DNA from: Mesorhizobium sp. NZP2298
Lineage (GTDB): Bacteria > Pseudomonadota > Alphaproteobacteria > Rhizobiales > Rhizobiaceae
Direction: 5' to 3'
Length of the DNA: 64,000 nt
Assembly (NCBI RefSeq): GCF_013170825.1
Contig: NZ_CP033365.1
Coordinates: 7,018,001-7,082,000, forward strand
Below, in pieces: positions 1 to 64,000 of this stretch. The translations under genes were made by a program, and so were the position numbers. A model generated the notes under the pieces. It was not told the origin of the DNA. It was given only the letters and a program-made list of their open reading frames with translations, and did not search any database. Positions within the stretch are counted from its first letter, which is position 1. Every line of letters starts with the position of its first letter.

Positions 1-218
1 GTGTGGTGCTGATGACGGAATGTTCCATGAGCGACAACGTCGCGGTCGAGCATCCGGAAGTAGATTTCGTGCGCCCATGCAATCTGTGCCCGCATATGAA
101 GCGCATCACGCTCGCCAACATCCGGACCGCGCTCGAGGAGAACCGCTACGTCGTCACGATCGATCCTCATGTCGCTGAACGGGCCCGCTGGGCTGTGGAA
201 CGCATGCTCTTTGTATGA
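1..218 (+). CDS. nadA: Quinolinate synthase, C-terminal part (start lies before the window)
   Basis: This is the last 72 codons of a gene that begins outside the window. NadA is the [4Fe-4S] enzyme that condenses iminoaspartate with dihydroxyacetone phosphate to quinolinate, the second step of de novo NAD synthesis. The visible tail carries the NadA-typical segment EHPEVDF, then PCNLCPHMKRITL, whose cysteines belong to the conserved C-terminal cluster region, and ends in WAVERMLFV. Its TGA overlaps the ATG of nadB (ATGA at 215-218), so the two are translationally coupled in a nadA-nadB-nadC operon. Family identity is clear; the upstream part cannot be judged. Confidence 0.93.
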   Translation, partial: VVLMTECSMSDNVAVEHPEVDFVRPCNLCPHMKRITLANIRTALEENRYVVTIDPHVAERARWAVERMLFV

Positions 219-1756
219 CGGCGGACATCCATCACATTGGCGGAGCGCCGGTCATCATCGGCGCTGGTATCGCCGGGCTCATGACGGCGCTACACTTGGC
301 GCCGCAACCAGTCGTCCTTCTGTCAAGGACCTCGCTCGGAACCGAAGGCTCGAGCATTCTAGCCCAGGGCGGGCTCGCAGCGAGTCTGGGGGAGGACGAC
401 AGCCCCGACCTGCACCTCGCCGATACGCTTGCTGCCGGCGATGGGCTTTGCGACGAACAAATGGCCAGGCGGGTGGTAGAGGCCGCACCTCAAGCCGTCG
501 AGAATCTCATTCGTCTTGGTACTCCTTTCGACCGCTCGCTAGACGGGAGGCTGCAGCTGGGCCTGGAAGCGGCGCATTCGCGTCGCCGCATCGTGCACGC
601 CGCCGGCGACGCAACCGGCCGCGAGTTGTTTCGGGCGCTACTCGGCGTGGCGCGGCGAACCCGTTCGATCACGATCATGGAAGGCATGACAGCGCTTCGC
701 TTGGTTGTCGCAGAGGGCAGCATTGTTGGCTTGCTGACTGTCCTGCATGGCGCCGTGTTCGCATTGCCCACACGCCGCGTGGTGCTGGCGACCGGTGGTA
801 TAGGCGGCCTGTTTTGCGATACAACCAATCCGCTCTCCTCATTCGGGCACGGCCTGGCGCTTGCAGCCTGTGCTGGAGCGGAACTAGCCGATCTCGAATT
901 CGTGCAATTCCACCCGACGGCCCTCGACATTGCGCGCCGGCCAATGCCGCTTGTCAGCGAAGCAGTGCGTGGCGAAGGCGCGGTGCTGATCGATGAGCAC
1001 GGCCATCGCTTCCTGGCAGACACGCCCGGGGCAGAACTCGCATCGCGCGATGTGGTCGCGCGGGCGATCTCCGATCAGCTCGCAGCCGGGCATGGCGTCT
1101 ATCTCGATGCCCGACATTGTCTCGGGAAGAAATTCGCAAGACGCTTTCCGGCAATCGACGCTATTTGCAAGCATGCCGGCATCGATCCGGCGGTGGAACC
1201 CATTCCCGTACGGCCCGCTGCTCACTATCACATGGGCGGCGTGGCCGTTGACGCCGAGGGGCGAACTTCCGTTAGCGGCCTGTGGGCCTGTGGCGAAGTC
1301 GCATGCACAGGACTGCATGGCGCCAACCGGCTTGCCAGCAACTCGCTGACCGAAGCGGTTGCAACCGCCGCCTGGGTGGCTGAAAGCGTCGCGGGTACCT
1401 CTGCGGGTTGGCAGTGGCCTAGGCTTCCGGCAACTGTTCCCATCCGGCCCGACCCTTCACCTATTCGCCCGATTGTGTCCAATGCGCTTGGCATTGTTCG
1501 GAATGGGAAATCATTGTGCGACACGGTCGCGACACTGCTGCCGATCTCTGTTTGCGAGACGGCCGCGGCCGATCCGGCCCTGGTGGCATTGTTGATGGCG
1601 ATCGCCGCCCTTCGGCGCGAGGAGAGCCGCGGCTCCCACTTTCGATCCGATTTCCCCGGGCGCGATGCCGCCGCCCTCCCCTCACGATTGACGCTCTGCA
1701 CAGCTTTTGAGAATGCCGTCACGCTCAGATGGCAAGCATCCGAACGGAGCCGTTGA
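215..1756 (+). CDS. nadB: L-aspartate oxidase
   Basis: A 513-residue FAD flavoprotein that oxidises L-aspartate to iminoaspartate, the substrate of NadA. The N-terminus has the dinucleotide-binding motif IIGAGIAGLMTALHL (about residues 13-27), followed by SILAQGGLAASLGEDD. FHPTALDI, GEGAVLID and HRFLADTPGAELASRDVVARAI match the succinate dehydrogenase/aspartate oxidase flavoprotein fold. AAHYHMGGVAVD and GLHGANRLASNSLTEA are further family signatures. Length is normal for NadB. The start is fixed by the 4-base overlap with nadA; nadC starts one base after its stop region. Confidence 0.95.
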   Translation: MTADIHHIGGAPVIIGAGIAGLMTALHLAPQPVVLLSRTSLGTEGSSILAQGGLAASLGEDDSPDLHLADTLAAGDGLCDEQMARRVVEAAPQAVENLIRLGTPFDRSLDGRLQLGLEAAHSRRRIVHAAGDATGRELFRALLGVARRTRSITIMEGMTALRLVVAEGSIVGLLTVLHGAVFALPTRRVVLATGGIGGLFCDTTNPLSSFGHGLALAACAGAELADLEFVQFHPTALDIARRPMPLVSEAVRGEGAVLIDEHGHRFLADTPGAELASRDVVARAISDQLAAGHGVYLDARHCLGKKFARRFPAIDAICKHAGIDPAVEPIPVRPAAHYHMGGVAVDAEGRTSVSGLWACGEVACTGLHGANRLASNSLTEAVATAAWVAESVAGTSAGWQWPRLPATVPIRPDPSPIRPIVSNALGIVRNGKSLCDTVATLLPISVCETAAADPALVALLMAIAALRREESRGSHFRSDFPGRDAAALPSRLTLCTAFENAVTLRWQASERSR

Positions 1757-1757
1757 C

Positions 1758-2639
1758 ATGACTTCACTTGCACCACTTCCCCAGATCATCATGGAGCCCA
1801 TCGTGCGTTCTGCCCTGCTTGAAGACCTGGGCAGAGCCGGCGACATCACGAGCGATGCGATCATCCCCGCCGATTGCAAAGCGACGCTGGCGTTGAATGC
1901 CCGGCAGGCAGGCGTTGTTGCCGGGCTCGACTTGGTCATGTTTGCCTTCCTGCTGGTCGATCCCGGGATCAGCATCCAGCTGCGGTGTCCTGAGGGCGGC
2001 AAGGTTTCGGCCGGCCAGACCATCGCGATCGTAAACGGGCCGGCGCGCAGCCTGCTGACGGCGGAGCGGACGGCGCTCAATTTCTTATGCAAACTCAGCG
2101 GCATCGCGACGGCAACGGCTACGCTCGTAAACGCGGTGAGGGGCCATAACGCAAAAATCGTGTGCACACGCAAAACGACGCCCGGCCTGCGTGTCCTGGA
2201 AAAGTATGCGGTACGAGCGGGCGGCGGTGCCAATCACCGCTTCGCGCTCGACGACGCCGTGCTGATCAAGGACAACCACATCGCCATTGCCGGCGATATC
2301 CGCACCGCAATCGAGCGGGCGCGCAGCGCCATCGGTCACATGGTCAAGATCGAGGTCGAGGTCGACAGGCTGGACCAGTTGGAGATCGCGCTTACAGCGG
2401 GCGTCGACGCCGTGCTCCTCGACAACATGTCGGTCGAGGACCTTGCGCAGGCTGTGGCTATGGTCGGTGGCCGCGCGATCACCGAGGCTTCGGGCCGGGT
2501 AACGCGGGCGAGTGCCCCGGCAATTGCGGCGACCGGCGTCGACCTCATATCGGTCGGCTGGCTTACCCACAGCGCGCCCATTCTCGACATTGGTCTCGAC
2601 ATGCCGGCCGACCGAAATTGCAACAGGCATCTGAACTGA
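1758..2639 (+). CDS. nadC: Nicotinate-nucleotide pyrophosphorylase (carboxylating)
   Basis: A 293-residue quinolinate phosphoribosyltransferase that converts quinolinate and PRPP to nicotinate mononucleotide, closing the de novo NAD branch. Visible signatures are LLEDLGRAGDITSDAI near the N-terminus, TAERTALNFLCKLSGIAT, and the substrate-binding stretches TRKTTPGLR and LIKDNHI, then KIEVEV and LLDNMS. The start ATG at 1758 lies directly after the nadB TGA (1754-1756). The reading frame is open further upstream to 1707, but that would overlap nadB by about 50 bases, so 1758 is preferred. nadA-B-C form one operon. Confidence 0.95.
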   Translation: MTSLAPLPQIIMEPIVRSALLEDLGRAGDITSDAIIPADCKATLALNARQAGVVAGLDLVMFAFLLVDPGISIQLRCPEGGKVSAGQTIAIVNGPARSLLTAERTALNFLCKLSGIATATATLVNAVRGHNAKIVCTRKTTPGLRVLEKYAVRAGGGANHRFALDDAVLIKDNHIAIAGDIRTAIERARSAIGHMVKIEVEVDRLDQLEIALTAGVDAVLLDNMSVEDLAQAVAMVGGRAITEASGRVTRASAPAIAATGVDLISVGWLTHSAPILDIGLDMPADRNCNRHLN

Positions 2640-2649
2640 TGGAGAGGAC

Positions 2650-2997
2650 ATGAACCGGGATCGCAGGAACTCCTTTGGTCGCAGGCTAACCTGCGTCAGC
2701 ACGTCCCCGGTTCCACCAACAGCCGACGCAAGCCTTCTCGGCGCCAGGCGACACGCTTCAACAACGGAGGCGGGAGGGACGGACCAGCAAGGCACAGAAA
2801 GCCGCGTCGCAGTCCTTGGCGTCATCATCTGCCGACTCGACGAGATGCGCCAGTTGGCGGCCTCTCACGGGCTGGAACTTCTGAGTTATCTGCTGGACGT
2901 CGCCTTCACCGAATCCTGCGACGCGATCAGAAAGGAGCATTCCTGTGCTCAGAGTAAAATAACGGAAACCGTAATCCCCACGGATGACGTGAGTTGA
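2650..2997 (+). CDS. Small protein of unknown function downstream of nadC
   Basis: A 115-codon frame that begins 10 bases after nadC and has a clear ribosome binding site (GGAGAGGAC just before the ATG), so it is probably the last gene of the nad operon. The first 50 residues are low in structure and rich in Ser, Thr and Arg. The C-terminal half, LGVIICRLDEMRQLAASHG followed by LELLSYLLDVAFTESCDAI, looks like two amphipathic helices and resembles small rhizobial proteins of unknown role. No catalytic motif, signal peptide or membrane segment is visible. I do not recognise a named family. Confidence 0.55.
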   Translation: MNRDRRNSFGRRLTCVSTSPVPPTADASLLGARRHASTTEAGGTDQQGTESRVAVLGVIICRLDEMRQLAASHGLELLSYLLDVAFTESCDAIRKEHSCAQSKITETVIPTDDVS

Positions 2998-3142
2998 GCC
3001 TGCGGGCAGCAGTTGGAGAGTCCGCTCAAGAGCGCCACCACTCGCGTTTCGATAGAAGACTTCCCGCTGGCATGCGCCTTGTCTTCAGCATCCACTGCAA
3101 CGCTCCAGGTCACGGACGGAAGATTATGGAGAACAAGACCTT

Positions 3143-4138
3143 ATGAACGAACTCAGCCCAGACCTGACCTCGGATCCAATCGGTTGGGCGCTTCCCCGTT
3201 GGACGCGAGCGGAAGCCCAAGCGCTCCACGACGCGCCATTCAACGACCTTTTGTTTCAGGCGCAGACCGTTCACCGGCAGAATTTCGATCCCAACAAGGT
3301 CCAGCTGAGCCGGCTTCTCAGCATCAAGACCGGCGGATGCCCGGAGGATTGCGGCTATTGCAGCCAATCGGCACATCACGAAAGCGGGTTGAAGGCGTCA
3401 AAGCTGATGGAGGTCCGGCGCGTCATCGCCGAGGCGACCAAGGCACGCGATGCCGGCGCCACCCGCTATTGCATGGGCGCGGCCTGGCGAAACCCGAAGG
3501 CGCGCGACATGGACGCGGTGGTGGCGATGGTCGAGGGTGTCAAGGCACTCGGCATGGAGACCTGCATGACGCTCGGCATGCTCGATCTTGAGCAGGCCGC
3601 TCGTCTGAAACAGGCCGGTCTCGACTACTACAACCACAACATCGACACCTCCGAGCGCTATTACTCAGAGATCATCTCGACCCGGACATTTGCCGACCGG
3701 CTGGACACGCTGGCCAATGTCCGCGACAGCGGCATCAAGGTCTGCTGCGGCGGCATCGTCGGCATGGGCGAAGAACCGGTGGACCGGATCGACATGCTGG
3801 TGACGCTGGCCAATCTGCCGGAGCACCCGGAAAGCGTGCCGATCAACATGCTCATCCCGATCGAGGGCACCCCGCTTGCCGAGGCTGAACCCATCGAGCC
3901 GATCGAATTCGTGCGCGTCATCGCGCTGGCGCGCATCATGATGCCGAAATCGCATGTCCGACTCTCCGCCGGCCGCACCGCCATGACCGATGAAATGCAG
4001 GCGCTGTGCTTTTTTGCCGGCGCCAACTCGATCTTCGTCGGCGACACACTGCTGACGGCGGACAATCCCGGCGAAGACAAGGATACTCTGCTGTTCCAGC
4101 GTCTCGGCATCGAGCCGATGGAAATCGGCACGCAATGA
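3143..4138 (+). CDS. bioB: Biotin synthase
   Basis: A 331-residue radical SAM enzyme that inserts sulfur into dethiobiotin to form biotin. The radical SAM cluster motif is seen in [16 protein letters not shown] (CxxxCxxC), preceded by [30 protein letters not shown] and RLSAGRT are BioB signatures; the last carries the arginine associated with the second [2Fe-2S] cluster. The ATG at 3143 follows a purine-rich GGAGAACAAG. It is the first gene of a tightly packed bioB-F-D-A-Z set: its TGA overlaps the ATG of bioF by ATGA at 4135-4138. Confidence 0.96.
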
Positions 4139-5274
4139 ACGAGGCACTTCTTGCCCGCTATGACGCGTCCTTGCGCGGACTGGCGCGCAAGGACCGGCTG
4201 CGCACACTTGCACCGCGCGCCGGGCTCGACTTCTCGTCGAACGACTATCTCGGGCTTGCCGCCTCCAAAAGACTTGGCGAAGCGGTGGCGGCGGCGATTG
4301 CGCGGGGGACGCCGGTCGGCGCGACCGGATCGCGGTTGTTAAGGGGCAACTCACCGGAGCACGAGGCCCTGGAGGCAGACGCCGCGGCGTTCTTCGGCGC
4401 CGAACGCGCGCTGTTCTTCGGCAGCGGCTACATCGCCAACTTCGCTCTGCTGACGACGCTGCCGCAAAAGGGCGACCTCTTGATCCTCGACGACCTTGCT
4501 CATGCCAGCATGCATGAGGGGGCCCGCGCTGGCCGCGCCGAGTTCAAGCTCGCCGCGCATAACGACATCGATGCTGTCGAGGATGCGATCACCCGCTGGC
4601 GCGCCGAAGGCGGCATGGGCCGCATCTGGATCGCGGTCGAAAGCCTCTACAGCATGGATGGCGACCGCGCCCCGATGGCGCGCCTTATCGCGCTTGCCGA
4701 TCGGCACGAGGCATTCCTCGTCGTCGACGAGGCGCATGCCACCGGCATCTGGGGACCGGACGGCCGCGGGCTGGCCGCCGCTTTCGAGGGCCGCGACAAC
4801 ATTGTCGCACTTCACACATGCGGCAAGGCGCTCGGCGCGTCCGGCGCACTCGTCACCGGGCCGGGAACGCTATGCGACTATCTCGTCAACCGCTGCCGGC
4901 CATTCATCTACGCCACCGCGCCGTCGCCTCTGATGGCGGTGGCAGTGCGCGAAGCGCTGGCCATGCTGTCCGACGAGCCCCAACGCCGTGTCCAGCTGCA
5001 GGAGCGCGTAGCCTTCGCGGGCCGCCAATTGGCCGAGCGCTGCGGCGTGAAGCCCAGCGGCTCGCAGATCCAGTCCTTTGTCATCGGCGACAACAGGCGC
5101 ACCATGGCGGTGGCGGCGGCGCTGCAGGCGCGCGGCTTCGACATACGCGGCATTCGTCCGCCGACCGTACCCGAGGGCACATCGCGACTGCGCATTTCGC
5201 TGACGCTCAACGTCGACGAAGCCGACATTTCGGCCATGCTCGAGGCGCTCGTCGAGGTGCTGGCCTCGACATGA
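4135..5274 (+). CDS. bioF: 8-amino-7-oxononanoate synthase
   Basis: A 379-residue PLP enzyme (alpha-oxoamine synthase family) that joins pimeloyl-ACP or -CoA with alanine to make 8-amino-7-oxononanoate. Visible features are [12 protein letters not shown] and [11 protein letters not shown] near the N-terminus, [29 protein letters not shown] (PLP-ring aspartate and histidine), and [15 protein letters not shown], which carries the PLP lysine. The start at 4135 is set by the ATGA overlap with bioB, and the end overlaps bioD by the same device at 5271-5274. Length is usual for BioF. Confidence 0.95.
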
Positions 5275-5906
5275 CCAAGCGCATCGTCATCACCGGAACA
5301 GATACCGGAATCGGCAAGACGGTGTTTTCGGCGGGATTGGCCGGCTTCCTCAACGGCTTCTACTGGAAGCCGGTGCAGTCGGGCCTCGACGGCGAGACCG
5401 ACAGCGAGGTTGTTGCGCGGCTTGCCGGCCTTCCGCCGGGGCGCGTGCTGCCGGAAGTGTATCGCCTGAAGGAGCCGCTGTCGCCGCATCGTTCGGCCGA
5501 ACTCGATGGCGTCGCGATAGACGTGGCAAGGCTCTCGCTTCCGGACTTGCCGGGTCCGATCGTCATCGAAGGTGCCGGGGGACTGATGGTGCCGCTCAAC
5601 CGGCGGACCAAGTTCATCGACATATTTGCTCAGTGGCGGGTGCCGGTCATCCTGTGCGCCCGTACCAAGCTCGGCACCATCAATCACACCTTGTTGTCGA
5701 TCGAGGCCCTGCGGGCTCGCTCGATCCCGCTCGTCGGCATCGCCTTCATCGGCGATGAAGTGGCAGATACGCAAAGGACAATCGTGGAATTCAGCGGCAT
5801 ACGCCAGCTTGGCAGGCTGCCGCTGCTCGATCCGCTGACGAGTGAGACGCTGAGGGAAGCGATGGTTGCCGGCTTCGACCTCGCAGCGATCGCAGGAGGC
5901 GAGTGA
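5271..5906 (+). CDS. bioD: Dethiobiotin synthetase
   Basis: A 211-residue ATP-dependent enzyme that closes the ureido ring of biotin using CO2 and 7,8-diaminononanoate. The P-loop is GTDTGIGKTVFSA (about residues 9-21). YWKPVQSG and PIVIEGAGGLMVPL are family motifs. The frame is open far upstream, inside bioF, but only the ATG at 5271 gives a BioD-like N-terminus (MTKRIVITG) and it overlaps the bioF stop by ATGA. The stop at 5904-5906 overlaps the bioA ATG by one base. Confidence 0.95.
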   Translation: MTKRIVITGTDTGIGKTVFSAGLAGFLNGFYWKPVQSGLDGETDSEVVARLAGLPPGRVLPEVYRLKEPLSPHRSAELDGVAIDVARLSLPDLPGPIVIEGAGGLMVPLNRRTKFIDIFAQWRVPVILCARTKLGTINHTLLSIEALRARSIPLVGIAFIGDEVADTQRTIVEFSGIRQLGRLPLLDPLTSETLREAMVAGFDLAAIAGGE

Positions 5907-7171
5907 TGTCGCAGTCTCAAGTCTGGCATCCGTTCACCCAGCACGCGCTCGAGCCGGCTATCCCTGAAATCGTCAGGACGGAAGGCGCCTACCTCTACAA
6001 GGCTGACGGCACACGTATCCTGGACGCCATTTCGTCCTGGTGGGTCGTCACGCATGGCCACCGCCATCCCCGCATCATCAGGGCCATCGAGAAGACCGCG
6101 TCGAGCCTCGACCAGATCATCTTCGCGGGCTTCACCCACGAGCCAGCCGAACGCTTGGCCAGGGCGCTTGTCGGGCTCGCTCCCACCGGTCTCGACTGGG
6201 TGTTTTATTCCGACAGCGGCTCGACCTCAGTCGAAGTCGCGCTGAAGATGGCGCTCGGCTATTTCCGCAACATCGGCGCGCCGCGCTCGCGCATCGTCGT
6301 CATGGAGCACAGCTATCATGGCGACACCATCGGCACGATGAGCGTCGGCGCCCGAGGCGTGTTCAACGCCGCCTACGAACCCTTGCTGTTCGAGGTCGAC
6401 ACCATCCCCTTCCCGGCCGCCGGGCGCGAGCAGGACACGCTGGATCGGTTCGAGGCCGTCAGCCGCGACCGGCGCGCCGCCGCGCTGATCGTCGAACCGC
6501 TGGTGCTTGGCGCCGGCGGCATGCTGATGTATCCGGCCTGGGTTCTGGCCGAATTGAAGAAGATTGCCGAAGCCTCCGGCACGCTGCTGATCGCCGACGA
6601 AGTGATGACCGGCTGGGGGCGGACCGGAACCATGTTCGCTTGCGAGCAGGCGTCGATCTCTCCGGACATCCTGTGCACCTCGAAGGGGCTGACCGGCGGC
6701 GCCATCCCGCTGGCCGCCACGCTCGCCACCGATGACATCTTCCAGGCCCATTATTCCGAAGACCGGAAGAAGACATTCTTTCATTCGAGCTCCTACACCG
6801 CCAATCCGATTGCCTGCGCGGCCGCACTCGCCAATGTCGAGATCTGGCGTGACGAGCCGGTGGCCGAGCGGGTCACGGCCTTGAGCGCGAAGCAGGCCGC
6901 CGGGCTGCGACGCTTCCGGGACAATCCATATTTCACGGACAGCCGGACGACCGGCACGATCGCCGCCCTCGATCTGCGCACCGGCTCAGCGGGCTATCTG
7001 GCCGAAATCGGGCCAAAACTGCGCGCTTTTTTCCTCGAGCGCGGCCTACTCGTGCGCCCGCTCGGCAATGTCCTCTATCTTCTGCCACCCTATTGCATCA
7101 CCAGCGAGGAACTGAACGGGCTCTATGACGCCATCGAGGAGGCCGGCGAACGCTTCGGCTCGCAGCCATGA
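5906..7171 (+). CDS. bioA: Adenosylmethionine-8-amino-7-oxononanoate aminotransferase
   Basis: A 421-residue class III PLP aminotransferase that uses S-adenosylmethionine as amino donor to make 7,8-diaminononanoate. Signatures are VWHPFTQH at the N-terminus, [53 protein letters not shown] (PLP-ring aspartate) and CTSKGLTGG with the PLP lysine. I chose the ATG at 5906, which follows AGGAGGC and overlaps the bioD stop by one base (TGATG); a GTG one codon earlier is possible. The end overlaps bioZ by ATGA. Confidence 0.95.
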
Positions 7172-8151
7172 GCAGGTCATCGCGTATTCTCGGGTTTGGC
7201 CATCATGCGCCCGGCCGCAAAGTGGCGAACGCCGAGATCGAGAGCAATCTCGGCCTCGAGCCGGGCTGGATCGAGCGGCGTACCGGAATTCGTTCGCGCT
7301 TCTGGGCAACCGACGAAGACACGCTGTCTGGCCTGGCCGCCCGTGCCGGCGACATGGCGCTGGCGAACGCCGGCATGGACCGCAGTGACATCGGTCTGCT
7401 GTTGCTTGCCACCTCGACGCCCGACCACCTTCTGCCGCCCAGTGCACCCTTGGTCGCGCACAAGCTCGGCCTTGGCCGCCCAGGCGCGGTCGATCTAACC
7501 GGCGCCTGCGCCGGCTTCATCTATGCGCTGATGTTCGCGGACGGGTTCACCCGCCTGCACGGCAAACCAGCGCTGGTCATCGCCGCCAACATCCTCAGCC
7601 GCCGCATCAATCCAGCCGAGCGCGCGAGCTCAGTCCTTTTCGCCGATGCCGCCGGCGCCCTGGTGATTGGTGCGTGCGAGGACCCTGATCTAGGTATTCT
7701 CGGCGCTTCGGTGGATTCGGACGGCTCGCGCTACGGGCTGATCCAGATCCCGGCCGGCGGAAGCAGCATCCCATTCCATGACGATCTGGATCTCGGGCAA
7801 ACTCGGATGACGATGACCGACGGACGCGAAGTGTTCGCCAAAGCTGTTGAGATGATGACCGATTGCTCTACAAGCGCGCTTGCCGTTGCCGGAGTGCGAC
7901 CACAGGACATCGATCGGTTTGTGCCGCACCAGGCCAATGCCCGCATTTTCGATGCGGTGGGGCGAAACCTCGGCATCGCCGATGAAGCGATCGTCAAGAC
8001 GATCGCCGAGTATGGCAACTCTTCCGCCGCGACGATCCCGCTCTCGCTGTCGCTCGCCCATCGGGCGGCGCCGTTCCGGCCGGGGGAGAAGGTTCTTCTG
8101 GCGGCCGCGGGTGCGGGTCTTAGCGGCGGTGCGATCGTCGTTGGAATTTAG
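7168..8151 (+). CDS. bioZ: BioZ-type 3-ketoacyl-ACP synthase III for pimeloyl precursor synthesis
   Basis: A 327-residue KAS III (FabH-like) protein. The catalytic triad is visible: cysteine in [12 protein letters not shown], histidine in VPHQANARI, asparagine in [10 protein letters not shown]. The C-terminus [11 protein letters not shown] is typical. A FabH-like gene at the end of a biotin operon, translationally coupled to bioA, matches BioZ of alphaproteobacteria. BioZ was described on the M. loti symbiosis island and was later shown in Agrobacterium to condense glutaryl-CoA with malonyl-ACP toward pimeloyl-ACP. That substrate here is inferred from context; an ordinary FabH role cannot be excluded by sequence alone. 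Confidence 0.88.
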
Positions 8152-8209
8152 CCGCGCGAACCGAACTGCCAAGACTGACCTTGAACGATGAATACAGGGA
8201 CAACGACCA

Positions 8210-8662
8210 ATGCGAAAACTAGTCGCCGGCAAGCTGCACGGCATCCACGTCACCGAAGCGAACCTCAACTACCATGGTTCGATAACGCTCGACCCCGACC
8301 ACTGCGAGGCAGCCGGGATCCTGCCGATGGAATTCGTGGAGATATGGAACAAGAATTCCGGTGCGCGGATTTCGACCTATGTCATCCTCGGCGAGCGCGG
8401 TTCACGGTGCTGCATCCTCAACGGAGCGGCGGCTCGCACCTGTCAGCCCGACGACCCAATTATCGTCTGCAACTCCATCTACCTGGACGAAGCGCATATC
8501 ACCTCGCTGAAGCCGCGCATCGTCACGTTCGACCAGGATAACTACATACTCGACCGCCTGAGCTACTCCGTCGATCTTGACACAGACGGCCGTTACAGTT
8601 TCTCGATCCTTGATGAGGCGAATGAAGCTTTGGCAATTCCAGCCTTGGTTTCCGGGGCGTGA
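8210..8662 (+). CDS. panD: Aspartate 1-decarboxylase proenzyme
   Basis: A 150-residue pyruvoyl-dependent decarboxylase that turns L-aspartate into beta-alanine for pantothenate and CoA. The self-cleavage site is seen as YHGSIT (Gly23-Ser24): Ser24 becomes the pyruvoyl group of the alpha chain. GKLHGIHVTEANLNYHGS, IWNKNSGARISTY and ILNGAAA follow the E. coli PanD pattern. The C-terminus is about 25 residues longer than the E. coli enzyme, as in some rhizobial copies. It sits 58 bases after bioZ on the same strand with AGGGACAACGACC before the ATG, completing the island's nad-bio-pan vitamin block. Confidence 0.92.
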   Translation: MRKLVAGKLHGIHVTEANLNYHGSITLDPDHCEAAGILPMEFVEIWNKNSGARISTYVILGERGSRCCILNGAAARTCQPDDPIIVCNSIYLDEAHITSLKPRIVTFDQDNYILDRLSYSVDLDTDGRYSFSILDEANEALAIPALVSGA

Positions 8663-9098
8663 GCCGCGCTCCGCAGATGTGCGAGCCTCGGCACTGAAGA
8701 GCGTCTGGTCTAAGACTCGACGAAGTTGCTGAAAAAGGGCCGATGCCCACTGCGCCTTGGGCACCGTGGGCCTTCGTGGGATGGCGCAATGTCTCGCAGC
8801 TGCTGATCCGCGAACAGCGGTTTGCATGTCTGACCCTTGTCTCAGGTTACTTGCGGTGGCGGCTTGCAAATTCTTTCTGCTTTCTCAAGCGCCGCGGCTG
8901 GGTCCTTGACGACCTGGCTTTTCATGATCTTTGCCGCCGTGTCGATCAAGCAGGCCACCGTCTTCCGCATCGGCAGCGGTGCCAACCATCATCGCGAATA
9001 TGGCTAGCCGAACGGCCGCAAGCAGCATTGAGGTGGGCCTTCGGCAAAGTGTTTCCCGCCGGCGCCAAGGCTCGCCAGCCATCCGACGCCTGATCGCG
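8663..9098. other. Non-coding or decayed stretch
   Basis: About 430 bases after panD with no frame that resembles a gene. Several short open frames exist on both strands, but none has a plausible start with a ribosome binding site or a recognisable protein. No terminator with a T run is visible after panD. Confidence 0.4.
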
Positions 9099-9290
9099 TT
9101 ACATATCAGGTTCGTCGATCGGTGGCTTGGCAGCAAGACCGAGCCTGGCTCGTTGGCCATCGGCGTAATTTTCGGCGGGAAACTGTGTCTTGAACCGAAG
9201 AACTGTCAGTTTGCCGTCCTCGACAATATGAACAACCCATCCCCCACTACAACGCTTGACCCGCACGTCATTAGGTTCGCCAGCCACCAT
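9099..9290 (-). CDS. Small unknown protein downstream of a nod box
   Basis: A 63-codon minus-strand frame with a good ribosome binding site (GAGGGG seven bases before the ATG, read on the minus strand). The middle part, SGGWVVHIVEDGKLTVLRF and then YADGQRARLGLA, has the look of a small conserved rhizobial protein: a beta-rich segment followed by a short helix ending in the RLGL motif. No signal peptide or membrane segment. The nearest regulatory signal upstream on the same strand is the nod box at 9628-9676, about 340 bases away, with nothing else convincing between. If transcribed from it, the gene would be flavonoid/NodD induced. Function unknown. Confidence 0.6.
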   Translation of the reverse strand: MVAGEPNDVRVKRCSGGWVVHIVEDGKLTVLRFKTQFPAENYADGQRARLGLAAKPPIDEPDM

Positions 9291-9627
9291 TGCTGCCCCT
9301 CATTTTCGTTGCCCTTGGGCTGAGACTGGAAGTCGTTCCCGCACATCGGAAAACATAGGACCTTACGTAACGTCAAGCCCCGATTTTGGGATAGCCGATG
9401 CCTTGTCGATTTCAGGGTGACGGCGATTCTGGTCCGCAACGTCCGTGATTGCTCAAATCGATTTAGATGCGCAGATTTTGCATGTTAATTCAGCCTTGTT
9501 ATCCACAACTAACGTGAATGGGAACGCGTATTCAGTCCGAGTACCTCTAAAAAAAATCTGCCGCTCTGGTGAGGGGAGCGGGCGATCAGGGCGTGTGAGG
9601 TGCTGACGTCAAACGCGAGATTCCGGA

Positions 9628-9676
9628 AGATTGATAAAATCGTTTGTTTCGATGAGATGCATCCACCCTGTGGATA
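9628..9676 (-). promoter_or_regulatory. nod box (NodD-binding promoter element), pointing left
   Basis: Read on the minus strand, the 49 bases run TATCCACAGGGTGGATG, then CATCTCATCGAAACAAACG, then ATTTTATCAATCT. This follows the nod box consensus: ATCCA...GGATG palindrome, ATC-x-AAACAA core, and the AT-rich ATTTTAxCAATC end. NodD-type LysR proteins bind such boxes and activate transcription with flavonoids. It points toward lower coordinates, so its first plausible target is the small gene at 9099-9290. It lies between panD and groES. Confidence 0.88.
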
Positions 9677-9970
9677 GAAATACAGTCCCATGAACGGGCA
9701 AGCCTCTGGTGCGGGAGATGATGCTAAAGGAGACATCCCGCATGGCCACTCCACGCAAAAGCTCGGCACGTCTCGGCGCTACCAAATGCTCAGCCCCTCA
9801 CCTCGCTCTCTACGGTGCGACGAAGCGCGCTGGCAGATCGCGGAAGGCACAATGGTTACCGATCCGCAGGGTGGATTCATCCTGTGGGTCGAGCCTCCGA
9901 ACACCATCGATTGGCTCGACTCTTTCAGGGCTGCATCGTCCGGAAAATCGTGATCGCCCACCCTCTTGTC
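9677..9970. other. Interval between nod box and groESL promoter, no confident gene
   Basis: A plus-strand ATG at 9739 has a good Shine-Dalgarno (AAAGGAG) and opens a 79-codon frame to 9978, but its product is low in complexity and unlike any known protein. Another frame (9690-9953) ends in GGFILWVEPPNTIDWLDSF, which looks more protein-like but has no ribosome binding site. Either may be a relic; I do not call a gene. Confidence 0.3.
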
Positions 9971-9999
9971 TTGACTAGCCCCAGCCTAGGGCTTATCTC
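9971..9999 (+). promoter_or_regulatory. Sigma-70-type promoter of groESL
   Basis: TTGACT at 9971-9976 and TATCTC at 9994-9999 are separated by 17 bases, and the CIRCE operator begins ten bases further on. This is the usual arrangement of alphaproteobacterial groESL promoters controlled by HrcA. Confidence 0.65.
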
Positions 10000-10008
10000 G
10001 TCGCATTG

Positions 10009-10035
10009 TTAGCGCTCGCCCTTGGTGAGTGCTAA
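10009..10035 (+). promoter_or_regulatory. CIRCE operator (HrcA-binding inverted repeat)
   Basis: TTAGCGCTC, nine spacer bases, then GAGTGCTAA. The consensus is TTAGCACTC-N9-GAGTGCTAA, so the left arm has one mismatch (G for A). HrcA binds CIRCE to repress groESL until heat shock. Its presence says this island-borne chaperonin copy is under heat-shock repression rather than purely symbiotic NifA control. Confidence 0.9.
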
Positions 10036-10117
10036 CCGCAGGCCGGCATAGCCGAGCTTTGTAAGTTATCCGGCGTCGCCGGACGCTTTTCTCACCGTTC
10101 TCATCGAGGAAGAAAAA

Positions 10118-12138
<2,021 letters not shown>

Positions 12139-12167
12139 TCTAGCCTCTATCAGCTTTCAAATACCGA

Positions 12168-12198
12168 GAGGGCGGCAGCGACGCCGCCCCCTTTTTTT
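12168..12198 (+). terminator. Rho-independent terminator after groEL
   Basis: GGGCGGC and GCCGCCC form a seven-base stem around the loop AGCGAC, followed by CC and seven T residues. It lies about 30 bases after the groEL stop. Confidence 0.92.
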
Positions 12199-12242
12199 GG
12201 GACGGAGCCGGTCGGAAAAGGTTTGGGCTCGCGTGATATTGT

Positions 12243-12381
12243 AGTGCGCGCGCCTACACGGCCACACTACATCGTCGCAGTGGAGCTTTCGGGTGGCGAA
12301 CTGAACAAACATGGCTTTGTGCGCGACTATCAAGACTTAGCAGCGCTCAAGCCACTACATCGATGGCACGTTCGACCATGG
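12243..12381 (+). pseudogene. Decayed queD fragment
   Basis: This stretch copies the middle of the intact queD at about 24040-24178. Both share GTGGAGCTTTC, GGTGGCGAACTG and GGCTTTGTGCGCGACTA, but the copy has point changes, a lost base in CCACACTACATC (CCACAACTACATC in queD) and an extra base in CAAGCCACTAC. It lacks the start, the zinc histidine near the N-terminus and the C-terminal half, so it cannot encode QueD. Confidence 0.85.
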
Positions 12382-12640
12382 CGGTCGGTTTTCGATATGC
12401 CTGATATGAGCGGCCGTGGAAGCCGCTCAAAGAATGATACCGCAGTGCTGTTGCCAACGTCGGCGATTTCGATGATCGACTCCGCCTATGCCAGCTCTTC
12501 ACGAGCTCTATCCGCGCTTGCCTGTTATGGAGCGAAAGCCTTAGCGCGACTCGTGATTGAGGCTGTCATTGCTATGGGCTAATCAGTCGGGAAGCTGCGC
12601 TTGCAATGACGGAGGGCCGGAACGATCTCGTCCGATCATC

Positions 12641-12656
12641 TGGCACAAGGTGTGCT
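12641..12656 (+). promoter_or_regulatory. Candidate sigma-54 (-24/-12) promoter
   Basis: TGGCACAAGGTGTGCT places GG and GC ten bases apart, as RpoN promoters require; the consensus is TGGCAC-N5-TTGC, so one base of the -12 element differs. It lies 33 bases before the ATG of the aldehyde dehydrogenase. I did not find a clear NifA upstream site (TGT-N10-ACA), so control by NifA is only a possibility. Confidence 0.45.
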
Positions 12657-12688
12657 TATTAGTACGTTGCGAAGCTAGTAACTTAACC

Positions 12689-14182
12689 ATGAAGGGGGAC
12701 GACGGTTTGACCGTGACACAGTCGCTGACGAGACGTCTCAAAAATCCCGAGCTATTTGACGATCTGGCCGGTGTGCCTGGTCGGAAGGCGGAGCAATCCA
12801 CGAGGCGTTTTTCGGTGTTCAATCCCTCAACGGGCGAGCTGTTGGCTGAGCTTCCAGATATGGATGTCCGGGACGTTTCCAAGGCAATCGATAAGGCTGA
12901 AGCTGCGCAGGAACATTGGGCGGCGCTCACCGCGCGCGAGCGCTCCGACATCTTATGGGAATGGCACCAACTGATCCTCGACCACAGCGAGGATCTTGCA
13001 GCCATTTTGACGGCTGAAATGGGTAAGCCGCTTGCAGAGGCGAAGTCTGAAATCGCCCATGCCGCAGCCTACCTCCAATGGTATGCCGAGGAGGCCAATC
13101 GCATCTATGGCGAGACGATTTCGCCGCCTTCTAACGACAGGCGTATGCTGGTAATCAAACAGCCGATCGGTGTTGTCGGCGCCATTACTCCTTGGAATTT
13201 TCCCGCCTCGATGGTGGCTCGCAAGATTTCGCCTGCGCTTGCCGCCGGCTGCGCGATTGTTCTGAAACCCGCGGAGCAAACACCGCTTGTCGCGGGTGCT
13301 ATGTTCACGCTTGCCCGGATGGCAGGTTTTCCCGATGGCGTTCTAAACTTGATCTACGCATCGGAAGGCGATGCGGTTGGGCGTGAACTTTGCTCGAACC
13401 CGAAGGTCCGCAAGATCAGCTTCACTGGGTCGACCGAGGTCGGGCGGCTGCTCATGAGGGAGTGTTCGGATCAGATCAAAAGAACCAGCTTCGAACTTGG
13501 TGGTAACGCTCCTTTCATTGTTTTTGATGATGCAGACGTCGACGCTGCCGTCGATGGTGCGCTACAGGCAAAGTTTCGGAATGCAGGCCAGACCTGCGTT
13601 TCAGCCAATCGGCTTTACGTACAGTCCAGCGTGTATAATGAATTCTGCGACAAATTCACCAACCGCGTCAGTGCATTGCGCGTCGGTGACGGTTTCGAGC
13701 CAGAAGTTGCGATCGGTCCCCTGATCGATAAGTGCGCGCTTGCAAAGATTGAAGATCATATTCGCGATGCTGTGCGGCAGGGTGGGAAGATCCGTTGCGG
13801 TGGCAACCGTATCGGCGAATCGGGAACCTTCTTCGAGCCCACGGTGATCACCGACGTCGAAAGGACAATGCGGGTCGCTCAGGAAGAAACCTTCGGACCG
13901 CTGGCTCCCATAATCCGCTTCAACGATCCCGACCAGGTGGTGCGCGAGGCGAATGACACGATTTACGGTCTTGCAGCCTACTTCTACGCTTCCAATCTAA
14001 AGCGCGTATGGCGCGTGGCTGAAGCCCTCGAATACGGAATGGTCGGCATCAATACGGGACGCATGTCATCCGAGGCCGCACCCTTTGGCGGAATGAAGCA
14101 ATCAGGGATCGGTCGTGAGGGGTCGCGCCACGGCCTCGAGGATTATCTCGAAATGAAGTACCTGTGCATGGGTGGGCTATAA
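12689..14182 (+). CDS. Succinate-semialdehyde dehydrogenase-type aldehyde dehydrogenase
   Basis: A 497-residue NAD(P)-dependent aldehyde dehydrogenase, closest in look to GabD (oxidises succinate semialdehyde to succinate in the GABA shunt). Visible features: VVGAITPWNFPASMVARK (catalytic asparagine), VLKPAEQTPL, FTGSTEVGRLL, FELGGNAPFIVF with the general-base glutamate, NAGQTCVSANR with the nucleophilic cysteine, and EETFGPLAPI. The C-terminal EAAPFGGMKQSGIGREG fits SSADH. I chose ATG 12689; the frame runs open to 12557, and TTG 12707 or GTG 12713 are alternatives. The gene stands alone between decayed fragments, with a possible sigma-54 promoter before it. Confidence 0.85.
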   Translation: MKGDDGLTVTQSLTRRLKNPELFDDLAGVPGRKAEQSTRRFSVFNPSTGELLAELPDMDVRDVSKAIDKAEAAQEHWAALTARERSDILWEWHQLILDHSEDLAAILTAEMGKPLAEAKSEIAHAAAYLQWYAEEANRIYGETISPPSNDRRMLVIKQPIGVVGAITPWNFPASMVARKISPALAAGCAIVLKPAEQTPLVAGAMFTLARMAGFPDGVLNLIYASEGDAVGRELCSNPKVRKISFTGSTEVGRLLMRECSDQIKRTSFELGGNAPFIVFDDADVDAAVDGALQAKFRNAGQTCVSANRLYVQSSVYNEFCDKFTNRVSALRVGDGFEPEVAIGPLIDKCALAKIEDHIRDAVRQGGKIRCGGNRIGESGTFFEPTVITDVERTMRVAQEETFGPLAPIIRFNDPDQVVREANDTIYGLAAYFYASNLKRVWRVAEALEYGMVGINTGRMSSEAAPFGGMKQSGIGREGSRHGLEDYLEMKYLCMGGL

Positions 14183-14251
14183 TCCCACAGCATCCGCGTC
14201 CCATTGACTTCGCCCTGATAATCCGCCGCGGCCATCGATGGAATGGTGGCC

Positions 14252-14440
14252 TTCGATCAAGGCCCAGCGTAAAACCTTGATGCTGTCATCCTTTGCCTTC
14301 GGCCGCGTTCACCGATCCCTGATTGACACGTGCTTGCCATGTACCGCTTCAATCCGCCGGGAGTGGTTTTTCCTGTCTCGGCCGCGACAGATCAGGGTGC
14401 TGGTGCGCAAAATCTCCGTCCATCCGACAGCCGGCGAGCC
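14252..14440 (+). pseudogene. Mosaic of decayed Fic and thiC fragments
   Basis: The first 135 bases match the broken Fic gene at 22316-22490 (shared TTCGATCAAGGCCCAGCG, CCTTCGG, CCGCTTCAAT, GTCTCGGCCGCGA) with two internal deletions that remove the HPFEDGNGR motif. At about 14388 the match switches to thiC (25646-25700): CAGATCAGGGTG, AAATCTCCGTCCATCC and GCCGGCGAGCC are shared. After the thiC piece a short TGGTCGAATGG again matches Fic at 22560. It encodes no intact protein. Confidence 0.8.
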
Positions 14441-14489
14441 TTCGATCACAGTTCTACCGTCTGGTCGAATGGCGGCATCTTCTGAAGCC

Positions 14490-15173
14490 TTATTGCAGCC
14501 CTAGCTTCCTCTTCAGTTCCGCGTTCTCTGTGCGTAGGCGTTCCGCGAGCAGGCTCTTCAATCGCTTGTTTTCTTTCTCGAGGGCGACCAGGTCCTTCAG
14601 ATCGTCGCCATCAGATCTAGGCGCCGCGGCCTTCTTCCAGTGATAATAGGTCTGTTCCGATATACCCGCCTGCTTTACGGCGCTCTTGAGAGTGGTGCCG
14701 CCGCTGATCGACGTCTCGACCTGAGCGAGCATTTGGGCGCGCTCTTTTCCGGAGTAGACCTTCCGGGCGCTCCGCACGGCCGCTGCTGTTGCTGTTGCTT
14801 CCGCCGGGGACGCCGTATTGGCGCCATTCTTGCGACCAGGCTCAGTCTTGGCCTTCCGCGAAGGTTGGGTTTTCTTCTTCGTTTCAGGCGTCCTTCCTTT
14901 GGGAGCGTGTTCGGTTGCAGCTTCTACTGATTCAGCGTCTAGGGGATTTGCCATGAGATACTCCGCTTGCGGTTTGTGCGCGTGTTCAGCATCAAGGGCT
15001 ATGACATTAGAGTCAATCAGCCGACGATTTGGCAGATCCATATCTTTGAGCTCCCTTGTTGTGTCGGCTATAGCCGCGGAGAGATCGACATCGCTCCAGA
15101 TGGAATGGCCCCGTTTTTGATAATTGCGCTTTTGTTTGACCTCCACAGTGAACGGTCGGGTCTGCCGCCTCAT
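14490..15173 (-). CDS. SyrB-like putative transcriptional regulator
   Basis: A 227-residue protein. The middle is rich in Lys, Ala, Thr and Pro (a flexible segment, about residues 85-130). It is followed by a transposase-derived helix-turn-helix: KVYSGKERAQMLAQVET, then TTLKSAVKQAGISEQTYYHW. The C-terminus is a short coiled coil (LEKENKRLKSLLAERL). This domain order matches SyrB/SyrB2 of Sinorhizobium meliloti, which represses syrM and so affects nod and exopolysaccharide genes. Many SyrB-like genes are relics or by-products of IS3-type orfA, so a mobile-element origin is the main alternative. No matching orfB lies next to it. Confidence 0.65.
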   Translation of the reverse strand: MRRQTRPFTVEVKQKRNYQKRGHSIWSDVDLSAAIADTTRELKDMDLPNRRLIDSNVIALDAEHAHKPQAEYLMANPLDAESVEAATEHAPKGRTPETKKKTQPSRKAKTEPGRKNGANTASPAEATATAAAVRSARKVYSGKERAQMLAQVETSISGGTTLKSAVKQAGISEQTYYHWKKAAAPRSDGDDLKDLVALEKENKRLKSLLAERLRTENAELKRKLGLQ

Positions 15174-15744
15174 AGTTTCTTCCTTGTTAGAACGAATTGC
15201 ACAGGAGGTCGCGGCTGACGATGACTGAACAACTGGCGCTTCCTCTGTTGCGCCGAGCTATATGGATGAGATAGTCCGAGAGCAAGCGGCACTTGCGGTG
15301 TGCATTGACAAATGCTCGGGCCACGTCGCTGGCTGACCGCAGCTTTGTTTTCATATCGATGCGTTTGCAGAGCTGGAACAGCGGCTCGCGCGTCGCAACG
15401 CCATCGAGCACGTTTTGAAGGGGTGGATCTGAAGGCATCCGGTTTCTGCTGGGCGCACGCCAGCGGCTCGCGGAATATTATCCGCGATGGCTCGATCAGG
15501 TGGTTGCGAGCTTGTCAGCGAATCTAAAGCGGGGGTAGGGGGTACATGGAACGACACATCACGACACAGTCGGCTAGTCGGTGCGTCTGATCGACGGGGC
15601 CGGCAAGGCGGGTCATGCTGTCGTGACGCAAGTGGGCGTCGACGGGTCAGGTTTTCATTTAGCGTTTCAATTGAATTCGGAAATGAAAGTCCCCTAGCTT
15701 TCCAGTTGGATAGGCCTCGCCGGAAGTCATGATCGTCTCGTCCC
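15174..15744. other. Interval without recognisable gene
   Basis: About 570 bases between the SyrB-like gene and the cytochrome peroxidase terminator. Minus-strand frames of 83 and 135 codons exist here, but they have no ribosome binding site and no familiar motif. Probably non-coding or decayed. Confidence 0.35.
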
Positions 15745-15782
15745 AGTGAAGGTCGCAATCATTCGTGATTGCGACCTTCACT
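15745..15782 (-). terminator. Perfect 17-bp hairpin with TTCG loop downstream of cytochrome peroxidase
   Basis: AGTGAAGGTCGCAATCA and TGATTGCGACCTTCACT are exact reverse complements around a four-base loop. It begins 17 bases after the stop of the minus-strand peroxidase gene. No T run follows on either strand, so it may act as an mRNA-stabilising hairpin or a rho-type stop rather than a classical terminator. Confidence 0.6.
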
Positions 15783-15798
15783 AGCCAGCTCCGGCCAA

Positions 15799-16851
15799 TC
15801 ATTGCGGGAGGATATGCAATACAGGTCGAGGCGTTGTCGGCGTTTCGGCGGGTAAGACGGGATAGGCGACCTCCGGTACTTTTCCGGTCAGCGAATTAAG
15901 GAAGGCAACGAGCAGGTCGACTTCTTTTTCCGTCAATTCTTGGCCGAGCTGGGTGGTCCCCATAATGGCGACGGCCTGTTTTAGATCCCAAACCTTGCCC
16001 GAATGAAAGTATGGCGCGGTGAGTGCTACGTTGCGCAACGGCGCCACGCGGAAAACATAGGAATCGTCGGCTTCATGGGTCACGGCAAATCGGCCTTTGT
16101 CGTTTTCCGGCAGGACATCGGTGTTGGGCTTTTCAACGAGGCCGAATGGGGAATAGCCCTCCCCACCCACGTTGATACCGCCGTGGCAGGACGAGCAGCC
16201 TTTGTCCATGAAAAGCGTCAGGCCCTGTTTCTGTTCGGAAGTCATAGCGGCGTCATCGCCGTTGAGGAAGGCATCGAAGGGCGCCGGTGTGACCAGTGTC
16301 GCCTCAAAGGCTTCGATTGCCTTGGCGACGTTTTCGAAGGTGACGCGATCGGCTTCGCCGGGGAAAGCTGAATTGAACCACTCGACATATTGCGGCATCG
16401 ACTTGAGCGTGGCGATGAGTTGACCTGGTGTGTTGGCCATTTCGACAGCGGCTTGGATCGGTGCCTTGGCCTGAACCTTCAGGTCTTCAGCACGACCATC
16501 CCAGAACTGCGCTATGTTGAAGACAGCGTTCAGTACCGTCGGCGCGTTGCGCGGTCCCTTCTGCCAACCATGGCCGATCGAGCTTTCATGATTGTCGTCG
16601 CCCCCCGTGGCCAAGTTGTGGCACGAATTGCACGACAAGACGCCTGACGCCGAGACGCGTGGATCGAAGAACATTGCCTTGCCCAGGGCTATCTTCTCCG
16701 GTGTGATCGGGTTGTTGGCGACTGTCGGCGTGATGGATGGTAGAGGCTTGAAGGTGGCCCGTGCTGTTTCTCTGAGGTATACGGGGATTGTTTGCGCAGC
16801 AAAAGCGATGGCCGGCAACGCGACAGCCACCGTAGTGAATAGGATTTTCAC
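15799..16851 (-). CDS. Di-haem cytochrome c peroxidase, periplasmic
   Basis: A 350-residue member of the bacterial di-haem cytochrome c peroxidase/MauG family, which reduces H2O2 in the periplasm with electrons from c-type cytochromes. It has a signal peptide (MKILFTTVAVALPAIAFA) and two haem c motifs, CNSCH and CSSCH. LGKAMFFDPRVSASGVLSC and RNAPTVLNAVFN, then FRVAPLRNVALTAPYFHSG, are family signatures. I prefer the GTG at 16851, preceded by AGGGAG at proper spacing, over the ATG at 16884, because it starts right at the signal peptide. A role in handling oxidative stress or microaerobic respiration is inferred. The gene stands alone. Confidence 0.9.
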   Translation of the reverse strand: MKILFTTVAVALPAIAFAAQTIPVYLRETARATFKPLPSITPTVANNPITPEKIALGKAMFFDPRVSASGVLSCNSCHNLATGGDDNHESSIGHGWQKGPRNAPTVLNAVFNIAQFWDGRAEDLKVQAKAPIQAAVEMANTPGQLIATLKSMPQYVEWFNSAFPGEADRVTFENVAKAIEAFEATLVTPAPFDAFLNGDDAAMTSEQKQGLTLFMDKGCSSCHGGINVGGEGYSPFGLVEKPNTDVLPENDKGRFAVTHEADDSYVFRVAPLRNVALTAPYFHSGKVWDLKQAVAIMGTTQLGQELTEKEVDLLVAFLNSLTGKVPEVAYPVLPAETPTTPRPVLHILPQ

Positions 16852-16989
16852 AAGTGATCTCCCTGCGTTTTGCACGGAAGCCATTGTTGATATGCGGTTC
16901 GTGAACGCCTTGCGCTAAAGGCGGCAATCCTCTTTGCATAAAATCGATTCTGACGCGGACCTGACATATTGTCTTCCTTCGTTGCATTG

Positions 16990-17208
16990 CGCGATATCAC
17001 CCACGATGAACGCCAGTCGGTATCTCCTGTCGCCTCTCGAGAAGCATCAAAAGTCGTGCCAACTGAGCAGAAGGAACCTCCGGGGGATTTTCTGGTCATC
17101 ATTCAATAGGTTGAAGGAATTCGCAGCAAAGCGCAGCCCTGCTCCGGTGTCGCGGATCTGACAGCCAACAGTCGGGCTGAAACAGAGAGATGTTGGTCCC
17201 TCAGCGTC
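16990..17208. other. Upstream region of the peroxidase gene, no gene seen
   Basis: The stretch between the peroxidase start and the recombinase remnant holds only short overlapping frames without supporting signals. Confidence 0.3.
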
Positions 17209-17229
17209 TTGTCCGATGGGCACCCGGCC

Positions 17230-17420
17230 TCCTGCATGGCCGGGAGGGGACCACACGGTATTAAAGCTCAAGATGAACGCCGCCGGCAAGCATCGCTAGA
17301 CAGTCCCGCAGATACTTTGACGCTGGTCCGCGAGCTGGTGCGCCTAGTGCCCGACCGCCAGATCGCGGCTCCTCAATCGCGCCGCAAGCCGACGGCGCGT
17401 TAAAGCGGCCGCGCAATCAT
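17230..17420 (+). pseudogene. Fragment of a serine-recombinase-type protein
   Basis: The plus-strand frame ending at 17403 contains ADTLTLVRELVRLVPDRQIA, and a second frame continues with LNRA. Large serine recombinases of rhizobia have the same string (VRELAxxxPDRQIARLLNRAGKxTG) just before their C-terminal region. Start, catalytic domain and end are missing and the frame is broken, so this is a remnant. Confidence 0.45.
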
Positions 17421-17670
17421 CGATGTGAGCGTGATGACGGCGCTGCACTGTGTCGTCGAATTGTGGCCACTGGAGCAATCCTCGTAAAGCGAGCCAAGGT
17501 TCTTGATCTAAACGGCGGCGGCCGCCATATTAGCGTAGCGCCTCTCACACGTTCGAGAGTGATCGCATTTTTGGATGCCGCCGGCTCGGGCTGTTTCGGC
17601 ATCCTATTTCAACATCGGCCGCCGCTTGTTTCGAGTTATCGAATGGCCGTTCTCTGCATTTGGAGGCAAA

Positions 17671-17931
17671 ATGACCGCAACGCCTTTCGCGCTGCCCGAG
17701 GCAGTGCTTACCGCAATCTCAAACGGAAAACCCGTAATCCAGGCATGTCGGGAACATCTTGGCTATTCGACCGAGGACGTTGCCGTGACCAGCGGTCTGA
17801 CGGTCGAGGAGGTCGGGCTGATCGAATCTGGCCATTGTTTCGACAAGGGCTATCGCGATCGGATCGCTCGGGCGCTTGGCTTGGCTGAGAGTATCTTCGA
17901 TGAAATCTGGGGTATCCCGAACGCTGCCTGA
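17671..17931 (+). CDS. Small helix-turn-helix (XRE-like) protein
   Basis: An 86-residue protein starting at an ATG with an exact TGGAGG site seven bases upstream. Residues 24-75 read as a compact helical domain: ACREHLGYSTEDVAVTSGL, TVEEVGLIESGHCFDKGYRD, then RIARALGLAE, the usual XRE pattern of recognition helix plus E-x-G turn. It ends in SIFDEIWGIPNAA. The frame is open upstream to 17575 but without a ribosome binding site. Likely a DNA-binding regulator; target unknown. It is isolated in accessory DNA. Confidence 0.55.
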   Translation: MTATPFALPEAVLTAISNGKPVIQACREHLGYSTEDVAVTSGLTVEEVGLIESGHCFDKGYRDRIARALGLAESIFDEIWGIPNAA

Positions 17932-18257
17932 CGTCGGCCTCTGAAGATTACCCGCCGCCTGCCAGGTCGGATCAAAACCTTTACGGCGGCGGGGCGGTGG
18001 CAGAATTCTTATTTCTACGGAATCGATTCGCTCTGCGGAAGATCGGCCTCATGCTGGGCGACACGGATGTAACCTTGGCCCGCACGAGAGGCAGAGAGAA
18101 CCGGCTAGCCGGTTGATGGTACGAGGGCATGTGGACAAAATATCCCTACCCGATGGTGGCGCCGAACTACGGCACAACGATCAGCGCTTGCGAAGTCGAG
18201 CGCTTAGACGAAAGATTTCGGCGAAACCACCCGAGGCCATCAGGAAGGTTCGTCACG
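17932..18257. other. Interval without recognisable gene
   Basis: About 325 bases between two small genes; nothing recognisable on either strand. Confidence 0.3.
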
Positions 18258-18431
18258 ATGAAAGCGATCCCTTGCCCGTTCTGCACAAGCTGCGAGGTTA
18301 GGCCATATGAGACGGACGAGGCGCGCGTTGTGATGAAATGCGAGGACTGCGGTGCATCGGGGCCGGTCTGCATCGACGAAGTCAACGCCGTCGAAAGCTG
18401 GAATTACCGTCCATCTGCCCAGCCCGAATAG
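18258..18431 (+). CDS. Lar-like small zinc-ribbon protein
   Basis: A 57-residue protein, MKAIPCPFCTSCEVRP..., with two CxxC pairs (CPFC and CEDC), then GASGP and a tail with VNAVESWNYRP. This is the pattern of Lar-family restriction alleviation proteins and related phage or plasmid zinc ribbons. The ATG at 18258 follows GGAAGG and starts right at the domain; the frame is open upstream to 18129 but codes for unrelated-looking sequence. Its biochemical role is unproven; relatives are carried by mobile elements. Confidence 0.6.
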   Translation: MKAIPCPFCTSCEVRPYETDEARVVMKCEDCGASGPVCIDEVNAVESWNYRPSAQPE

Positions 18432-18920
18432 GATTGTCCACGTGGCATGGCGATAGCGCTGCGCCTACGCCTAATGGCCCCGGTCCGTCACCGGCGCGCA
18501 GGAGCGTATTATCTTCGTCAGCCGGTGCCGCGTTTCTCTTCCGAGCCCCCGCCAGTCAGGCCCGGCGCATGCTGGCCTACCCCGTCAGAGTGCCAGGCCG
18601 CTCATCTCGCGCCTGCCGTACATGGCAACGAACCTTATCGCGCACCTGATCGACTGATATTGCCGATCAGCTTCCGCAACTCGAGCGGCTGTAGCAGCGC
18701 ATGCCGTTACATCGGATGCGCAAATGTCGTCTGACAATCTCGCCGGAAAACTGCCGTCTCAACAATTCGGCCAGCCTGTCGTTGCGACATCGCTCACTAG
18801 CCATACTCATAAAACCTGTTCTGGTTTGCCTCGCCTTGCCTAGCCGCCGGTCGCCTGACAGCCCACATGCCGACGCAGGTTCGGTCTGCCAGCCACCGTA
18901 GGGCATGTCACGTTGGACTG
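18432..18920. other. Interval downstream of noeJ
   Basis: About 490 bases with no confident gene. A minus-strand GTG at 18924 overlaps the noeJ stop (GTGA) and opens an 85-codon frame down to 18667, rich in Arg, Gly and Ser. Its position would allow translational coupling to noeJ, but the product resembles nothing I know, so it is not called as a gene. Confidence 0.3.
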
Positions 18921-20336
18921 TCACGTTCGACCGTATACGTCCTCAAGCCGCACGATGTCATCTTCGCCGAGATACTCGCCGCTTTGGACCTCGATCATCA
19001 CCAGTCCGATATTGCCGGGGTTTTCGAGCCGGTGTTTGTGGCCGCAAGGGATATAGGTGGATTGATTAGTGGTCAGGAGTAGCTCCTGGTCGCCGTTGAC
19101 TATTTTCGCAGTGCCGCTGACCACGACCCAGTGCTCGGAGCGGTGATGGTGCATCTGCAGGCTCAAGCGTCCGCCCGGCTTCACCTCGATGCGCTTGATC
19201 TTGAAGCGCTCGCTTTCCTCCAGAACCGTGTAGGTGCCCCAGGGCCGGTGCACGGTACTGTGAAGCAAGTGCGCTTCATGTCCCGCAGCCTTGAGGCCCT
19301 CGAAGAGTTTCTTGACGTCCTGGACGCGATCGCGGGATGCAACAAGCAATGCATCGGGGGAATCCACGATCACCAGGTCGCTGATGCCGACGGTGCCGAT
19401 GACGCGTTTGTCCGAGCTTATGTAACTGCCCACGGTGTCGACCACATGGACATCGCCGCGAATCCTGTTGCCGCTCCCGTCAGCGGCGACCAGTTCGGCC
19501 ATTGCGTTCCAAGATCCAATGTCGTTCCACCCCATTTCGCAGGGAACGACAGCGAGATTGTGGGTTTTTTCCATCACCGCATGGTCGAGTGAAATACGCG
19601 GCGCCATGGCGAAGTGCTCAGATGAGAGTTCGACGCTGGCAACATGTTCGCCGTGGCTGACGCGAGCGTTATCATAGCTATCGAGAACGGCATCGATCAC
19701 CTGCGGGCAATGCGCAGCCATTTCGTCGAGCATGACCTGCGCCTTGAAGCAGAAGATGCCGGCGTTCCAGAAGAAACGTTTGGACGCGACATAAGATTTG
19801 GCAGTCTCGGCGTTCGGTTTCTCGACGAACCGGACAACTTTCTCACCGTCGGCCTCGATGTAGCCGAATGCGGTGTCTGGCCTATCCGGGGTTATGCCCA
19901 AGGTTGCGATACGCCCCTGCTGCGCCTGTTCGATTGCCCGGTTCATGGCGGTTTGAAATGCGGGCAGATCACCAATCATATGGTCGGCGGGAAAGACACA
20001 CAGAACAGCATCGGGACCCTGTGTTGCCTTGGCATGGACGGTTGCCGCAGCGACGGCGGCGGCGGTATCCCGACCCTCAGGCTCAAGCAGAAAGGTGCGT
20101 GGCAAAACAACGGAATCCAGCTCGTCGAAAACGTCTTTCGTAAGGAAGAGGTGCCCCGTAGACGTCACGGTAACAAGCTCCACGACATGCTGCATCGAAG
20201 CGGCGCGCAACACGGTGTGTTGGATGAGCGAAAGTCCATCCGCCACCTTGAGGAAAGGTTTGGGGTGCGATTGCCTTGAGGCGGGCCAGAGCCGCGAACC
20301 AGCTCCACCGCTGATGATGACCGGAACCACTTTCAT
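18921..20336 (-). CDS. noeJ: Mannose-1-phosphate guanylyltransferase / mannose-6-phosphate isomerase
   Basis: A 471-residue bifunctional type II GMP-PMI. The N-terminal nucleotidyltransferase starts VVPVIISGGAGSRLWPASR and continues HPKPFLKVADGLSLIQHT; VFPADHMIGD and FVEKPNAETA are further motifs. The C-terminal cupin isomerase domain has RPWGTYTVLEESERFKIK, LSLQMHHHRSEHWVVVSGTA and CGHKHRLEN. It makes GDP-mannose from mannose-1-phosphate. The ATG at 20336 overlaps the noeK TGA by one base (TGATG); a TTG one codon earlier is possible. In rhizobia noeJ and noeK feed GDP-fucose synthesis for Nod factor fucosylation, and the nod box upstream supports that role here. Confidence 0.88.
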   Translation of the reverse strand: MKVVPVIISGGAGSRLWPASRQSHPKPFLKVADGLSLIQHTVLRAASMQHVVELVTVTSTGHLFLTKDVFDELDSVVLPRTFLLEPEGRDTAAAVAAATVHAKATQGPDAVLCVFPADHMIGDLPAFQTAMNRAIEQAQQGRIATLGITPDRPDTAFGYIEADGEKVVRFVEKPNAETAKSYVASKRFFWNAGIFCFKAQVMLDEMAAHCPQVIDAVLDSYDNARVSHGEHVASVELSSEHFAMAPRISLDHAVMEKTHNLAVVPCEMGWNDIGSWNAMAELVAADGSGNRIRGDVHVVDTVGSYISSDKRVIGTVGISDLVIVDSPDALLVASRDRVQDVKKLFEGLKAAGHEAHLLHSTVHRPWGTYTVLEESERFKIKRIEVKPGGRLSLQMHHHRSEHWVVVSGTAKIVNGDQELLLTTNQSTYIPCGHKHRLENPGNIGLVMIEVQSGEYLGEDDIVRLEDVYGRT

Positions 20337-21769
20337 CAAAGGTCCTCTATCTCGTCTGTAAGCGCGAACGCATGTGCCCCTTGCAGCGTCGAGGCGACGA
20401 TCGCCATGGCCCTGCTCTCGGTCGAAGCTTCCGAGTAGCAGCGCAGTTCCGGGGCATTGCCGGAAGGCCGCAGATGTATGATCTCACCTGAAAGCATCCG
20501 CGCCCTGAGGCCATCGGTTTCGTCAATTTCGGCGACGGTCCCGAACGAGGCAAGAAAGTGCTGCAGTGCGTTCCGGCTTGCGAGATGATCCATCAATCTG
20601 CGCGAACTTTCCGCGGGGAAGTTCTGAAGCCGGTCACTGGCGCACACAGGAAGATTCCAAAGCCCGCGCAGTCGCGACAGCTTCTTTTTTGTCGACGCCA
20701 TGGTACTGAGGACGGCCAAAATCGGGAGGAATGAGTCCCGCGTCGGCAGTGCAGTCAATGTCTTCCCATTCACCACACAATCCGAGCCCAGCAGAACACC
20801 ACCATTGGCCTCAAAGCCGACGATGACGCCGCCGGCGCCGTGTAATGCTTCCATTGCTTCAATGACAAATGGAGACCCGACTTTTGTCCTCTGGACCGCG
20901 AAACCAAAGGCCTTCGAAATTCCCGAATTGGAGGTCACTGGCGTCACGATCGTGTCTGCCTTCAGGAAAAGAGCCGTTGCAAGCCCAACCAGGTCGCCGC
21001 GAAGAAGATCGCCATTTTCATCAGCGATGAGTGGCCGATCAGCGTCCGCATCGGTCGACACGATGGCATCGAGACCGAATTCGCGGACCCACTTCTTCAA
21101 TTTTGCGATTGTTGCTGCGTCCACGGCTTCGGTATCGACAGGTACGAAGGTCCCGGTTTTCCCGACGGCGACCACGCTGGCACCGAGCGATCGAAGAACC
21201 TGTACCAACAGTTCCGCCGCGACCGAACTGTGCTGATAGACACCAAGTCTCATGCCGGAAAGTGAGCCCGGCTCCAGCATGTCATGGGCGCGCTCTCGAT
21301 AAGAGGCGATCGCTTCTTCACGGTGCATAGGCCACGTCGTTCCCAGACAAGCCGTTGGTAAGCAATACGCAATTGATCTTTCGGCTACAAAGCGCGTAAT
21401 CGCGGCCTCATCCGCCTTGCTGATTTCACCATTCGGGCCATAGAATTTGATGCCATTGCGATCGGCTGGAATGTGCGACCCGGTGACCATAAGAGCCGCC
21501 GCGCCATGTTTGCATGCATATAGTGCCAGGGCAGGCGTGGGTATGGTGCCGCAATCGATCGGCTGGAAACCATTTGCGGCCAACGCCGCCATGCAATTGT
21601 TGGCTATCGCCTGACTGCTGTCACGTAGGTCGCGGCCTATGAAGACTGAACTATTCGGCTGAACCCGGCTGGAAATCAAACGCCAAGCGAAAGCTTCGGT
21701 ATAAAGTCCGCTGGCCTTGCCGACCAATTCCGAAGCCAAACCTCGAACGCCGCTTGACCCGAATTTCAT
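20336..21769 (-). CDS. noeK: Phosphomannomutase
   Basis: A 477-residue member of the phosphohexomutase family, converting mannose-6-phosphate to mannose-1-phosphate for NoeJ. KFGSSGVRGL opens the protein, the phosphoserine loop is VTGSHIPADRNGIKFY, the metal loop is STDADADRPLIADENGD, and the sugar-recognition and phosphate loops include VGFEANGGVLLGS and LRPSGNAPELR. It is the first gene of the noeK-noeJ pair, about 290 bases downstream of the nod box at 22059-22107. Other phosphohexomutase substrates (glucosamine or glucose phosphate) are possible, but the partner gene argues for mannose. Confidence 0.87.
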   Translation of the reverse strand: MKFGSSGVRGLASELVGKASGLYTEAFAWRLISSRVQPNSSVFIGRDLRDSSQAIANNCMAALAANGFQPIDCGTIPTPALALYACKHGAAALMVTGSHIPADRNGIKFYGPNGEISKADEAAITRFVAERSIAYCLPTACLGTTWPMHREEAIASYRERAHDMLEPGSLSGMRLGVYQHSSVAAELLVQVLRSLGASVVAVGKTGTFVPVDTEAVDAATIAKLKKWVREFGLDAIVSTDADADRPLIADENGDLLRGDLVGLATALFLKADTIVTPVTSNSGISKAFGFAVQRTKVGSPFVIEAMEALHGAGGVIVGFEANGGVLLGSDCVVNGKTLTALPTRDSFLPILAVLSTMASTKKKLSRLRGLWNLPVCASDRLQNFPAESSRRLMDHLASRNALQHFLASFGTVAEIDETDGLRARMLSGEIIHLRPSGNAPELRCYSEASTESRAMAIVASTLQGAHAFALTDEIEDL

Positions 21770-22058
21770 GATTTCGCTTTGCTAGTGGACAGGCAGGGTG
21801 GGGTAATGTTGCAATGGGCTAGTACTTTCTACTGCAAGCGCCATCGTTCTCAGGCACCTGCTGTTCAGGTATGCGGTCTCTACAACACGGTGTGGCGTAA
21901 GGACCCCTCAGAGTTCCGCCGAACAGCAGGGCATCCACTGGCACAGGGGCATCCACAGTTCTCCTTCTAATGGAATCTTTTGGCGCGCTCATCTAATGAT
22001 CAAGGAAGTGGAGTGATCGATCGGTGCCTGCCGGTATTTCGCTATGCAGCATCATGGC
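21770..22058. other. Leader between nod box and noeK
   Basis: About 290 bases of presumed 5' untranslated leader. Only short frames without ribosome binding sites are present. Confidence 0.4.
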
Positions 22059-22107
22059 AGGTCCGTAAAGTTGGTTGTTTGGATGGAACGCATCCATGGC
22101 ATGGATA
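22059..22107 (-). promoter_or_regulatory. nod box upstream of noeK-noeJ, pointing left
   Basis: On the minus strand the sequence runs TATCCATGCCATGGATG, then CGTTCCATCCAAACAACC, then AACTTTACGGACCT. The ATCCAT...ATGGATG palindrome and the ATC-x-AAACAA core fit the nod box consensus well; the distal AT-rich part is less perfect than in the box at 9628-9676. It faces noeK and should place the noeKJ pair under NodD and flavonoid control. Confidence 0.85.
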
Positions 22108-22192
22108 GGGCTAGAAAGCCGTCTCGATCAGCGCAATGGAACCCTGTGATTCTTGGGTAATGGATTAAGGTCAGCCAGAGCGCTCGCCGACC

Positions 22193-22920
22193 ATGGCGTC
22201 GCCTAGGGCGCTGGACCCAAGCAGGAACCGATGCTTGGATCAGTTGGGGCGACGATCAGCGCCGACAATGTCTTGCCTTGCGACGCCCTTCAGAAAGTTG
22301 TTTCTGGAATTGCGTTCGATCAAGGCCCAGCGCAAAACCTTGATGCAGTCGTCGCCGCCGCAATCTTCGCCTTCGGCTTTGTCTACATCCATCCGTTCGA
22401 GGACGGAAACGGCCGCATTCACCGCTACCTGATCCACCACGTCCTTGCCATGCACCGCTTCAATCGCCGGGAGTGGTGTTTCCCGTCTCGGCCGCGATCC
22501 TGGACCAGATCGACGAGTACAGGCGCGTGCTGGAGAGCAATTCGAAGCGCCTTCTGCCATTGGTCGAATGGGAACCGACGCCGCAATTCAACGTCCGGGT
22601 GCTGAATGACACCGGGGATTTCTACCGATACTTCGATTCAACCCCGCACGCCGAATTTCTTTATGCCTGCGCTCGGCGGACGATCGAACGGTACCTTCCT
22701 GGCGAAACAGCTTTTCTGCAGCGCTACGATCAATTCCGGCAATAGGTGAATGCCTTTATCGACATGCCCGAGCGGCTGATCGATCTGCTCTTCCGTTTCC
22801 TTAACCAGAATGGTGGCCCCTATCGAGCCGCGCCCTCGGAAAGGAATTCCCAGCTCTGACCAATGACGAGGCGCGGCGGCTCGAGGCGATCTATGCGCAG
22901 ACCAGAAAACGGCAAAGCAC
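22193..22920 (+). pseudogene. Broken Fic (Fido-domain) protein gene
   Basis: The first part (frame of 22231-22605) contains the Fic core: FGFVYIHPFEDGNGRIHRYL, the HPFxxGNGR catalytic motif of AMP-transferases. At about 22465 the frame is lost; the protein continues in another frame from about 22470 as GVVFPVSAAILDQIDEYRRV and on to FRQ, where a TAG at 22743-22745 stops it. Beyond it VNAFIDMPERLIDLLFRFLNQ continues, then another frame carries LTNDEARRLEAIYAQ. There are thus at least two frameshifts and one stop. The start is also unclear. Fic enzymes AMPylate target proteins; this copy is dead. Confidence 0.85.
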
Positions 22921-23270
22921 GAGGCAGAAGCCTTTCACTGGACTGCCGGTCGACCCTTGCGTTGTCGCCGAAACTCGGGACGTCATGTTCTGGGGCAAAC
23001 CGGACAAGCCGAAGGTGTGTCGGGAATGCTGCTGGGCCACGGCAGTGATTTCTGCATCGTCTATACGCCTATATACGCAGTGCCGGCGTCAGCACCCCAG
23101 CGGTCGAAGATACGCGACAAGTCGCGTGCAAAGTCATCCTGGGACGCTGACAACAAGGTACGTGGGCTCAATCGCGTGCACCCCATTCACAAAACCGACT
23201 CCGTGAAGTAGTGGGAACGCAGAGAAATCTCCGGTCGCAGCCTTACCCGGTCAAAACAAGGATTCAAACC
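22921..23270. other. Upstream region of queC
   Basis: About 350 bases between the Fic remnant and queC. Short frames only. I looked for a preQ1 riboswitch before queC and did not see a convincing one. Confidence 0.35.
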
Positions 23271-23969
23271 ATGAATGCCCTCGTCATCTGCTCCGGCGGA
23301 TTGGACTCTGTTTCGCTCGCTCACAAGGTGGCGACCGAGCAGAAACTCATTGGCCTGCTTTCGTTCGATTACGGCCAGAGGCACAAAAAGGAACTCGGCT
23401 TTGCCGCTATGTGCGCCAAGCGGCTGGGTGTTCCGCACCAGATCGTCGATATCCGCGATGTCGGCCGGAACCTGAGCGGCTCGGCGCTGACTGATAACGT
23501 GGACGTGCCCGACGGGCACTATGCCGAAGACTCCATGAGGATCACGGTGGTGCCGAATAGGAACGCCATCATGCTGGCCATCGCCTTCGGGGTTGCCGCC
23601 GCGCAGCAGGCCGATGCGGTGGCCACTGCCGTCCACGGCGGAGATCATTTCATCTATCCAGATTGCCGGCCCGCTTTTATCGACGCCTTTCAGACGATGC
23701 AGAACCATGCCCTCGCAGGCTACGCCGATATCCGCCTGTACGCTCCGTATGTGAATATGTCGAAGGCCGACATCGTCAGCGAGGGGGCAAAGTACGCCAC
23801 ACCGTTCGAGGCGACGTGGTCCTGCTACAAGGGCGGTGCACGTCATTGCGGTCGCTGCGGGACATGCGTCGAACGGCGCGAAGCATTCGATCTGGCCGGC
23901 ATCACCGACCCGACAGATTATGAGGATGCAGACTTCTGGCTCCACGCTATCCAGACAACGAGCGCGTGA
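23271..23969 (+). CDS. queC: 7-cyano-7-deazaguanine synthase
   Basis: A 232-residue ATP-dependent enzyme that turns 7-carboxy-7-deazaguanine into preQ0, the precursor of queuosine in tRNA. The PP-loop SGGLDSVSLAHK is at residues 8-19. LLSFDYGQRHKKEL and VPNRNAIMLAIAFG are family signatures, and the zinc site is CYKGGARHCGRCGTCVERREAF. The start ATG at 23271 follows AAGGATTCAAACC; the frame is open to 23211 but only from 23271 is the sequence QueC-like. Its TGA overlaps queD at 23967-23971. Confidence 0.96.
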   Translation: MNALVICSGGLDSVSLAHKVATEQKLIGLLSFDYGQRHKKELGFAAMCAKRLGVPHQIVDIRDVGRNLSGSALTDNVDVPDGHYAEDSMRITVVPNRNAIMLAIAFGVAAAQQADAVATAVHGGDHFIYPDCRPAFIDAFQTMQNHALAGYADIRLYAPYVNMSKADIVSEGAKYATPFEATWSCYKGGARHCGRCGTCVERREAFDLAGITDPTDYEDADFWLHAIQTTSA

Positions 23970-24325
23970 TGTTCCGCATTACCAAAGAGTTCCACTTCTC
24001 GGCCTCGCATCAGCTCACCTCCTTGCCATCCGATCATCAGTGCGCACGCCTGCACGGCCACAACTACATCGTCGTCGTGGAGCTTTCAGGTGGCGAACTG
24101 GACGAACACGGCTTTGTGCGCGACTACCAAGATCTGGCGGCGTTCAAGCACTACATCGATGGGACGTTCGACCATCGGCATCTTAACGACGTGCTGGGGC
24201 ATGACCATGCCACAGCGGAATGTCTGGCCAGGCACTTCTACCACTGGTGCAAGATGCGGCTACCCGAAACCTCCGCCGTGCGGGTGAGCGAGACGCCGAA
24301 AACCTGGGCGGAATACCGACCATGA
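23969..24325 (+). CDS. queD: 6-carboxy-5,6,7,8-tetrahydropterin synthase
   Basis: A 118-residue T-fold enzyme that converts dihydroneopterin triphosphate to 6-carboxytetrahydropterin, the first committed step to preQ0. Zinc ligands His14 (FSASHQL), His29 and His31 (RLHGHNY) and the catalytic Cys25 are present; DYQDL and FDHRHLND follow, and the end [13 protein letters not shown] is QueD-typical. The ATG at 23969 overlaps the queC TGA; a GTG one codon earlier is possible. The end overlaps queE by ATGA. A decayed copy of its middle lies at 12243-12381. Confidence 0.95.
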
Positions 24326-25059
24326 CTTGCGCGTTGCATCCCGGAATCCGGGTGAGCGAGATTTTTGGGCCGACCATTCAGGGCGAAGGCGTGCTGATCG
24401 GCTTGCCGACGGTGTTCGTAAGAACCGGCGGGTGCGATTATCGCTGTTCCTGGTGCGACAGCCTGCATGCGGTGGACCGTCGCTTCCGCCATGATTGGGA
24501 GATGATGTCTCCCGACGCGGTTTGGCAAAAGGTCATTGCGCTTTCCGGCGGTCAGCCCGTGATGGTATCGCTGTCGGGCGGCAATCCGGCCATCCAGCCG
24601 CTTGGCCAGTTGATCGACCGCGGGCATGGTGAGGGCTACCGTTTTGCATTGGAAACCCAAGGCTCGGTGTCTAAGCAATGGTTCGCGGATCTCGACGTGC
24701 TGGTACTAAGCCCCAAGCCGCCCTCAAGCGAAATGACGACAGATTGGGCCGCGTTCGACGCCTGCTTAGAGGCGGCGCAGGATAAGCCGCAGATGGCGCT
24801 CAAGCTCGTTGTCTTCGACGATGATGACTATGCCTATGCCAAAGACGCCGCGGCGCGCTACCCCCAATTACCCGTCTATCTGCAGCCCGGCAATCACACG
24901 CCGCCGCGTCCCGGCGACGAAGACGCGTTCATCGACATGGCCGGTGTGATGAGGCGCATGGAATGGCTGGTTGAAAAGGTGACCCGTGACAGGTGGTTCG
25001 AGGCGCGTGTACTGCCGCAGCTTCATGTTCTGCTCTGGGGGAACAAACGGGGCGTCTAG
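24322..25059 (+). CDS. queE: 7-carboxy-7-deazaguanine synthase
   Basis: A 245-residue radical SAM enzyme that rearranges the QueD product to 7-carboxy-7-deazaguanine for Que[21 protein letters not shown] is the QueE N-terminus. The cluster motif is [10 protein letters not shown] (Cys38, Cys42, Cys45). [19 protein letters not shown] and LSPKPPSS are family signatures, as is YLQPGN near the C-terminus. The start is fixed by the ATGA overlap with queD. queC-D-E form one operon; queuosine has been linked to symbiosis in Sinorhizobium, but that role is not shown here. Confidence 0.95.
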
Positions 25060-25342
25060 CCGAAGCGGAAGGATTGCCGACGACGAGCAAGACAGACATC
25101 TATAGCAATCTCACCCAACTGGGTGGCAGCAGCGTCGTTCCGGAAAGCCCCGAAAATACCGTGCTGGAAAAGGCACCGAATCCGCATGAGGGCTCGCCTT
25201 ATTGGGGGCGCTTCACCGCTCCTCTGGAGCGTGACTCGCTCTCGATACTACCATGCTTTTCCGCTGGGTTTGTTTGGTCGTCGATCACCGCTGCGGGACG
25301 AATGCGCTTGACAAAATAGCGCCGGCCCATTCAATTCGACGC

Positions 25343-28394
<3,052 letters not shown>

Positions 28395-28563
28395 GGTTGC
28401 CGCCACCACGCTGGCGGAGCTGCTTACCGCGCTCGACTATGAGGGCGATTGGCTCGCCACTGCCGTCAACAGCGACCTCGTGCACAAAGCCAACCGGGCG
28501 GAATTCCTGTTGAGCGACGGCGACCGGATCGAAATCCTCTCACCCATGCAGGGAGGTTAGACC

Positions 28564-29337
28564 ATGTTCGAGCTTTATGGAACCGAGCTTCCGTCGCGTC
28601 TGCTTCTCGGCACCGCTCAACATCCTTCGCCGGCCATCCTTGCCGATGCGGTCAAGGCATCGGGCACGTCGGTGGTGACCGTCTCGCTGCGCCGTGAGAT
28701 GGCAGGTGGCAGGGCCGGCGAGAAATTCTGGTCGTTGATCCGCTCGCTGGGCGTCAGAATCCTGCCCAACACCGCCGGCTGCCACTCCGTCAAGGAAGCG
28801 GTCACGACCGCAAAAATGGCTCGCGACGTCTTCGGCACGAACTGGATCAAGCTCGAAGTGATCGGCAACCATGACACGCTGCAGCCTGATGTGTTCGGCC
28901 TGGTCGAAGCTGCGCGCATCCTGTGCGAGGACGGCTTTGCGGTATTCCCCTATACCACCGACGACCTTGTCGTCGCCGAGCGGCTGCTGGAGGCAGGCTG
29001 CAAGGTCTTGATGCCATGGTGCGCGCCGATCGGCTCGGCGCTTGGGCCGGTCAACATCCCGGCGCTGCGCTCGATGCGCAGACATTTCCCAAGCGTCCCG
29101 CTGATTGTGGATGCAGGGCTCGGACGGCCGTCGCACGCGGCGACCGTCATGGAACTCGGCTTTGACGCCGTGCTCCTGAACACGGCGGTCGCCAAGGCGG
29201 CCGATCCGGTCGGCATGGCGCGTACGTTCGGCAAGGCGGTCGAGGCCGGTCGTGAGGCTTTCGGTTCGGGAATGCTCGAACCGCGCGACGTCGCCGTGCC
29301 ATCGACACCGACGATCGGCAGGGCAGTTTTTTCATGA
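28564..29337 (+). CDS. thiG: Thiazole synthase
   Basis: A 257-residue TIM-barrel enzyme that forms thiazole phosphate from deoxyxylulose 5-phosphate, iminoglycine and ThiS-thiocarboxylate. [20 protein letters not shown] and [20 protein letters not shown] are ThiG signatures. The Schiff-base lysine is in WIKLEVIGN, and [20 protein letters not shown] then [12 protein letters not shown] close the barrel. The product overlaps thiE by ATGA at 29334-29337. Length is normal. Confidence 0.95.
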
Positions 29338-29939
29338 AGCTCGATCCCTTCTATCTGATCGTCGATAGTGCAGTCTGGATCGATCGGCTGGTGCCGCTCG
29401 GCGTCAAGCTGGTGCAGCTTCGCATCAAGACCATGGACGAGGCCGGATTGCGCGCTGAGATCCGCACAGCGAAGGCCTTGTGCGCTCGATACCGGTGCCA
29501 GCTCATCATCAATGATTACTGGCGACTGGCCATCGAGGAAGGCTGCGACTTCGTTCATCTCGGTCAGGAGGATATGCAAACTGCGGACCGTTCGCGGATA
29601 CGGGCGGCTGGCGTGAGGCTCGGACTGAGCACGCATGATGGTATCGAACTGGAAACGGCGATGGCCGCCGAGCCTGACTATATCGCGCTTGGGCCCATCT
29701 ACCCGACCATCCTGAAGAAGATGAAATGGGCGCCGCAGGGACTCGAACGGATCAGAGAATGGAAGCATCGGGTAACGCCAATCCCATTGGTCGCCATTGG
29801 CGGTCTCAACCCTGACAGGCTCGACGGAGTTTTCGCGGCTGACGCCGACAGCGCGGCAGTGGTCACCGACATCACGCTGAATGCCGATCCCGAAGGGCGC
29901 ACACGAGAATGGATCGAAAAGACGGAGCGATGGCGCTGA
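29334..29939 (+). CDS. thiE: Thiamine-phosphate synthase
   Basis: A 201-residue TIM-barrel enzyme that joins HMP pyrophosphate and thiazole phosphate to thiamine phosphate. [41 protein letters not shown] and [11 protein letters not shown] are visible, then [11 protein letters not shown] and [13 protein letters not shown]. Substrate-binding residues look conserved, although the usual K-T-x-A loop reads [10 protein letters not shown]. It overlaps thiG at its start and thiD at its end. Confidence 0.92.
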
Positions 29940-30691
29940 GGCGAGAACCGCATGTGCTTGTCGTTGGCGGGTCGGACTCCAGCGGTGGAGCTGGAATTGC
30001 CCGCGATATAGAAACGGTTTCCGCCTTCGGGCTGCGCAGTTGTCTTGCCATCACCGCCGTGACAGTCCAGACGCACTCGGCTGTCGAGCTCGTCAAGCTT
30101 GTGCCGTCGGAGCTTGTCGCCGCTCAGATGCGCGCCGCGTTCGCTGCCAACGCTGTCGCGGCCGTCAAGATAGGCATGATTGGGACATCGGCGGCTGTTG
30201 AGGCAGTCGGCGCTGTTTTGGTCAACCGCCAAGTGCCTGTGGTACTCGACCCGGTCCTGGCCTCTACCTCGGGACGCAATCTGCTGGCGGACGATGCCAT
30301 TAATATGCTGCGCCACGATCTGATGCCGATCTGCCGGCTTGTAACGCCTAACCTGGTCGAGCTGGCTGCGTTTACCGGCTCGTCACCGGCCGCGGACGAA
30401 GAAGGGGCTTGTCGTCAGGCTGAAGAGCTATCGAGGACGGTGAGGACCGCCGTACTCGTCAAGGGCGGCCATGCACAAGGAACCCGTTGCGTCGACGTGC
30501 TTTTGCAGCCGAACCAACCTGCAGTTCGGTTCGAGGCGCCCCGCTTGCCGCGAGGGATGCGCGGAACGGGTTGCATGATGGCCAGCGCAGTCGCCGCCTC
30601 GCTTGCTCTTGGAGCGTCGCTGGAAGCGAGCGTGCGCCAAGCCAAGCAACATGTTTTCGATGCGCTTGCCGGATCGAAGGAGGGCCGATAA
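29930..30691 (+). CDS. thiD: Hydroxymethylpyrimidine/phosphomethylpyrimidine kinase
   Basis: A 253-residue ribokinase-fold kinase that phosphorylates HMP and HMP phosphate for ThiE. VLVVGGSDSSGGAGIARDIE is the N-terminal substrate motif, followed by AITAVTVQ; VVLDPVLASTSG and VTPNLVELAAF are family strings, VLVKGGH follows, and the anion-hole motif is RGTGCMMASAVAA. The ATG at 29930 overlaps the thiE stop; the frame is open to 29909. It ends the operon; the stop is embedded in a GGCCGAT...ATCGGCC inverted repeat that may slow transcription, without a T run. Confidence 0.93.
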   Translation: MALRREPHVLVVGGSDSSGGAGIARDIETVSAFGLRSCLAITAVTVQTHSAVELVKLVPSELVAAQMRAAFAANAVAAVKIGMIGTSAAVEAVGAVLVNRQVPVVLDPVLASTSGRNLLADDAINMLRHDLMPICRLVTPNLVELAAFTGSSPAADEEGACRQAEELSRTVRTAVLVKGGHAQGTRCVDVLLQPNQPAVRFEAPRLPRGMRGTGCMMASAVAASLALGASLEASVRQAKQHVFDALAGSKEGR

Positions 30692-30956
30692 GCTGATCGG
30701 CCGAACGTATCCAACGCTCCGATCAAGTCTGGCAGGCAATCGTGGGTCTACTGCTAGGACATGAAGGCCCTATCCGAGGGGTGAGAATGCGGCATACACG
30801 GTCGCTTTCGCCTATGAACAACACGCCGCTTTGAGGAGGAAGCCGCATGCCTCTGTGCCAACCGGTTGATGGGTCATCCGAAACCCGCACCTAGTCGTCG
30901 CTAGCGACAGCATGCCGCTTGGCACGTTGTTGGGTGAGCGAACGTTCGAGCCGGGG

Positions 30957-31985
30957 TTAGCCAACTCGAGCCATAATTGCGGATTGAATCGCCGTTGCGG
31001 TATATAGGGAAGCATCTAACGACAGATTCCCAAACGCCGGTTGACAAAGGAGGTAGTTTGCACCTGCCGCTTCCAGCTGATCAAGAAGAGCTTGTCCCGC
31101 AGATGCTGCCGTTCCTACTACGCACAATTCCTTCTCGATTGCTGCATCGAAGGTCAGCGGCAGATTTGGTGGAGTCGGCATGCCATTGAGATCATAAAGG
31201 AATTTAAAGCTCTTGAGCCACCGTTCGTAAGCAGGTGCGGCGAGTGAACGTGCATCTGTTTCAGAACGCCCAATCACGACCATGCGGAGCAATCCAAGAA
31301 ATGGCGCTTGGTCGTCCGCCTCAATGGTGTGCTCTCGACCGGCGCGGAAGGCATCAGTGATTCTTCGAACGGAAGAGGAAGGTCCCACGCACGCGATGTT
31401 CATGCCATTCGCAGCGGCCCAGCCTGCCGATTCCGGTCGATTGGTGGCGATCCAAGTCGGCGGATGTGGACGCTGATGAGTTCTTAGCGTCAGCGGAACG
31501 CTGTTCAACTCAAAATGGCGACCTTGATACGATAGCGTGCCGCCCTTCAGCGCATTGATAAGAATTTCGCTGGCTTCCGCATAGTGGTTTGGCGCCGCGT
31601 CCGAGCCAATCCCGAAGTAACCCAATTCGATCGGGAGCGAGCCGCGCCCTATCCCAAGTTCGAGCCTGCCACCGCTCAATTGGTCCAGCATACAGATCTC
31701 TTCGAACGCACGTAGCGGATGATAGAGGGCAAGCAGCATTACCAACGGGCCGACACGAAGGCGCCGGGTTCTCTGGGCTACGCTCGACAAGAACAGATTC
31801 GGTGAGGGACCTCTCCCATGTGGGGTACAATGGTGCTCTGCGAGATGATATGCATAGAACCCAAGGTGATCGCACGCCTCCGCTAACATCAGGCGATCTT
31901 CGTACTGTCGGGCGATATCGGGGCCGTCCTCGTCCAGATGATCGAAGATGCCGACAGCTAGGCCTGAAGGAAAGGCCTTATCCAT
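30957..31985 (-). CDS. Luciferase-like FMN-dependent monooxygenase
   Basis: A 342-residue protein of the bacterial luciferase-like (LLM) family, which uses reduced FMN and oxygen to oxidise an organic substrate. GFYAYHLAEHHCTPHG and LRVGPLVMLLALYHPLRAFEE, then LSGGRLELGIGRGSLP, match the group with the EHH motif. The ATG at 31985 starts the normal N-terminus (MDKAFPSGLAVGIFDHL); the frame is open to 32036. It lies 126 bases after hisC on the same strand and may share its transcript. Substrate unknown. Confidence 0.82.
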   Translation of the reverse strand: MDKAFPSGLAVGIFDHLDEDGPDIARQYEDRLMLAEACDHLGFYAYHLAEHHCTPHGRGPSPNLFLSSVAQRTRRLRVGPLVMLLALYHPLRAFEEICMLDQLSGGRLELGIGRGSLPIELGYFGIGSDAAPNHYAEASEILINALKGGTLSYQGRHFELNSVPLTLRTHQRPHPPTWIATNRPESAGWAAANGMNIACVGPSSSVRRITDAFRAGREHTIEADDQAPFLGLLRMVVIGRSETDARSLAAPAYERWLKSFKFLYDLNGMPTPPNLPLTFDAAIEKELCVVGTAASAGQALLDQLEAAGANYLLCQPAFGNLSLDASLYTATAIQSAIMARVG

Positions 31986-32110
31986 GATATTGTCTCCATT
32001 TTTGACGCAACAAGTCCGGTTGCTTGCGTATTCCAAGCAATTTAAAGATTTCTCGCTGTGTAATCGCTCGGATTATTGCCTGCGAAATGCTAAAGCAGAG
32101 CCTTAGCAAC

Positions 32111-33220
32111 CTAATGCGGGGGCCTTGACATATTCAATATTCTACTAATACGACTAGCGGCACGAAGAAACGCATCCATTTGCTCTTTTGTACCGATGCT
32201 GACGCGGATGTAATTTTCCAAACCTTTATCGGGAAAGACGGCAACAAGTATTTTTTGCCTTGCAAAGGCTGATTGCCACCATGAGCCGTCCTGTCCCGTT
32301 GGCACGCGGGCAAGCAAGAAGTTTGCGTGGGAAGGGATTACGGAAAATCCAAGCTGCGACAGCGCGAGCGTCACTCGCCGTCGTTCATGCCTGATGTGTC
32401 TGTGGTTGTCTGCATAGGCGGCGCGGTGCGCAAGGACGCTGATACCAACCGCCTGCCCGATCACATTCATGTTGAAGACGTTCTGGATGTTGCGTAGCCT
32501 GCCGATAATTTCAGGGTGACCGAAACCGAAACCGACGCGAACGCCGGCAGCAGCATAGCTTTTCGAAAATGTCCTTAAGACCAGAAGATTCGAATAGCGA
32601 TTGATCAGGCGTAGACCATTCTCGGGTGCAAAGTCGACGTAGGCCTCATCCAGCACGATCAAGCGGTCCGATTTCGCTACCAGGCGTTCGATATCGGCCA
32701 CCGGAACGAACGTTCCGGTCGGATTGTTCGGATTGGCTAACAGAATGAACTTGGCGTCCTTTGCAGGACCAAAGAGCAATTGCTCCATCGGCAAGGAATG
32801 ATCTTCGCTAAATTTGATTTCGACAAATTGAGCACCCTGCAACGTTGCAAGTTTGCGGTTGAACGAAAAACCTGGCGACATCATCGCCACGCTATCCCCC
32901 GGGGCAAGGAAAGCTCTGTAGACAAGTCCAAGCAGTTCAGACGATCCGTTGCCGGCGATCACCTGATCCATGGAGACGCTGTAGGCATTCGCGGCTGCTT
33001 CCCTCAAGCTGATGTTATCGTCTTCTGGATATAGATACTGCCGTTCGAGAGCTGCAATCGCGCTTTGCATTATGATTGCTGGAAGCGGGAACGGGTTCTC
33101 ATTCGTGTTTAGTTTTACCCAACTTGAACCCGGCGCTGGTCTATCGGATGGCAGAGCATCTAACTGTCTCGCCACTTGCGAAAAAGACGAAAGCACACTC
33201 TGAAGTTTTGCATCGGACAT
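32111..33220 (-). CDS. Histidinol-phosphate aminotransferase-like PLP enzyme
   Basis: A 369-residue class I/II aminotransferase close to HisC. LNTNENPFPLP is the HisC N-terminal motif; LANPNNPTGTFVP, IVLDEAYVDFAPENGL (PLP-ring aspartate and tyrosine) and RTFSKSYAAAGVRVGFGF (PLP lysine and phosphate arginine) follow. The last step of the pathway made here could be histidinol phosphate or a related aromatic substrate, since island copies of HisC-like enzymes often have other uses. It is followed by the LLM monooxygenase on the same strand. Confidence 0.82.
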   Translation of the reverse strand: MSDAKLQSVLSSFSQVARQLDALPSDRPAPGSSWVKLNTNENPFPLPAIIMQSAIAALERQYLYPEDDNISLREAAANAYSVSMDQVIAGNGSSELLGLVYRAFLAPGDSVAMMSPGFSFNRKLATLQGAQFVEIKFSEDHSLPMEQLLFGPAKDAKFILLANPNNPTGTFVPVADIERLVAKSDRLIVLDEAYVDFAPENGLRLINRYSNLLVLRTFSKSYAAAGVRVGFGFGHPEIIGRLRNIQNVFNMNVIGQAVGISVLAHRAAYADNHRHIRHERRRVTLALSQLGFSVIPSHANFLLARVPTGQDGSWWQSAFARQKILVAVFPDKGLENYIRVSIGTKEQMDAFLRAASRISRILNMSRPPH

Positions 33221-33473
33221 GTTTTTCTCCGTTTCAGTTGCAGAGGGAATCCGGGATGAACGATGGTCTAGAGCACATGGCCGACCGACGGTTCGTCCAC
33301 ACCGCCGTTGTCAGCACATTGACCCTGTGAGGTCGGGCGGGCTGTCCTCCCGGGTCGGATTGGCCCGACGCTCAGGTCCGCATCCACTCGTCATCGGGCC
33401 AAGGCTCCGCCAACCACCAACGCTTGATTTGTCTCTGATATTTGCCTCGGTGGCCTTTCAAGGACGCTTGATC

Positions 33474-33592
33474 TGATGCCGTATTTCCTCAGCGGGTATC
33501 CAATCTGGCGCGGCGTCAGTCCAAGCAGGCGCCGCCTTTGCCTGCACCGAGCCACATCTCTCCACGGCCGCGATGACACGCTCGCGATTTGA
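33474..33592 (-). pseudogene. nifA C-terminal helix-turn-helix fragment
   Basis: Read on the minus strand, one frame gives SNRERVIAAVERCGSVQAKAA; one base is then missing and the next frame gives RLLGLTPRQIGYPLRKYGIR. Together this is the DNA-binding end of a rhizobial NifA. No sigma-54 interaction domain or start lies upstream on this strand in the window. It is a remnant left by recombination, pointing to nif gene shuffling in this island. Confidence 0.8.
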
Positions 33593-34326
33593 CATACTCG
33601 CACCGCGGATTTTGACCGGTCACGGGCAAGCGCGAAAAATGCCCTGGCCGTAAGTCGGGGCGCCGCGACGTGTCGAGTGCACAGCGGTGTGATGCCTGGC
33701 CATGGGTTTCCTTTCATGAATCGCGACCGTCGACTGACTTCTGCAGGCCGCAACCGCACGTTGATTCACGAGACCGGAATGGGGCGGGCGAGTCAATCGA
33801 GCTTTCTTTCATCCGCGAAAGGAAACTCTGCGCTCATGATAAAATTCCATCAGTTTCATATACCTCCGGTAGATGATATCGAACGGCAGAATGTCTGCCC
33901 CGGCGTCCCCGCGGTGCCGGTGCTGATGGCCCGGGCCATCAGTCTAATCAGCTCCTGGCAAAGCTGGCGCAGTGGCGTGGCGACCGCCATTGCGACGATG
34001 TCATCTACGAGGGCCGACCGCGACTCTGGCGTGATTTCATCACAATCGCGACAAGGTCTTGACCTTTGCGCACCTCGCGGAGCGGCTGATGGCCCCCTGT
34101 CCCGCCGACCAGCTGCGCTGCGCCGTTTCCCAAACGTCTAGGTCACATTTTCGAAGTGCGTGTTGGAATCGGTGATTCCGTATCACATTATCGCCACGTT
34201 TTAGCCGCGACATGGTCGCAATCTCCCACCAGAAAGCCGGCGTTGCCCTGAGACGGTTCGGTCCGGCATCGACTCAAACCAGCCCCCCGCTTAAGGGTCC
34301 GTGCCGGATCGAACGCTTCTTGCATC
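33593..34326. other. Decayed stretch, no gene called
   Basis: About 730 bases between the nifA remnant and a membrane protein gene. On the plus strand two adjoining frames read WRGDRHCDDVIYEGRPRLW and DKVLTFAHLAERLMAPC, which look like pieces of one former protein broken by a stop and a shift (about 33950-34140). I do not recognise it. Confidence 0.3.
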
Positions 34327-34980
34327 TTGCTGGGCAGCAGGCAGCGGAAGCATCGCTCGGCTGGCGACCAAGCGCGCCGGGCGGTGCTTTTGGCGAGCGG
34401 TCTCAATGCACGATTCTCGGCAGAGCAGCGGCTCAGAATCTTTGACGGCTTCACCGCACCCATCGAAAACAAGGCAATGGTGCGCGAGGAAAGCTACTTT
34501 GCGAGCCGAGCAGAGCCGAGTTATCTCCGCCTGGCCGAGTTGATCGAAGAATCAGCATACTGGACGCGCGACTTGCAGCGCGCGAGTGCCCAAGCGATGC
34601 GCCTCGTGCTGGTTGCGGTTGCGCTTCTGATGGGCTTCACGCTCTGGCATGCTATGTCTTCGATGTCCACCGACGCGCAGGTCTCACTTGCGCGCGTGCT
34701 GGTGGCGGCCCTAGTTTTTCTGCTTTCGTCCGATACTGTCGGCACGATGATCGCACACAAGAACGCCGCCGACGCTATCGATGATGTCCTCCAACGCGTC
34801 GAAAGTGCGGCCGCACGTGGCTACACAGAGCCGGATCTGCTGCTACTCCTATCGGACTACAATGCGGTCGTCGAAGGCGCACCTGTCGCTTTGCCGGGTA
34901 TATATCAACTCCGTCGCGGCAAACTCACCCGAAGATGGCGCGCTTATCTGGAGAATAAGCGACTAACGGAGCTGACCTGA
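34327..34980 (+). CDS. Two-helix membrane protein, possibly a shortened S-4TM-type effector
   Basis: A frame of 217 codons. Two adjacent hydrophobic segments are clear: LVLVAVALLMGFTLWHAM and SLARVLVAALVFLLSS, followed by a helical cytosolic part (AIDDVLQRVESAAARG) and a C-terminal GIYQLRRGKLTRRWRAYLE. The order 'two helices, LD-type coil, AP-x-P-x-IY-x-RR' resembles the second half of S-4TM pore-forming proteins linked to bacterial signalling defence systems, but this is pattern memory, not a search. The first helix pair seen in that family is missing. The true start is unclear; ATG 34477 (MVREESYF) is another choice. Confidence 0.4.
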   Translation: MLGSRQRKHRSAGDQARRAVLLASGLNARFSAEQRLRIFDGFTAPIENKAMVREESYFASRAEPSYLRLAELIEESAYWTRDLQRASAQAMRLVLVAVALLMGFTLWHAMSSMSTDAQVSLARVLVAALVFLLSSDTVGTMIAHKNAADAIDDVLQRVESAAARGYTEPDLLLLLSDYNAVVEGAPVALPGIYQLRRGKLTRRWRAYLENKRLTELT

Positions 34981-35208
34981 AGCGTCTCGGCGATCAACTC
35001 AGCCCTGCAGCTCGTAGCATGCGGAGAGCGCGAGTGTCGGCTGCTACCGGAAGCTACCTTCGCTTCACGACGTGAGATAAGGTGCGACCAAAATCTCCAG
35101 CATGTTTAATCCTGATGTCTGCTCTCGGACACAGGCTAAGTTTCCCTCTACGGCCGACATGCGGCGCACACCCGACATTCAGCAGTAGACCGTCCGCGGC
35201 CGGTCGTC

Positions 35209-35673
35209 TCATCCCTTCCACATCGTCGATCGGAGAACAGCCTGCATATGCTCTGCGAGGTCGAGTTCGCCGCGCGCCTCGATCTCCAAAAGATATCGGG
35301 CTTTGGTCAGGCGATCCTCTTGCCCAACCGCAGCATAGCTGCAGATGGCGAGCAGCGCCCTCTCCTCCTCCCGGCTGGCTCTTGCCGAGTCGTTTCTGCC
35401 ACCGCCTATGTCGTGCAAGGCTTCGCCGAAGGACGAGTATGCCGTCTTGTGCATGTCAATCAGCGTTCGCAATTTGTTGGACGGTTCTGGGTCTTGGCCC
35501 GGCGGCTCTGTGCCGAGCGCAGTTGCCGCAACCGTCGAGGCGACGACTGCGCTGCCTGAGTGGAAGAGCAAGGCGCGGCGGTTGATCCTGGACGTGGCGA
35601 ACTCTCCATCTGCTTCGAGACTATCGAAACGGTGACGTAATACCATCAGACCGTAACACGCCCCTTTGCGCAT
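35209..35673 (-). CDS. Putative exported protein of unknown function
   Basis: A 154-codon frame. Near its start, after about 28 residues, comes a Tat-like export signal: SRINRRALLFHSGSAVVAST and a hydrophobic run ending in TALG. The mature part (LRTLIDMHKTAYSSFGEAL, then EEERALLAICSYAAVGQED and TKARYLLEIEARGELDLAEH) is helical and resembles small rhizobial proteins of unknown function that share this layout. The start may instead be the ATG at 35646. It has no partner genes. Confidence 0.5.
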   Translation of the reverse strand: MRKGACYGLMVLRHRFDSLEADGEFATSRINRRALLFHSGSAVVASTVAATALGTEPPGQDPEPSNKLRTLIDMHKTAYSSFGEALHDIGGGRNDSARASREEERALLAICSYAAVGQEDRLTKARYLLEIEARGELDLAEHMQAVLRSTMWKG

Positions 35674-36685
35674 TCATGTCAGGATGGAAGGTTCCATTTC
35701 AGCAGACAGCCATTTGGCTGGGCGATGCGCAGCGCCCACATCTCGGACTGGATGCCGCGCCCTACTACCCCGAGGAGTCTAGATCGGTGGCAGGGTTGTC
35801 GTGGCCGGGGCGCTTCCACTGAGACCCTGAGCCCTATGGATATGCAGTGAGTCGGGGAACGCTGGCCGACAAGCCGGCGCTCGGCCGCCATCCTACGGCC
35901 GACGCTGGCGATGTCGCCTGTCGCCGGCCACAACAAAACCGCCCAGGCAGCCGTATCCCGCCGCAAACCAGGTCGACGAGATACTGACGTTGAGGGTTCA
36001 TCGGCTCAGCTGCCTGCCGACCAGAGGTAACCGAAGGGCTGGCGTCCACCTCGGAGAACTGCGTTTTCTGTCGAGCGTCCCGCCGTCTCTGACCACGCCC
36101 CCTTCCCGGCCCAAGCGCTTTCAACTGCTGGCCGAGCCGCCACACACTGCATCAAGCCACGGAAATCGCAGAGAAATCACGATTCTCGCAATGCGCAGTA
36201 AACATCCACACATTGCAAAATCACCTTCTAAGCTATTGAAAAACAACCGTCCAACAGACGCACAATGTTGCCCTTTTATCCTGCCATCTTAAATCGGTTG
36301 TGCTTCCAGTGATCTTTCTGACATCGTCGTTCCTCTTCAATGTTACGATGATACACGAATCTATGCTCTGCGCTACGATACCGCGTTCTGGCGTCGAGTT
36401 CCGATGCGCCGTGCAGTCTTCCGCGCTCTGCGACGGGGTGTTTTGGCTGCACGAATGCAGCGCTCGAACCGTCGTGGCGCACTCTTCCATCGGACTGACG
36501 GAGCATCGTCACAAGCAATCGAGCGCGGTCCGGCCATCTCATCGTCGGCACGGCCGCAGGCAGGATAACGTGCGTTCCGTCGTTCCTGGTCTGCATCGGT
36601 CCTCATCCGCCGGGGCGGATCTCCTTGTGTCGAATGGCGTCCATCACACTGCTGACGCCATGCGTTTCAACTGCCGCCACACCGC
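35674..36685. other. Kilobase without recognisable gene
   Basis: About 1 kb before the IS110 remnant. Frames up to 157 codons exist on both strands, but they overlap one another, lack ribosome binding sites and show no known motif. Probably decayed insertion-sequence or spacer DNA. Confidence 0.35.
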
Positions 36686-37625
36686 TCATCGATGTGCACC
36701 GAGAAGCTTGCGGGCCTTGCCATGCGCGCGCGCAGCGGCGTCGGCCTGGCCCGCGGCCGGATCGCCGACGTAGAATGTGCCGTCGGTCCAGATCGCATGC
36801 ATGATCACCGCCAGCTTGCGAGCCACCGCGACACAGGCCTTGCGGTGGCAGGAGCGCTTGGCGATCTCCTGGCCCCAGCTCTTGACCCTGCCCTTGAAGC
36901 GCGTCATCAGGCCTGACGCGGCCTCGTAGAGCGCGCGCTGCACATCCGCGTCGCCGGCCTTGGAGATCCGTCCCTGAATGTCGATCGAAGAGCCCGACTG
37001 CCAGCGCCGCAAGGTCAGCCCGAAGTAGGCGGTGACGTCGCCCGAGCGGCGAAAGCGCGATGGATCGTCGATCGCCGTCATGAAGGACAGCGCCCTCACC
37101 AGACCGACATGGGAATGGCCATGAAGCGCCACCAAGTTTCGCTACGCGCGACGACCTTCACGACGAGATCGTGCAGTCGACGACACTCGCGCCAGAGCGC
37201 TGTTCGCTGACAACCTTGCGCGCATCAGCTCGGTCGACAGCGGATCATCAGCCACAACCTGCCGCACCGCCTGCTCGAAAGCGACGCGTCCGACCTTGCT
37301 CAAGCGGATGCCGAACGACTTCATCGCATACCGGAGGCGTTCTCCAAGTCGAGGAAGCTGGCTTCAGGTTGCGCCGGGGAGTCAAGAGAACTCCGTCCGG
37401 TAGCAGCTCTGCGATTGATGTCGGCTTGGCGGGCGCATCAAATGGGCGTTGCCGAGCGCATCGGCTTTGTCTGTAGCGCTGCGCCGATATCGGGGCGCGC
37501 ATATGCGCTGTCGCTAGGCAGATCGCCGGCAGACCGAGGCTCTTCAGTTCCGGATGTAGCCAGGGCAACGACGATCCCGCCTAGTAGCCAACAAGGCGGA
37601 GCCGCCCAGGATCGTCCGCGCACCC
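36686..37625 (-). mobile_element. IS110-family transposase remnant
   Basis: The C-terminal half is readable at 36686-37135: FMTAIDDPSRFRRSGDVTAY, FGLTLRRWQSGSSIDIQGRI, SKAGDADVQRALYEAASGLM and SCHRKACVAVARKLAVIMHA are signatures of the transposase_20 domain. Upstream on the same strand the rest survives in pieces of different frames: FGIRLSKVGRVAFEQAVRQV, then HPELKSLGLPAIC near 37560, and GY-stop-AGSS near 37600. At least three frameshifts and a stop separate them. No terminal repeats are visible, as usual for IS110. Confidence 0.85.
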
Positions 37626-37676
37626 TTCTATCGCGGTCCGGCCTGGGCGTTATCCGGCCACACCGGCTTATTCAGC

Positions 37677-39875
37677 CTACGCTGAGGAGTTGTCCGAGAG
37701 CTCGGCAATCGAATCCGTGATCGCGTTCGCATCGAGAGCGTAGCTGCGAAACGAGAGTACCGTATCCCCCACTGAATAGGCCTCCTCATGTTCGACCATC
37801 GCGTCGAAGAGCATCGCAGAGAGGCTATCTTCCTTGAGGTATTGATAGAGGAATTTCGGATCAAGCTGGGCAGCATTCCAAAGGTTCCGCTCAACGACAT
37901 TCTCAGTGCGGGCGTCTAGTCCGGAGCCGTCGTCGAACACCGACACCTCTACGGTTCTGACAACCCCCTTTTCAATCATGTTCAGCAACTCAGCCCATCG
38001 TCTCACAGGGTGTCCGTCGACCCGGAGGCCGGAGAACATGCCATTGCAGGAGACGATACAGGTTACAATCTCCTCCGCAGGACCAACGCTCCATCCCAAC
38101 CGACGATAGAATTCGGCCTCGACTTTCGGATCCGAGAGCAAATGGCTTACGCGATCGAGTTGGCCAGCGCCTGTACGAACGTGTTTGAACGAAGTTCGCA
38201 ATTCGTGCACGTTGCAGGGCAGCAGTGAATGTTTGCACTCGAACAGAAATAGGTATTCCCCAAACCGACAGACTGCATCAATCTCGATGCGTTGACCGTT
38301 GAGTACGGTCTCATATTCCGCTCGCACGTGTTCGCAATGGCGCTGCAGGGCATGCGTCAACGCACGAGAAGCGGCTTCTTGTTCAACCGAGTCAGTGAGG
38401 CGAATTTTTCCGGTATGAACGAGGTTTCGGTACCAGTTGGCCATCCCTGCGATATGCATAGGCACAAGGAGATGGCCATCCTCTCCTCGGATGATCGGCC
38501 GATACTGAAGATCAAACACGCCTGCGCTACCTGGCTTCCAGGATAAAAGGCCTAGCACATCGTCGATTTGTTCGGGCCTCAGACACCAACCCAAAAGCCC
38601 TCTCAACACCCCTTCTTTGAACACCGGAATCAACGAGCGATAAGCAATGGCGGGGTCATGGCTCAACAGAGGCTCTAATTGCCTCGTCGCAAGGCGGGCG
38701 ACAAACAGGAAAAGTCGATAGACTTTTGCAACGTCGAGAAGCGACAAGCCAGGGCGGAGTTCGAAGCGCTCCAGCTCTTCCCATGTTACCAGTTCTGTAT
38801 TTACGACATCATGAAGATAAACTACTTCCTCAGCTGTAAAAGCATCATTAGAAAACAGCGCCCGCAGGGGCGGAACATCCGGCAGATGAAATGTATAACG
38901 ACTAAAAGGCTTCTCGATGAGCTTTACAACATCTTCACGCGTCCGATCGTAGAATTTATCTGCGATATCAAATACGGAAACAACGCCTCCTTTAATAGTC
39001 TTTATTCTTTCAAATTGCATCCGGCCACGCGCTTGATTCTCCTGTATATATCCTAAACGTATACTCTTTTCCAATTCAGGCGTTGGTGCTGATACGATAA
39101 ATTTCCTTTTACTCATGAGAACTCGATAATCGAATGCATCGACAAGGATTTCTGCCTCGCCATACCGGCGTATCTTACAAGCCTTTACGAGCACTTTGTC
39201 GAAAAGTCCGTGCGAGATCTTCGATTCGGCCATCTTGTTAAACTGTTTCGTTTGGATGCCGATCTCGGTGTCGATGCAATGAACGATGTAGGACGCGCCT
39301 TCAGCCAAATCTTCCTTCGAATAGAAGCTGATACCCTCCGTGTTTGCTCCGTGGTCGGCCTGGTGACCAGTCATGAATATGGCATCAACCCTGGCTATGA
39401 CTGATTTTAACGCGGTGTCGGCATTGCGGCTTAAAAACTGCCTAAGAGTCTGGTCCAGGTGATGAATCGACGTGGCCAGATTGGCTAGCGCCCTCACCGA
39501 CGCAAGATATGTGCGAACCTCCTCAGACAAAGGCAACTCCGCGTCTGTCTGCTCAAGAGCGGCCAAAACGTCCAAGAGGCTCTTGACCTTGTAGCCATAT
39601 TTCGAGCTGCGAAAGGCCCCCGAGGTTCCCAAAGCCTCTCTCGCGATCGACTGATCACAATAGAATCCGAGCGCAAGCCAGTTCACCGCTTGCTGCGTCT
39701 TGCCGAGCGCAATGGCCCTCAAAGCGAGGTCGCCGACCTGGAAGAGTTCCCGCCGTAGCGCATGACGCAGTTCGACCTTGTCTAGGGACACCAGTATCGG
39801 GAGCCAGACCTCGGCCGCCAGTAACTTGGGGGAGACCAAACCGAGGCGGTCTTCAAGGCTTCGTTCTTGTGCCAT
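37677..39875 (-). CDS. Large protein with a PD-(D/E)XK-like nuclease motif
   Basis: A 732-residue protein. Residues 1-500 are mostly helical with no motif I can name. Residues 531-548 read EIDAVCRFGEYLFLFECK, the D-x(n)-E-x-K signature of PD-(D/E)XK nucleases, with HVRTGAGQLDRVSHLL as the following helix. No helicase or methylase motif is present. It is flanked by the IS110 remnant and, divergently, by a UvrD-like helicase gene. Its size, solitary nature and setting in a cluster of defence genes suggest an anti-phage nuclease or an overflow-type restriction factor; that is inference. The first ATG (39875) has no clear Shine-Dalgarno. Confidence 0.6.
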   Translation of the reverse strand: MAQERSLEDRLGLVSPKLLAAEVWLPILVSLDKVELRHALRRELFQVGDLALRAIALGKTQQAVNWLALGFYCDQSIAREALGTSGAFRSSKYGYKVKSLLDVLAALEQTDAELPLSEEVRTYLASVRALANLATSIHHLDQTLRQFLSRNADTALKSVIARVDAIFMTGHQADHGANTEGISFYSKEDLAEGASYIVHCIDTEIGIQTKQFNKMAESKISHGLFDKVLVKACKIRRYGEAEILVDAFDYRVLMSKRKFIVSAPTPELEKSIRLGYIQENQARGRMQFERIKTIKGGVVSVFDIADKFYDRTREDVVKLIEKPFSRYTFHLPDVPPLRALFSNDAFTAEEVVYLHDVVNTELVTWEELERFELRPGLSLLDVAKVYRLFLFVARLATRQLEPLLSHDPAIAYRSLIPVFKEGVLRGLLGWCLRPEQIDDVLGLLSWKPGSAGVFDLQYRPIIRGEDGHLLVPMHIAGMANWYRNLVHTGKIRLTDSVEQEAASRALTHALQRHCEHVRAEYETVLNGQRIEIDAVCRFGEYLFLFECKHSLLPCNVHELRTSFKHVRTGAGQLDRVSHLLSDPKVEAEFYRRLGWSVGPAEEIVTCIVSCNGMFSGLRVDGHPVRRWAELLNMIEKGVVRTVEVSVFDDGSGLDARTENVVERNLWNAAQLDPKFLYQYLKEDSLSAMLFDAMVEHEEAYSVGDTVLSFRSYALDANAITDSIAELSDNSSA

Positions 39876-40210
39876 CGAGAAGAGTATCCTAGCCCACAGG
39901 CTTCCAGTCCCGCCGATGCCACCTCAATGGTGATGGACTTCCGGACAAATCCGATCGCTGCGGAAGGCGCTCAACCTATGCGTGGCCGACCAGCAGCATT
40001 AGCAAAGTCTAGACTGGCGGGTCCTTCTGACAGTCCGGAAGCTCAAGTTTCACCGATCTGGTTAATCCTGATCTGCTGTCGGTACCAGACCGTATCACCT
40101 CCTACATTGCTGAAACCGTCAACTTTCCAGACTCACTGTCGCAAGACAGCGCTGGCCTCGATCTTGACTTCGATCCCATTTAGGGACGAATTCTAGCGAG
40201 GGGATTTGGC
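39876..40210. other. Divergent promoter region
   Basis: About 335 bases between the nuclease-like gene (minus) and the helicase gene (plus); it should hold both promoters. No coding frame or clear operator is seen. Confidence 0.4.
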
Positions 40211-42079
40211 ATGAAGCGACCTTTTATTTCGTTGAAAATCGACCAGCTAGAGACGATGCTGGAAAAGGCCACGGCGAACGGAGACAGTAAGGCTATCAAG
40301 GCCATCGCGAGTGAGGCAGCAGTCAGGAGTACCGCTCGGGCGGGAAAGCTATTGGTCCGAGCCAAATCTGCACTCGACGTCAAGCAAGCGGATCTTTTCG
40401 AACAAGCCCCCAAAGCCTCCAAGAAACATGCCGGCGTTATGCACACTAAGGCTCCGGCCAAGCGAGGGAATCGCAAACCCACCGCGGAGCAGGAGCAGGC
40501 AATCGACGCGTTCCTCTCTGGCGGATCGCTCCGCATCAATGCCTATGCCGGTACGGGGAAGACCTCAACCCTGCAGTTCCTCGCTCAGGGAACCCGCAGT
40601 CGTGGGCAGTACATTGCTTTCAACAAGGCTATTGTGGGGGATGCCCGCGAGAAATTTCCTCCCCCAGTGGATTGCTCGACAACTCATAGCCTGGCGCTGA
40701 AGTCGCTTCACTCTGACTACAAGAAAACCAAAGACAAGTTTGCCGGAAAAGTCAGCGCAAAGCAGCTCGCAGAGATACTTGGACTCAAGAAGGCATGGCG
40801 TGCCGACCGTGACCATTCCCTGCAGCCGGTATCGCAAGCCTATTTGATCCAGCAGACTGTAAGACGTTTTGCCCAAAGCGGCGACGAGGAAATCTCTGAC
40901 GCGCATGTACCGCGTCACGGATCGCTGCTTGCGGCAAGCGATGAAGCGCTAGACGCAGTGAATGAGTTTGCGCGCAACAACGCCGAGCATCTGTGGGGGC
41001 GCATGTGCGATGCGAAGGACGCGATCCCGTTGGGTTTTGACGGATTTTTAAAGCTTTGGGGACTGTCCAAGCCGCAGATTTCGGCCGACTACATTCTTCT
41101 TGATGAGGCACAGGACACTAATCCCGTGGTCCTGGACGTTCTGAAGAGGCAAGACGCCCAACTTGTCTACGTTGGGGATCGCTATCAGCAGATCTACGAG
41201 TGGCGTGGCGCGATTAATGCGATGGAGGCGATCGAGACCGATGCCGTCGTGAGCTTAACGCAGTCGTTTCGGTTTGGTCATGAGATTGCCCACGAGGCAT
41301 CCCGCATCCTGCAGCGACTCGGCGAAAGCGTACCACTGACCGGCAACCCGGCTTTGTCGAGTAGGGTCGGGACTTGCAAGCCTAACGCCATTCTGGCGAG
41401 AACCAACGCGAACGTCATGACTGCGCTGATTGAGTGCATTGACGAAGGTCGCAAACCCCATCTCGTTGGCGACAACAACGACCTTAAGGAGTTGTTATGG
41501 GGGGTGCGAGACTTGAAGGAAGGGCGCCCAACAGACGTCGCCGACTTTTTCGGGTTCAATAGTTGGGAGTCGGTGGTCGATTTCGCCAAAACCGCGGAGG
41601 GCGAGCACCTGACCATGTTCGTCAACCTGGTGCTGAGCAAAGGCGAAAAACGCCTTTTGTGGGCTATCAATCAATCCGTGGGTGAGGATCAGGCCGATAT
41701 CGTCATCTCGACGGCACATAAGGCTAAGGGACGAGAATGGAAGAACGTTCGACTTATGGACGACTTCCTGAAGACCCGCGCAGCAAAGGAGCATAAAGAG
41801 GGGGCCGATCGAGAGCGGGAGGACGCGGCGGAACTCAGACTTTTCTACGTCGCGGTCACGCGCGCAAAGGAGGCGATCGAGATCCCTGCTATGGGCGATA
41901 GGACCGAGCCGCTGCGGGCTTCATCGCGGCAGCCGACTCCGGTGTCGGCTAAGACTGTATTCGCCCAACCCGTCGACTGGACGGAGCCGGCCAAGCAAAA
42001 TCGCCATCAGGCGCAATCGCAACATACCAATCAAAAGGAGTCCAAGCGTGGCTTCTTCTCGCGCCTTTTTGGCCGCTAA
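40211..42079 (+). CDS. UvrD/F-box-helicase-like superfamily 1 helicase
   Basis: A 622-residue SF1 helicase. The first 90 residues are a basic linker. Motif I is AYAGTGKTS (111-119), motif Ia includes YIAFNKAIV, motif II is LLDEAQDT (about 297-304), motif III is VGDRYQQIYEWRGA, motif V is ISTAHKAKGREW, and motif VI is RLFYVAVTRAKEAIE. The C-terminus is basic. It unwinds DNA 3' to 5' in known family members. A single-gene helicase of this kind in a defence cluster could act alone or with the neighbouring nuclease-like proteins, but it is not coupled to either. The ATG 40211 follows GAGGGG. Confidence 0.8.
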   Translation: MKRPFISLKIDQLETMLEKATANGDSKAIKAIASEAAVRSTARAGKLLVRAKSALDVKQADLFEQAPKASKKHAGVMHTKAPAKRGNRKPTAEQEQAIDAFLSGGSLRINAYAGTGKTSTLQFLAQGTRSRGQYIAFNKAIVGDAREKFPPPVDCSTTHSLALKSLHSDYKKTKDKFAGKVSAKQLAEILGLKKAWRADRDHSLQPVSQAYLIQQTVRRFAQSGDEEISDAHVPRHGSLLAASDEALDAVNEFARNNAEHLWGRMCDAKDAIPLGFDGFLKLWGLSKPQISADYILLDEAQDTNPVVLDVLKRQDAQLVYVGDRYQQIYEWRGAINAMEAIETDAVVSLTQSFRFGHEIAHEASRILQRLGESVPLTGNPALSSRVGTCKPNAILARTNANVMTALIECIDEGRKPHLVGDNNDLKELLWGVRDLKEGRPTDVADFFGFNSWESVVDFAKTAEGEHLTMFVNLVLSKGEKRLLWAINQSVGEDQADIVISTAHKAKGREWKNVRLMDDFLKTRAAKEHKEGADREREDAAELRLFYVAVTRAKEAIEIPAMGDRTEPLRASSRQPTPVSAKTVFAQPVDWTEPAKQNRHQAQSQHTNQKESKRGFFSRLFGR

Positions 42080-42130
42080 CGCAGACGGGCATCGAACGAG
42101 TTCGCTTGCGTCTCGCGTTCGACCGTTCCG

Positions 42131-43465
42131 CTAACCGTTCGCCTTCCTCGATCGGCGAACTGGCAGAGAGTTGCTCGCTTCGACCGGCTCGAAAAGTCTG
42201 ATGGGGGTCATTTCTGCATATCGGACGCTGAATGGGCCAAAGTTCCGCATGATCCGGCGCCATTCATCAGAAAGCTCAGAGGGGGTAAAAATTAGACTCG
42301 GCTCAAACTTTCCTTGCGTGTCGATTCGAAACCCCTCTCGGCCATACTCGGCAAGCTTATACTGGTTGCCGATAAAATGTATGGCCTTGATCTTTTCCGC
42401 CAATGCCTTGTTCACGAATAGAGCAATCATGCTCTCATCAATGTCAGAAAGGCGGAGGTAAGGACCGAAGCGAAAGCTCCCGCCTCCATACCCAAATTCA
42501 GCACGCAAAAAGCGTACTTTCTCCATCCCGACTGATGTGAAAGTGCCCACGTTCGTACCCTCGTCATGATCGGCACCCTCATCGGCAACGTCCTCGTTCG
42601 GCGCATGTTCCGCGGCCGGAATGCGTCGCTCCCACTTGGCGCCCATCATTCCGTGCAAGATGCCTGCCGGCATGGCCTCAACATCGGCCACTGATTTTGC
42701 TCTCGCTCTATCTGCGCGATCCGATGTTCCAAACGTCAACATAAAGAGCCCATCTCGCGGTTCGGCGAGACTAATGCTCACGAAAAATCGGAAGTGGCCG
42801 ATCTCATTGCCATCGTACTCGCGGTCCAGTTCCAACAAGACGAGGAACTGATCAAGGGGAGCATTCATCTCTTGCAAAAATTGCATTCGGTTCAGCGACT
42901 TCTTGATTTCACTGAATCCATCAACAATCACACTCTGAATATCGTCGCCCCATCTGGCGAAGAATGTTGCCTGTTCCGCTTCAGACATCGGGATGCCGAG
43001 CGACTGAAACCGGATCGCCATTCCATCTGCGCCATCAAGGACTAATCGAATTCTTTCTCGGTCGAAGATTTCGCAGTGGGCCAATCCGCTTTTTGTGACC
43101 TTCTGGATCAACGCATCCTTTTCGCCAGCGGTAAGATTCACGTTCGTGAAAAAAACAAATGACTTGATTTCAGGGTCGGCTGCGATCGCGCTCGCCAAAT
43201 CCCCGACGAACTTTTTCTGGGCTTTCTTCTTGTGATCCGTCGAATCGTTGGCTTGATTGACGAACCCGATAGCGCCATGGACCTTCTGTTCCCCACCGAA
43301 GATAGCTTCAATATCTCGACCACCGTCGGGTCCGCCACGAGGGTGGCGCGGGCGAACATTTGTAAACCGCTTGTCCAAGGCAAGGACGGCGACGCACATA
43401 CGTTCCCGCTGCAACTGATTTGTGTCCAGGTAGCTTTTCAAGCGTTCATCAGTTCCGAATGTCAT
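42131..43465 (-). CDS. Degenerate restriction-endonuclease-like protein divergent from the SIR2 gene
   Basis: A 444-residue protein. The N-terminal domain has RHPRGGPDGGRDIEAIFGGE followed by HGAIGFVNQANDST, which follows the layout of PD-(D/E)XK proteins (G-x-DGG-x-D ... Q-x-K), but the final lysine position reads NQA rather than QxK, so catalysis is doubtful. KSFVFFTNVNLTAGEKDALI and CEIFDRERIRLVLDGADGMA then AIRFQSLGIPMSEAEQATFF are a shared string I have seen in proteins next to SIR2 genes. The rest (200-444) is unrecognised. The gene is divergent from the SIR2 gene and ends 52 bases from the helicase stop. Confidence 0.55.
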   Translation of the reverse strand: MTFGTDERLKSYLDTNQLQRERMCVAVLALDKRFTNVRPRHPRGGPDGGRDIEAIFGGEQKVHGAIGFVNQANDSTDHKKKAQKKFVGDLASAIAADPEIKSFVFFTNVNLTAGEKDALIQKVTKSGLAHCEIFDRERIRLVLDGADGMAIRFQSLGIPMSEAEQATFFARWGDDIQSVIVDGFSEIKKSLNRMQFLQEMNAPLDQFLVLLELDREYDGNEIGHFRFFVSISLAEPRDGLFMLTFGTSDRADRARAKSVADVEAMPAGILHGMMGAKWERRIPAAEHAPNEDVADEGADHDEGTNVGTFTSVGMEKVRFLRAEFGYGGGSFRFGPYLRLSDIDESMIALFVNKALAEKIKAIHFIGNQYKLAEYGREGFRIDTQGKFEPSLIFTPSELSDEWRRIMRNFGPFSVRYAEMTPIRLFEPVEASNSLPVRRSRKANG

Positions 43466-43661
43466 ATGACCAGTTTCTTTGATGACAAGGGAAGGTCCAA
43501 ATCTGCATTCTTTCGTTCTAGACCGTTTCTCGTCAGCGAGTCTTGTCGGTCATTGTCAATAACCGCAAATTGCTGGCAAGAGTTTCGCTTCGAGGCTATC
43601 CCAGTCTGGTGAACTGGGCGCTCCATTCCTGCGAATTGTCACGGCGCAAAGGGATTTAGAA

Positions 43662-46600
43662 ATGATGAGTACCTTTTCGGACGCACCGCATGTCGCGCGA
43701 ATATCCGAAGCTCTTTGGGCGCGGGAGCCGGTGGGGTCGGCGGCTTTGCTAGTCGGCGCCGGTTTCAGCCGAAACGCTACGCCGGTTCAGGGCTCGGGCG
43801 CCACGATGCCCGGTTGGAATGACATCTATGAAACAATGGTGGACCAGCTATATCCGGCACCTCCCGCACATGTGACAAGCGGCCCGGCATTTGTTGGCGG
43901 AGGGCTAAGCCACCGCGAGTGGTTGCTGACACAGAGCGGCGCGACCAGCGCTTATCTGCGGGTTGCAGAAGAATTCGAGGCTCAATTCGGGCGAAACGCG
44001 CTCGACCAGTTAATACTTCGCAATGTCCCCGACCGCCAGTTCGCGCCAGGTAAGCTGCACAAGATGCTCGTCGAGCTTCCGTGGGCAGACATCATGACGA
44101 CCAATTGGGATACCCTGCTGGAACGGGCAGCTGAAGGAGCGGAGGAGCGTGTGTATAACGTCCTGCGCACTGTAGAGGAGATCCCCGAAGCACGCGCGCC
44201 TAGGGTGATCAAGCTACATGGTAGTTTCCCTTCGCACCGCCCTTTCATTCTCTCCGAAGAAGATTTCCGGACCTACCCGACGCGTTTTGCGGCTTTTGTC
44301 AATCTCGCACAGCAGCTCTCCATGGAAAACATGTTGGTGCTACTCGGCTTTTCAGGAGACGATCCGAACTTCTTGTTTTGGTCCGGTTGGGTCCGCGATC
44401 GGCTCGGGTCGAAGGCGCCGTTGATCTACTTAATCGGCGCCCTTAAATTAAGTGCATCCAAGCGCAAGATGCTGGAAAGCCGCCGTATTCAGCCAGTCGA
44501 CCTCTCGAAGCTCCCGATGTTCGAAACATGGCCTGAGAGCCAGCGGATAGCGAACGCCCACCAATGGTTCCTTGAGCGTATGCGTGCCGAAGAGCCGTAC
44601 CGTTCGCAACGCTGGCCGGGCGCGGCAGCCGGCTTCGTACCACCTCTCATGTACGTGACTCCGTCCCCCGATTTGAAGGCGCCGATAGCTGATCCAGAGT
44701 GGAGCGGGAGGGAAACGCCTGTCGAGAAGGTTCGTGCACTAGTCTTCCAATGGCGGCAGCATCGCGGTGTTTACCCCGGTTGGATAGTGCCGCCCTTTGA
44801 TACGAGCGAGTCGCTTTGGCAACGCCTTTGGCGGCGTTTCAGCGAAGACCTCGTCGCTGGGCTGCGCGCGCTTGGCGAGGAAGAGCGGCTTGACGCATTG
44901 TTCGAGCTGAACTGGCAGCAGGAGCGAGCGCTTGTTCCACTTGTCTTGACCGTCGATGATATGATCCTCGAACTTCTTGACGCATTGATCGACCGCTATG
45001 ACCAATTGTCGTCCGAGCAGGCACGACAGTTCCGCGCCTTGGCGCTAGCGATCCTGCGACACGCTCGCGAAGAGAATGACCTAAGCGTATACACACGTTG
45101 GGCTGGCTGGCTCGAGCCTAGACTTGCGGATGATACGGAGGGGGTGGAGCGCCTAACCTATGAAACCTGTCTGCGTTTACGCGCGGATTGTGATGTCGAC
45201 GGGCTCGAAGCAGCGCTTAATAAGTGGAATATTAAAGGCGACAGCTTCTGGTTGCTTCGAAAGGCCGCCTTGCTGGCAGACTTGGGGCGAGATGAGGAAG
45301 CATCGCAATTGTCCGCGCAATCGCTCAATGCGATTCGCGAGCAAACTCGGAGGGGGGCCAAGGACATTGCCTCTTGGTCGCGCGAGAGCTTCGCCCTGCT
45401 GTTCCGCAGCGCCGTCTTGTACGGCACGATCGGCGATTGGCACGAGAACAAGCCGGCGCGCGATCGATTCGACATGCGGCAAGAGGAACTTCAGGCACGC
45501 GGCTGCCCGGGCCATCGCGACTTTTTCGACTTGGTCAGGCGGCTTGCTCATGTGGCGCCGGCGCTCAAGCAAGAGCTCGAAATCACGCAGCGGTTCGATC
45601 TAGGCTCCACGTACAGAACCTTCAATTTCGGCACAATCGACCCTCGCATTGAGCGACTACTCGCATATCAAGCACTCCGATTCCAAGAGGAGATCGGCGT
45701 GCCGCTTCGTATCGGTCACGCAGTAGTTGCGAAGCAGCTTTCCCTGGAAGCTGCGCGCTGGTTGATGAATGTGGCACCCACTAGAGCGATCGACGCTCTT
45801 CTTCGCGCCTCGCCTGGATCTGCAAGCAAGGAGTTCGACAAGCTCCTGTCTCGTTCGACGATCGCCAGGATTGAGGCGAGCGAGGCGGACCGCTTGATCG
45901 ATCGCATGTTCCGACTGATTGCCGCGGCCCAGAAGCGGGTCGAAGCAGGCGGTGTGGAGACGCGCTTTTGGATGGAGCAGCTTAAGTCGGCAATCGAAAT
46001 AGCTTCTCGCGTAGTCCTGCGTACGCCGCACCGCGCGCCAAAGCTGCTGGAAATCGGGCTGGCACTACACGCCAATCCGCGATTTGCGCGCAAAATTGAC
46101 CTAGGCGACGAGATTCACCAACTGGTGCGACGCTGTTTCGAGGCGGCGGATGTTCTCGTGCATAACGAAATGCAGCTCACAATCTTTGGACATCCGATCA
46201 CGAAGCGCACAGGCAACTTCGCTCATGACGTTCAAGATCCTGCGGAACATATTCCTAGTGATGTAAAGATGGACAACTCAGATCCGAGATGGCGGAAGAT
46301 CATCGCAACCACAATCCAAGCCTCGCGCTCGTCGGATACACGCCGCGCGGCTTCGTCCAGAGTGGTAAAGTTGCTTAATGCCAATCTTCTGAACACAAAA
46401 GATTGCAACCAACTTGGCAAGGCGTTGTGGAGTCCGGCCTATGTTCGAGATGGCCTGCCGGGCGGGACTGCCTTCTATCCCGCCTCCTTCCTTTCACTAC
46501 CGAAGCCGGCCGGCACAGATGTTCAAGGGGCCTTGTGCGCCAAGTTTCTAGCTGACACTCCACTCACGGACGCCTACTTCGAGAACGATACGTTCGCAAA

Positions 46601-47405
46601 CCTGCTTCAGCAAAAACAGTTCAGGCTTGAAGAGGCTCAGATCGTCGCGTTGATCGAGCGTCTGCACGTGTATGTTGCCAATCACGCTGGCGCGCCGAAA
46701 CACCCGAATCCATTTCGTAGAAATGACAGCGATTTGGCACTGGAATGCGCACGCGTGATTGCGAGCTTGGTTGAGCGCGCCGGGCCTAGTCCAGCGGCGG
46801 CCGAGAAAATGCGGTTGCTATCGACGCTCGACAGATATCCACTTCGGTTGGAGGCTGCCTTCCCCACACTCCTCGACCTCGGCATTGTGACCGTGGATGG
46901 TGCAACGAAAGCCCTGCAAGCGTTGTTTGGCAGTAAGGATGAGACAGATACGTTGGTCCTCGCTGAATTGCTGGATCAGATTTATCGGTCGAAGATCTCC
47001 AATCCTGACTTTGAAGCGGTGCTCTGGCCCGAGATCGTGCAGGTTATGACGATGCGAACGCCCGCACCATTAATGTGCACGACCCGTTTTTTAGCAGCCT
47101 CCATGCGCGCGCACCCAACGAGAGTACCTACCGAAATTGACGATGCACTGAGCATTGGCCTCAGATCAATTCTAAGCGAGACCAACATGACAGACCCGGC
47201 AGAGCATCTGCTCTACGACCCCTTCCTGGCGAGGCATTTCGGCGCCGCTTTGGTCAGCGCGATGGACCGAAACAACCGCGGCGATCCGGCCATGCGCGCC
47301 GCCTGGTCCAAGGCGATTGAAAGCGATCCCTTGCCGGATACGCGCCGCGGCCGGGCAAGCGCGTTTCGTGAACATAAGGTTGGAGGCTATGCGAACGAGG
47401 ATTGA
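43662..47405 (+). CDS. Large SIR2-domain protein, likely anti-phage NADase
   Basis: A 1247-residue protein. Residues 25-240 form a SIR2-like NAD-binding domain: ALLVGAGFSRNA (glycine loop, 29-40), TTNWDTLLE with Asn148, IKLHGSFPSHRP with His186, and LLGFSGDDPNF (228-237). The remaining 1000 residues are helical, without a visible P-loop, unlike SIR2-STAND proteins. This layout resembles defence-associated sirtuins, which degrade NAD upon phage infection. The start ATG follows AAAGGGATTT. It is divergent from the 444-residue nuclease-like gene and converges with the abiEii gene. The phage trigger cannot be told from sequence. Confidence 0.75.
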   Translation: MMSTFSDAPHVARISEALWAREPVGSAALLVGAGFSRNATPVQGSGATMPGWNDIYETMVDQLYPAPPAHVTSGPAFVGGGLSHREWLLTQSGATSAYLRVAEEFEAQFGRNALDQLILRNVPDRQFAPGKLHKMLVELPWADIMTTNWDTLLERAAEGAEERVYNVLRTVEEIPEARAPRVIKLHGSFPSHRPFILSEEDFRTYPTRFAAFVNLAQQLSMENMLVLLGFSGDDPNFLFWSGWVRDRLGSKAPLIYLIGALKLSASKRKMLESRRIQPVDLSKLPMFETWPESQRIANAHQWFLERMRAEEPYRSQRWPGAAAGFVPPLMYVTPSPDLKAPIADPEWSGRETPVEKVRALVFQWRQHRGVYPGWIVPPFDTSESLWQRLWRRFSEDLVAGLRALGEEERLDALFELNWQQERALVPLVLTVDDMILELLDALIDRYDQLSSEQARQFRALALAILRHAREENDLSVYTRWAGWLEPRLADDTEGVERLTYETCLRLRADCDVDGLEAALNKWNIKGDSFWLLRKAALLADLGRDEEASQLSAQSLNAIREQTRRGAKDIASWSRESFALLFRSAVLYGTIGDWHENKPARDRFDMRQEELQARGCPGHRDFFDLVRRLAHVAPALKQELEITQRFDLGSTYRTFNFGTIDPRIERLLAYQALRFQEEIGVPLRIGHAVVAKQLSLEAARWLMNVAPTRAIDALLRASPGSASKEFDKLLSRSTIARIEASEADRLIDRMFRLIAAAQKRVEAGGVETRFWMEQLKSAIEIASRVVLRTPHRAPKLLEIGLALHANPRFARKIDLGDEIHQLVRRCFEAADVLVHNEMQLTIFGHPITKRTGNFAHDVQDPAEHIPSDVKMDNSDPRWRKIIATTIQASRSSDTRRAASSRVVKLLNANLLNTKDCNQLGKALWSPAYVRDGLPGGTAFYPASFLSLPKPAGTDVQGALCAKFLADTPLTDAYFENDTFANLLQQKQFRLEEAQIVALIERLHVYVANHAGAPKHPNPFRRNDSDLALECARVIASLVERAGPSPAAAEKMRLLSTLDRYPLRLEAAFPTLLDLGIVTVDGATKALQALFGSKDETDTLVLAELLDQIYRSKISNPDFEAVLWPEIVQVMTMRTPAPLMCTTRFLAASMRAHPTRVPTEIDDALSIGLRSILSETNMTDPAEHLLYDPFLARHFGAALVSAMDRNNRGDPAMRAAWSKAIESDPLPDTRRGRASAFREHKVGGYANED

Positions 47406-47486
47406 TGCGGAGAATGGCACAGCGTTGGCTTCATCAATCAACATCACCGGCCAGCGGGCATTCCCGAACCCGGGGCGTTCCGGCAA

Positions 47487-48947
47487 CTAGTATTTCGTTG
47501 TTACATACGTACCAAATGTGCCGTAGCATTCGTAACCTGTCCGATTGTTCTTGTGCGTGTTCAAAGTCGCGTCGTAGCTCTTTTTGTTGAAAGTCTTTCC
47601 GCAGACGGAGCACCTGAAGACGTAGGTTGGGCCATTTGCCGCCGTGAAACCCGAGCTTCGGGTCGATCTAAGAGCGGGCAAACGCCGAACAACTGGCGCG
47701 CGGCGCACCTCGAAAGTTGCTCCTGAACCCGAACTCGCAGTCCGTGGAATGCTTTGTAGGCCAGATGGCGTAAGTTCAATTGGGTAGCGCGGTGCGAAGG
47801 GCGTCTGGATGGCTTTGACCCCAAGAATGCTATCGACCAGATAACTGCGCGGCTGCCCGTTGTCTGCGCGCACCGCCATGAGCAGCACGTCTCCTGCCTG
47901 CGAGCGGCGGAGGGAGTAAGCTTCGATCGCGCGCGTGGAGCGGTTGCCTTGCTTGTCCCGGTAATCGATTTCTACAAGGAGCCGGTTAGCCGCGGCGAAG
48001 CGGACCATCTCAATGTAGGTTTGGCCTCGAACGCCCGCAGGCAAACTGATGATGCGTTCACGGATGAGCGTCTCACCAGCGCCGATAGGCATCGCCGCGA
48101 GTGGTTGCGTGACGGCGCCTTCGAGCCAGGCGAAAATTTCTGGGAGCGCCCCCCAGAAGATCGCGACCGGCAGGAGCGCTGGGAGCTGGTGCTGCAGCAT
48201 GTGAATCCAGCCCGATTCAAGATCCGTGCGGTGCGGCTCGAGGTCAGCTATGCGCGGAATTTCGATGCCCTTGAATTCACATTTGGCGCGCAGGACTTCC
48301 ATAAAGCGCTGCGGGTCAGGGCGTGCCTCGGCATTTCTGTAGAGGTGCACGACGTCATAGAGGTCGCGTGGGCGTGTCCGCTCGGCGAGCGCCCGGAATT
48401 TTTCGGCGAAGGCCTCGACGTAGTCATACGCCAAGACCTCAATACCGTCTTCTGGAACGTCGCTGTACGGATGGAATATCTGCGCGCGAACAGGCGGTAG
48501 AACGACACGTTCGTCAGCAGTCAGGTCGAGTTTTATGCGCGGAAGCGCGTGGGTTGATGAGACAGGCCCCTTATAGCTGATCTTACCCTGACAAGAGATT
48601 TGTCCACGGGGATTCTGATAAACCTCGAACTCTTGCTTGTCGGCTGGAATCTCGATGCCGGTTTGTTCGTAGATCCATTCACCGATTTCAGAAAACGTGC
48701 TCTTCAAAAAGTCGGCGTCGAGTTGGTCGGGCTTGATAAGCGTAAAATCGAGATCTTCGGAAAAGCGATAGGTCTCGAAGAAACATTTCTTCAGGCACGT
48801 GCCGCCCTTGAACACCCAATTCTCCACGAGATCCTCGTGTTGGTAGATACCGGCGAGCATCCATCCGAGGACGTAGTCCTTCTCAACGACATGTGGCGTG
48901 AGGGATGTCTGCTGGGCGATGGCGAGGATTTCGCGCTTTTCGATCAT
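47487..48947 (-). CDS. AbiEii-type nucleotidyltransferase toxin fused to WYL and zinc-finger-like domains
   Basis: A 486-residue protein. Residues 1-230 are an AbiEii/AbiGii nucleotidyltransferase: VFKGGTCLKKCFFETYRFSE with the catalytic loop SEDLDF (63-68), then YVEAFAEKFRALAER. It is followed by a WYL-like domain (about 300-385: YIEMVRFAAANRLLVEIDYR, YSLRRSQAGDVLLMAVR). The last 45 residues are CSVCGKTF...H...YECYG (C446, C449, H465, C474), a zinc-finger-like end. The ATG at 48947 overlaps the antitoxin stop by ATGA; the frame upstream belongs to the antitoxin region. AbiEii toxins nucleotidylate tRNA in tested cases. WYL normally senses ligands; the fusion is unusual. Confidence 0.75.
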   Translation of the reverse strand: MIEKREILAIAQQTSLTPHVVEKDYVLGWMLAGIYQHEDLVENWVFKGGTCLKKCFFETYRFSEDLDFTLIKPDQLDADFLKSTFSEIGEWIYEQTGIEIPADKQEFEVYQNPRGQISCQGKISYKGPVSSTHALPRIKLDLTADERVVLPPVRAQIFHPYSDVPEDGIEVLAYDYVEAFAEKFRALAERTRPRDLYDVVHLYRNAEARPDPQRFMEVLRAKCEFKGIEIPRIADLEPHRTDLESGWIHMLQHQLPALLPVAIFWGALPEIFAWLEGAVTQPLAAMPIGAGETLIRERIISLPAGVRGQTYIEMVRFAAANRLLVEIDYRDKQGNRSTRAIEAYSLRRSQAGDVLLMAVRADNGQPRSYLVDSILGVKAIQTPFAPRYPIELTPSGLQSIPRTASSGSGATFEVRRAPVVRRLPALRSTRSSGFTAANGPTYVFRCSVCGKTFNKKSYDATLNTHKNNRTGYECYGTFGTYVTTKY

Positions 48948-49753
48948 GTCGTTCCCTCGCGAGCCCAGCTCGGGGGAACGCGCAGTCGCCATTTTGTCAC
49001 AACGTGCGGCCCATCCTGAGCGGGGTCGAGCTTGGCGTGGCCGCCGCTGAGATGGTGTTCGCAAAGGCGCGCCAGCGCCGCTCCTTCGGGGGAGCGTCCC
49101 GCAAGAAAGCCCAGGCGCTTGAAAACGGCACCATTGGCGAGACGCACCGCGTACTCGATGAGCTTCTCGTCGTCGCGGTCGCCACGGCGTAGGTAGGCAG
49201 CGAGGCAATCGGCCAGGTGCTGGACTCCGCCACCGATCGCTGGGTCATCCAGCATATCGATGATCGTACGGTGCACGTCCGATACGGGCACACGCGTCTG
49301 ATGGCGCCAGACGCTCTTCGTGCCAAAGAGCTTCCGCTCATCGATGTGCTTCAACGAAAAAAGCGTGCCGTGTCTCTCTTGGCGCTTCTGCCGCACAGCC
49401 TGTGCGGTCATCACGAGAATGTCCTTGAAGATTTGTTCGGTGAGGTCCCAATGCTCGGCCGCGGTGCGACCCCCGATATAGGCTGGCGCGAAGAGCGCGG
49501 GGACGAGCACCCATGGATCATCAAGGACGCGATCCGACCCCATCGTATCAATTGACGCTGCAACATAGGCGCCGCGGCCCACCCGGCTCAGCCATCCCTG
49601 CTCGACCCAGCGCGACAATCGCTGGGCGGCGGCGGTGCGGTCGAGTTGGAGCGCAGCCACTACATCATCGACGTGAATGACGTCGCCCGCCGCGGACAGC
49701 ACACGGACAAGTTGGGAACGACCTTGGGGAAGACGGGGCGGACTTTTCGTCAT
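48944..49753 (-). CDS. AbiEi-type antitoxin (type IV toxin-antitoxin)
   Basis: A 269-residue antitoxin. The N-terminal winged helix reads LVRVLSAAGDVIHVDDVVAA, RTAAAQRLSRWVEQGWLSRV, then GRGAYVAAS. LFAPAYIGGRTAAEHWDLTEQ is typical of the AbiEi core. I chose the ATG at 49753 (MTKSPPRLPQG); the frame is open to 49789, but that would pass through the inverted repeat described at 49767-49787, which suits an operator. Antitoxin and toxin are coupled by ATGA, the normal AbiE order. Confidence 0.8.
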   Translation of the reverse strand: MTKSPPRLPQGRSQLVRVLSAAGDVIHVDDVVAALQLDRTAAAQRLSRWVEQGWLSRVGRGAYVAASIDTMGSDRVLDDPWVLVPALFAPAYIGGRTAAEHWDLTEQIFKDILVMTAQAVRQKRQERHGTLFSLKHIDERKLFGTKSVWRHQTRVPVSDVHRTIIDMLDDPAIGGGVQHLADCLAAYLRRGDRDDEKLIEYAVRLANGAVFKRLGFLAGRSPEGAALARLCEHHLSGGHAKLDPAQDGPHVVTKWRLRVPPSWAREGTT

Positions 49754-49766
49754 TTGCGTTAATTTA

Positions 49767-49787
49767 GCAAAAACTGCGAATTTTTGC
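49767..49787 (-). promoter_or_regulatory. Inverted repeat upstream of abiE genes, likely autoregulatory operator
   Basis: GCAAAAA, seven bases, TTTTTGC lies 14 bases before the antitoxin ATG. AbiEi-type antitoxins are known to bind inverted repeats in their own promoter. Reading through this repeat from 49789 would add 12 extra residues without a ribosome binding site, so the repeat supports the start at 49753. Confidence 0.5.
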
Positions 49788-49892
49788 AACTAAAGCAATG
49801 AAGTTCAGTCGTTTCTGCATCTCTCCAATTTCGCGATAAGTGCGAAGTAGAGCGAACAGATCAATAGGCAGGAGGCCGGGCCTTTAAAACGC

Positions 49893-49919
49893 AAAAAATC
49901 GCCCCGGCTAGACCGGGAC
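49893..49919 (-). terminator. Terminator for minus-strand transcripts from 49.9-51.1 kb
   Basis: On the minus strand CCCGG-TCTAG-CCGGG is followed, five bases on, by six T residues. It lies between the NYN gene cluster and the abiE promoter and directly after the stop of the small frame at 49922-50107. Confidence 0.6.
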
Positions 49920-49921
49920 GG

Positions 49922-50107
49922 TTAATTGGTTGCGGGGACGCGCTTGAGGTAGGTCGCGACTGACCTCCTCATCGAGTCGCCCGCGGGAGACGCACCCCCT
50001 AAGCCGCTTCGGGGCGGGCGACGAAAATCTAAGACAGAGACACGTTCGTGAATAGGCACCACGTTCTCGGCTTTGACCGGGTTGACGTAGTTAGCCCATG
50101 CTCGCAT
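49922..50107 (-). CDS. Possible small protein of 61 residues
   Basis: The frame reads MRAWANYVNPVKAENVVPIH at its start and ends MRRSVATYLKRVPATN. It stops three bases before the terminator hairpin, which is what a real gene would do. Its ribosome binding site is weak. It follows the NYN gene on the same strand after 150 bases. It could be a spurious frame. Confidence 0.35.
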   Translation of the reverse strand: MRAWANYVNPVKAENVVPIHERVSVLDFRRPPRSGLGGASPAGDSMRRSVATYLKRVPATN

Positions 50108-50258
50108 CAGCTTTGCGGCGCTTCTTGATGGTAACCGGCCTGCGATACCCAGAGGAGAGATGTAAGCTTCGGCCTGTCGTTAGTAGTGGTGTTAGAAGGC
50201 AAGAAAGCGCTCGCCGGCGCGCCTTGGCCATCAACGGCAATGATGGAATTTCTTATCC

Positions 50259-51095
50259 CTATCGGCTCGGCAGTGGTGAGCGGTCCTTGTTCCGCTTGTC
50301 TGCGACGTACCTCTGCCCATCCTCCATCTTCATTATGTCGAAGAGGCCAGTCGCCGCGAAAAGTGCCGGAAAATTCTTGACCCCATAGTTTCGTGGATCG
50401 ATGGGCGCCTGTCGTTTCGCTGCGCTTCCTGCCGATGACATAGCTGCCCATCCATCGTCTTGCGCCGTGGCTTCCACAGCGCCACGCAGGATCGTCACGA
50501 GGGTCGTATCTTGCGACAGAGATTTGCCCGTTCGCTTGTCGGCGGACTTTTCGGCGGGCGTTTTAGATTTGGCCGCCGATTCCGCTTTGGCCTTTGGTTT
50601 CTCGCCGGGGGCTTCAGGAGTTGTCGGTTGCTCAGCATCGTCCAGGCTATCGAGGTAGAGGAAAGTCGTGCAGGCATTGATGAAGGGAGTGGGGGTTTTG
50701 CGTTCCCCAAATCCGTAGACCTCGTGTCCATTGGCCTTCAACTGCATCACTAGTGGTGTGAAATCGGCGTCGCTGGAAGCCAAACAGAAAGCGTCAAGCT
50801 TTTGCGTGTAGAGAAGCTCCATTGCATCGATCACAAGCGCAATATCGGTGGCGTTTTTGCCGGCCGAATAGGTGAACTGTTGAATGGGCCGAATTGCAAA
50901 ATTGTGCAGCTTGTCTTTCCAGTTCCTGAGATTGGCGCTTGCCCAGTCGCCATAGGCGCGGCGGATATTGGCCGTGCCGTATTTTGAAAGTTCCGCCAGT
51001 ATCGCTGCGATCTTGCCGTGGGACACATTGTCCGCATCGATGAGCAAGGCGATTCGCCGATCAGATCTGGTTCGCGACCTGTCCTCATTCTCCAT
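50259..51095 (-). CDS. NYN-domain ribonuclease-like protein with a C-terminal LOTUS/OST-HTH-like region
   Basis: A 278-residue protein. The NYN (PIN-like) nuclease domain is at residues 14-150: RIALLIDADNVSHGKIAAIL (acidic Asp20 and Asp22), NATDIALVIDAMELLYTQK, and CLASSDADFTPLVMQLKANG. A low-complexity Lys-Ala-Pro linker follows, then a C-terminal domain (TLVTILRGAVEATAQDDGWA to YGVKNFPALFAATGLFDI) with the pattern of OST-HTH/LOTUS RNA-binding domains. Such proteins likely cut RNA; the target is not known. The ATG at 51095 lies after GGGAGGGCG. Confidence 0.75.
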   Translation of the reverse strand: MENEDRSRTRSDRRIALLIDADNVSHGKIAAILAELSKYGTANIRRAYGDWASANLRNWKDKLHNFAIRPIQQFTYSAGKNATDIALVIDAMELLYTQKLDAFCLASSDADFTPLVMQLKANGHEVYGFGERKTPTPFINACTTFLYLDSLDDAEQPTTPEAPGEKPKAKAESAAKSKTPAEKSADKRTGKSLSQDTTLVTILRGAVEATAQDDGWAAMSSAGSAAKRQAPIDPRNYGVKNFPALFAATGLFDIMKMEDGQRYVADKRNKDRSPLPSR

Positions 51096-51557
51096 TCGAT
51101 TGTTCGCCCTCCCTGCGCATCTTCATTGATAGCATCTATGTGCGATGTGCGCACGATTGTGGTTCAAGCAGCGCCCTCGGGTGCACGGCGAGGGGCAGTT
51201 GGCCTATCGAGCCCGTGGGGACCCTGCCACCTAATTTCGATCGATCTTCGACGACGTTTACGCTCTTGCTGACCGTCGCCGATAGCAGAAGAGTGCTTCG
51301 ACGATAGTGGGTCTCGCGATGTAGCGGTCTCCCCCCCGCATCATGGGATGTCATTGAGGGGGGACGAACTGGGCCACCCCAAGTAGCAACCGCTATCGGC
51401 TTGTGAGATAAGGTGCAGGTATGCCGGCGTCGTAGCGTGCAGAGCGAGGTTTGGGAACCAAACTAATCCACAGAAATATTTTGTTGGTAGTCCTGTTGGT
51501 AGGTGCCGTGGCTATGCGAACCACAAACATTTGAAAGCAAAACCAGATTTCATTTAC

Positions 51558-51580
51558 TTCGAATCCGCCTCTGGGCACCA
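51558..51580 (+). other. tRNA 3'-end sequence, likely attachment site of an integrative element
   Basis: The 23 bases read as the T-loop and acceptor 3' half of a tRNA: TTCGAATCC, then GCCTCTGGGC and the ACCA end. The upstream bases do not supply the matching T-stem (GGCGG), so no whole tRNA gene is present. The sequence differs by only a base from the remembered 3' end of rhizobial phenylalanine tRNA genes, the integration target of the M. loti symbiosis island. The integrase gene 160 bases further on reads away from it, as expected for attachment-site/integrase layouts. Which end of which element it marks cannot be told. Confidence 0.65.
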
Positions 51581-51695
51581 TTTCACTTTCCCATCGCGTC
51601 CCACGACGTCTCACCAATCAATACAAATCAATGACTTAGCCTAGTTTGGCGGTTTATGATGACCCACCGCGTACCGTTGCAACGCATCGGTTTGT

Positions 51696-51741
51696 GGGTA
51701 ACGATTTAGGCGTTACCCATTAGCCGGGAGGTCCGTTACCC
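51696..51741 (+). repeat. Inverted and direct repeats in the integrase promoter
   Basis: GGGTAACG (51696-51703), seven bases, CGTTACCC (51711-51718) form a perfect inverted repeat; a third CGTTACCC (51734-51741) abuts the integrase ATG. This looks like an operator or integrase arm-binding site that overlaps the ribosome binding site. Confidence 0.6.
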
Positions 51742-52929
51742 ATGTCTCTCTCCGACTTCGCCTGCAAGAACGCTAAGCCCAAAGACAAGCCATATCGTCT
51801 TGCTGATGGCGACGGGCTTTATCTCCTCGCCCGGAACAACGGCTCCAAACTCTGGCAACTCCGGTACCGCTACCTGGAGAAGGAAAATATCCTCTCCTTT
51901 GGAAAATACCCGCTGGTGTCACTTCTCGACGCGAGAGGAAAGCGCGACGACGCCAAGAGGCTGTTGATCGCCGGCACCAACCCCTCAACCAAACGCAAAG
52001 AGGAGAAGACTGCCGCCATCACGGAAGCACGCACCACCTTCGCCTTGGTCGCCGAGGAGTATGTCACGCGGATGGAGGAACGGGACGCTGCGGCGGCTAC
52101 CATCACAAAAACCAAATGGCTCCTGGAAGATCTGGCCGGCCCACTCGCCAAGCGCCCCATTAACGAGATCACTCCAGCCGAAATTTTCCAACTCCTCCAG
52201 AAGATCGAAAGGAGTGGTCGAAGAGAGACAGCGCGGCGTTTACGCGGCGTAGTAGGCAGCGTCTTCCGCTTGGCGATTGTCACCTTACGGGCAGAGGCCG
52301 ACCCAACCCTACACCTCCGGGGCGCTCTCCAGCCGCCGAAAGTCAACGGTCGTGCCGCTATCACCGATGAAAAGAAGTTCGGCAAGCTCCTGATGACGGT
52401 CGACGAATACGACGGCTGGCCAACCATCAAAGCCGCCCTCCAGTTTCTTGCCCTCACCTGTGTCCGTCCCGGCGAAATACGGGGCGCCACGCGCGACGAA
52501 TTCGACCGAAAGAAGGCCGTCTGGCATATTCCGGCCGAGCGCATGAAGATGCGTGCTCCGCACGACGTGCCACTGTCCAAACAGGCGCTTTCGGTCTTGG
52601 AAGAGGTCTGGCAGTTCTCAGAGGACGGCGGCTTGGTCTTTCCTTCGATCCGCTCCACAAAACGGCCGCTTTCCGAGAACGCCATGAACGCTGCGCTACG
52701 ACGTATGGGCTACGGAAAGGACGAAGTGACCGCCCATGGTTTCCGGGTGACCGCCAGCACCATCCTCAACGCCCGCGACTACGATCCAGACGTTATTGAA
52801 GCTGTCCTGGCGCACCAGGACAAGAACGCCATCCGGCGGACCTACAACCGCGCGACCTATTGGGAGCAGCGGGTGACGCTGATGCAGGAGTGGGGAGATC
52901 TGCTAGACGCGTTAAAGGCGAACCACTAG
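51742..52929 (+). CDS. P4-type tyrosine recombinase (integrase)
   Basis: A 395-residue integrase with the N-terminal DUF4102-type domain (LSDFACKNAKPKDKPYRLAD, GLYLLARNNGSKLWQLRYR), a core-binding domain, and the catalytic domain: arginine in CVRPGEIRG, HGFRVTAS (His-x-x-Arg), the second histidine in VLAHQDKNA, and the tyrosine nucleophile in IRRTYNRA. It starts at the ATG after GGGAGG. P4-type integrases use tRNA 3' ends; the tRNA-end sequence lies just upstream. It resembles the IntS type of symbiosis islands in kind, but identity to IntS needs a comparison. Confidence 0.9.
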   Translation: MSLSDFACKNAKPKDKPYRLADGDGLYLLARNNGSKLWQLRYRYLEKENILSFGKYPLVSLLDARGKRDDAKRLLIAGTNPSTKRKEEKTAAITEARTTFALVAEEYVTRMEERDAAAATITKTKWLLEDLAGPLAKRPINEITPAEIFQLLQKIERSGRRETARRLRGVVGSVFRLAIVTLRAEADPTLHLRGALQPPKVNGRAAITDEKKFGKLLMTVDEYDGWPTIKAALQFLALTCVRPGEIRGATRDEFDRKKAVWHIPAERMKMRAPHDVPLSKQALSVLEEVWQFSEDGGLVFPSIRSTKRPLSENAMNAALRRMGYGKDEVTAHGFRVTASTILNARDYDPDVIEAVLAHQDKNAIRRTYNRATYWEQRVTLMQEWGDLLDALKANH

Positions 52930-53189
52930 TCCTAGACGCATTCCACGATCGATCGCTGTTTTCCGTGTTGGCGTTGACCGCTGCCGATATAGGTACTTGA
53001 GCCGTTCACCCGTCCGCCACGGCGAGCAAGAACGGTCAAGTCCGGGCGGGAAACAACCGTTGGCTGCGGCTGGGCGGCAGGCCGCCATGCGCAGAAAGTG
53101 GCTGGGCCGCATCGCTGCCGTGCCGAAGGAAGAGGGCCAGAGTTTGCCGTGGAGCAGTTAGTTCGTGGGTACATGCTCAACCATTGAGC
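52930..53189. other. Gap after the integrase, no gene seen
   Basis: Unassigned sequence between the integrase and the IS5-type remnant. Confidence 0.3.
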
Positions 53190-53665
53190 CACTTGGGTCA
53201 TATTGACAAATGGCGGCGCCAAAGGCGGATCGACGTGATGTCGATGAAGCCTAGGAATCTTTCTGCGGTTTGGTCGTCGCGAGTGACGACGCAGCGGGCG
53301 CGGACCACGGTGCTGTCGATCATCTGCAGGGCGTCGGGGGCCCAGCCCGCTCTCGTTCAGGGCGTCCATGATCTGGTCCCAGAGCCCGGCCAACGTCCAT
53401 CGTCGGAACTGCCGGTAGACAGACGACCATTTGCTGAACTTTCTGGAAGGTCGCGCCACGGTGGTCCGGTGCGTGCGATCCAGAAAATCCCATCCAGAAC
53501 AAGGCGATGGTTCAGAGGTTTGCGCCGGTTAAGGGCGCGGGCCGCAACGATGATACGCTCATGGAACCCTCATTCTTCGTCCGTCATCAGGTCTCGTGCC
53601 AAGCTGGCCTCCATCGCAGATACCAGCTGAATCACATCCAGTCCGACCCGGGAATCCCTTTTGTC
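53190..53665 (-). mobile_element. IS5-family transposase remnant
   Basis: On the minus strand pieces of an IS5-type (DUF4096) transposase appear in shifting frames: MEASLARDLMTDEE with a TGA where tryptophan is expected, HRLVLDGIFWIARTGPPWRD, then KWSSVYRQFRRWTLAGLWDQ and IMDALNESG. At least two frameshifts break it; the catalytic DDE part is incomplete. Confidence 0.75.
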
Positions 53666-53751
53666 AACACGACCCAGGAGGGGTCACAACGTCGGGCTGC
53701 TGTTTTGTAGCGAGTGCGAATTTGGCCATACCGCAGCTTGATGCACGCAAG

Positions 53752-54657
53752 CTATGCCATTCTCAGATTTAGCTCGCCGCGAGTAAGCTCTGCAACAAAG
53801 TCGACAAATGCCTTGATGGCGCCGTTCATGCGTCGCGTACCCGAATGAACGGCCTGGATCGGAAAAGGCTGCGGGGCGTAGGCGGTCAGGAGAGGCACCA
53901 GCGTGCCCGCGTCGATGTCATCGCAGAATATCCAACGCGGGCCCTGCCCCAGCCCCAAGCCGGCACGCACGGCGGTGTGGACGGCGTCGGCATCGTTCGT
54001 GCGCAGAGCGGCGGAGGGTACGATCTCGACAGGACTCCCGTCGACCTCGAATTTCCAGGTCTTGGAGTTGCCTTGGAACATGAACGGCAGGCAGGCGTGG
54101 TGCTGAAGATCTTCAAGCCCCCGCGGTTTGCCATAGCGTTCAAGATAGCCCGGGCTTGCGACGACCACGGCCGTCACGCTTCCGATTTGGCGCGACAGAA
54201 GGCTTGAATCTGCGAGGTTCCCGATCCGGATGGCCACATCAATGCCGTCCCCGACAAGGTTCAGGTAACGCTCGGAGACTTGGAGATCGATGGAGAGATC
54301 AGGATAGCGCTGGAAGAAATCCGGCAGGTTCGGGACGATGAGCCTACTGGAAAAGACCGCCGGACAGGTGACCCGTAGCCGCCCCCTTGGTGAGGTCTGC
54401 CCGGACCGGATGCGATTCTCCGCCGCGTCGAGATCGGCGAGCATGCCGACGGAGAAGTCGTAGAATTCTTGTCCTTGCTCGGTGATCGTCAGACCGCGGG
54501 AATTGCGCCTGACGAGGATACCTCCAATATGCTTCTCAAGCGCCGACATCTCCTTGCTGGCGGTAGGCTGGACGACTCCTTCAGCCTTGGCCGCTCGGGA
54601 AAAGCTGCCCGTTTCAACAACGCGGACGAAGAGCCGCATCCTGCCGATCTGATCCAC
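53752..54657 (-). CDS. LysR-family transcriptional regulator
   Basis: A 301-residue LysR protein. The N-terminal helix-turn-helix reads FVRVVETGSFSRAAKAEGVV, QPTASKEMSALEKHIGG, then LVRRNSRGLTITEQG. The C-terminal effector domain has GRLRVTCPAVFSSRLIVPNL and VGDGIDVAIRIGNLAD. I place the start at the GTG 54657, five bases after CGGAGG, which gives VDQIGRMRLFVRVVE; the frame from the ATG at 54726 adds an unlikely Tyr-rich leader. It is divergent from the SDR gene and probably controls it. Effector unknown. Confidence 0.85.
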   Translation of the reverse strand: MDQIGRMRLFVRVVETGSFSRAAKAEGVVQPTASKEMSALEKHIGGILVRRNSRGLTITEQGQEFYDFSVGMLADLDAAENRIRSGQTSPRGRLRVTCPAVFSSRLIVPNLPDFFQRYPDLSIDLQVSERYLNLVGDGIDVAIRIGNLADSSLLSRQIGSVTAVVVASPGYLERYGKPRGLEDLQHHACLPFMFQGNSKTWKFEVDGSPVEIVPSAALRTNDADAVHTAVRAGLGLGQGPRWIFCDDIDAGTLVPLLTAYAPQPFPIQAVHSGTRRMNGAIKAFVDFVAELTRGELNLRMA

Positions 54658-54739
54658 GTGCACCTCCGAGACATGAATTCCATATAGGAATTCATAGTAT
54701 TCCATTATTCCGTATTGGAAATACATTTAATCATCCGAC

Positions 54740-55527
54740 ATGACAGAAACGGGCGCCACCGGCAGCCCAACACCGTTCAGAAAGGATTTTGTTTTGGGAA
54801 GGCTCGAAGGAAAGGTGGCCGTCGTCATCGGCGGGACAACAGGCATGGGGCTGGCGACAGCGAAGCGGTTCGCCGAGGAAGGCGCCTATGTCTTCGTCAC
54901 CGGGCGGCGCCAGGACGTGGTCGACGAAGCTGTGCAGGCCATCGGAGAGAGCGCCGCAGGCGTGAAGGGCGATCTAGCCCGCCTCGACGACCTCGATAGG
55001 TTGTTCGAAACGATCGGCCGGCAAAAAGGGATATCGACGTGCTCTTCATCAGTGCCGGCGCCGGGCATATGGGCGAGTTCGTCGCTACGGTCACACCCGA
55101 TGTCTTCGATCACACGTTCAACGTCAACACGCGCGGCGTGCTGTTTGCGGTGCAAAAGGCGTTGCCGATCTTCCGGGACGGCGGCTCAATCATCCTGAAT
55201 AGTTCCATCGCGCATCTGAAGGGGATGCCCGGCGCCAGCGTCTACAGCGCAAGCAAGGCTGCCGTCCGCGCCTTCGCGCGCGGCTGGACGATGGAACTGA
55301 AGGAGCGCAACATCCGTGTGAACGTGATCAGTCCCGGGCCGATCGACACGCCATTCACCCAACCGGCGCCCCAAGCCTGGAAGGACGCGATGACTGCGGC
55401 CGTCCCGCTTGGCCGCTTCGGGCAGCCGTCCGAGATCGCGGCCGCGGCCTTGTTTCTCGCCTCCGACGAGTCGAGTTATATCACGGGCATCGATCTCTGC
55501 GTCGATGGCGGGCTGACGGCAGTCTGA
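54740..55527 (+). pseudogene. Short-chain dehydrogenase/reductase gene with one frameshift
   Basis: The first frame (54740 to about 55030) carries the Rossmann motif in EGKVAVVIGGTTGMGLATAK and FVTGRR. The rest of the protein is in the next frame from about 55030: DVLFISAGAGHMGEFV, then the catalytic YSASKAAVRAFARG and NVISPGPIDTPF, ending in GIDLCVDGGLTAV. A single base is missing near the AAAAAGGG run at about 55021-55030. Repairing it would restore a normal SDR of about 245 residues from the TTG at 54794. It may be a true null allele or a homopolymer sequencing error. It is divergent from the LysR gene. Confidence 0.8.
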
Positions 55528-55562
55528 TGCCTTTCGCCGATCCATCGTGTTGTGCGAGGGGC

Positions 55563-56459
55563 TCAGCCTCCGCGCAACTCCTCGACAACCTCGACGAGGG
55601 CCGCGAGATGGGCGGGCACTGGACGCCGCGCTGGGTAATATAGTTGGAATTCCGGGTTCACCGGCATCCAGTCCTGCAGGACGGCCAAAAGCCGTCCTGC
55701 AGCGATATGTTCCGCGACCTCGGCTTCCGCGACATAGGCCAGTCCGACGCCAGCCAGAGCAGCCCGGGCGATCAGGCCATGATTGTCCAGACTAAGCGAC
55801 CACGGCACATCGGCCTGCAAGACCTCGCCGCCCCGTTCGAACTCCCATTCATAAGGTAGACCACTCGGCCAGCGAATGCGGATACATGTGTGTTCCTGCA
55901 AGTCGTCGGGATGACGCGGGCGCGCGTGCGCCGCGAAGTAGCCAGGCGAGGCGACGACGACGTTCCGCAGACGCCGGCCAAGGGAGACGGCGGCCATGTT
56001 GGGGGGCATCGCACCTTGCGTCCGGACGCCTGCGTCGAAGCCGGACTGCACGATGTCCACCAGCCGACCCTCTGTCACGATGTCCACTTTCACGTCCCGG
56101 TGGCGGCGCAGGACTTCGTTGACAAACGGCACCAGCAACTGATGGCCGCCCGCGATGGAGCAGTTGATGCGCAGCGTGCCCGCGGGTGCACCGTCCACGC
56201 CGCGCGCGACGGCGGTCGCAGCGTGAATTTCGGCCAGAGCCGGGGCGATCGCGCGCACCAACTCGTGCCCGGCCGCGGTCAGATCGACGCGCCGAGTTGT
56301 CCGGTCGAACAGCCGGACGCCCAGTTCGTCTTCAAGCCCGGCCACAGCATTGCCAATGGCGGTGGGCGAGGCGTTCAATTCCCGGGCCGCGGCGCGGAAG
56401 GTCTTGCGGCGGGCAACCGCAACCACGGCTTCGAGTTCGATCAGCTTTGGCGCTCGCAT
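55563..56459 (-). CDS. LysR-family transcriptional regulator
   Basis: A 298-residue LysR protein with LIELEAVVAVARRKTFRAAA, ARELNASPTAIGNAVAGLED and VRLFDRTTRRVDLTAAG as its DNA-binding domain. Effector domain strings include GTLRINCSIAGGHQLLVPF and VVVASPGYFAAHARPRHPDD. It is divergent from the aldo/keto reductase (gap of 137 bases) and likely controls it. Its stop lies 35 bases from the SDR stop, convergently. Confidence 0.86.
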   Translation of the reverse strand: MRAPKLIELEAVVAVARRKTFRAAARELNASPTAIGNAVAGLEDELGVRLFDRTTRRVDLTAAGHELVRAIAPALAEIHAATAVARGVDGAPAGTLRINCSIAGGHQLLVPFVNEVLRRHRDVKVDIVTEGRLVDIVQSGFDAGVRTQGAMPPNMAAVSLGRRLRNVVVASPGYFAAHARPRHPDDLQEHTCIRIRWPSGLPYEWEFERGGEVLQADVPWSLSLDNHGLIARAALAGVGLAYVAEAEVAEHIAAGRLLAVLQDWMPVNPEFQLYYPARRPVPAHLAALVEVVEELRGG

Positions 56460-56596
56460 TATCTTATTTTCCGCGTTTCTGAAAACATCTTTGCTCCAAT
56501 TGTTGAGATAATCAATGCCGCTTAGATAGGGACCGACCGGAGACGGCCAAGCCCGTCCACCGTCCCGATCCTGTCGAGAAACGAGCGGAGAGAAAC

Positions 56597-57634
56597 ATGA
56601 CCGCCAGAGCGGAAGAGACTTTAGGCACGGCCCGGATAATGCTGGGCCACTCGGACATCAGCTTCCGGCCGATGGGGCTTGGTTGCATGGGCATGTCCCA
56701 GTTTTATGGGGTCGCCGACGACAGCCAGTCGGTCGAGACCATCCGTGCCGCGCTGGATCTGGGCGTAAGCTTTCTCGACACCTCGGACTTCTATGGCGCC
56801 GGCAATGCCCTGACCGGCGGCGAGAGCCCGGGGTTCGGACATAATGAAGACCTCATCGGCCGCGCGGTCGCGGGCCGCCGCGAAGATGCCGTCATCGCCA
56901 CCAAGTTCGGCGTCCAGCTCGATCGCGGCGGGGACGGCCCCGGCTTCAGGCTCAATGGCCAGCCCGATTATGTCCGGGAGGCCTGCGAGGCCAGCCTGCG
57001 GCGGCTGAAGGTCGAGACCATCGACCTCTATTACGCCCATCGGGTCGATCCGAACGTCCCGGTTGAGGAAACAGTGGGGGCGATGGCCCGCCTGGTCGAA
57101 CAAGGCAAGGTGCGCGCAATCGGTTTGAGCGAGGCTACGTCGGACGAGCTGCAGCGCGCCCATGCCACCCATCCGATCAGCGCGCTGCAATCGGAATATT
57201 CGCTGTGGGAGCGGAATGTCGAGGCGAACATCCTGCCGGCCTGCCGCGCGCTGGACATCACCTTCGTGCCCTATTGCCCGCTGGGACGGTCCATGCTGAC
57301 CGGGGAGGTCAAGACCGGAACGGCGTTCGGCCAGGGCGATTTCCGCGCCATGGATCCGCGCTTTGCCGCGGACGCCATGGCGTCGAACCTGGCGCCTGTC
57401 GAGGTCCTGGTGGCCCTGGCGGCGGCCAAGGGCGCGACGCCCGGCCAGCTTGCCCTCGCCTGGCTGCTGGGACAGCCGCAAGCGATCGTACCGATCCCGG
57501 GAACCAAGCGCGTCAAATATGTGAAAGAGAACTCCGCCGCGACCAATATCGCCCTCAGCGCGGATGAAATTGCCTATCTCTCAGCGGCCTTCGCGCCAGA
57601 GAAGATCGCCGGCCGCCGTGCCACGACCGCCTGA
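56597..57634 (+). CDS. Aldo/keto reductase
   Basis: A 345-residue NADPH-dependent oxidoreductase of the AKR superfamily. Catalytic residues are visible in FLDTSDFYGAG (Asp and Tyr), VIATKFGVQ (Lys) and DLYYAHRVD (His). ARLVEQGKVRAIGLSEA, ALQSEYSLWERNVE, FVPYCPLGRSMLTG and IVPIPGTKRVKY match the AKR13/yajO-like subgroup that works on aldehydes. The ATG follows GGAGAGAAAC. It is divergent from a LysR gene; substrate unknown. Confidence 0.88.
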   Translation: MTARAEETLGTARIMLGHSDISFRPMGLGCMGMSQFYGVADDSQSVETIRAALDLGVSFLDTSDFYGAGNALTGGESPGFGHNEDLIGRAVAGRREDAVIATKFGVQLDRGGDGPGFRLNGQPDYVREACEASLRRLKVETIDLYYAHRVDPNVPVEETVGAMARLVEQGKVRAIGLSEATSDELQRAHATHPISALQSEYSLWERNVEANILPACRALDITFVPYCPLGRSMLTGEVKTGTAFGQGDFRAMDPRFAADAMASNLAPVEVLVALAAAKGATPGQLALAWLLGQPQAIVPIPGTKRVKYVKENSAATNIALSADEIAYLSAAFAPEKIAGRRATTA

Positions 57635-57876
57635 GCCACCGGGGCGTAGCGGCCCTAATCCGATCTGCCACATGAAGCGATCCGCTCGCTAAGCCCGTTG
57701 AGTGCTGGGCCGCGGCTTTCTCGAAACAACAACAATCAACAAGGAGAACATGCAGAAGGGGTTTAGATACGGCTTCAACTGGAAGGTGGACAGGCTGAAG
57801 CTCAAGCATACCGGAGCGTCCCGGAAGGACCTTGGGCAATCAACGATCACATTCCGTCCCTTATTTGAGCGAATCT

Positions 57877-58863
57877 ATGCGCACAGCGACGCTACTTCGG
57901 GCCAGTATTGGCTTTGCCTTCTTCATCATGCTCGCCGTAGTGCTTTATTTAGCAACTCTGCCGCCGCCGTTGATCGTGCAAGGTCAGGTCTCGGCCGATG
58001 AGATCGACATCAGCCCGCGGGTCTCGGGGCGGGTGACCCGGCTCAATGCCGATGTCGGCGACAGCGTGAAGCAGGGCGGTGTGCTGGTCGAGCTGACCAA
58101 TCCCGAGCTGAGCGCGGCGCTGGCCGCCTCGAAGGCCGCGCTGACCGTGGCGGAGGCCAATCAGCGCAATGTCGAGACGGTCCGGCCCGAGACGGTGACA
58201 GCGCAGAAGGCACAGGTCGCGGCCGATCAGGCCGATGTCGATCTTTCTCAGTCGTCCTACAGCCGCCAGCAGAAGCTGCTCTCGACCGGCAACACGCCGC
58301 AGGCCGATCTCGATCAGGCGACGCGCAATCTGCAGGCGGCACTGAAGAAGAAGGAGGCTGACGAGGCCGAACTCGCCCTGACCATCGAGGGTGCGAGTGC
58401 CGAACAGCGCGCCCTTGCCGAGGCCCAGGTCAAGCAAGTCGCCGCCGCCGTGGCACAGCAGACGGTGGATGTCGACGAGCTTCGCATCGTCGCGCCGATC
58501 TCGGGAGAGGTGACGACGCGGATCGCCGAGCTGGGCGAAAACTTCTCGCCCGGTGCGCCGCTTTATGCACTGATCGATCTGCAGAACAGCTGGATGACCT
58601 TCAACCTGCGCGAGGATTTGCTCGCCGGTCTGAAGGTCGGCGATACGTTCCGGGTCGATATCCCTGCGCTCGGCGCCAAGGAAGTGGCGGTCAAGGTGAC
58701 GGTCATCAATGTCGAGGGGCAATATGCGACGTGGCGGGCGACGCGGGCCACCGGTGATTTCGATCTGCGCACCTTCGAGGTCCGTACCAAACCGGTGGAG
58801 CCGCTGACCGGACTGCGGCCCGGGATGAGCGTCATCGCGCATTGGCATGCGCGGACCAGGTAG
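57877..58863 (+). CDS. HlyD-type periplasmic adaptor (membrane fusion protein)
   Basis: A 328-residue membrane fusion protein. One N-terminal anchor (FAFFIMLAVVLYLATLP), then the biotinyl-lipoyl half (IDISPRVSGRVTRLNADVGD), a long coiled coil (AALTVAEANQRNVETV to ALAEAQVKQVAAAVAQQ), and the second lipoyl half (IVAPISGEVTTRIAELGENF). The start ATG at 57877 gives MRTATLLRAS; the frame is open to 57832. It is directly followed by two permease genes and joins inner membrane export to an outer membrane channel in known systems. Confidence 0.87.
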   Translation: MRTATLLRASIGFAFFIMLAVVLYLATLPPPLIVQGQVSADEIDISPRVSGRVTRLNADVGDSVKQGGVLVELTNPELSAALAASKAALTVAEANQRNVETVRPETVTAQKAQVAADQADVDLSQSSYSRQQKLLSTGNTPQADLDQATRNLQAALKKKEADEAELALTIEGASAEQRALAEAQVKQVAAAVAQQTVDVDELRIVAPISGEVTTRIAELGENFSPGAPLYALIDLQNSWMTFNLREDLLAGLKVGDTFRVDIPALGAKEVAVKVTVINVEGQYATWRATRATGDFDLRTFEVRTKPVEPLTGLRPGMSVIAHWHARTR

Positions 58864-60075
58864 ATGCGGGGGGCCCGGCAGCTTCGTCCTGGTTTCTGGC
58901 GCGTCTTTTTGCGCGAGATCGACGGGCTGCGCCGGCGGCTCTTCCTGCTCGCCCTGACCACGCTGGTGCCGATCCTGCTGATGGTGCTGCTTAGCACGAT
59001 CTTCAGCGCAGGCCTCGCCACGCGACTGCCGATCGGGGTGCTCGATCTCGACGGCTCCGATCTGTCGCGCAGCATCATCCGCGCGGTCGATGCCACGCCC
59101 GAGGCCGCCGTCACCACGCCGGTCAGCGATCTCGCCCAGGGCAAGGCGCTGATCCGGTCGGGGGCGATTCACGGGCTCTTGATGCTTCCGCAGCATCTCA
59201 AGCGCGACGTTTATGCCGGCCGCCGGCCCGATGTCGTGTTCTTCTACAACACCCAGACCCTGACCACAGGCAATACCATCCTGCGTGGCGTCAACGCGGC
59301 GGTTGCCACCGTGGAGGCGGGGATCAAGGTCGCGCTCAGGACCTCCGAGGGGCAACCGGTCGATGTGGCCGAGGCGGAGCTGAGTCCCGTTCCGGTGCAG
59401 GTGAACGCGCTTTTCAATCCGACGCTGAGCTATATCGCCTTCCTGCTCAACACCGTGGTGCCCGCGGTTCTGCAGGTTATCATCGTGACGAGTTCGGCCT
59501 ATTCGGTCGGGCTGGATGTGGAGGCGCCGCACCGGCTGCGCAGTCTGATGCGGCTGGGGGGCGGGCTGCTGCCGGCTATGGCTGGCAAGATCCTGCCCTA
59601 TACTTTGCTGTTTCTCCTGGTGCTCGGCCTCTCCGATATCGTGCTTTTCGGTGTGCACGGCGCGCCGTTGCGCGGGAACCGCGCGCTGCTGGTGCTCGCC
59701 GGCACACTGTTCATCCTGGCTTGTCAGTTCCTCGGCACGCTTCTGGCGCTGGTGCTCAGGCCCACGGCGAAGGCGGTCAGCATCGGGTCGCTTCTGACCG
59801 CTCCGGCCTTCGGTTTCATGGGGATCGGCTTTCCCAGGATCGCGATGAACGGGTTCGCGTTCTATTGGGGCAGCATCTTGCCCGGCACCTGGTATCTGAT
59901 GGCGCGGATCGACCAGACGGTTCGGGGCACGCCGGTAGATCTGTCGCTGCGCCCGGTCCTGGCGCTGGCGGCGATGGTGCTGGTTTTCGCGGGGCTGACC
60001 GCGCTTGTGCTGGAGGTTCGCCGCATCCGGTTGCGGAACGCCGCGCCCCAGCCGCAGTCAGGAGCCGCGGCATGA
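58864..60075 (+). CDS. ABC-2 type permease (first of two)
   Basis: A 403-residue membrane protein of the ABC-2/YhhJ class. Its N-terminal helix (LFLLALTTLVPILLMVLLST) is followed by a large soluble loop with GVLDLDGSDLSRSIIRAVDA, then five to six membrane helices, e.g. TVVPAVLQVIIVTSSAYSVG and ILPYTLLFLLVLGLSDIVLF. It begins just after the HlyD stop and ends overlapping the second permease by ATGA. No nucleotide-binding domain is present in it. Confidence 0.84.
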   Translation: MRGARQLRPGFWRVFLREIDGLRRRLFLLALTTLVPILLMVLLSTIFSAGLATRLPIGVLDLDGSDLSRSIIRAVDATPEAAVTTPVSDLAQGKALIRSGAIHGLLMLPQHLKRDVYAGRRPDVVFFYNTQTLTTGNTILRGVNAAVATVEAGIKVALRTSEGQPVDVAEAELSPVPVQVNALFNPTLSYIAFLLNTVVPAVLQVIIVTSSAYSVGLDVEAPHRLRSLMRLGGGLLPAMAGKILPYTLLFLLVLGLSDIVLFGVHGAPLRGNRALLVLAGTLFILACQFLGTLLALVLRPTAKAVSIGSLLTAPAFGFMGIGFPRIAMNGFAFYWGSILPGTWYLMARIDQTVRGTPVDLSLRPVLALAAMVLVFAGLTALVLEVRRIRLRNAAPQPQSGAAA

Positions 60076-61250
60076 TCGCCGTTCTACGCGCCTGCCGGAG
60101 CGAGCTGTCCCGGATGCTGGCGCTGGCTCCGGTCTTTTCGGTCCTGATCGTCGCCTCGGTGATCTATGCCGGGTTCTATCCCCAGCCCTATCTCAACGAG
60201 GCCTTGCGCAACGTTCCGATCGCTGTCGTCGATCAGGACCGGAGCGCGGCGAGCCGGCGCCTCACCCAAGCGGTCGATGCCAGCGCCGATGTCGCCGTCA
60301 CCGCGCAATTCTTCGACATGCCGAGCGCCGAGCGCGCGGTTTTCGCCCGGCAGATCTACGGCATCCTGCTGATTCCGCAGCATTTCGAGCGTGACCTGCT
60401 GCATGGCAGGCCGTCGCCGGTCGCGGTCTATGGGGATGCGAGCTATCTCCTGATCTATCAGCGGGTGGCAGGGGCGGTGTCGGCCGTGGCCGGGACCATG
60501 GGCGCCGAGGTCGAGACAGCGCGGCTGATCGCCCAGGATGTCGATCCGCGGATCGCGGGTGCCGCCGTCGATCCGATGCCGCTGACCGCCGTGCCGCTTT
60601 TCAACCCCGAGGGGGGCTATGCGACCTATATCCTGCCCGCCGCCTTCGGCCTTATCGTCCAGCAGATCCTGCTGATCGCCGTTTGCCTGCTCGGGACCCT
60701 CCCCGCATCTCAGACACCGGTTGAGCCCGGGGACACCGCCGCGCCCCCAATCGGGGCGGTCGCGAGCGTCCTCGGCAGGCTTCTCGCTTATCTCCTGGCC
60801 GAATGTATCCTGCTGCCGACCTATCTGATCGCCTTGCCCTATCTCTACGGCCTGCCGCATCTGGGAAGCCCGCTGGTCCTGATGGTCTTCGCGATGCCCT
60901 TCGTGCTCGCCATCGGCGGGCTCGGCATGGTCCTCGCACGGATCTTCCGCCACCCCCTCACCGCCCAGCTCGCCACCGCTGCGATCGGGCTGCCGCTGTT
61001 CTTTCTCACCGGCTTCTCCTGGCCCGCCGAGGCGATCCCGCCGGCGCTGCACAGGCTCTCTCTGCTGATCCCCAGCACCTCCGCGGTGCCGGCCTTCGTC
61101 CGCATCACCCAGACCGGTGCCAATCTCGCAGAGGTCAGGCCGGAGTTCCTGACCCTCTGGGGCCTCGCGATTGCCTACGGCGGAGTCGCGATGCTGCTCC
61201 AGCGTGGGGCACGTCCATGGGGCGCGGCGGATCCGCGGCCGAACGCCTGA
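60072..61250 (+). CDS. ABC-2 type permease (second of two)
   Basis: A 392-residue paralogue of the preceding permease with the same layout: VFSVLIVASVIYAGFYPQ, the soluble loop with PIAVVDQDRSAASRRLTQAV, and C-terminal helices (YILPAAFGLIVQQILLIAVC, LGMVLARIFRHPLTAQLATA, GLPLFFLTGFSWPAEAIPP). FSWPAEAIP is a typical ABC-2 signature. The ATG at 60072 overlaps the first permease stop. No ATP-binding partner is encoded nearby, so the ATPase must lie elsewhere. Confidence 0.84.
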   Translation: MIAVLRACRSELSRMLALAPVFSVLIVASVIYAGFYPQPYLNEALRNVPIAVVDQDRSAASRRLTQAVDASADVAVTAQFFDMPSAERAVFARQIYGILLIPQHFERDLLHGRPSPVAVYGDASYLLIYQRVAGAVSAVAGTMGAEVETARLIAQDVDPRIAGAAVDPMPLTAVPLFNPEGGYATYILPAAFGLIVQQILLIAVCLLGTLPASQTPVEPGDTAAPPIGAVASVLGRLLAYLLAECILLPTYLIALPYLYGLPHLGSPLVLMVFAMPFVLAIGGLGMVLARIFRHPLTAQLATAAIGLPLFFLTGFSWPAEAIPPALHRLSLLIPSTSAVPAFVRITQTGANLAEVRPEFLTLWGLAIAYGGVAMLLQRGARPWGAADPRPNA

Positions 61251-61474
61251 GCTTCGCACCTGCCCCCCTGTGCCTGTCGGCAGATGCGGCGCAGCCGCTA
61301 AAACAGTCAGTGTCGGTGATGTGATCTCATAACGTACCCTTTCCCGAGACGATGACGTTCTTCAGCGTGTATATGTGCGAGCCGTCGCGGGGCGCGCTGC
61401 GGGCGGGCATAGTGAAGCCTCCGTCAAATGTGGCCGGCATCGCGCCGTGCGCTGTTCCTGTTCGGAGACGAAAG
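61251..61474. other. Short gap before the regulator gene
   Basis: About 220 bases; no gene or clear terminator seen. Confidence 0.3.
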
Positions 61475-64000
61475 GTGACGCTTCAAGACCACCAGCCCGC
61501 CCGCAGTTGGAGCTTCGGCCCGTTTCACATGTCCGCCGAAACCATGCAGCTGACGCGGGAGGGCTGTCCCGTGCCCCTCGGCAGCCGTGCGTTCTCGATC
61601 CTGCTCGCCTTGGTCGAACGTCAGGGCGAGGTGGTCACCATCGACGAGCTGCTGACGGAGGTCTGGCCCAATGTCTTCGTCGAGCCGGTCACCATACGCG
61701 GCCATCTGCATGCGCTGCGCAAGGCACTGGACGACGGCAGCGTCAAGGCGCGCTATATCATCAACGAGATGGGGCGCGGATACCGGTTCGTTGTCCCCGT
61801 GGCCGCCGCGCCGGCGACCGCGCTGCCTGCCCCAGCGGCAAGGCCCATGGCCGGGATCATCGGACGCGAGACCGAGATCGAGGCGCTCTGTGCCGATCTG
61901 CTGCGGCAGCGTCTGGTCAGCATCGTCGGCCCCGGCGGCGTCGGCAAGACGACGGTAGCCCTGGCCGTCGCCGCGCGTTTCCGCGACAGCGGCCGCAGCG
62001 ATGTACGCTTCATCGATCTCAGTTCCCTGACCGATGCGGCCTTCGTCGCCAGCGCGATCGCCAGCCCTCTCGGGCTGTCGCTGCTGGCGGAGGATTGCAG
62101 CGAGGCGCTCGCGCGCGCGCTGCCGTCGCGCGGCCTGCTGCTGATCCTCGACAATTGCGAACATCTCGTCCGCGCGGTCACCGAGGTGGCCGAGGCGATC
62201 CGGCGCCGGGCGCCGGGCGTGATCGTGCTCTGTACCAGCAGAGAGCCATTGCGCGCCCAGGGCGAATGGGTCTTCCGTCTGGAGGGGCTGCCATTGCCGG
62301 CGGAGGGCGAGATCAGCGCCGAGGAGGCGCTGCACTATGGGGGCATTCAGCTGTTCAGCGAATGGCTCGGCACGTCGCGGCAGAGTTTTGAACTGACGGC
62401 GGAAAACCTGCTGACCGTCTGCCGGATCTGCCACCGCCTGGACGGATTGCCGCTTGCGCTCGAACTTGCCGCCGCAAGTCTGCATGGCTTCTCGCTCACC
62501 GAGTATCTCGAGCAGCTCGATGACAATCTGGCGCTGCTTGCCAAAGGGCGCCGCACCGCACCGCCGCGGCAGCAGACGATGAGGGCGACACTCGACTGGA
62601 GCCATGCGCTGCTCTCGGAGCAGGAACGCACGCTGCTCCGGCGCCTGTCGCTGTTCCGCTCGGTCTTCGGTTTGAACGCTGTCGCCTGTGCCTGTGCCTG
62701 CCCGCAGCTCACCCGGGCCGAAGTGGTGGAATGCCTCGGCGGTCTGGTCGCCAAATCCCTGGTTCAGGCCGACGTGTCGGGCGAGCGGACGGTGTTCCGC
62801 CTGCTCGACACCACAAAGGCCTATGCGCGCGAGAAGCTGTTCCTGGCGGGCGAAGCGGCGCAGTTTCGCCGCCGCCATGCCGAGGCGATGCAGGCCATGC
62901 TGGAAGAGGCCGCGACGGACTGGCGCCTGCTTCCGGTAGAGGCCTGGCGTGCCCGCTACCTGCCGCTGATCGACGATATTCGCGCCGCTCTCGACTGGGC
63001 CTTCGGACCCGAGGGGGACGCCGATCTGGGCATCGCGTTGACTTCCCGGACCGGCACGCTCGCCTTCCTCGGCTCGCTCCTTGCCGAGTTCCGGGCGCGG
63101 CACGAGAAGGCGCTGGCGGTCCTGGAGCAACGCGCAGCGGATCCGGTGATCGAATTGCGGCTCAGGGCGCAGCTCTGCCGGCTGACCGCGTTCAGCGGCG
63201 GCCCGAACGAGCGCGCGCGGCTCCTGGTCGATGGCGCGGCCGAGATCGCCGGCCGGACCGGCTCCGACGCGCGCATGGCCGAAGCGATGGGCGCGCTCTG
63301 GGGGCTCGGCTTTGCCACCGCCGATGTCGAGGCGATGCATCGGGCCTGCGAAACGACGTGCCTGATCGCCGCGCGGAGCGGCGACGAGACGGCCGGACGG
63401 TTCGCCGACCGCCTGGGCGCAATCACGCATACGTTCACCGGCGATCTGCGGAAGGCGAGGGCGCTTTTCGAATATGGCCGCGACATTCCCGACGGCCGCA
63501 TCGTCCTGCCGAGCTATCATGTTCCGTTGTTTCTGGACCGGGAGCTCACCAGTGCCATCGTCCAGGCGCGGCTGCTTTTTCTCCAGGGTGAAATCGGTCG
63601 CGGCATGGCGCTTGCGGAGGAGTGGGTCGAGACCACCGGACGGCTCGACCACCAGATGCCGTTCCTGGTGATGCTGGGGCTGGTCGCGATCCCGATGCAG
63701 TTCTGGATCGGTGATGTCGATCGCGCCGCCGTGTTGCTCCAGCGGCTGACCCAGCATATCGAGCGGCATTCGGCGGCCTATTACCGGCATCAGTGGGTGC
63801 GCGGATATGAACATGCGCTGCGGCTCCACCGGGGCGCGGACGCTTCCATGAGCGCGGCGGACGGCCTGGACAAGCAGATCCATGATCATCTCTGCACCGT
63901 GCATCCAGCCTTTGTTACACCGGCCGCCCTGGCGCGCGTGCAAACCGGAACGGCCGGCTGGGCCACGGCGGAAATCATGCGGATCGATGCGCTGTATCGG
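61475..64000 (+). CDS. Large winged-helix/ATPase transcriptional regulator, partial (runs off the window)
   Basis: At least 842 residues with no stop in the window. A GTG at 61475 after GGAGACGAAAG starts it. Residues 10-110 are an OmpR/PhoB-type winged helix (GSRAFSILLALVERQGEVVT, TIRGHLHALRKALDDGSV, NEMGRGYRFVVP). A STAND-type ATPase follows: GREAEI-like GRETEIEAL, P-loop VGPGGVGKTT (151-160), GLLLILDNCEHL as Walker B and VIVLCTSREPLRAQGEWVF. C-terminal part has repeated helices (TPR-like). This is the layout of LuxR/SARP-like signal-integrating regulators. It is on the same strand after the export genes and may control them. Confidence 0.85.
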   Translation, partial: MTLQDHQPARSWSFGPFHMSAETMQLTREGCPVPLGSRAFSILLALVERQGEVVTIDELLTEVWPNVFVEPVTIRGHLHALRKALDDGSVKARYIINEMGRGYRFVVPVAAAPATALPAPAARPMAGIIGRETEIEALCADLLRQRLVSIVGPGGVGKTTVALAVAARFRDSGRSDVRFIDLSSLTDAAFVASAIASPLGLSLLAEDCSEALARALPSRGLLLILDNCEHLVRAVTEVAEAIRRRAPGVIVLCTSREPLRAQGEWVFRLEGLPLPAEGEISAEEALHYGGIQLFSEWLGTSRQSFELTAENLLTVCRICHRLDGLPLALELAAASLHGFSLTEYLEQLDDNLALLAKGRRTAPPRQQTMRATLDWSHALLSEQERTLLRRLSLFRSVFGLNAVACACACPQLTRAEVVECLGGLVAKSLVQADVSGERTVFRLLDTTKAYAREKLFLAGEAAQFRRRHAEAMQAMLEEAATDWRLLPVEAWRARYLPLIDDIRAALDWAFGPEGDADLGIALTSRTGTLAFLGSLLAEFRARHEKALAVLEQRAADPVIELRLRAQLCRLTAFSGGPNERARLLVDGAAEIAGRTGSDARMAEAMGALWGLGFATADVEAMHRACETTCLIAARSGDETAGRFADRLGAITHTFTGDLRKARALFEYGRDIPDGRIVLPSYHVPLFLDRELTSAIVQARLLFLQGEIGRGMALAEEWVETTGRLDHQMPFLVMLGLVAIPMQFWIGDVDRAAVLLQRLTQHIERHSAAYYRHQWVRGYEHALRLHRGADASMSAADGLDKQIHDHLCTVHPAFVTPAALARVQTGTAGWATAEIMRIDALYR

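Follow-up and report, generated by a model that had tools for sequence, protein, structure and literature searches.

A symbiosis ICE of Mesorhizobium at tRNA-Phe with probable defence cargo in its variable right-end slot

Introduction

What kind of DNA is a block of seven genes, several with nuclease-like or helicase domains, that lies between a transposase relic and the end of a tRNA gene in Mesorhizobium sp. NZP2298? The original prediction described a defence-type island beside an attachment site. Here, we ask which mobile element owns the block, whether related elements carry the same genes at the same place, and which of the genes belong to defence families. Coordinates refer to the window, the whole stretch of 64,000 nucleotides that was analysed, unless genome positions are stated.

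Results

The seven genes were all found between the IS110 relic (36686-37135) and the 23-bp tRNA-Phe end (51558-51580). The following features are discussed below.

1 to 51580, no strand: symbiosis ICE of 467 kb, right-end part (23-bp core repeat, G+C step, nif/trb genes)
32111 to 33220, minus strand: aminotransferase (Pfam Aminotran_1_2; hisC-like by eye), left border of the variable stretch
36686 to 37135, minus strand: IS110-type transposase relic, 149 aa (Transposase_20, PF02371, E 1.5e-15)
37677 to 39875, minus strand: gene A, 732 aa, mostly helical, with a C-terminal PD-(D/E)xK (NERD-like) nuclease domain
40211 to 42079, plus strand: gene B, UvrD-family helicase, 622 aa (PF00580, E 2.6e-15; phrog_1967, E 4.2e-101)
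42131 to 43465, minus strand: gene C, 444-aa orphan with a restriction-endonuclease-fold N-terminus and a beta-rich C-terminus
43662 to 47405, plus strand: gene D, DSR2-like SIR2 protein, 1247 aa (PADLOC Dsr2, 583 bits, E 3.2e-175)
47487 to 48947, minus strand: AbiEii-type nucleotidyltransferase, ATG start, with a WYL domain and a weak C-terminal zinc-finger match (Pfam; PADLOC AbiEii, 713 bits, E 2.7e-215)
48944 to 49789, minus strand: AbiEi antitoxin/regulator, overlapping the AbiEii start (PADLOC AbiEi, 444 bits, E 2.8e-134)
50259 to 51095, minus strand: gene F, NYN and OST-HTH (LOTUS) protein (PF01936, E 5.1e-41; PF12872, E 1.3e-7)
51558 to 51580, plus strand: attR-type repeat carrying the 23-bp 3' end of tRNA-Phe
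51742 to 52929, plus strand: tyrosine integrase (Pfam integrase domains), on the chromosomal side and not part of the ICE

The Pfam families in the block are UvrD helicase, SIR2_2, AbiEii, AbiEi_4 and NYN with OST-HTH. Most of the genes are single or divergent, as predicted, but the AbiE pair is not. All 221 overlapping windows of equal size taken elsewhere in the 467-kb region have a higher G+C content (at least 0.564) than 37677-49789 (0.561).

The 23-bp core of the tRNA-Phe end occurs twice in the genome with up to two mismatches allowed, in copies 467,140 bp apart, and a reversed control sequence gave no occurrence. The left border is an intact tRNA-Phe gene (genome 6602365-6602440), which an integrase adjoins. 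Between the two copies lies nifH, and nifK, TrbE and ThiC are present among 68 sampled ORFs of the region, so that the tRNA 3' end, directly repeated at the two borders, encloses symbiosis and conjugation genes. The region has a G+C content of 0.597, compared to 0.630 and 0.640 in the outside flanks. By its sequence, this is a symbiosis ICE like ICEMlSymR7A, and the seven-gene block is cargo at its right end. In ICEMlSymR7A, IntS integrates the element into the 3' end of tRNA-Phe (PMC8627217), the same site as here; that element measures 502 kb (PMC4334631), about 500 kb against our 467 kb, and ICESyms conserve thiamine genes (PMC7643969), of which this one has thiC. In contrast, the available portions of PMC8627217 and PMC7643969 make no mention of defence cargo at the right end. 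A small island with the window's own integrase at its border was considered as well and rejected: the integrase lies beyond the 23-bp repeat, as do its orthologs (96-97%) in four other genomes (G403, G408, G500, G502), starting 183-184 bp past the first base of the core. The attachment site of the original prediction is therefore a real tRNA-Phe end, belonging not to a small island but to the far end of the symbiosis ICE.

To compare this place between elements we used the aminotransferase, for which 77 of 146 genomes of the genus have a match (E<=1e-150), and examined 16 of these 77 (both counts include the present genome). The 23-bp core was found 7.8-34.9 kb from the aminotransferase in ten of the 16, delimiting slots in our own genome and in G408, G500, G406, G410, G434, G403, G503, G502 and G397, and the contents differ. 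No core was found in the other six, within 40 kb in G471 and G409, within 14.4 kb in G400, and before the contig ends in G411, G420 and G402. One more genome, G436, has the block on contig C31 and the aminotransferase match on C17.

The PADLOC scan of related elements covered five of their nine slots, with twenty large ORFs from G408 (4), G406 (2), G500 (11), G434 (2) and G410 (1). The G408 slot holds Mokosh (MkoA 804.8 bits, MkoB 295.8) and the G500 slot Septu (PtuA 827 bits, PtuB 403), so that, with our own, three of the six slots scanned at least partly carry a recognised defence system. Among the ORFs scanned from G406, G410 and G434 there was no PADLOC system, except for helicase matches in G434, where a NERD-type remote relative of gene A (738 aa) lies near a UvrD helicase (924 aa). 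By eye, the cargo of G403 and G503 resembles efflux and metabolic genes; because of this cargo, the slot does not appear to serve defence only.

Within the block itself, PADLOC gave strong matches for gene D and the AbiE pair (583, 713 and 444 bits) none for gene A and a single poor one for gene C. By these matches, known defence families account for three genes out of the seven: gene D as a divergent relative of DSR2, and the two AbiE genes. The claim of a defence cluster thus holds for these three, and is joined by Mokosh and Septu in the slot of related elements, but the helicase and NYN genes are without any defence tie; the further suggestion of possible new systems in the block is plausible for genes A and C, neither of which matches a PADLOC system well. 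Defence matches appear enriched in the block (3 of 7 genes) relative to the rest of the ICE (5 of the 68 sampled ORFs; Fisher p 0.023), where the controls, all of at least 340 aa, are every second of 135 filtered ORFs, likewise scanned with PADLOC. Size-matched, the enrichment is not significant (2 of 5 versus 5 of 68, p 0.069), and p is 0.37 if each of the 17 matching families is counted as a separate protein.

Gene D scores 574.7 bits against the NCBIfam Dsr2 model, under the curated cut-off of 1400, and for this reason we call it DSR2-like rather than DSR2. It resembles DSR2 in its SIR2 N-terminus, in a best PADLOC stretch spanning residues 98-958, in a long C-terminal sensor-like part, and in the catalytic residues N148 and H186, whose spacing of 38 is that of N133 and H171 in DSR2. 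It differs in that the DSR2 chains in the PDB match best over residues 95-246 only. Compared to the copy in G436, residues 101-250 are 88-90% identical and residues 801-1050 only 52-64%; dN/dS is 0.05 for residues 101-300 and 0.25 for 801-1150, and all retained values lie below 1. The AbiE genes are both present, adjacent, overlapping and on one strand, with strong PADLOC matches, as in known AbiE systems; unlike these, AbiEii here carries a WYL domain, and the best PADLOC model leaves a tail of about 85 residues uncovered.

Gene A matches no Pfam family at E<=1 and no PADLOC family (0). Its nuclease residues E531, D533, E546 and K548 are kept in 20 of 20 sequences of alignment A5 and in 43, 43, 42 and 42 of the 44 rows of alignment A2, built from all 43 relatives found; a profile search with A5 listed 41 proteins, all already among the 43, and nothing new. 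Five of ten scanned relatives match the PADLOC NERD family PDLC02906 (E 1.8e-9 to 0.023); gene A itself, unlike this half, does not. In four of five remote relatives Pfam NERD lies below its cut-off. The remote relative in the G434 slot scores 95.4% in hhalign (E 1.7e-8). PDB profile searches (with A2 and with A3, the gene C alignment) and phmmer with the G434 protein returned no credible relative. We conclude that gene A belongs to an unnamed family of predicted PD-(D/E)xK (NERD-like) nucleases.

Relatives of gene A occur in eight plasmid records, six of them typed conjugative, and remote ones on IMG/VR viral contigs; searches with gene A returned nothing from a phage collection at E<=1e-5 or from BFVD at E<=0.001. 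The S. fredii relative neighbours AbiE and a HEPN/Toprim gene, and the Novosphingobium relative a type I restriction-modification system. Within the genus, gene A is present in one of 146 genomes. Its predicted structure is nearest to Upx (PDB 9wuf), with a Foldseek E that is not significant. The Upx chain has 1212 modelled residues against the 732 of gene A, which aligns with the C-terminal part of Upx only and lacks an architecture of more than 1200 residues; the gene A profile has no match to the 9wuf sequence in the PDB at E<=10. Our literature search on Upx found no paper on its mechanism. Gao and colleagues reportedly introduced the name Upx in a screen of 2020.

Gene C is a cross-phylum orphan with an Mrr/Avs4-like domain. 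It matches no Pfam family at E<=1 and a single PADLOC family at E 0.0022, and its alignment A3 was built from 58 of 120 listed relatives. The lysine of the (D/E/Q)xK motif is missing in 59 of 59 sequences, position 73 being N in 43, T in 11, D in 3, S in 1 and A in 1, and K85 is kept in 58 of 59. Because the usual lysine is missing, gene C may use K85 as a displaced lysine or bind without cutting. It differs from the Avs4 N-terminal nuclease and from MspJI in being 444 aa long with no NTPase-like part in its model, as judged by eye. It occurs at one locus in viral contigs (L018), adjoining an S24-type gene, and, with the window's gene C and a Shewanella relative as queries, in one plasmid record, from Azospirillum; a phage collection gave nothing at E<=1e-5.

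Genes B and F are probably passengers. Partial relatives of gene B, 82-88% identical, lie in three other Mesorhizobium genomes on contigs of 0.66-1.02 Mb. We rejected gene B as the GajB of a Gabija system: the best GajB match reaches 59.6 bits and is partial, and neither neighbour, A or C, matches GajA at E<=0.1. Gene F has a paralogue elsewhere in the genome, 48% identical over the NYN part.

Discussion

We conclude that the block is probably defence cargo and occupies a variable slot where the tRNA-Phe symbiosis ICE ends on the right. What the sequences establish for this reading is the ICE borders, the differing cargo of related ICEs and the families of three genes. The slot resembles defence hotspots such as the core defence hotspots described for P. 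aeruginosa (PMC10250203) in holding exchangeable defence cargo at a fixed place, and differs from them in being placed where a symbiosis ICE has its attR end.

The main competitor, which we regard as rather unlikely, is a general cargo slot, whose genes would maintain the ICE or help it compete (toxin-antitoxin addiction, plasmid exclusion) rather than give the host anti-phage immunity. AbiE pairs are known as addiction modules too. Such a slot would fit the conjugative plasmids that carry gene A relatives, the G403 and G503 cargo, which by eye is unlike defence, and a size-matched enrichment that falls short of significance. Against it, DSR2, Mokosh and Septu count among the listed anti-phage families, and remote relatives of gene A are found on viral contigs.

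Two further readings group neighbouring genes into systems. Genes C and D might be cooperating divergent neighbours, which we judge improbable: D adjoins C in the same divergent order in both of the other C-bearing genomes of the genus (145 others searched), and relative to G436 the dS values of C (0.75) and D (1.15) are similar while AbiEii is younger (0.16), but a transposase-like ORF separates the two in G436, and in G471 C is interrupted and D open. Outside the genus there is no D match at any of four C loci (L012, L018, L131, L132) and no C at any of five D loci (L126, which is short, and L127 to L130), and with the partners absent from each other's loci we rejected an obligate pair. Still less probable is a nuclease-helicase pair of genes A and B, like other systems of a nuclease plus UvrD. 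The two are adjacent and divergent, and the G434 slot also holds both kinds of protein; however, B (E<=1e-100) is found in four of the genus genomes and only the present one has A as well, B and the G434 helicase are alike over the helicase motifs only, and the compared loci of A relatives contain no relative of B.

If the block is defence cargo, the C-terminal sensor of gene D, by analogy with DSR2, would meet a phage structural protein, upon which its SIR2 domain would destroy NAD+ and the infected cell would halt before phage are produced. AbiEi and AbiEii would form a type IV toxin-antitoxin pair of a regulator and a growth-arresting nucleotidyltransferase. In the putative single-protein nuclease encoded by gene A, a helical part of about 490 residues would sense or contact a product of invasion, and the C-terminal NERD-like PD-(D/E)xK domain would cut nucleic acid, most likely DNA. 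Gene C would stand alone, joining its Mrr/Avs4-like domain to a beta-rich recognition domain and either cutting via K85 or only binding.

A bolder, joint proposal can be put forward only tentatively. In its first part, gene A would be the founder of an anti-invader system that needs one gene only: a helical sensor joined to a NERD-like nuclease, related to the C-terminal half of Upx but compact, and carried about by conjugative plasmids, by phages and by symbiosis ICEs. In its second part, tRNA-Phe symbiosis ICEs would have a defence hotspot at their right end. If the hotspot reading is true, legume symbionts exchange immune systems along with nodulation. The slot is a convenient place to search many strains for new defence genes, and genes A and C represent two unnamed conserved families, each testable as a single gene.

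Symbiosis ICEs carry nitrogen fixation between soil bacteria. Because the set at the right end includes two recognisable virus-defence systems and two unnamed nuclease-like proteins, the element to which the bacterium owes its partnership with plants may confer immunity as well. If that immunity is exchangeable, pressure from soil phages and plasmids could decide which of the symbiosis genes are spread and which inoculant strains persist.

The defence-type block lies at the right end of a symbiosis ICE

The original prediction described a seven-gene defence-type island at 37677..51095, between an IS110 relic and a tRNA-end sequence. It was correct about the cluster and its borders; all seven genes and both borders are found in the window:

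37677-39875, minus strand, gene A, 732 aa
40211-42079, plus strand, gene B, UvrD helicase
42131-43465, minus strand, gene C, 444-aa orphan
43662-47405, plus strand, gene D, DSR2-like SIR2 protein
47487-48947, minus strand, gene E, AbiEii
48944-49789, minus strand, gene E, AbiEi
50259-51095, minus strand, gene F, NYN/OST-HTH protein
51558-51580, core, 23-bp 3' end of tRNA-Phe

The core is identical to the 3' end of an intact tRNA-Phe gene at contig positions 6602365-6602440, and at up to 2 mismatches the whole genome (7.34 Mb, a single contig, of which the window covers 7018001-7082000) holds only two copies of it. The 467 kb between the two copies has a G+C content of 0.597, compared to 0.630 in the left flank (9.8 kb read) and 0.640 in the right (29 kb read). 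nifH is located inside this region; nifK, TrbE, and ThiC are among 68 ORFs sampled from its 135 large ORFs. The intact tRNA-Phe gene is followed by a 441-aa integrase that we infer from its position to be IntS itself, and IntS is reported to insert ICEMlSymR7A at the tRNA-Phe 3' end (PMC8627217). Given the repeat, the G+C content, the nif and trb genes, the integrase at the tRNA, and the ICEMlSymR7A site, the window contains the right 51.6 kb of an ICEMlSymR7A-like symbiosis ICE, with the core as attR. The window's own integrase (51742-52929), 51% identical to the 441-aa protein, sits past attR and is part of the chromosomal side, because four other genomes carry a 96-97% ortholog equally far beyond their core. 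Within the ICE, a TPP riboswitch (25340-25456) lies directly ahead of thiC (25441-27396).

An exchangeable slot beside attR

ICESyms are reported to have large accessory content (PMC7643969). Searching 146 genus genomes with an aminotransferase gene (32111-33220) gave a match at E<=1e-150 in 77, its own included, and we compared its attR-facing side in 16 of these, our own and 15 with 95.9-99.7% identity. The core (0-2 mismatches) is present in ten of them, our own included, at 7.8, 8.1, 10.7, 14.8, 19.4, 20.6, 22.5, 22.5, 28.4, and 34.9 kb from the aminotransferase. The cargo between is largely unique to single genomes; one set is shared by G403 and G503 and another by G397, G400, G409, and G502. 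The G408 slot carries Mokosh (PADLOC; MkoA 804.8 bits, MkoB 295.8) and the G500 slot Septu (PtuA 827 bits, PtuB 403), with weaker matches to PDC-S71 (78 bits) and LmuA-like (81 bits). In G434, a 738-aa remote relative of gene A (L115:5892-8108), whose NERD match is slightly below the Pfam cut-off, lies near a UvrD helicase of 924 aa (L115:10963-13737) whose zinc finger is of the topoisomerase type. A recognised defence system is found in three of the six slots scanned with PADLOC at least in part (own included; ten were delimited). Two ORFs in the G406 slot, of 2064 aa (L098:8655-14849) and 587 aa (7030-8793), contain AAA domains, match nothing in PADLOC at E<=1e-5, and are possibly an unknown system. 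G471 has no core within 40 kb of the same aminotransferase, near which lie D, an interrupted copy of C, and an AbiEii that is shortened.

As a control, we searched 68 ORFs of at least 340 aa from the rest of the ICE with PADLOC at E<=1e-30. Seventeen families matched, one ORF apiece, under five names (HerA, SspA, DndA, IetS, mad3); the SspA/DndA match is probably the nif cysteine desulfurase. Genes with such matches make up 3/7 of the block versus 5/68 of the control (p 0.023, assuming five ORFs), or 2/5 versus 5/68 when size-matched (p 0.069); p is 0.37 if each of the 17 families were a separate ORF. The case for a defence slot therefore rests on the cargo of other strains, not on the block's own count. 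The HerA-type ATPase match (E 1.6e-229), in one control ORF elsewhere in the ICE, is perhaps a second defence locus.

Genes of the block

Gene D matches the PADLOC Dsr2 model at 583 bits (best stretch residues 98-958), scoring far under the NCBIfam Dsr2 cut-off. It keeps both the SIR2 asparagine and the histidine, whose roles in DSR2 are described in PMC10981675. Its copies in G436 and G471 are 74% identical overall; in the same genomes AbiEii is 93-98% and C 85-88% identical. Divergence from the G436 copy is uneven, with 88-90% identity at residues 101-250 and 52-64% at 801-1050; dN is 0.077 (residues 101-300) and 0.242 (801-1150), with dS >0.9 in both, and no retained dN/dS value in the gene comparisons against G436 is above neutral. 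Because the C-terminal domain of DSR2 is reported to detect phage (PMC10981675), the quicker C-terminal change would fit a sensor in an arms race; a C-terminal sensor leaves unexplained the greater divergence also seen at residues 51-100 and 301-400. In G436, a 378-aa ORF that looks transposase-like by eye (L027:6635-7771) lies between D and C. On Methylorubrum pCMU01 (L127:1-15255), a D relative near a second SIR2 gene, an S8 peptidase, an MBL-fold gene, and a VPA1262 family gene forms another defence-like cluster.

The nearest named proteins to A and C are from Mesorhizobium (91% and 95% identity) and place the genome in that genus. The interrupted C of G471 (L028:9160-10499) consists of two open pieces with a TGA within, next to an open DSR2-like gene. 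Gene B, a phrog_1967-type UvrD helicase, has relatives in three other genus genomes, one interrupted, on contigs of 0.66-1.02 Mb. The two AbiE genes overlap; AbiEii contains a WYL domain and, at its C-terminus, weakly matches a C2H2 zinc finger. Gene F has a paralogue elsewhere in the genome.

Among the papers listed on anti-phage defence or abortive infection in ICEs, symbiosis islands, and rhizobia, and on Septu or Mokosh in Mesorhizobium or ICEs, with subscription titles mostly outside, no title or abstract opening describes a symbiosis ICE with a defence hotspot at its attR end. The original suggestion that some genes may be new systems holds in part. As defence cargo on a mobile element, the block is of an ordinary kind; its location is unusual, in a slot of exchangeable contents where symbiosis ICEs end, and two of its gene families deserve tests.
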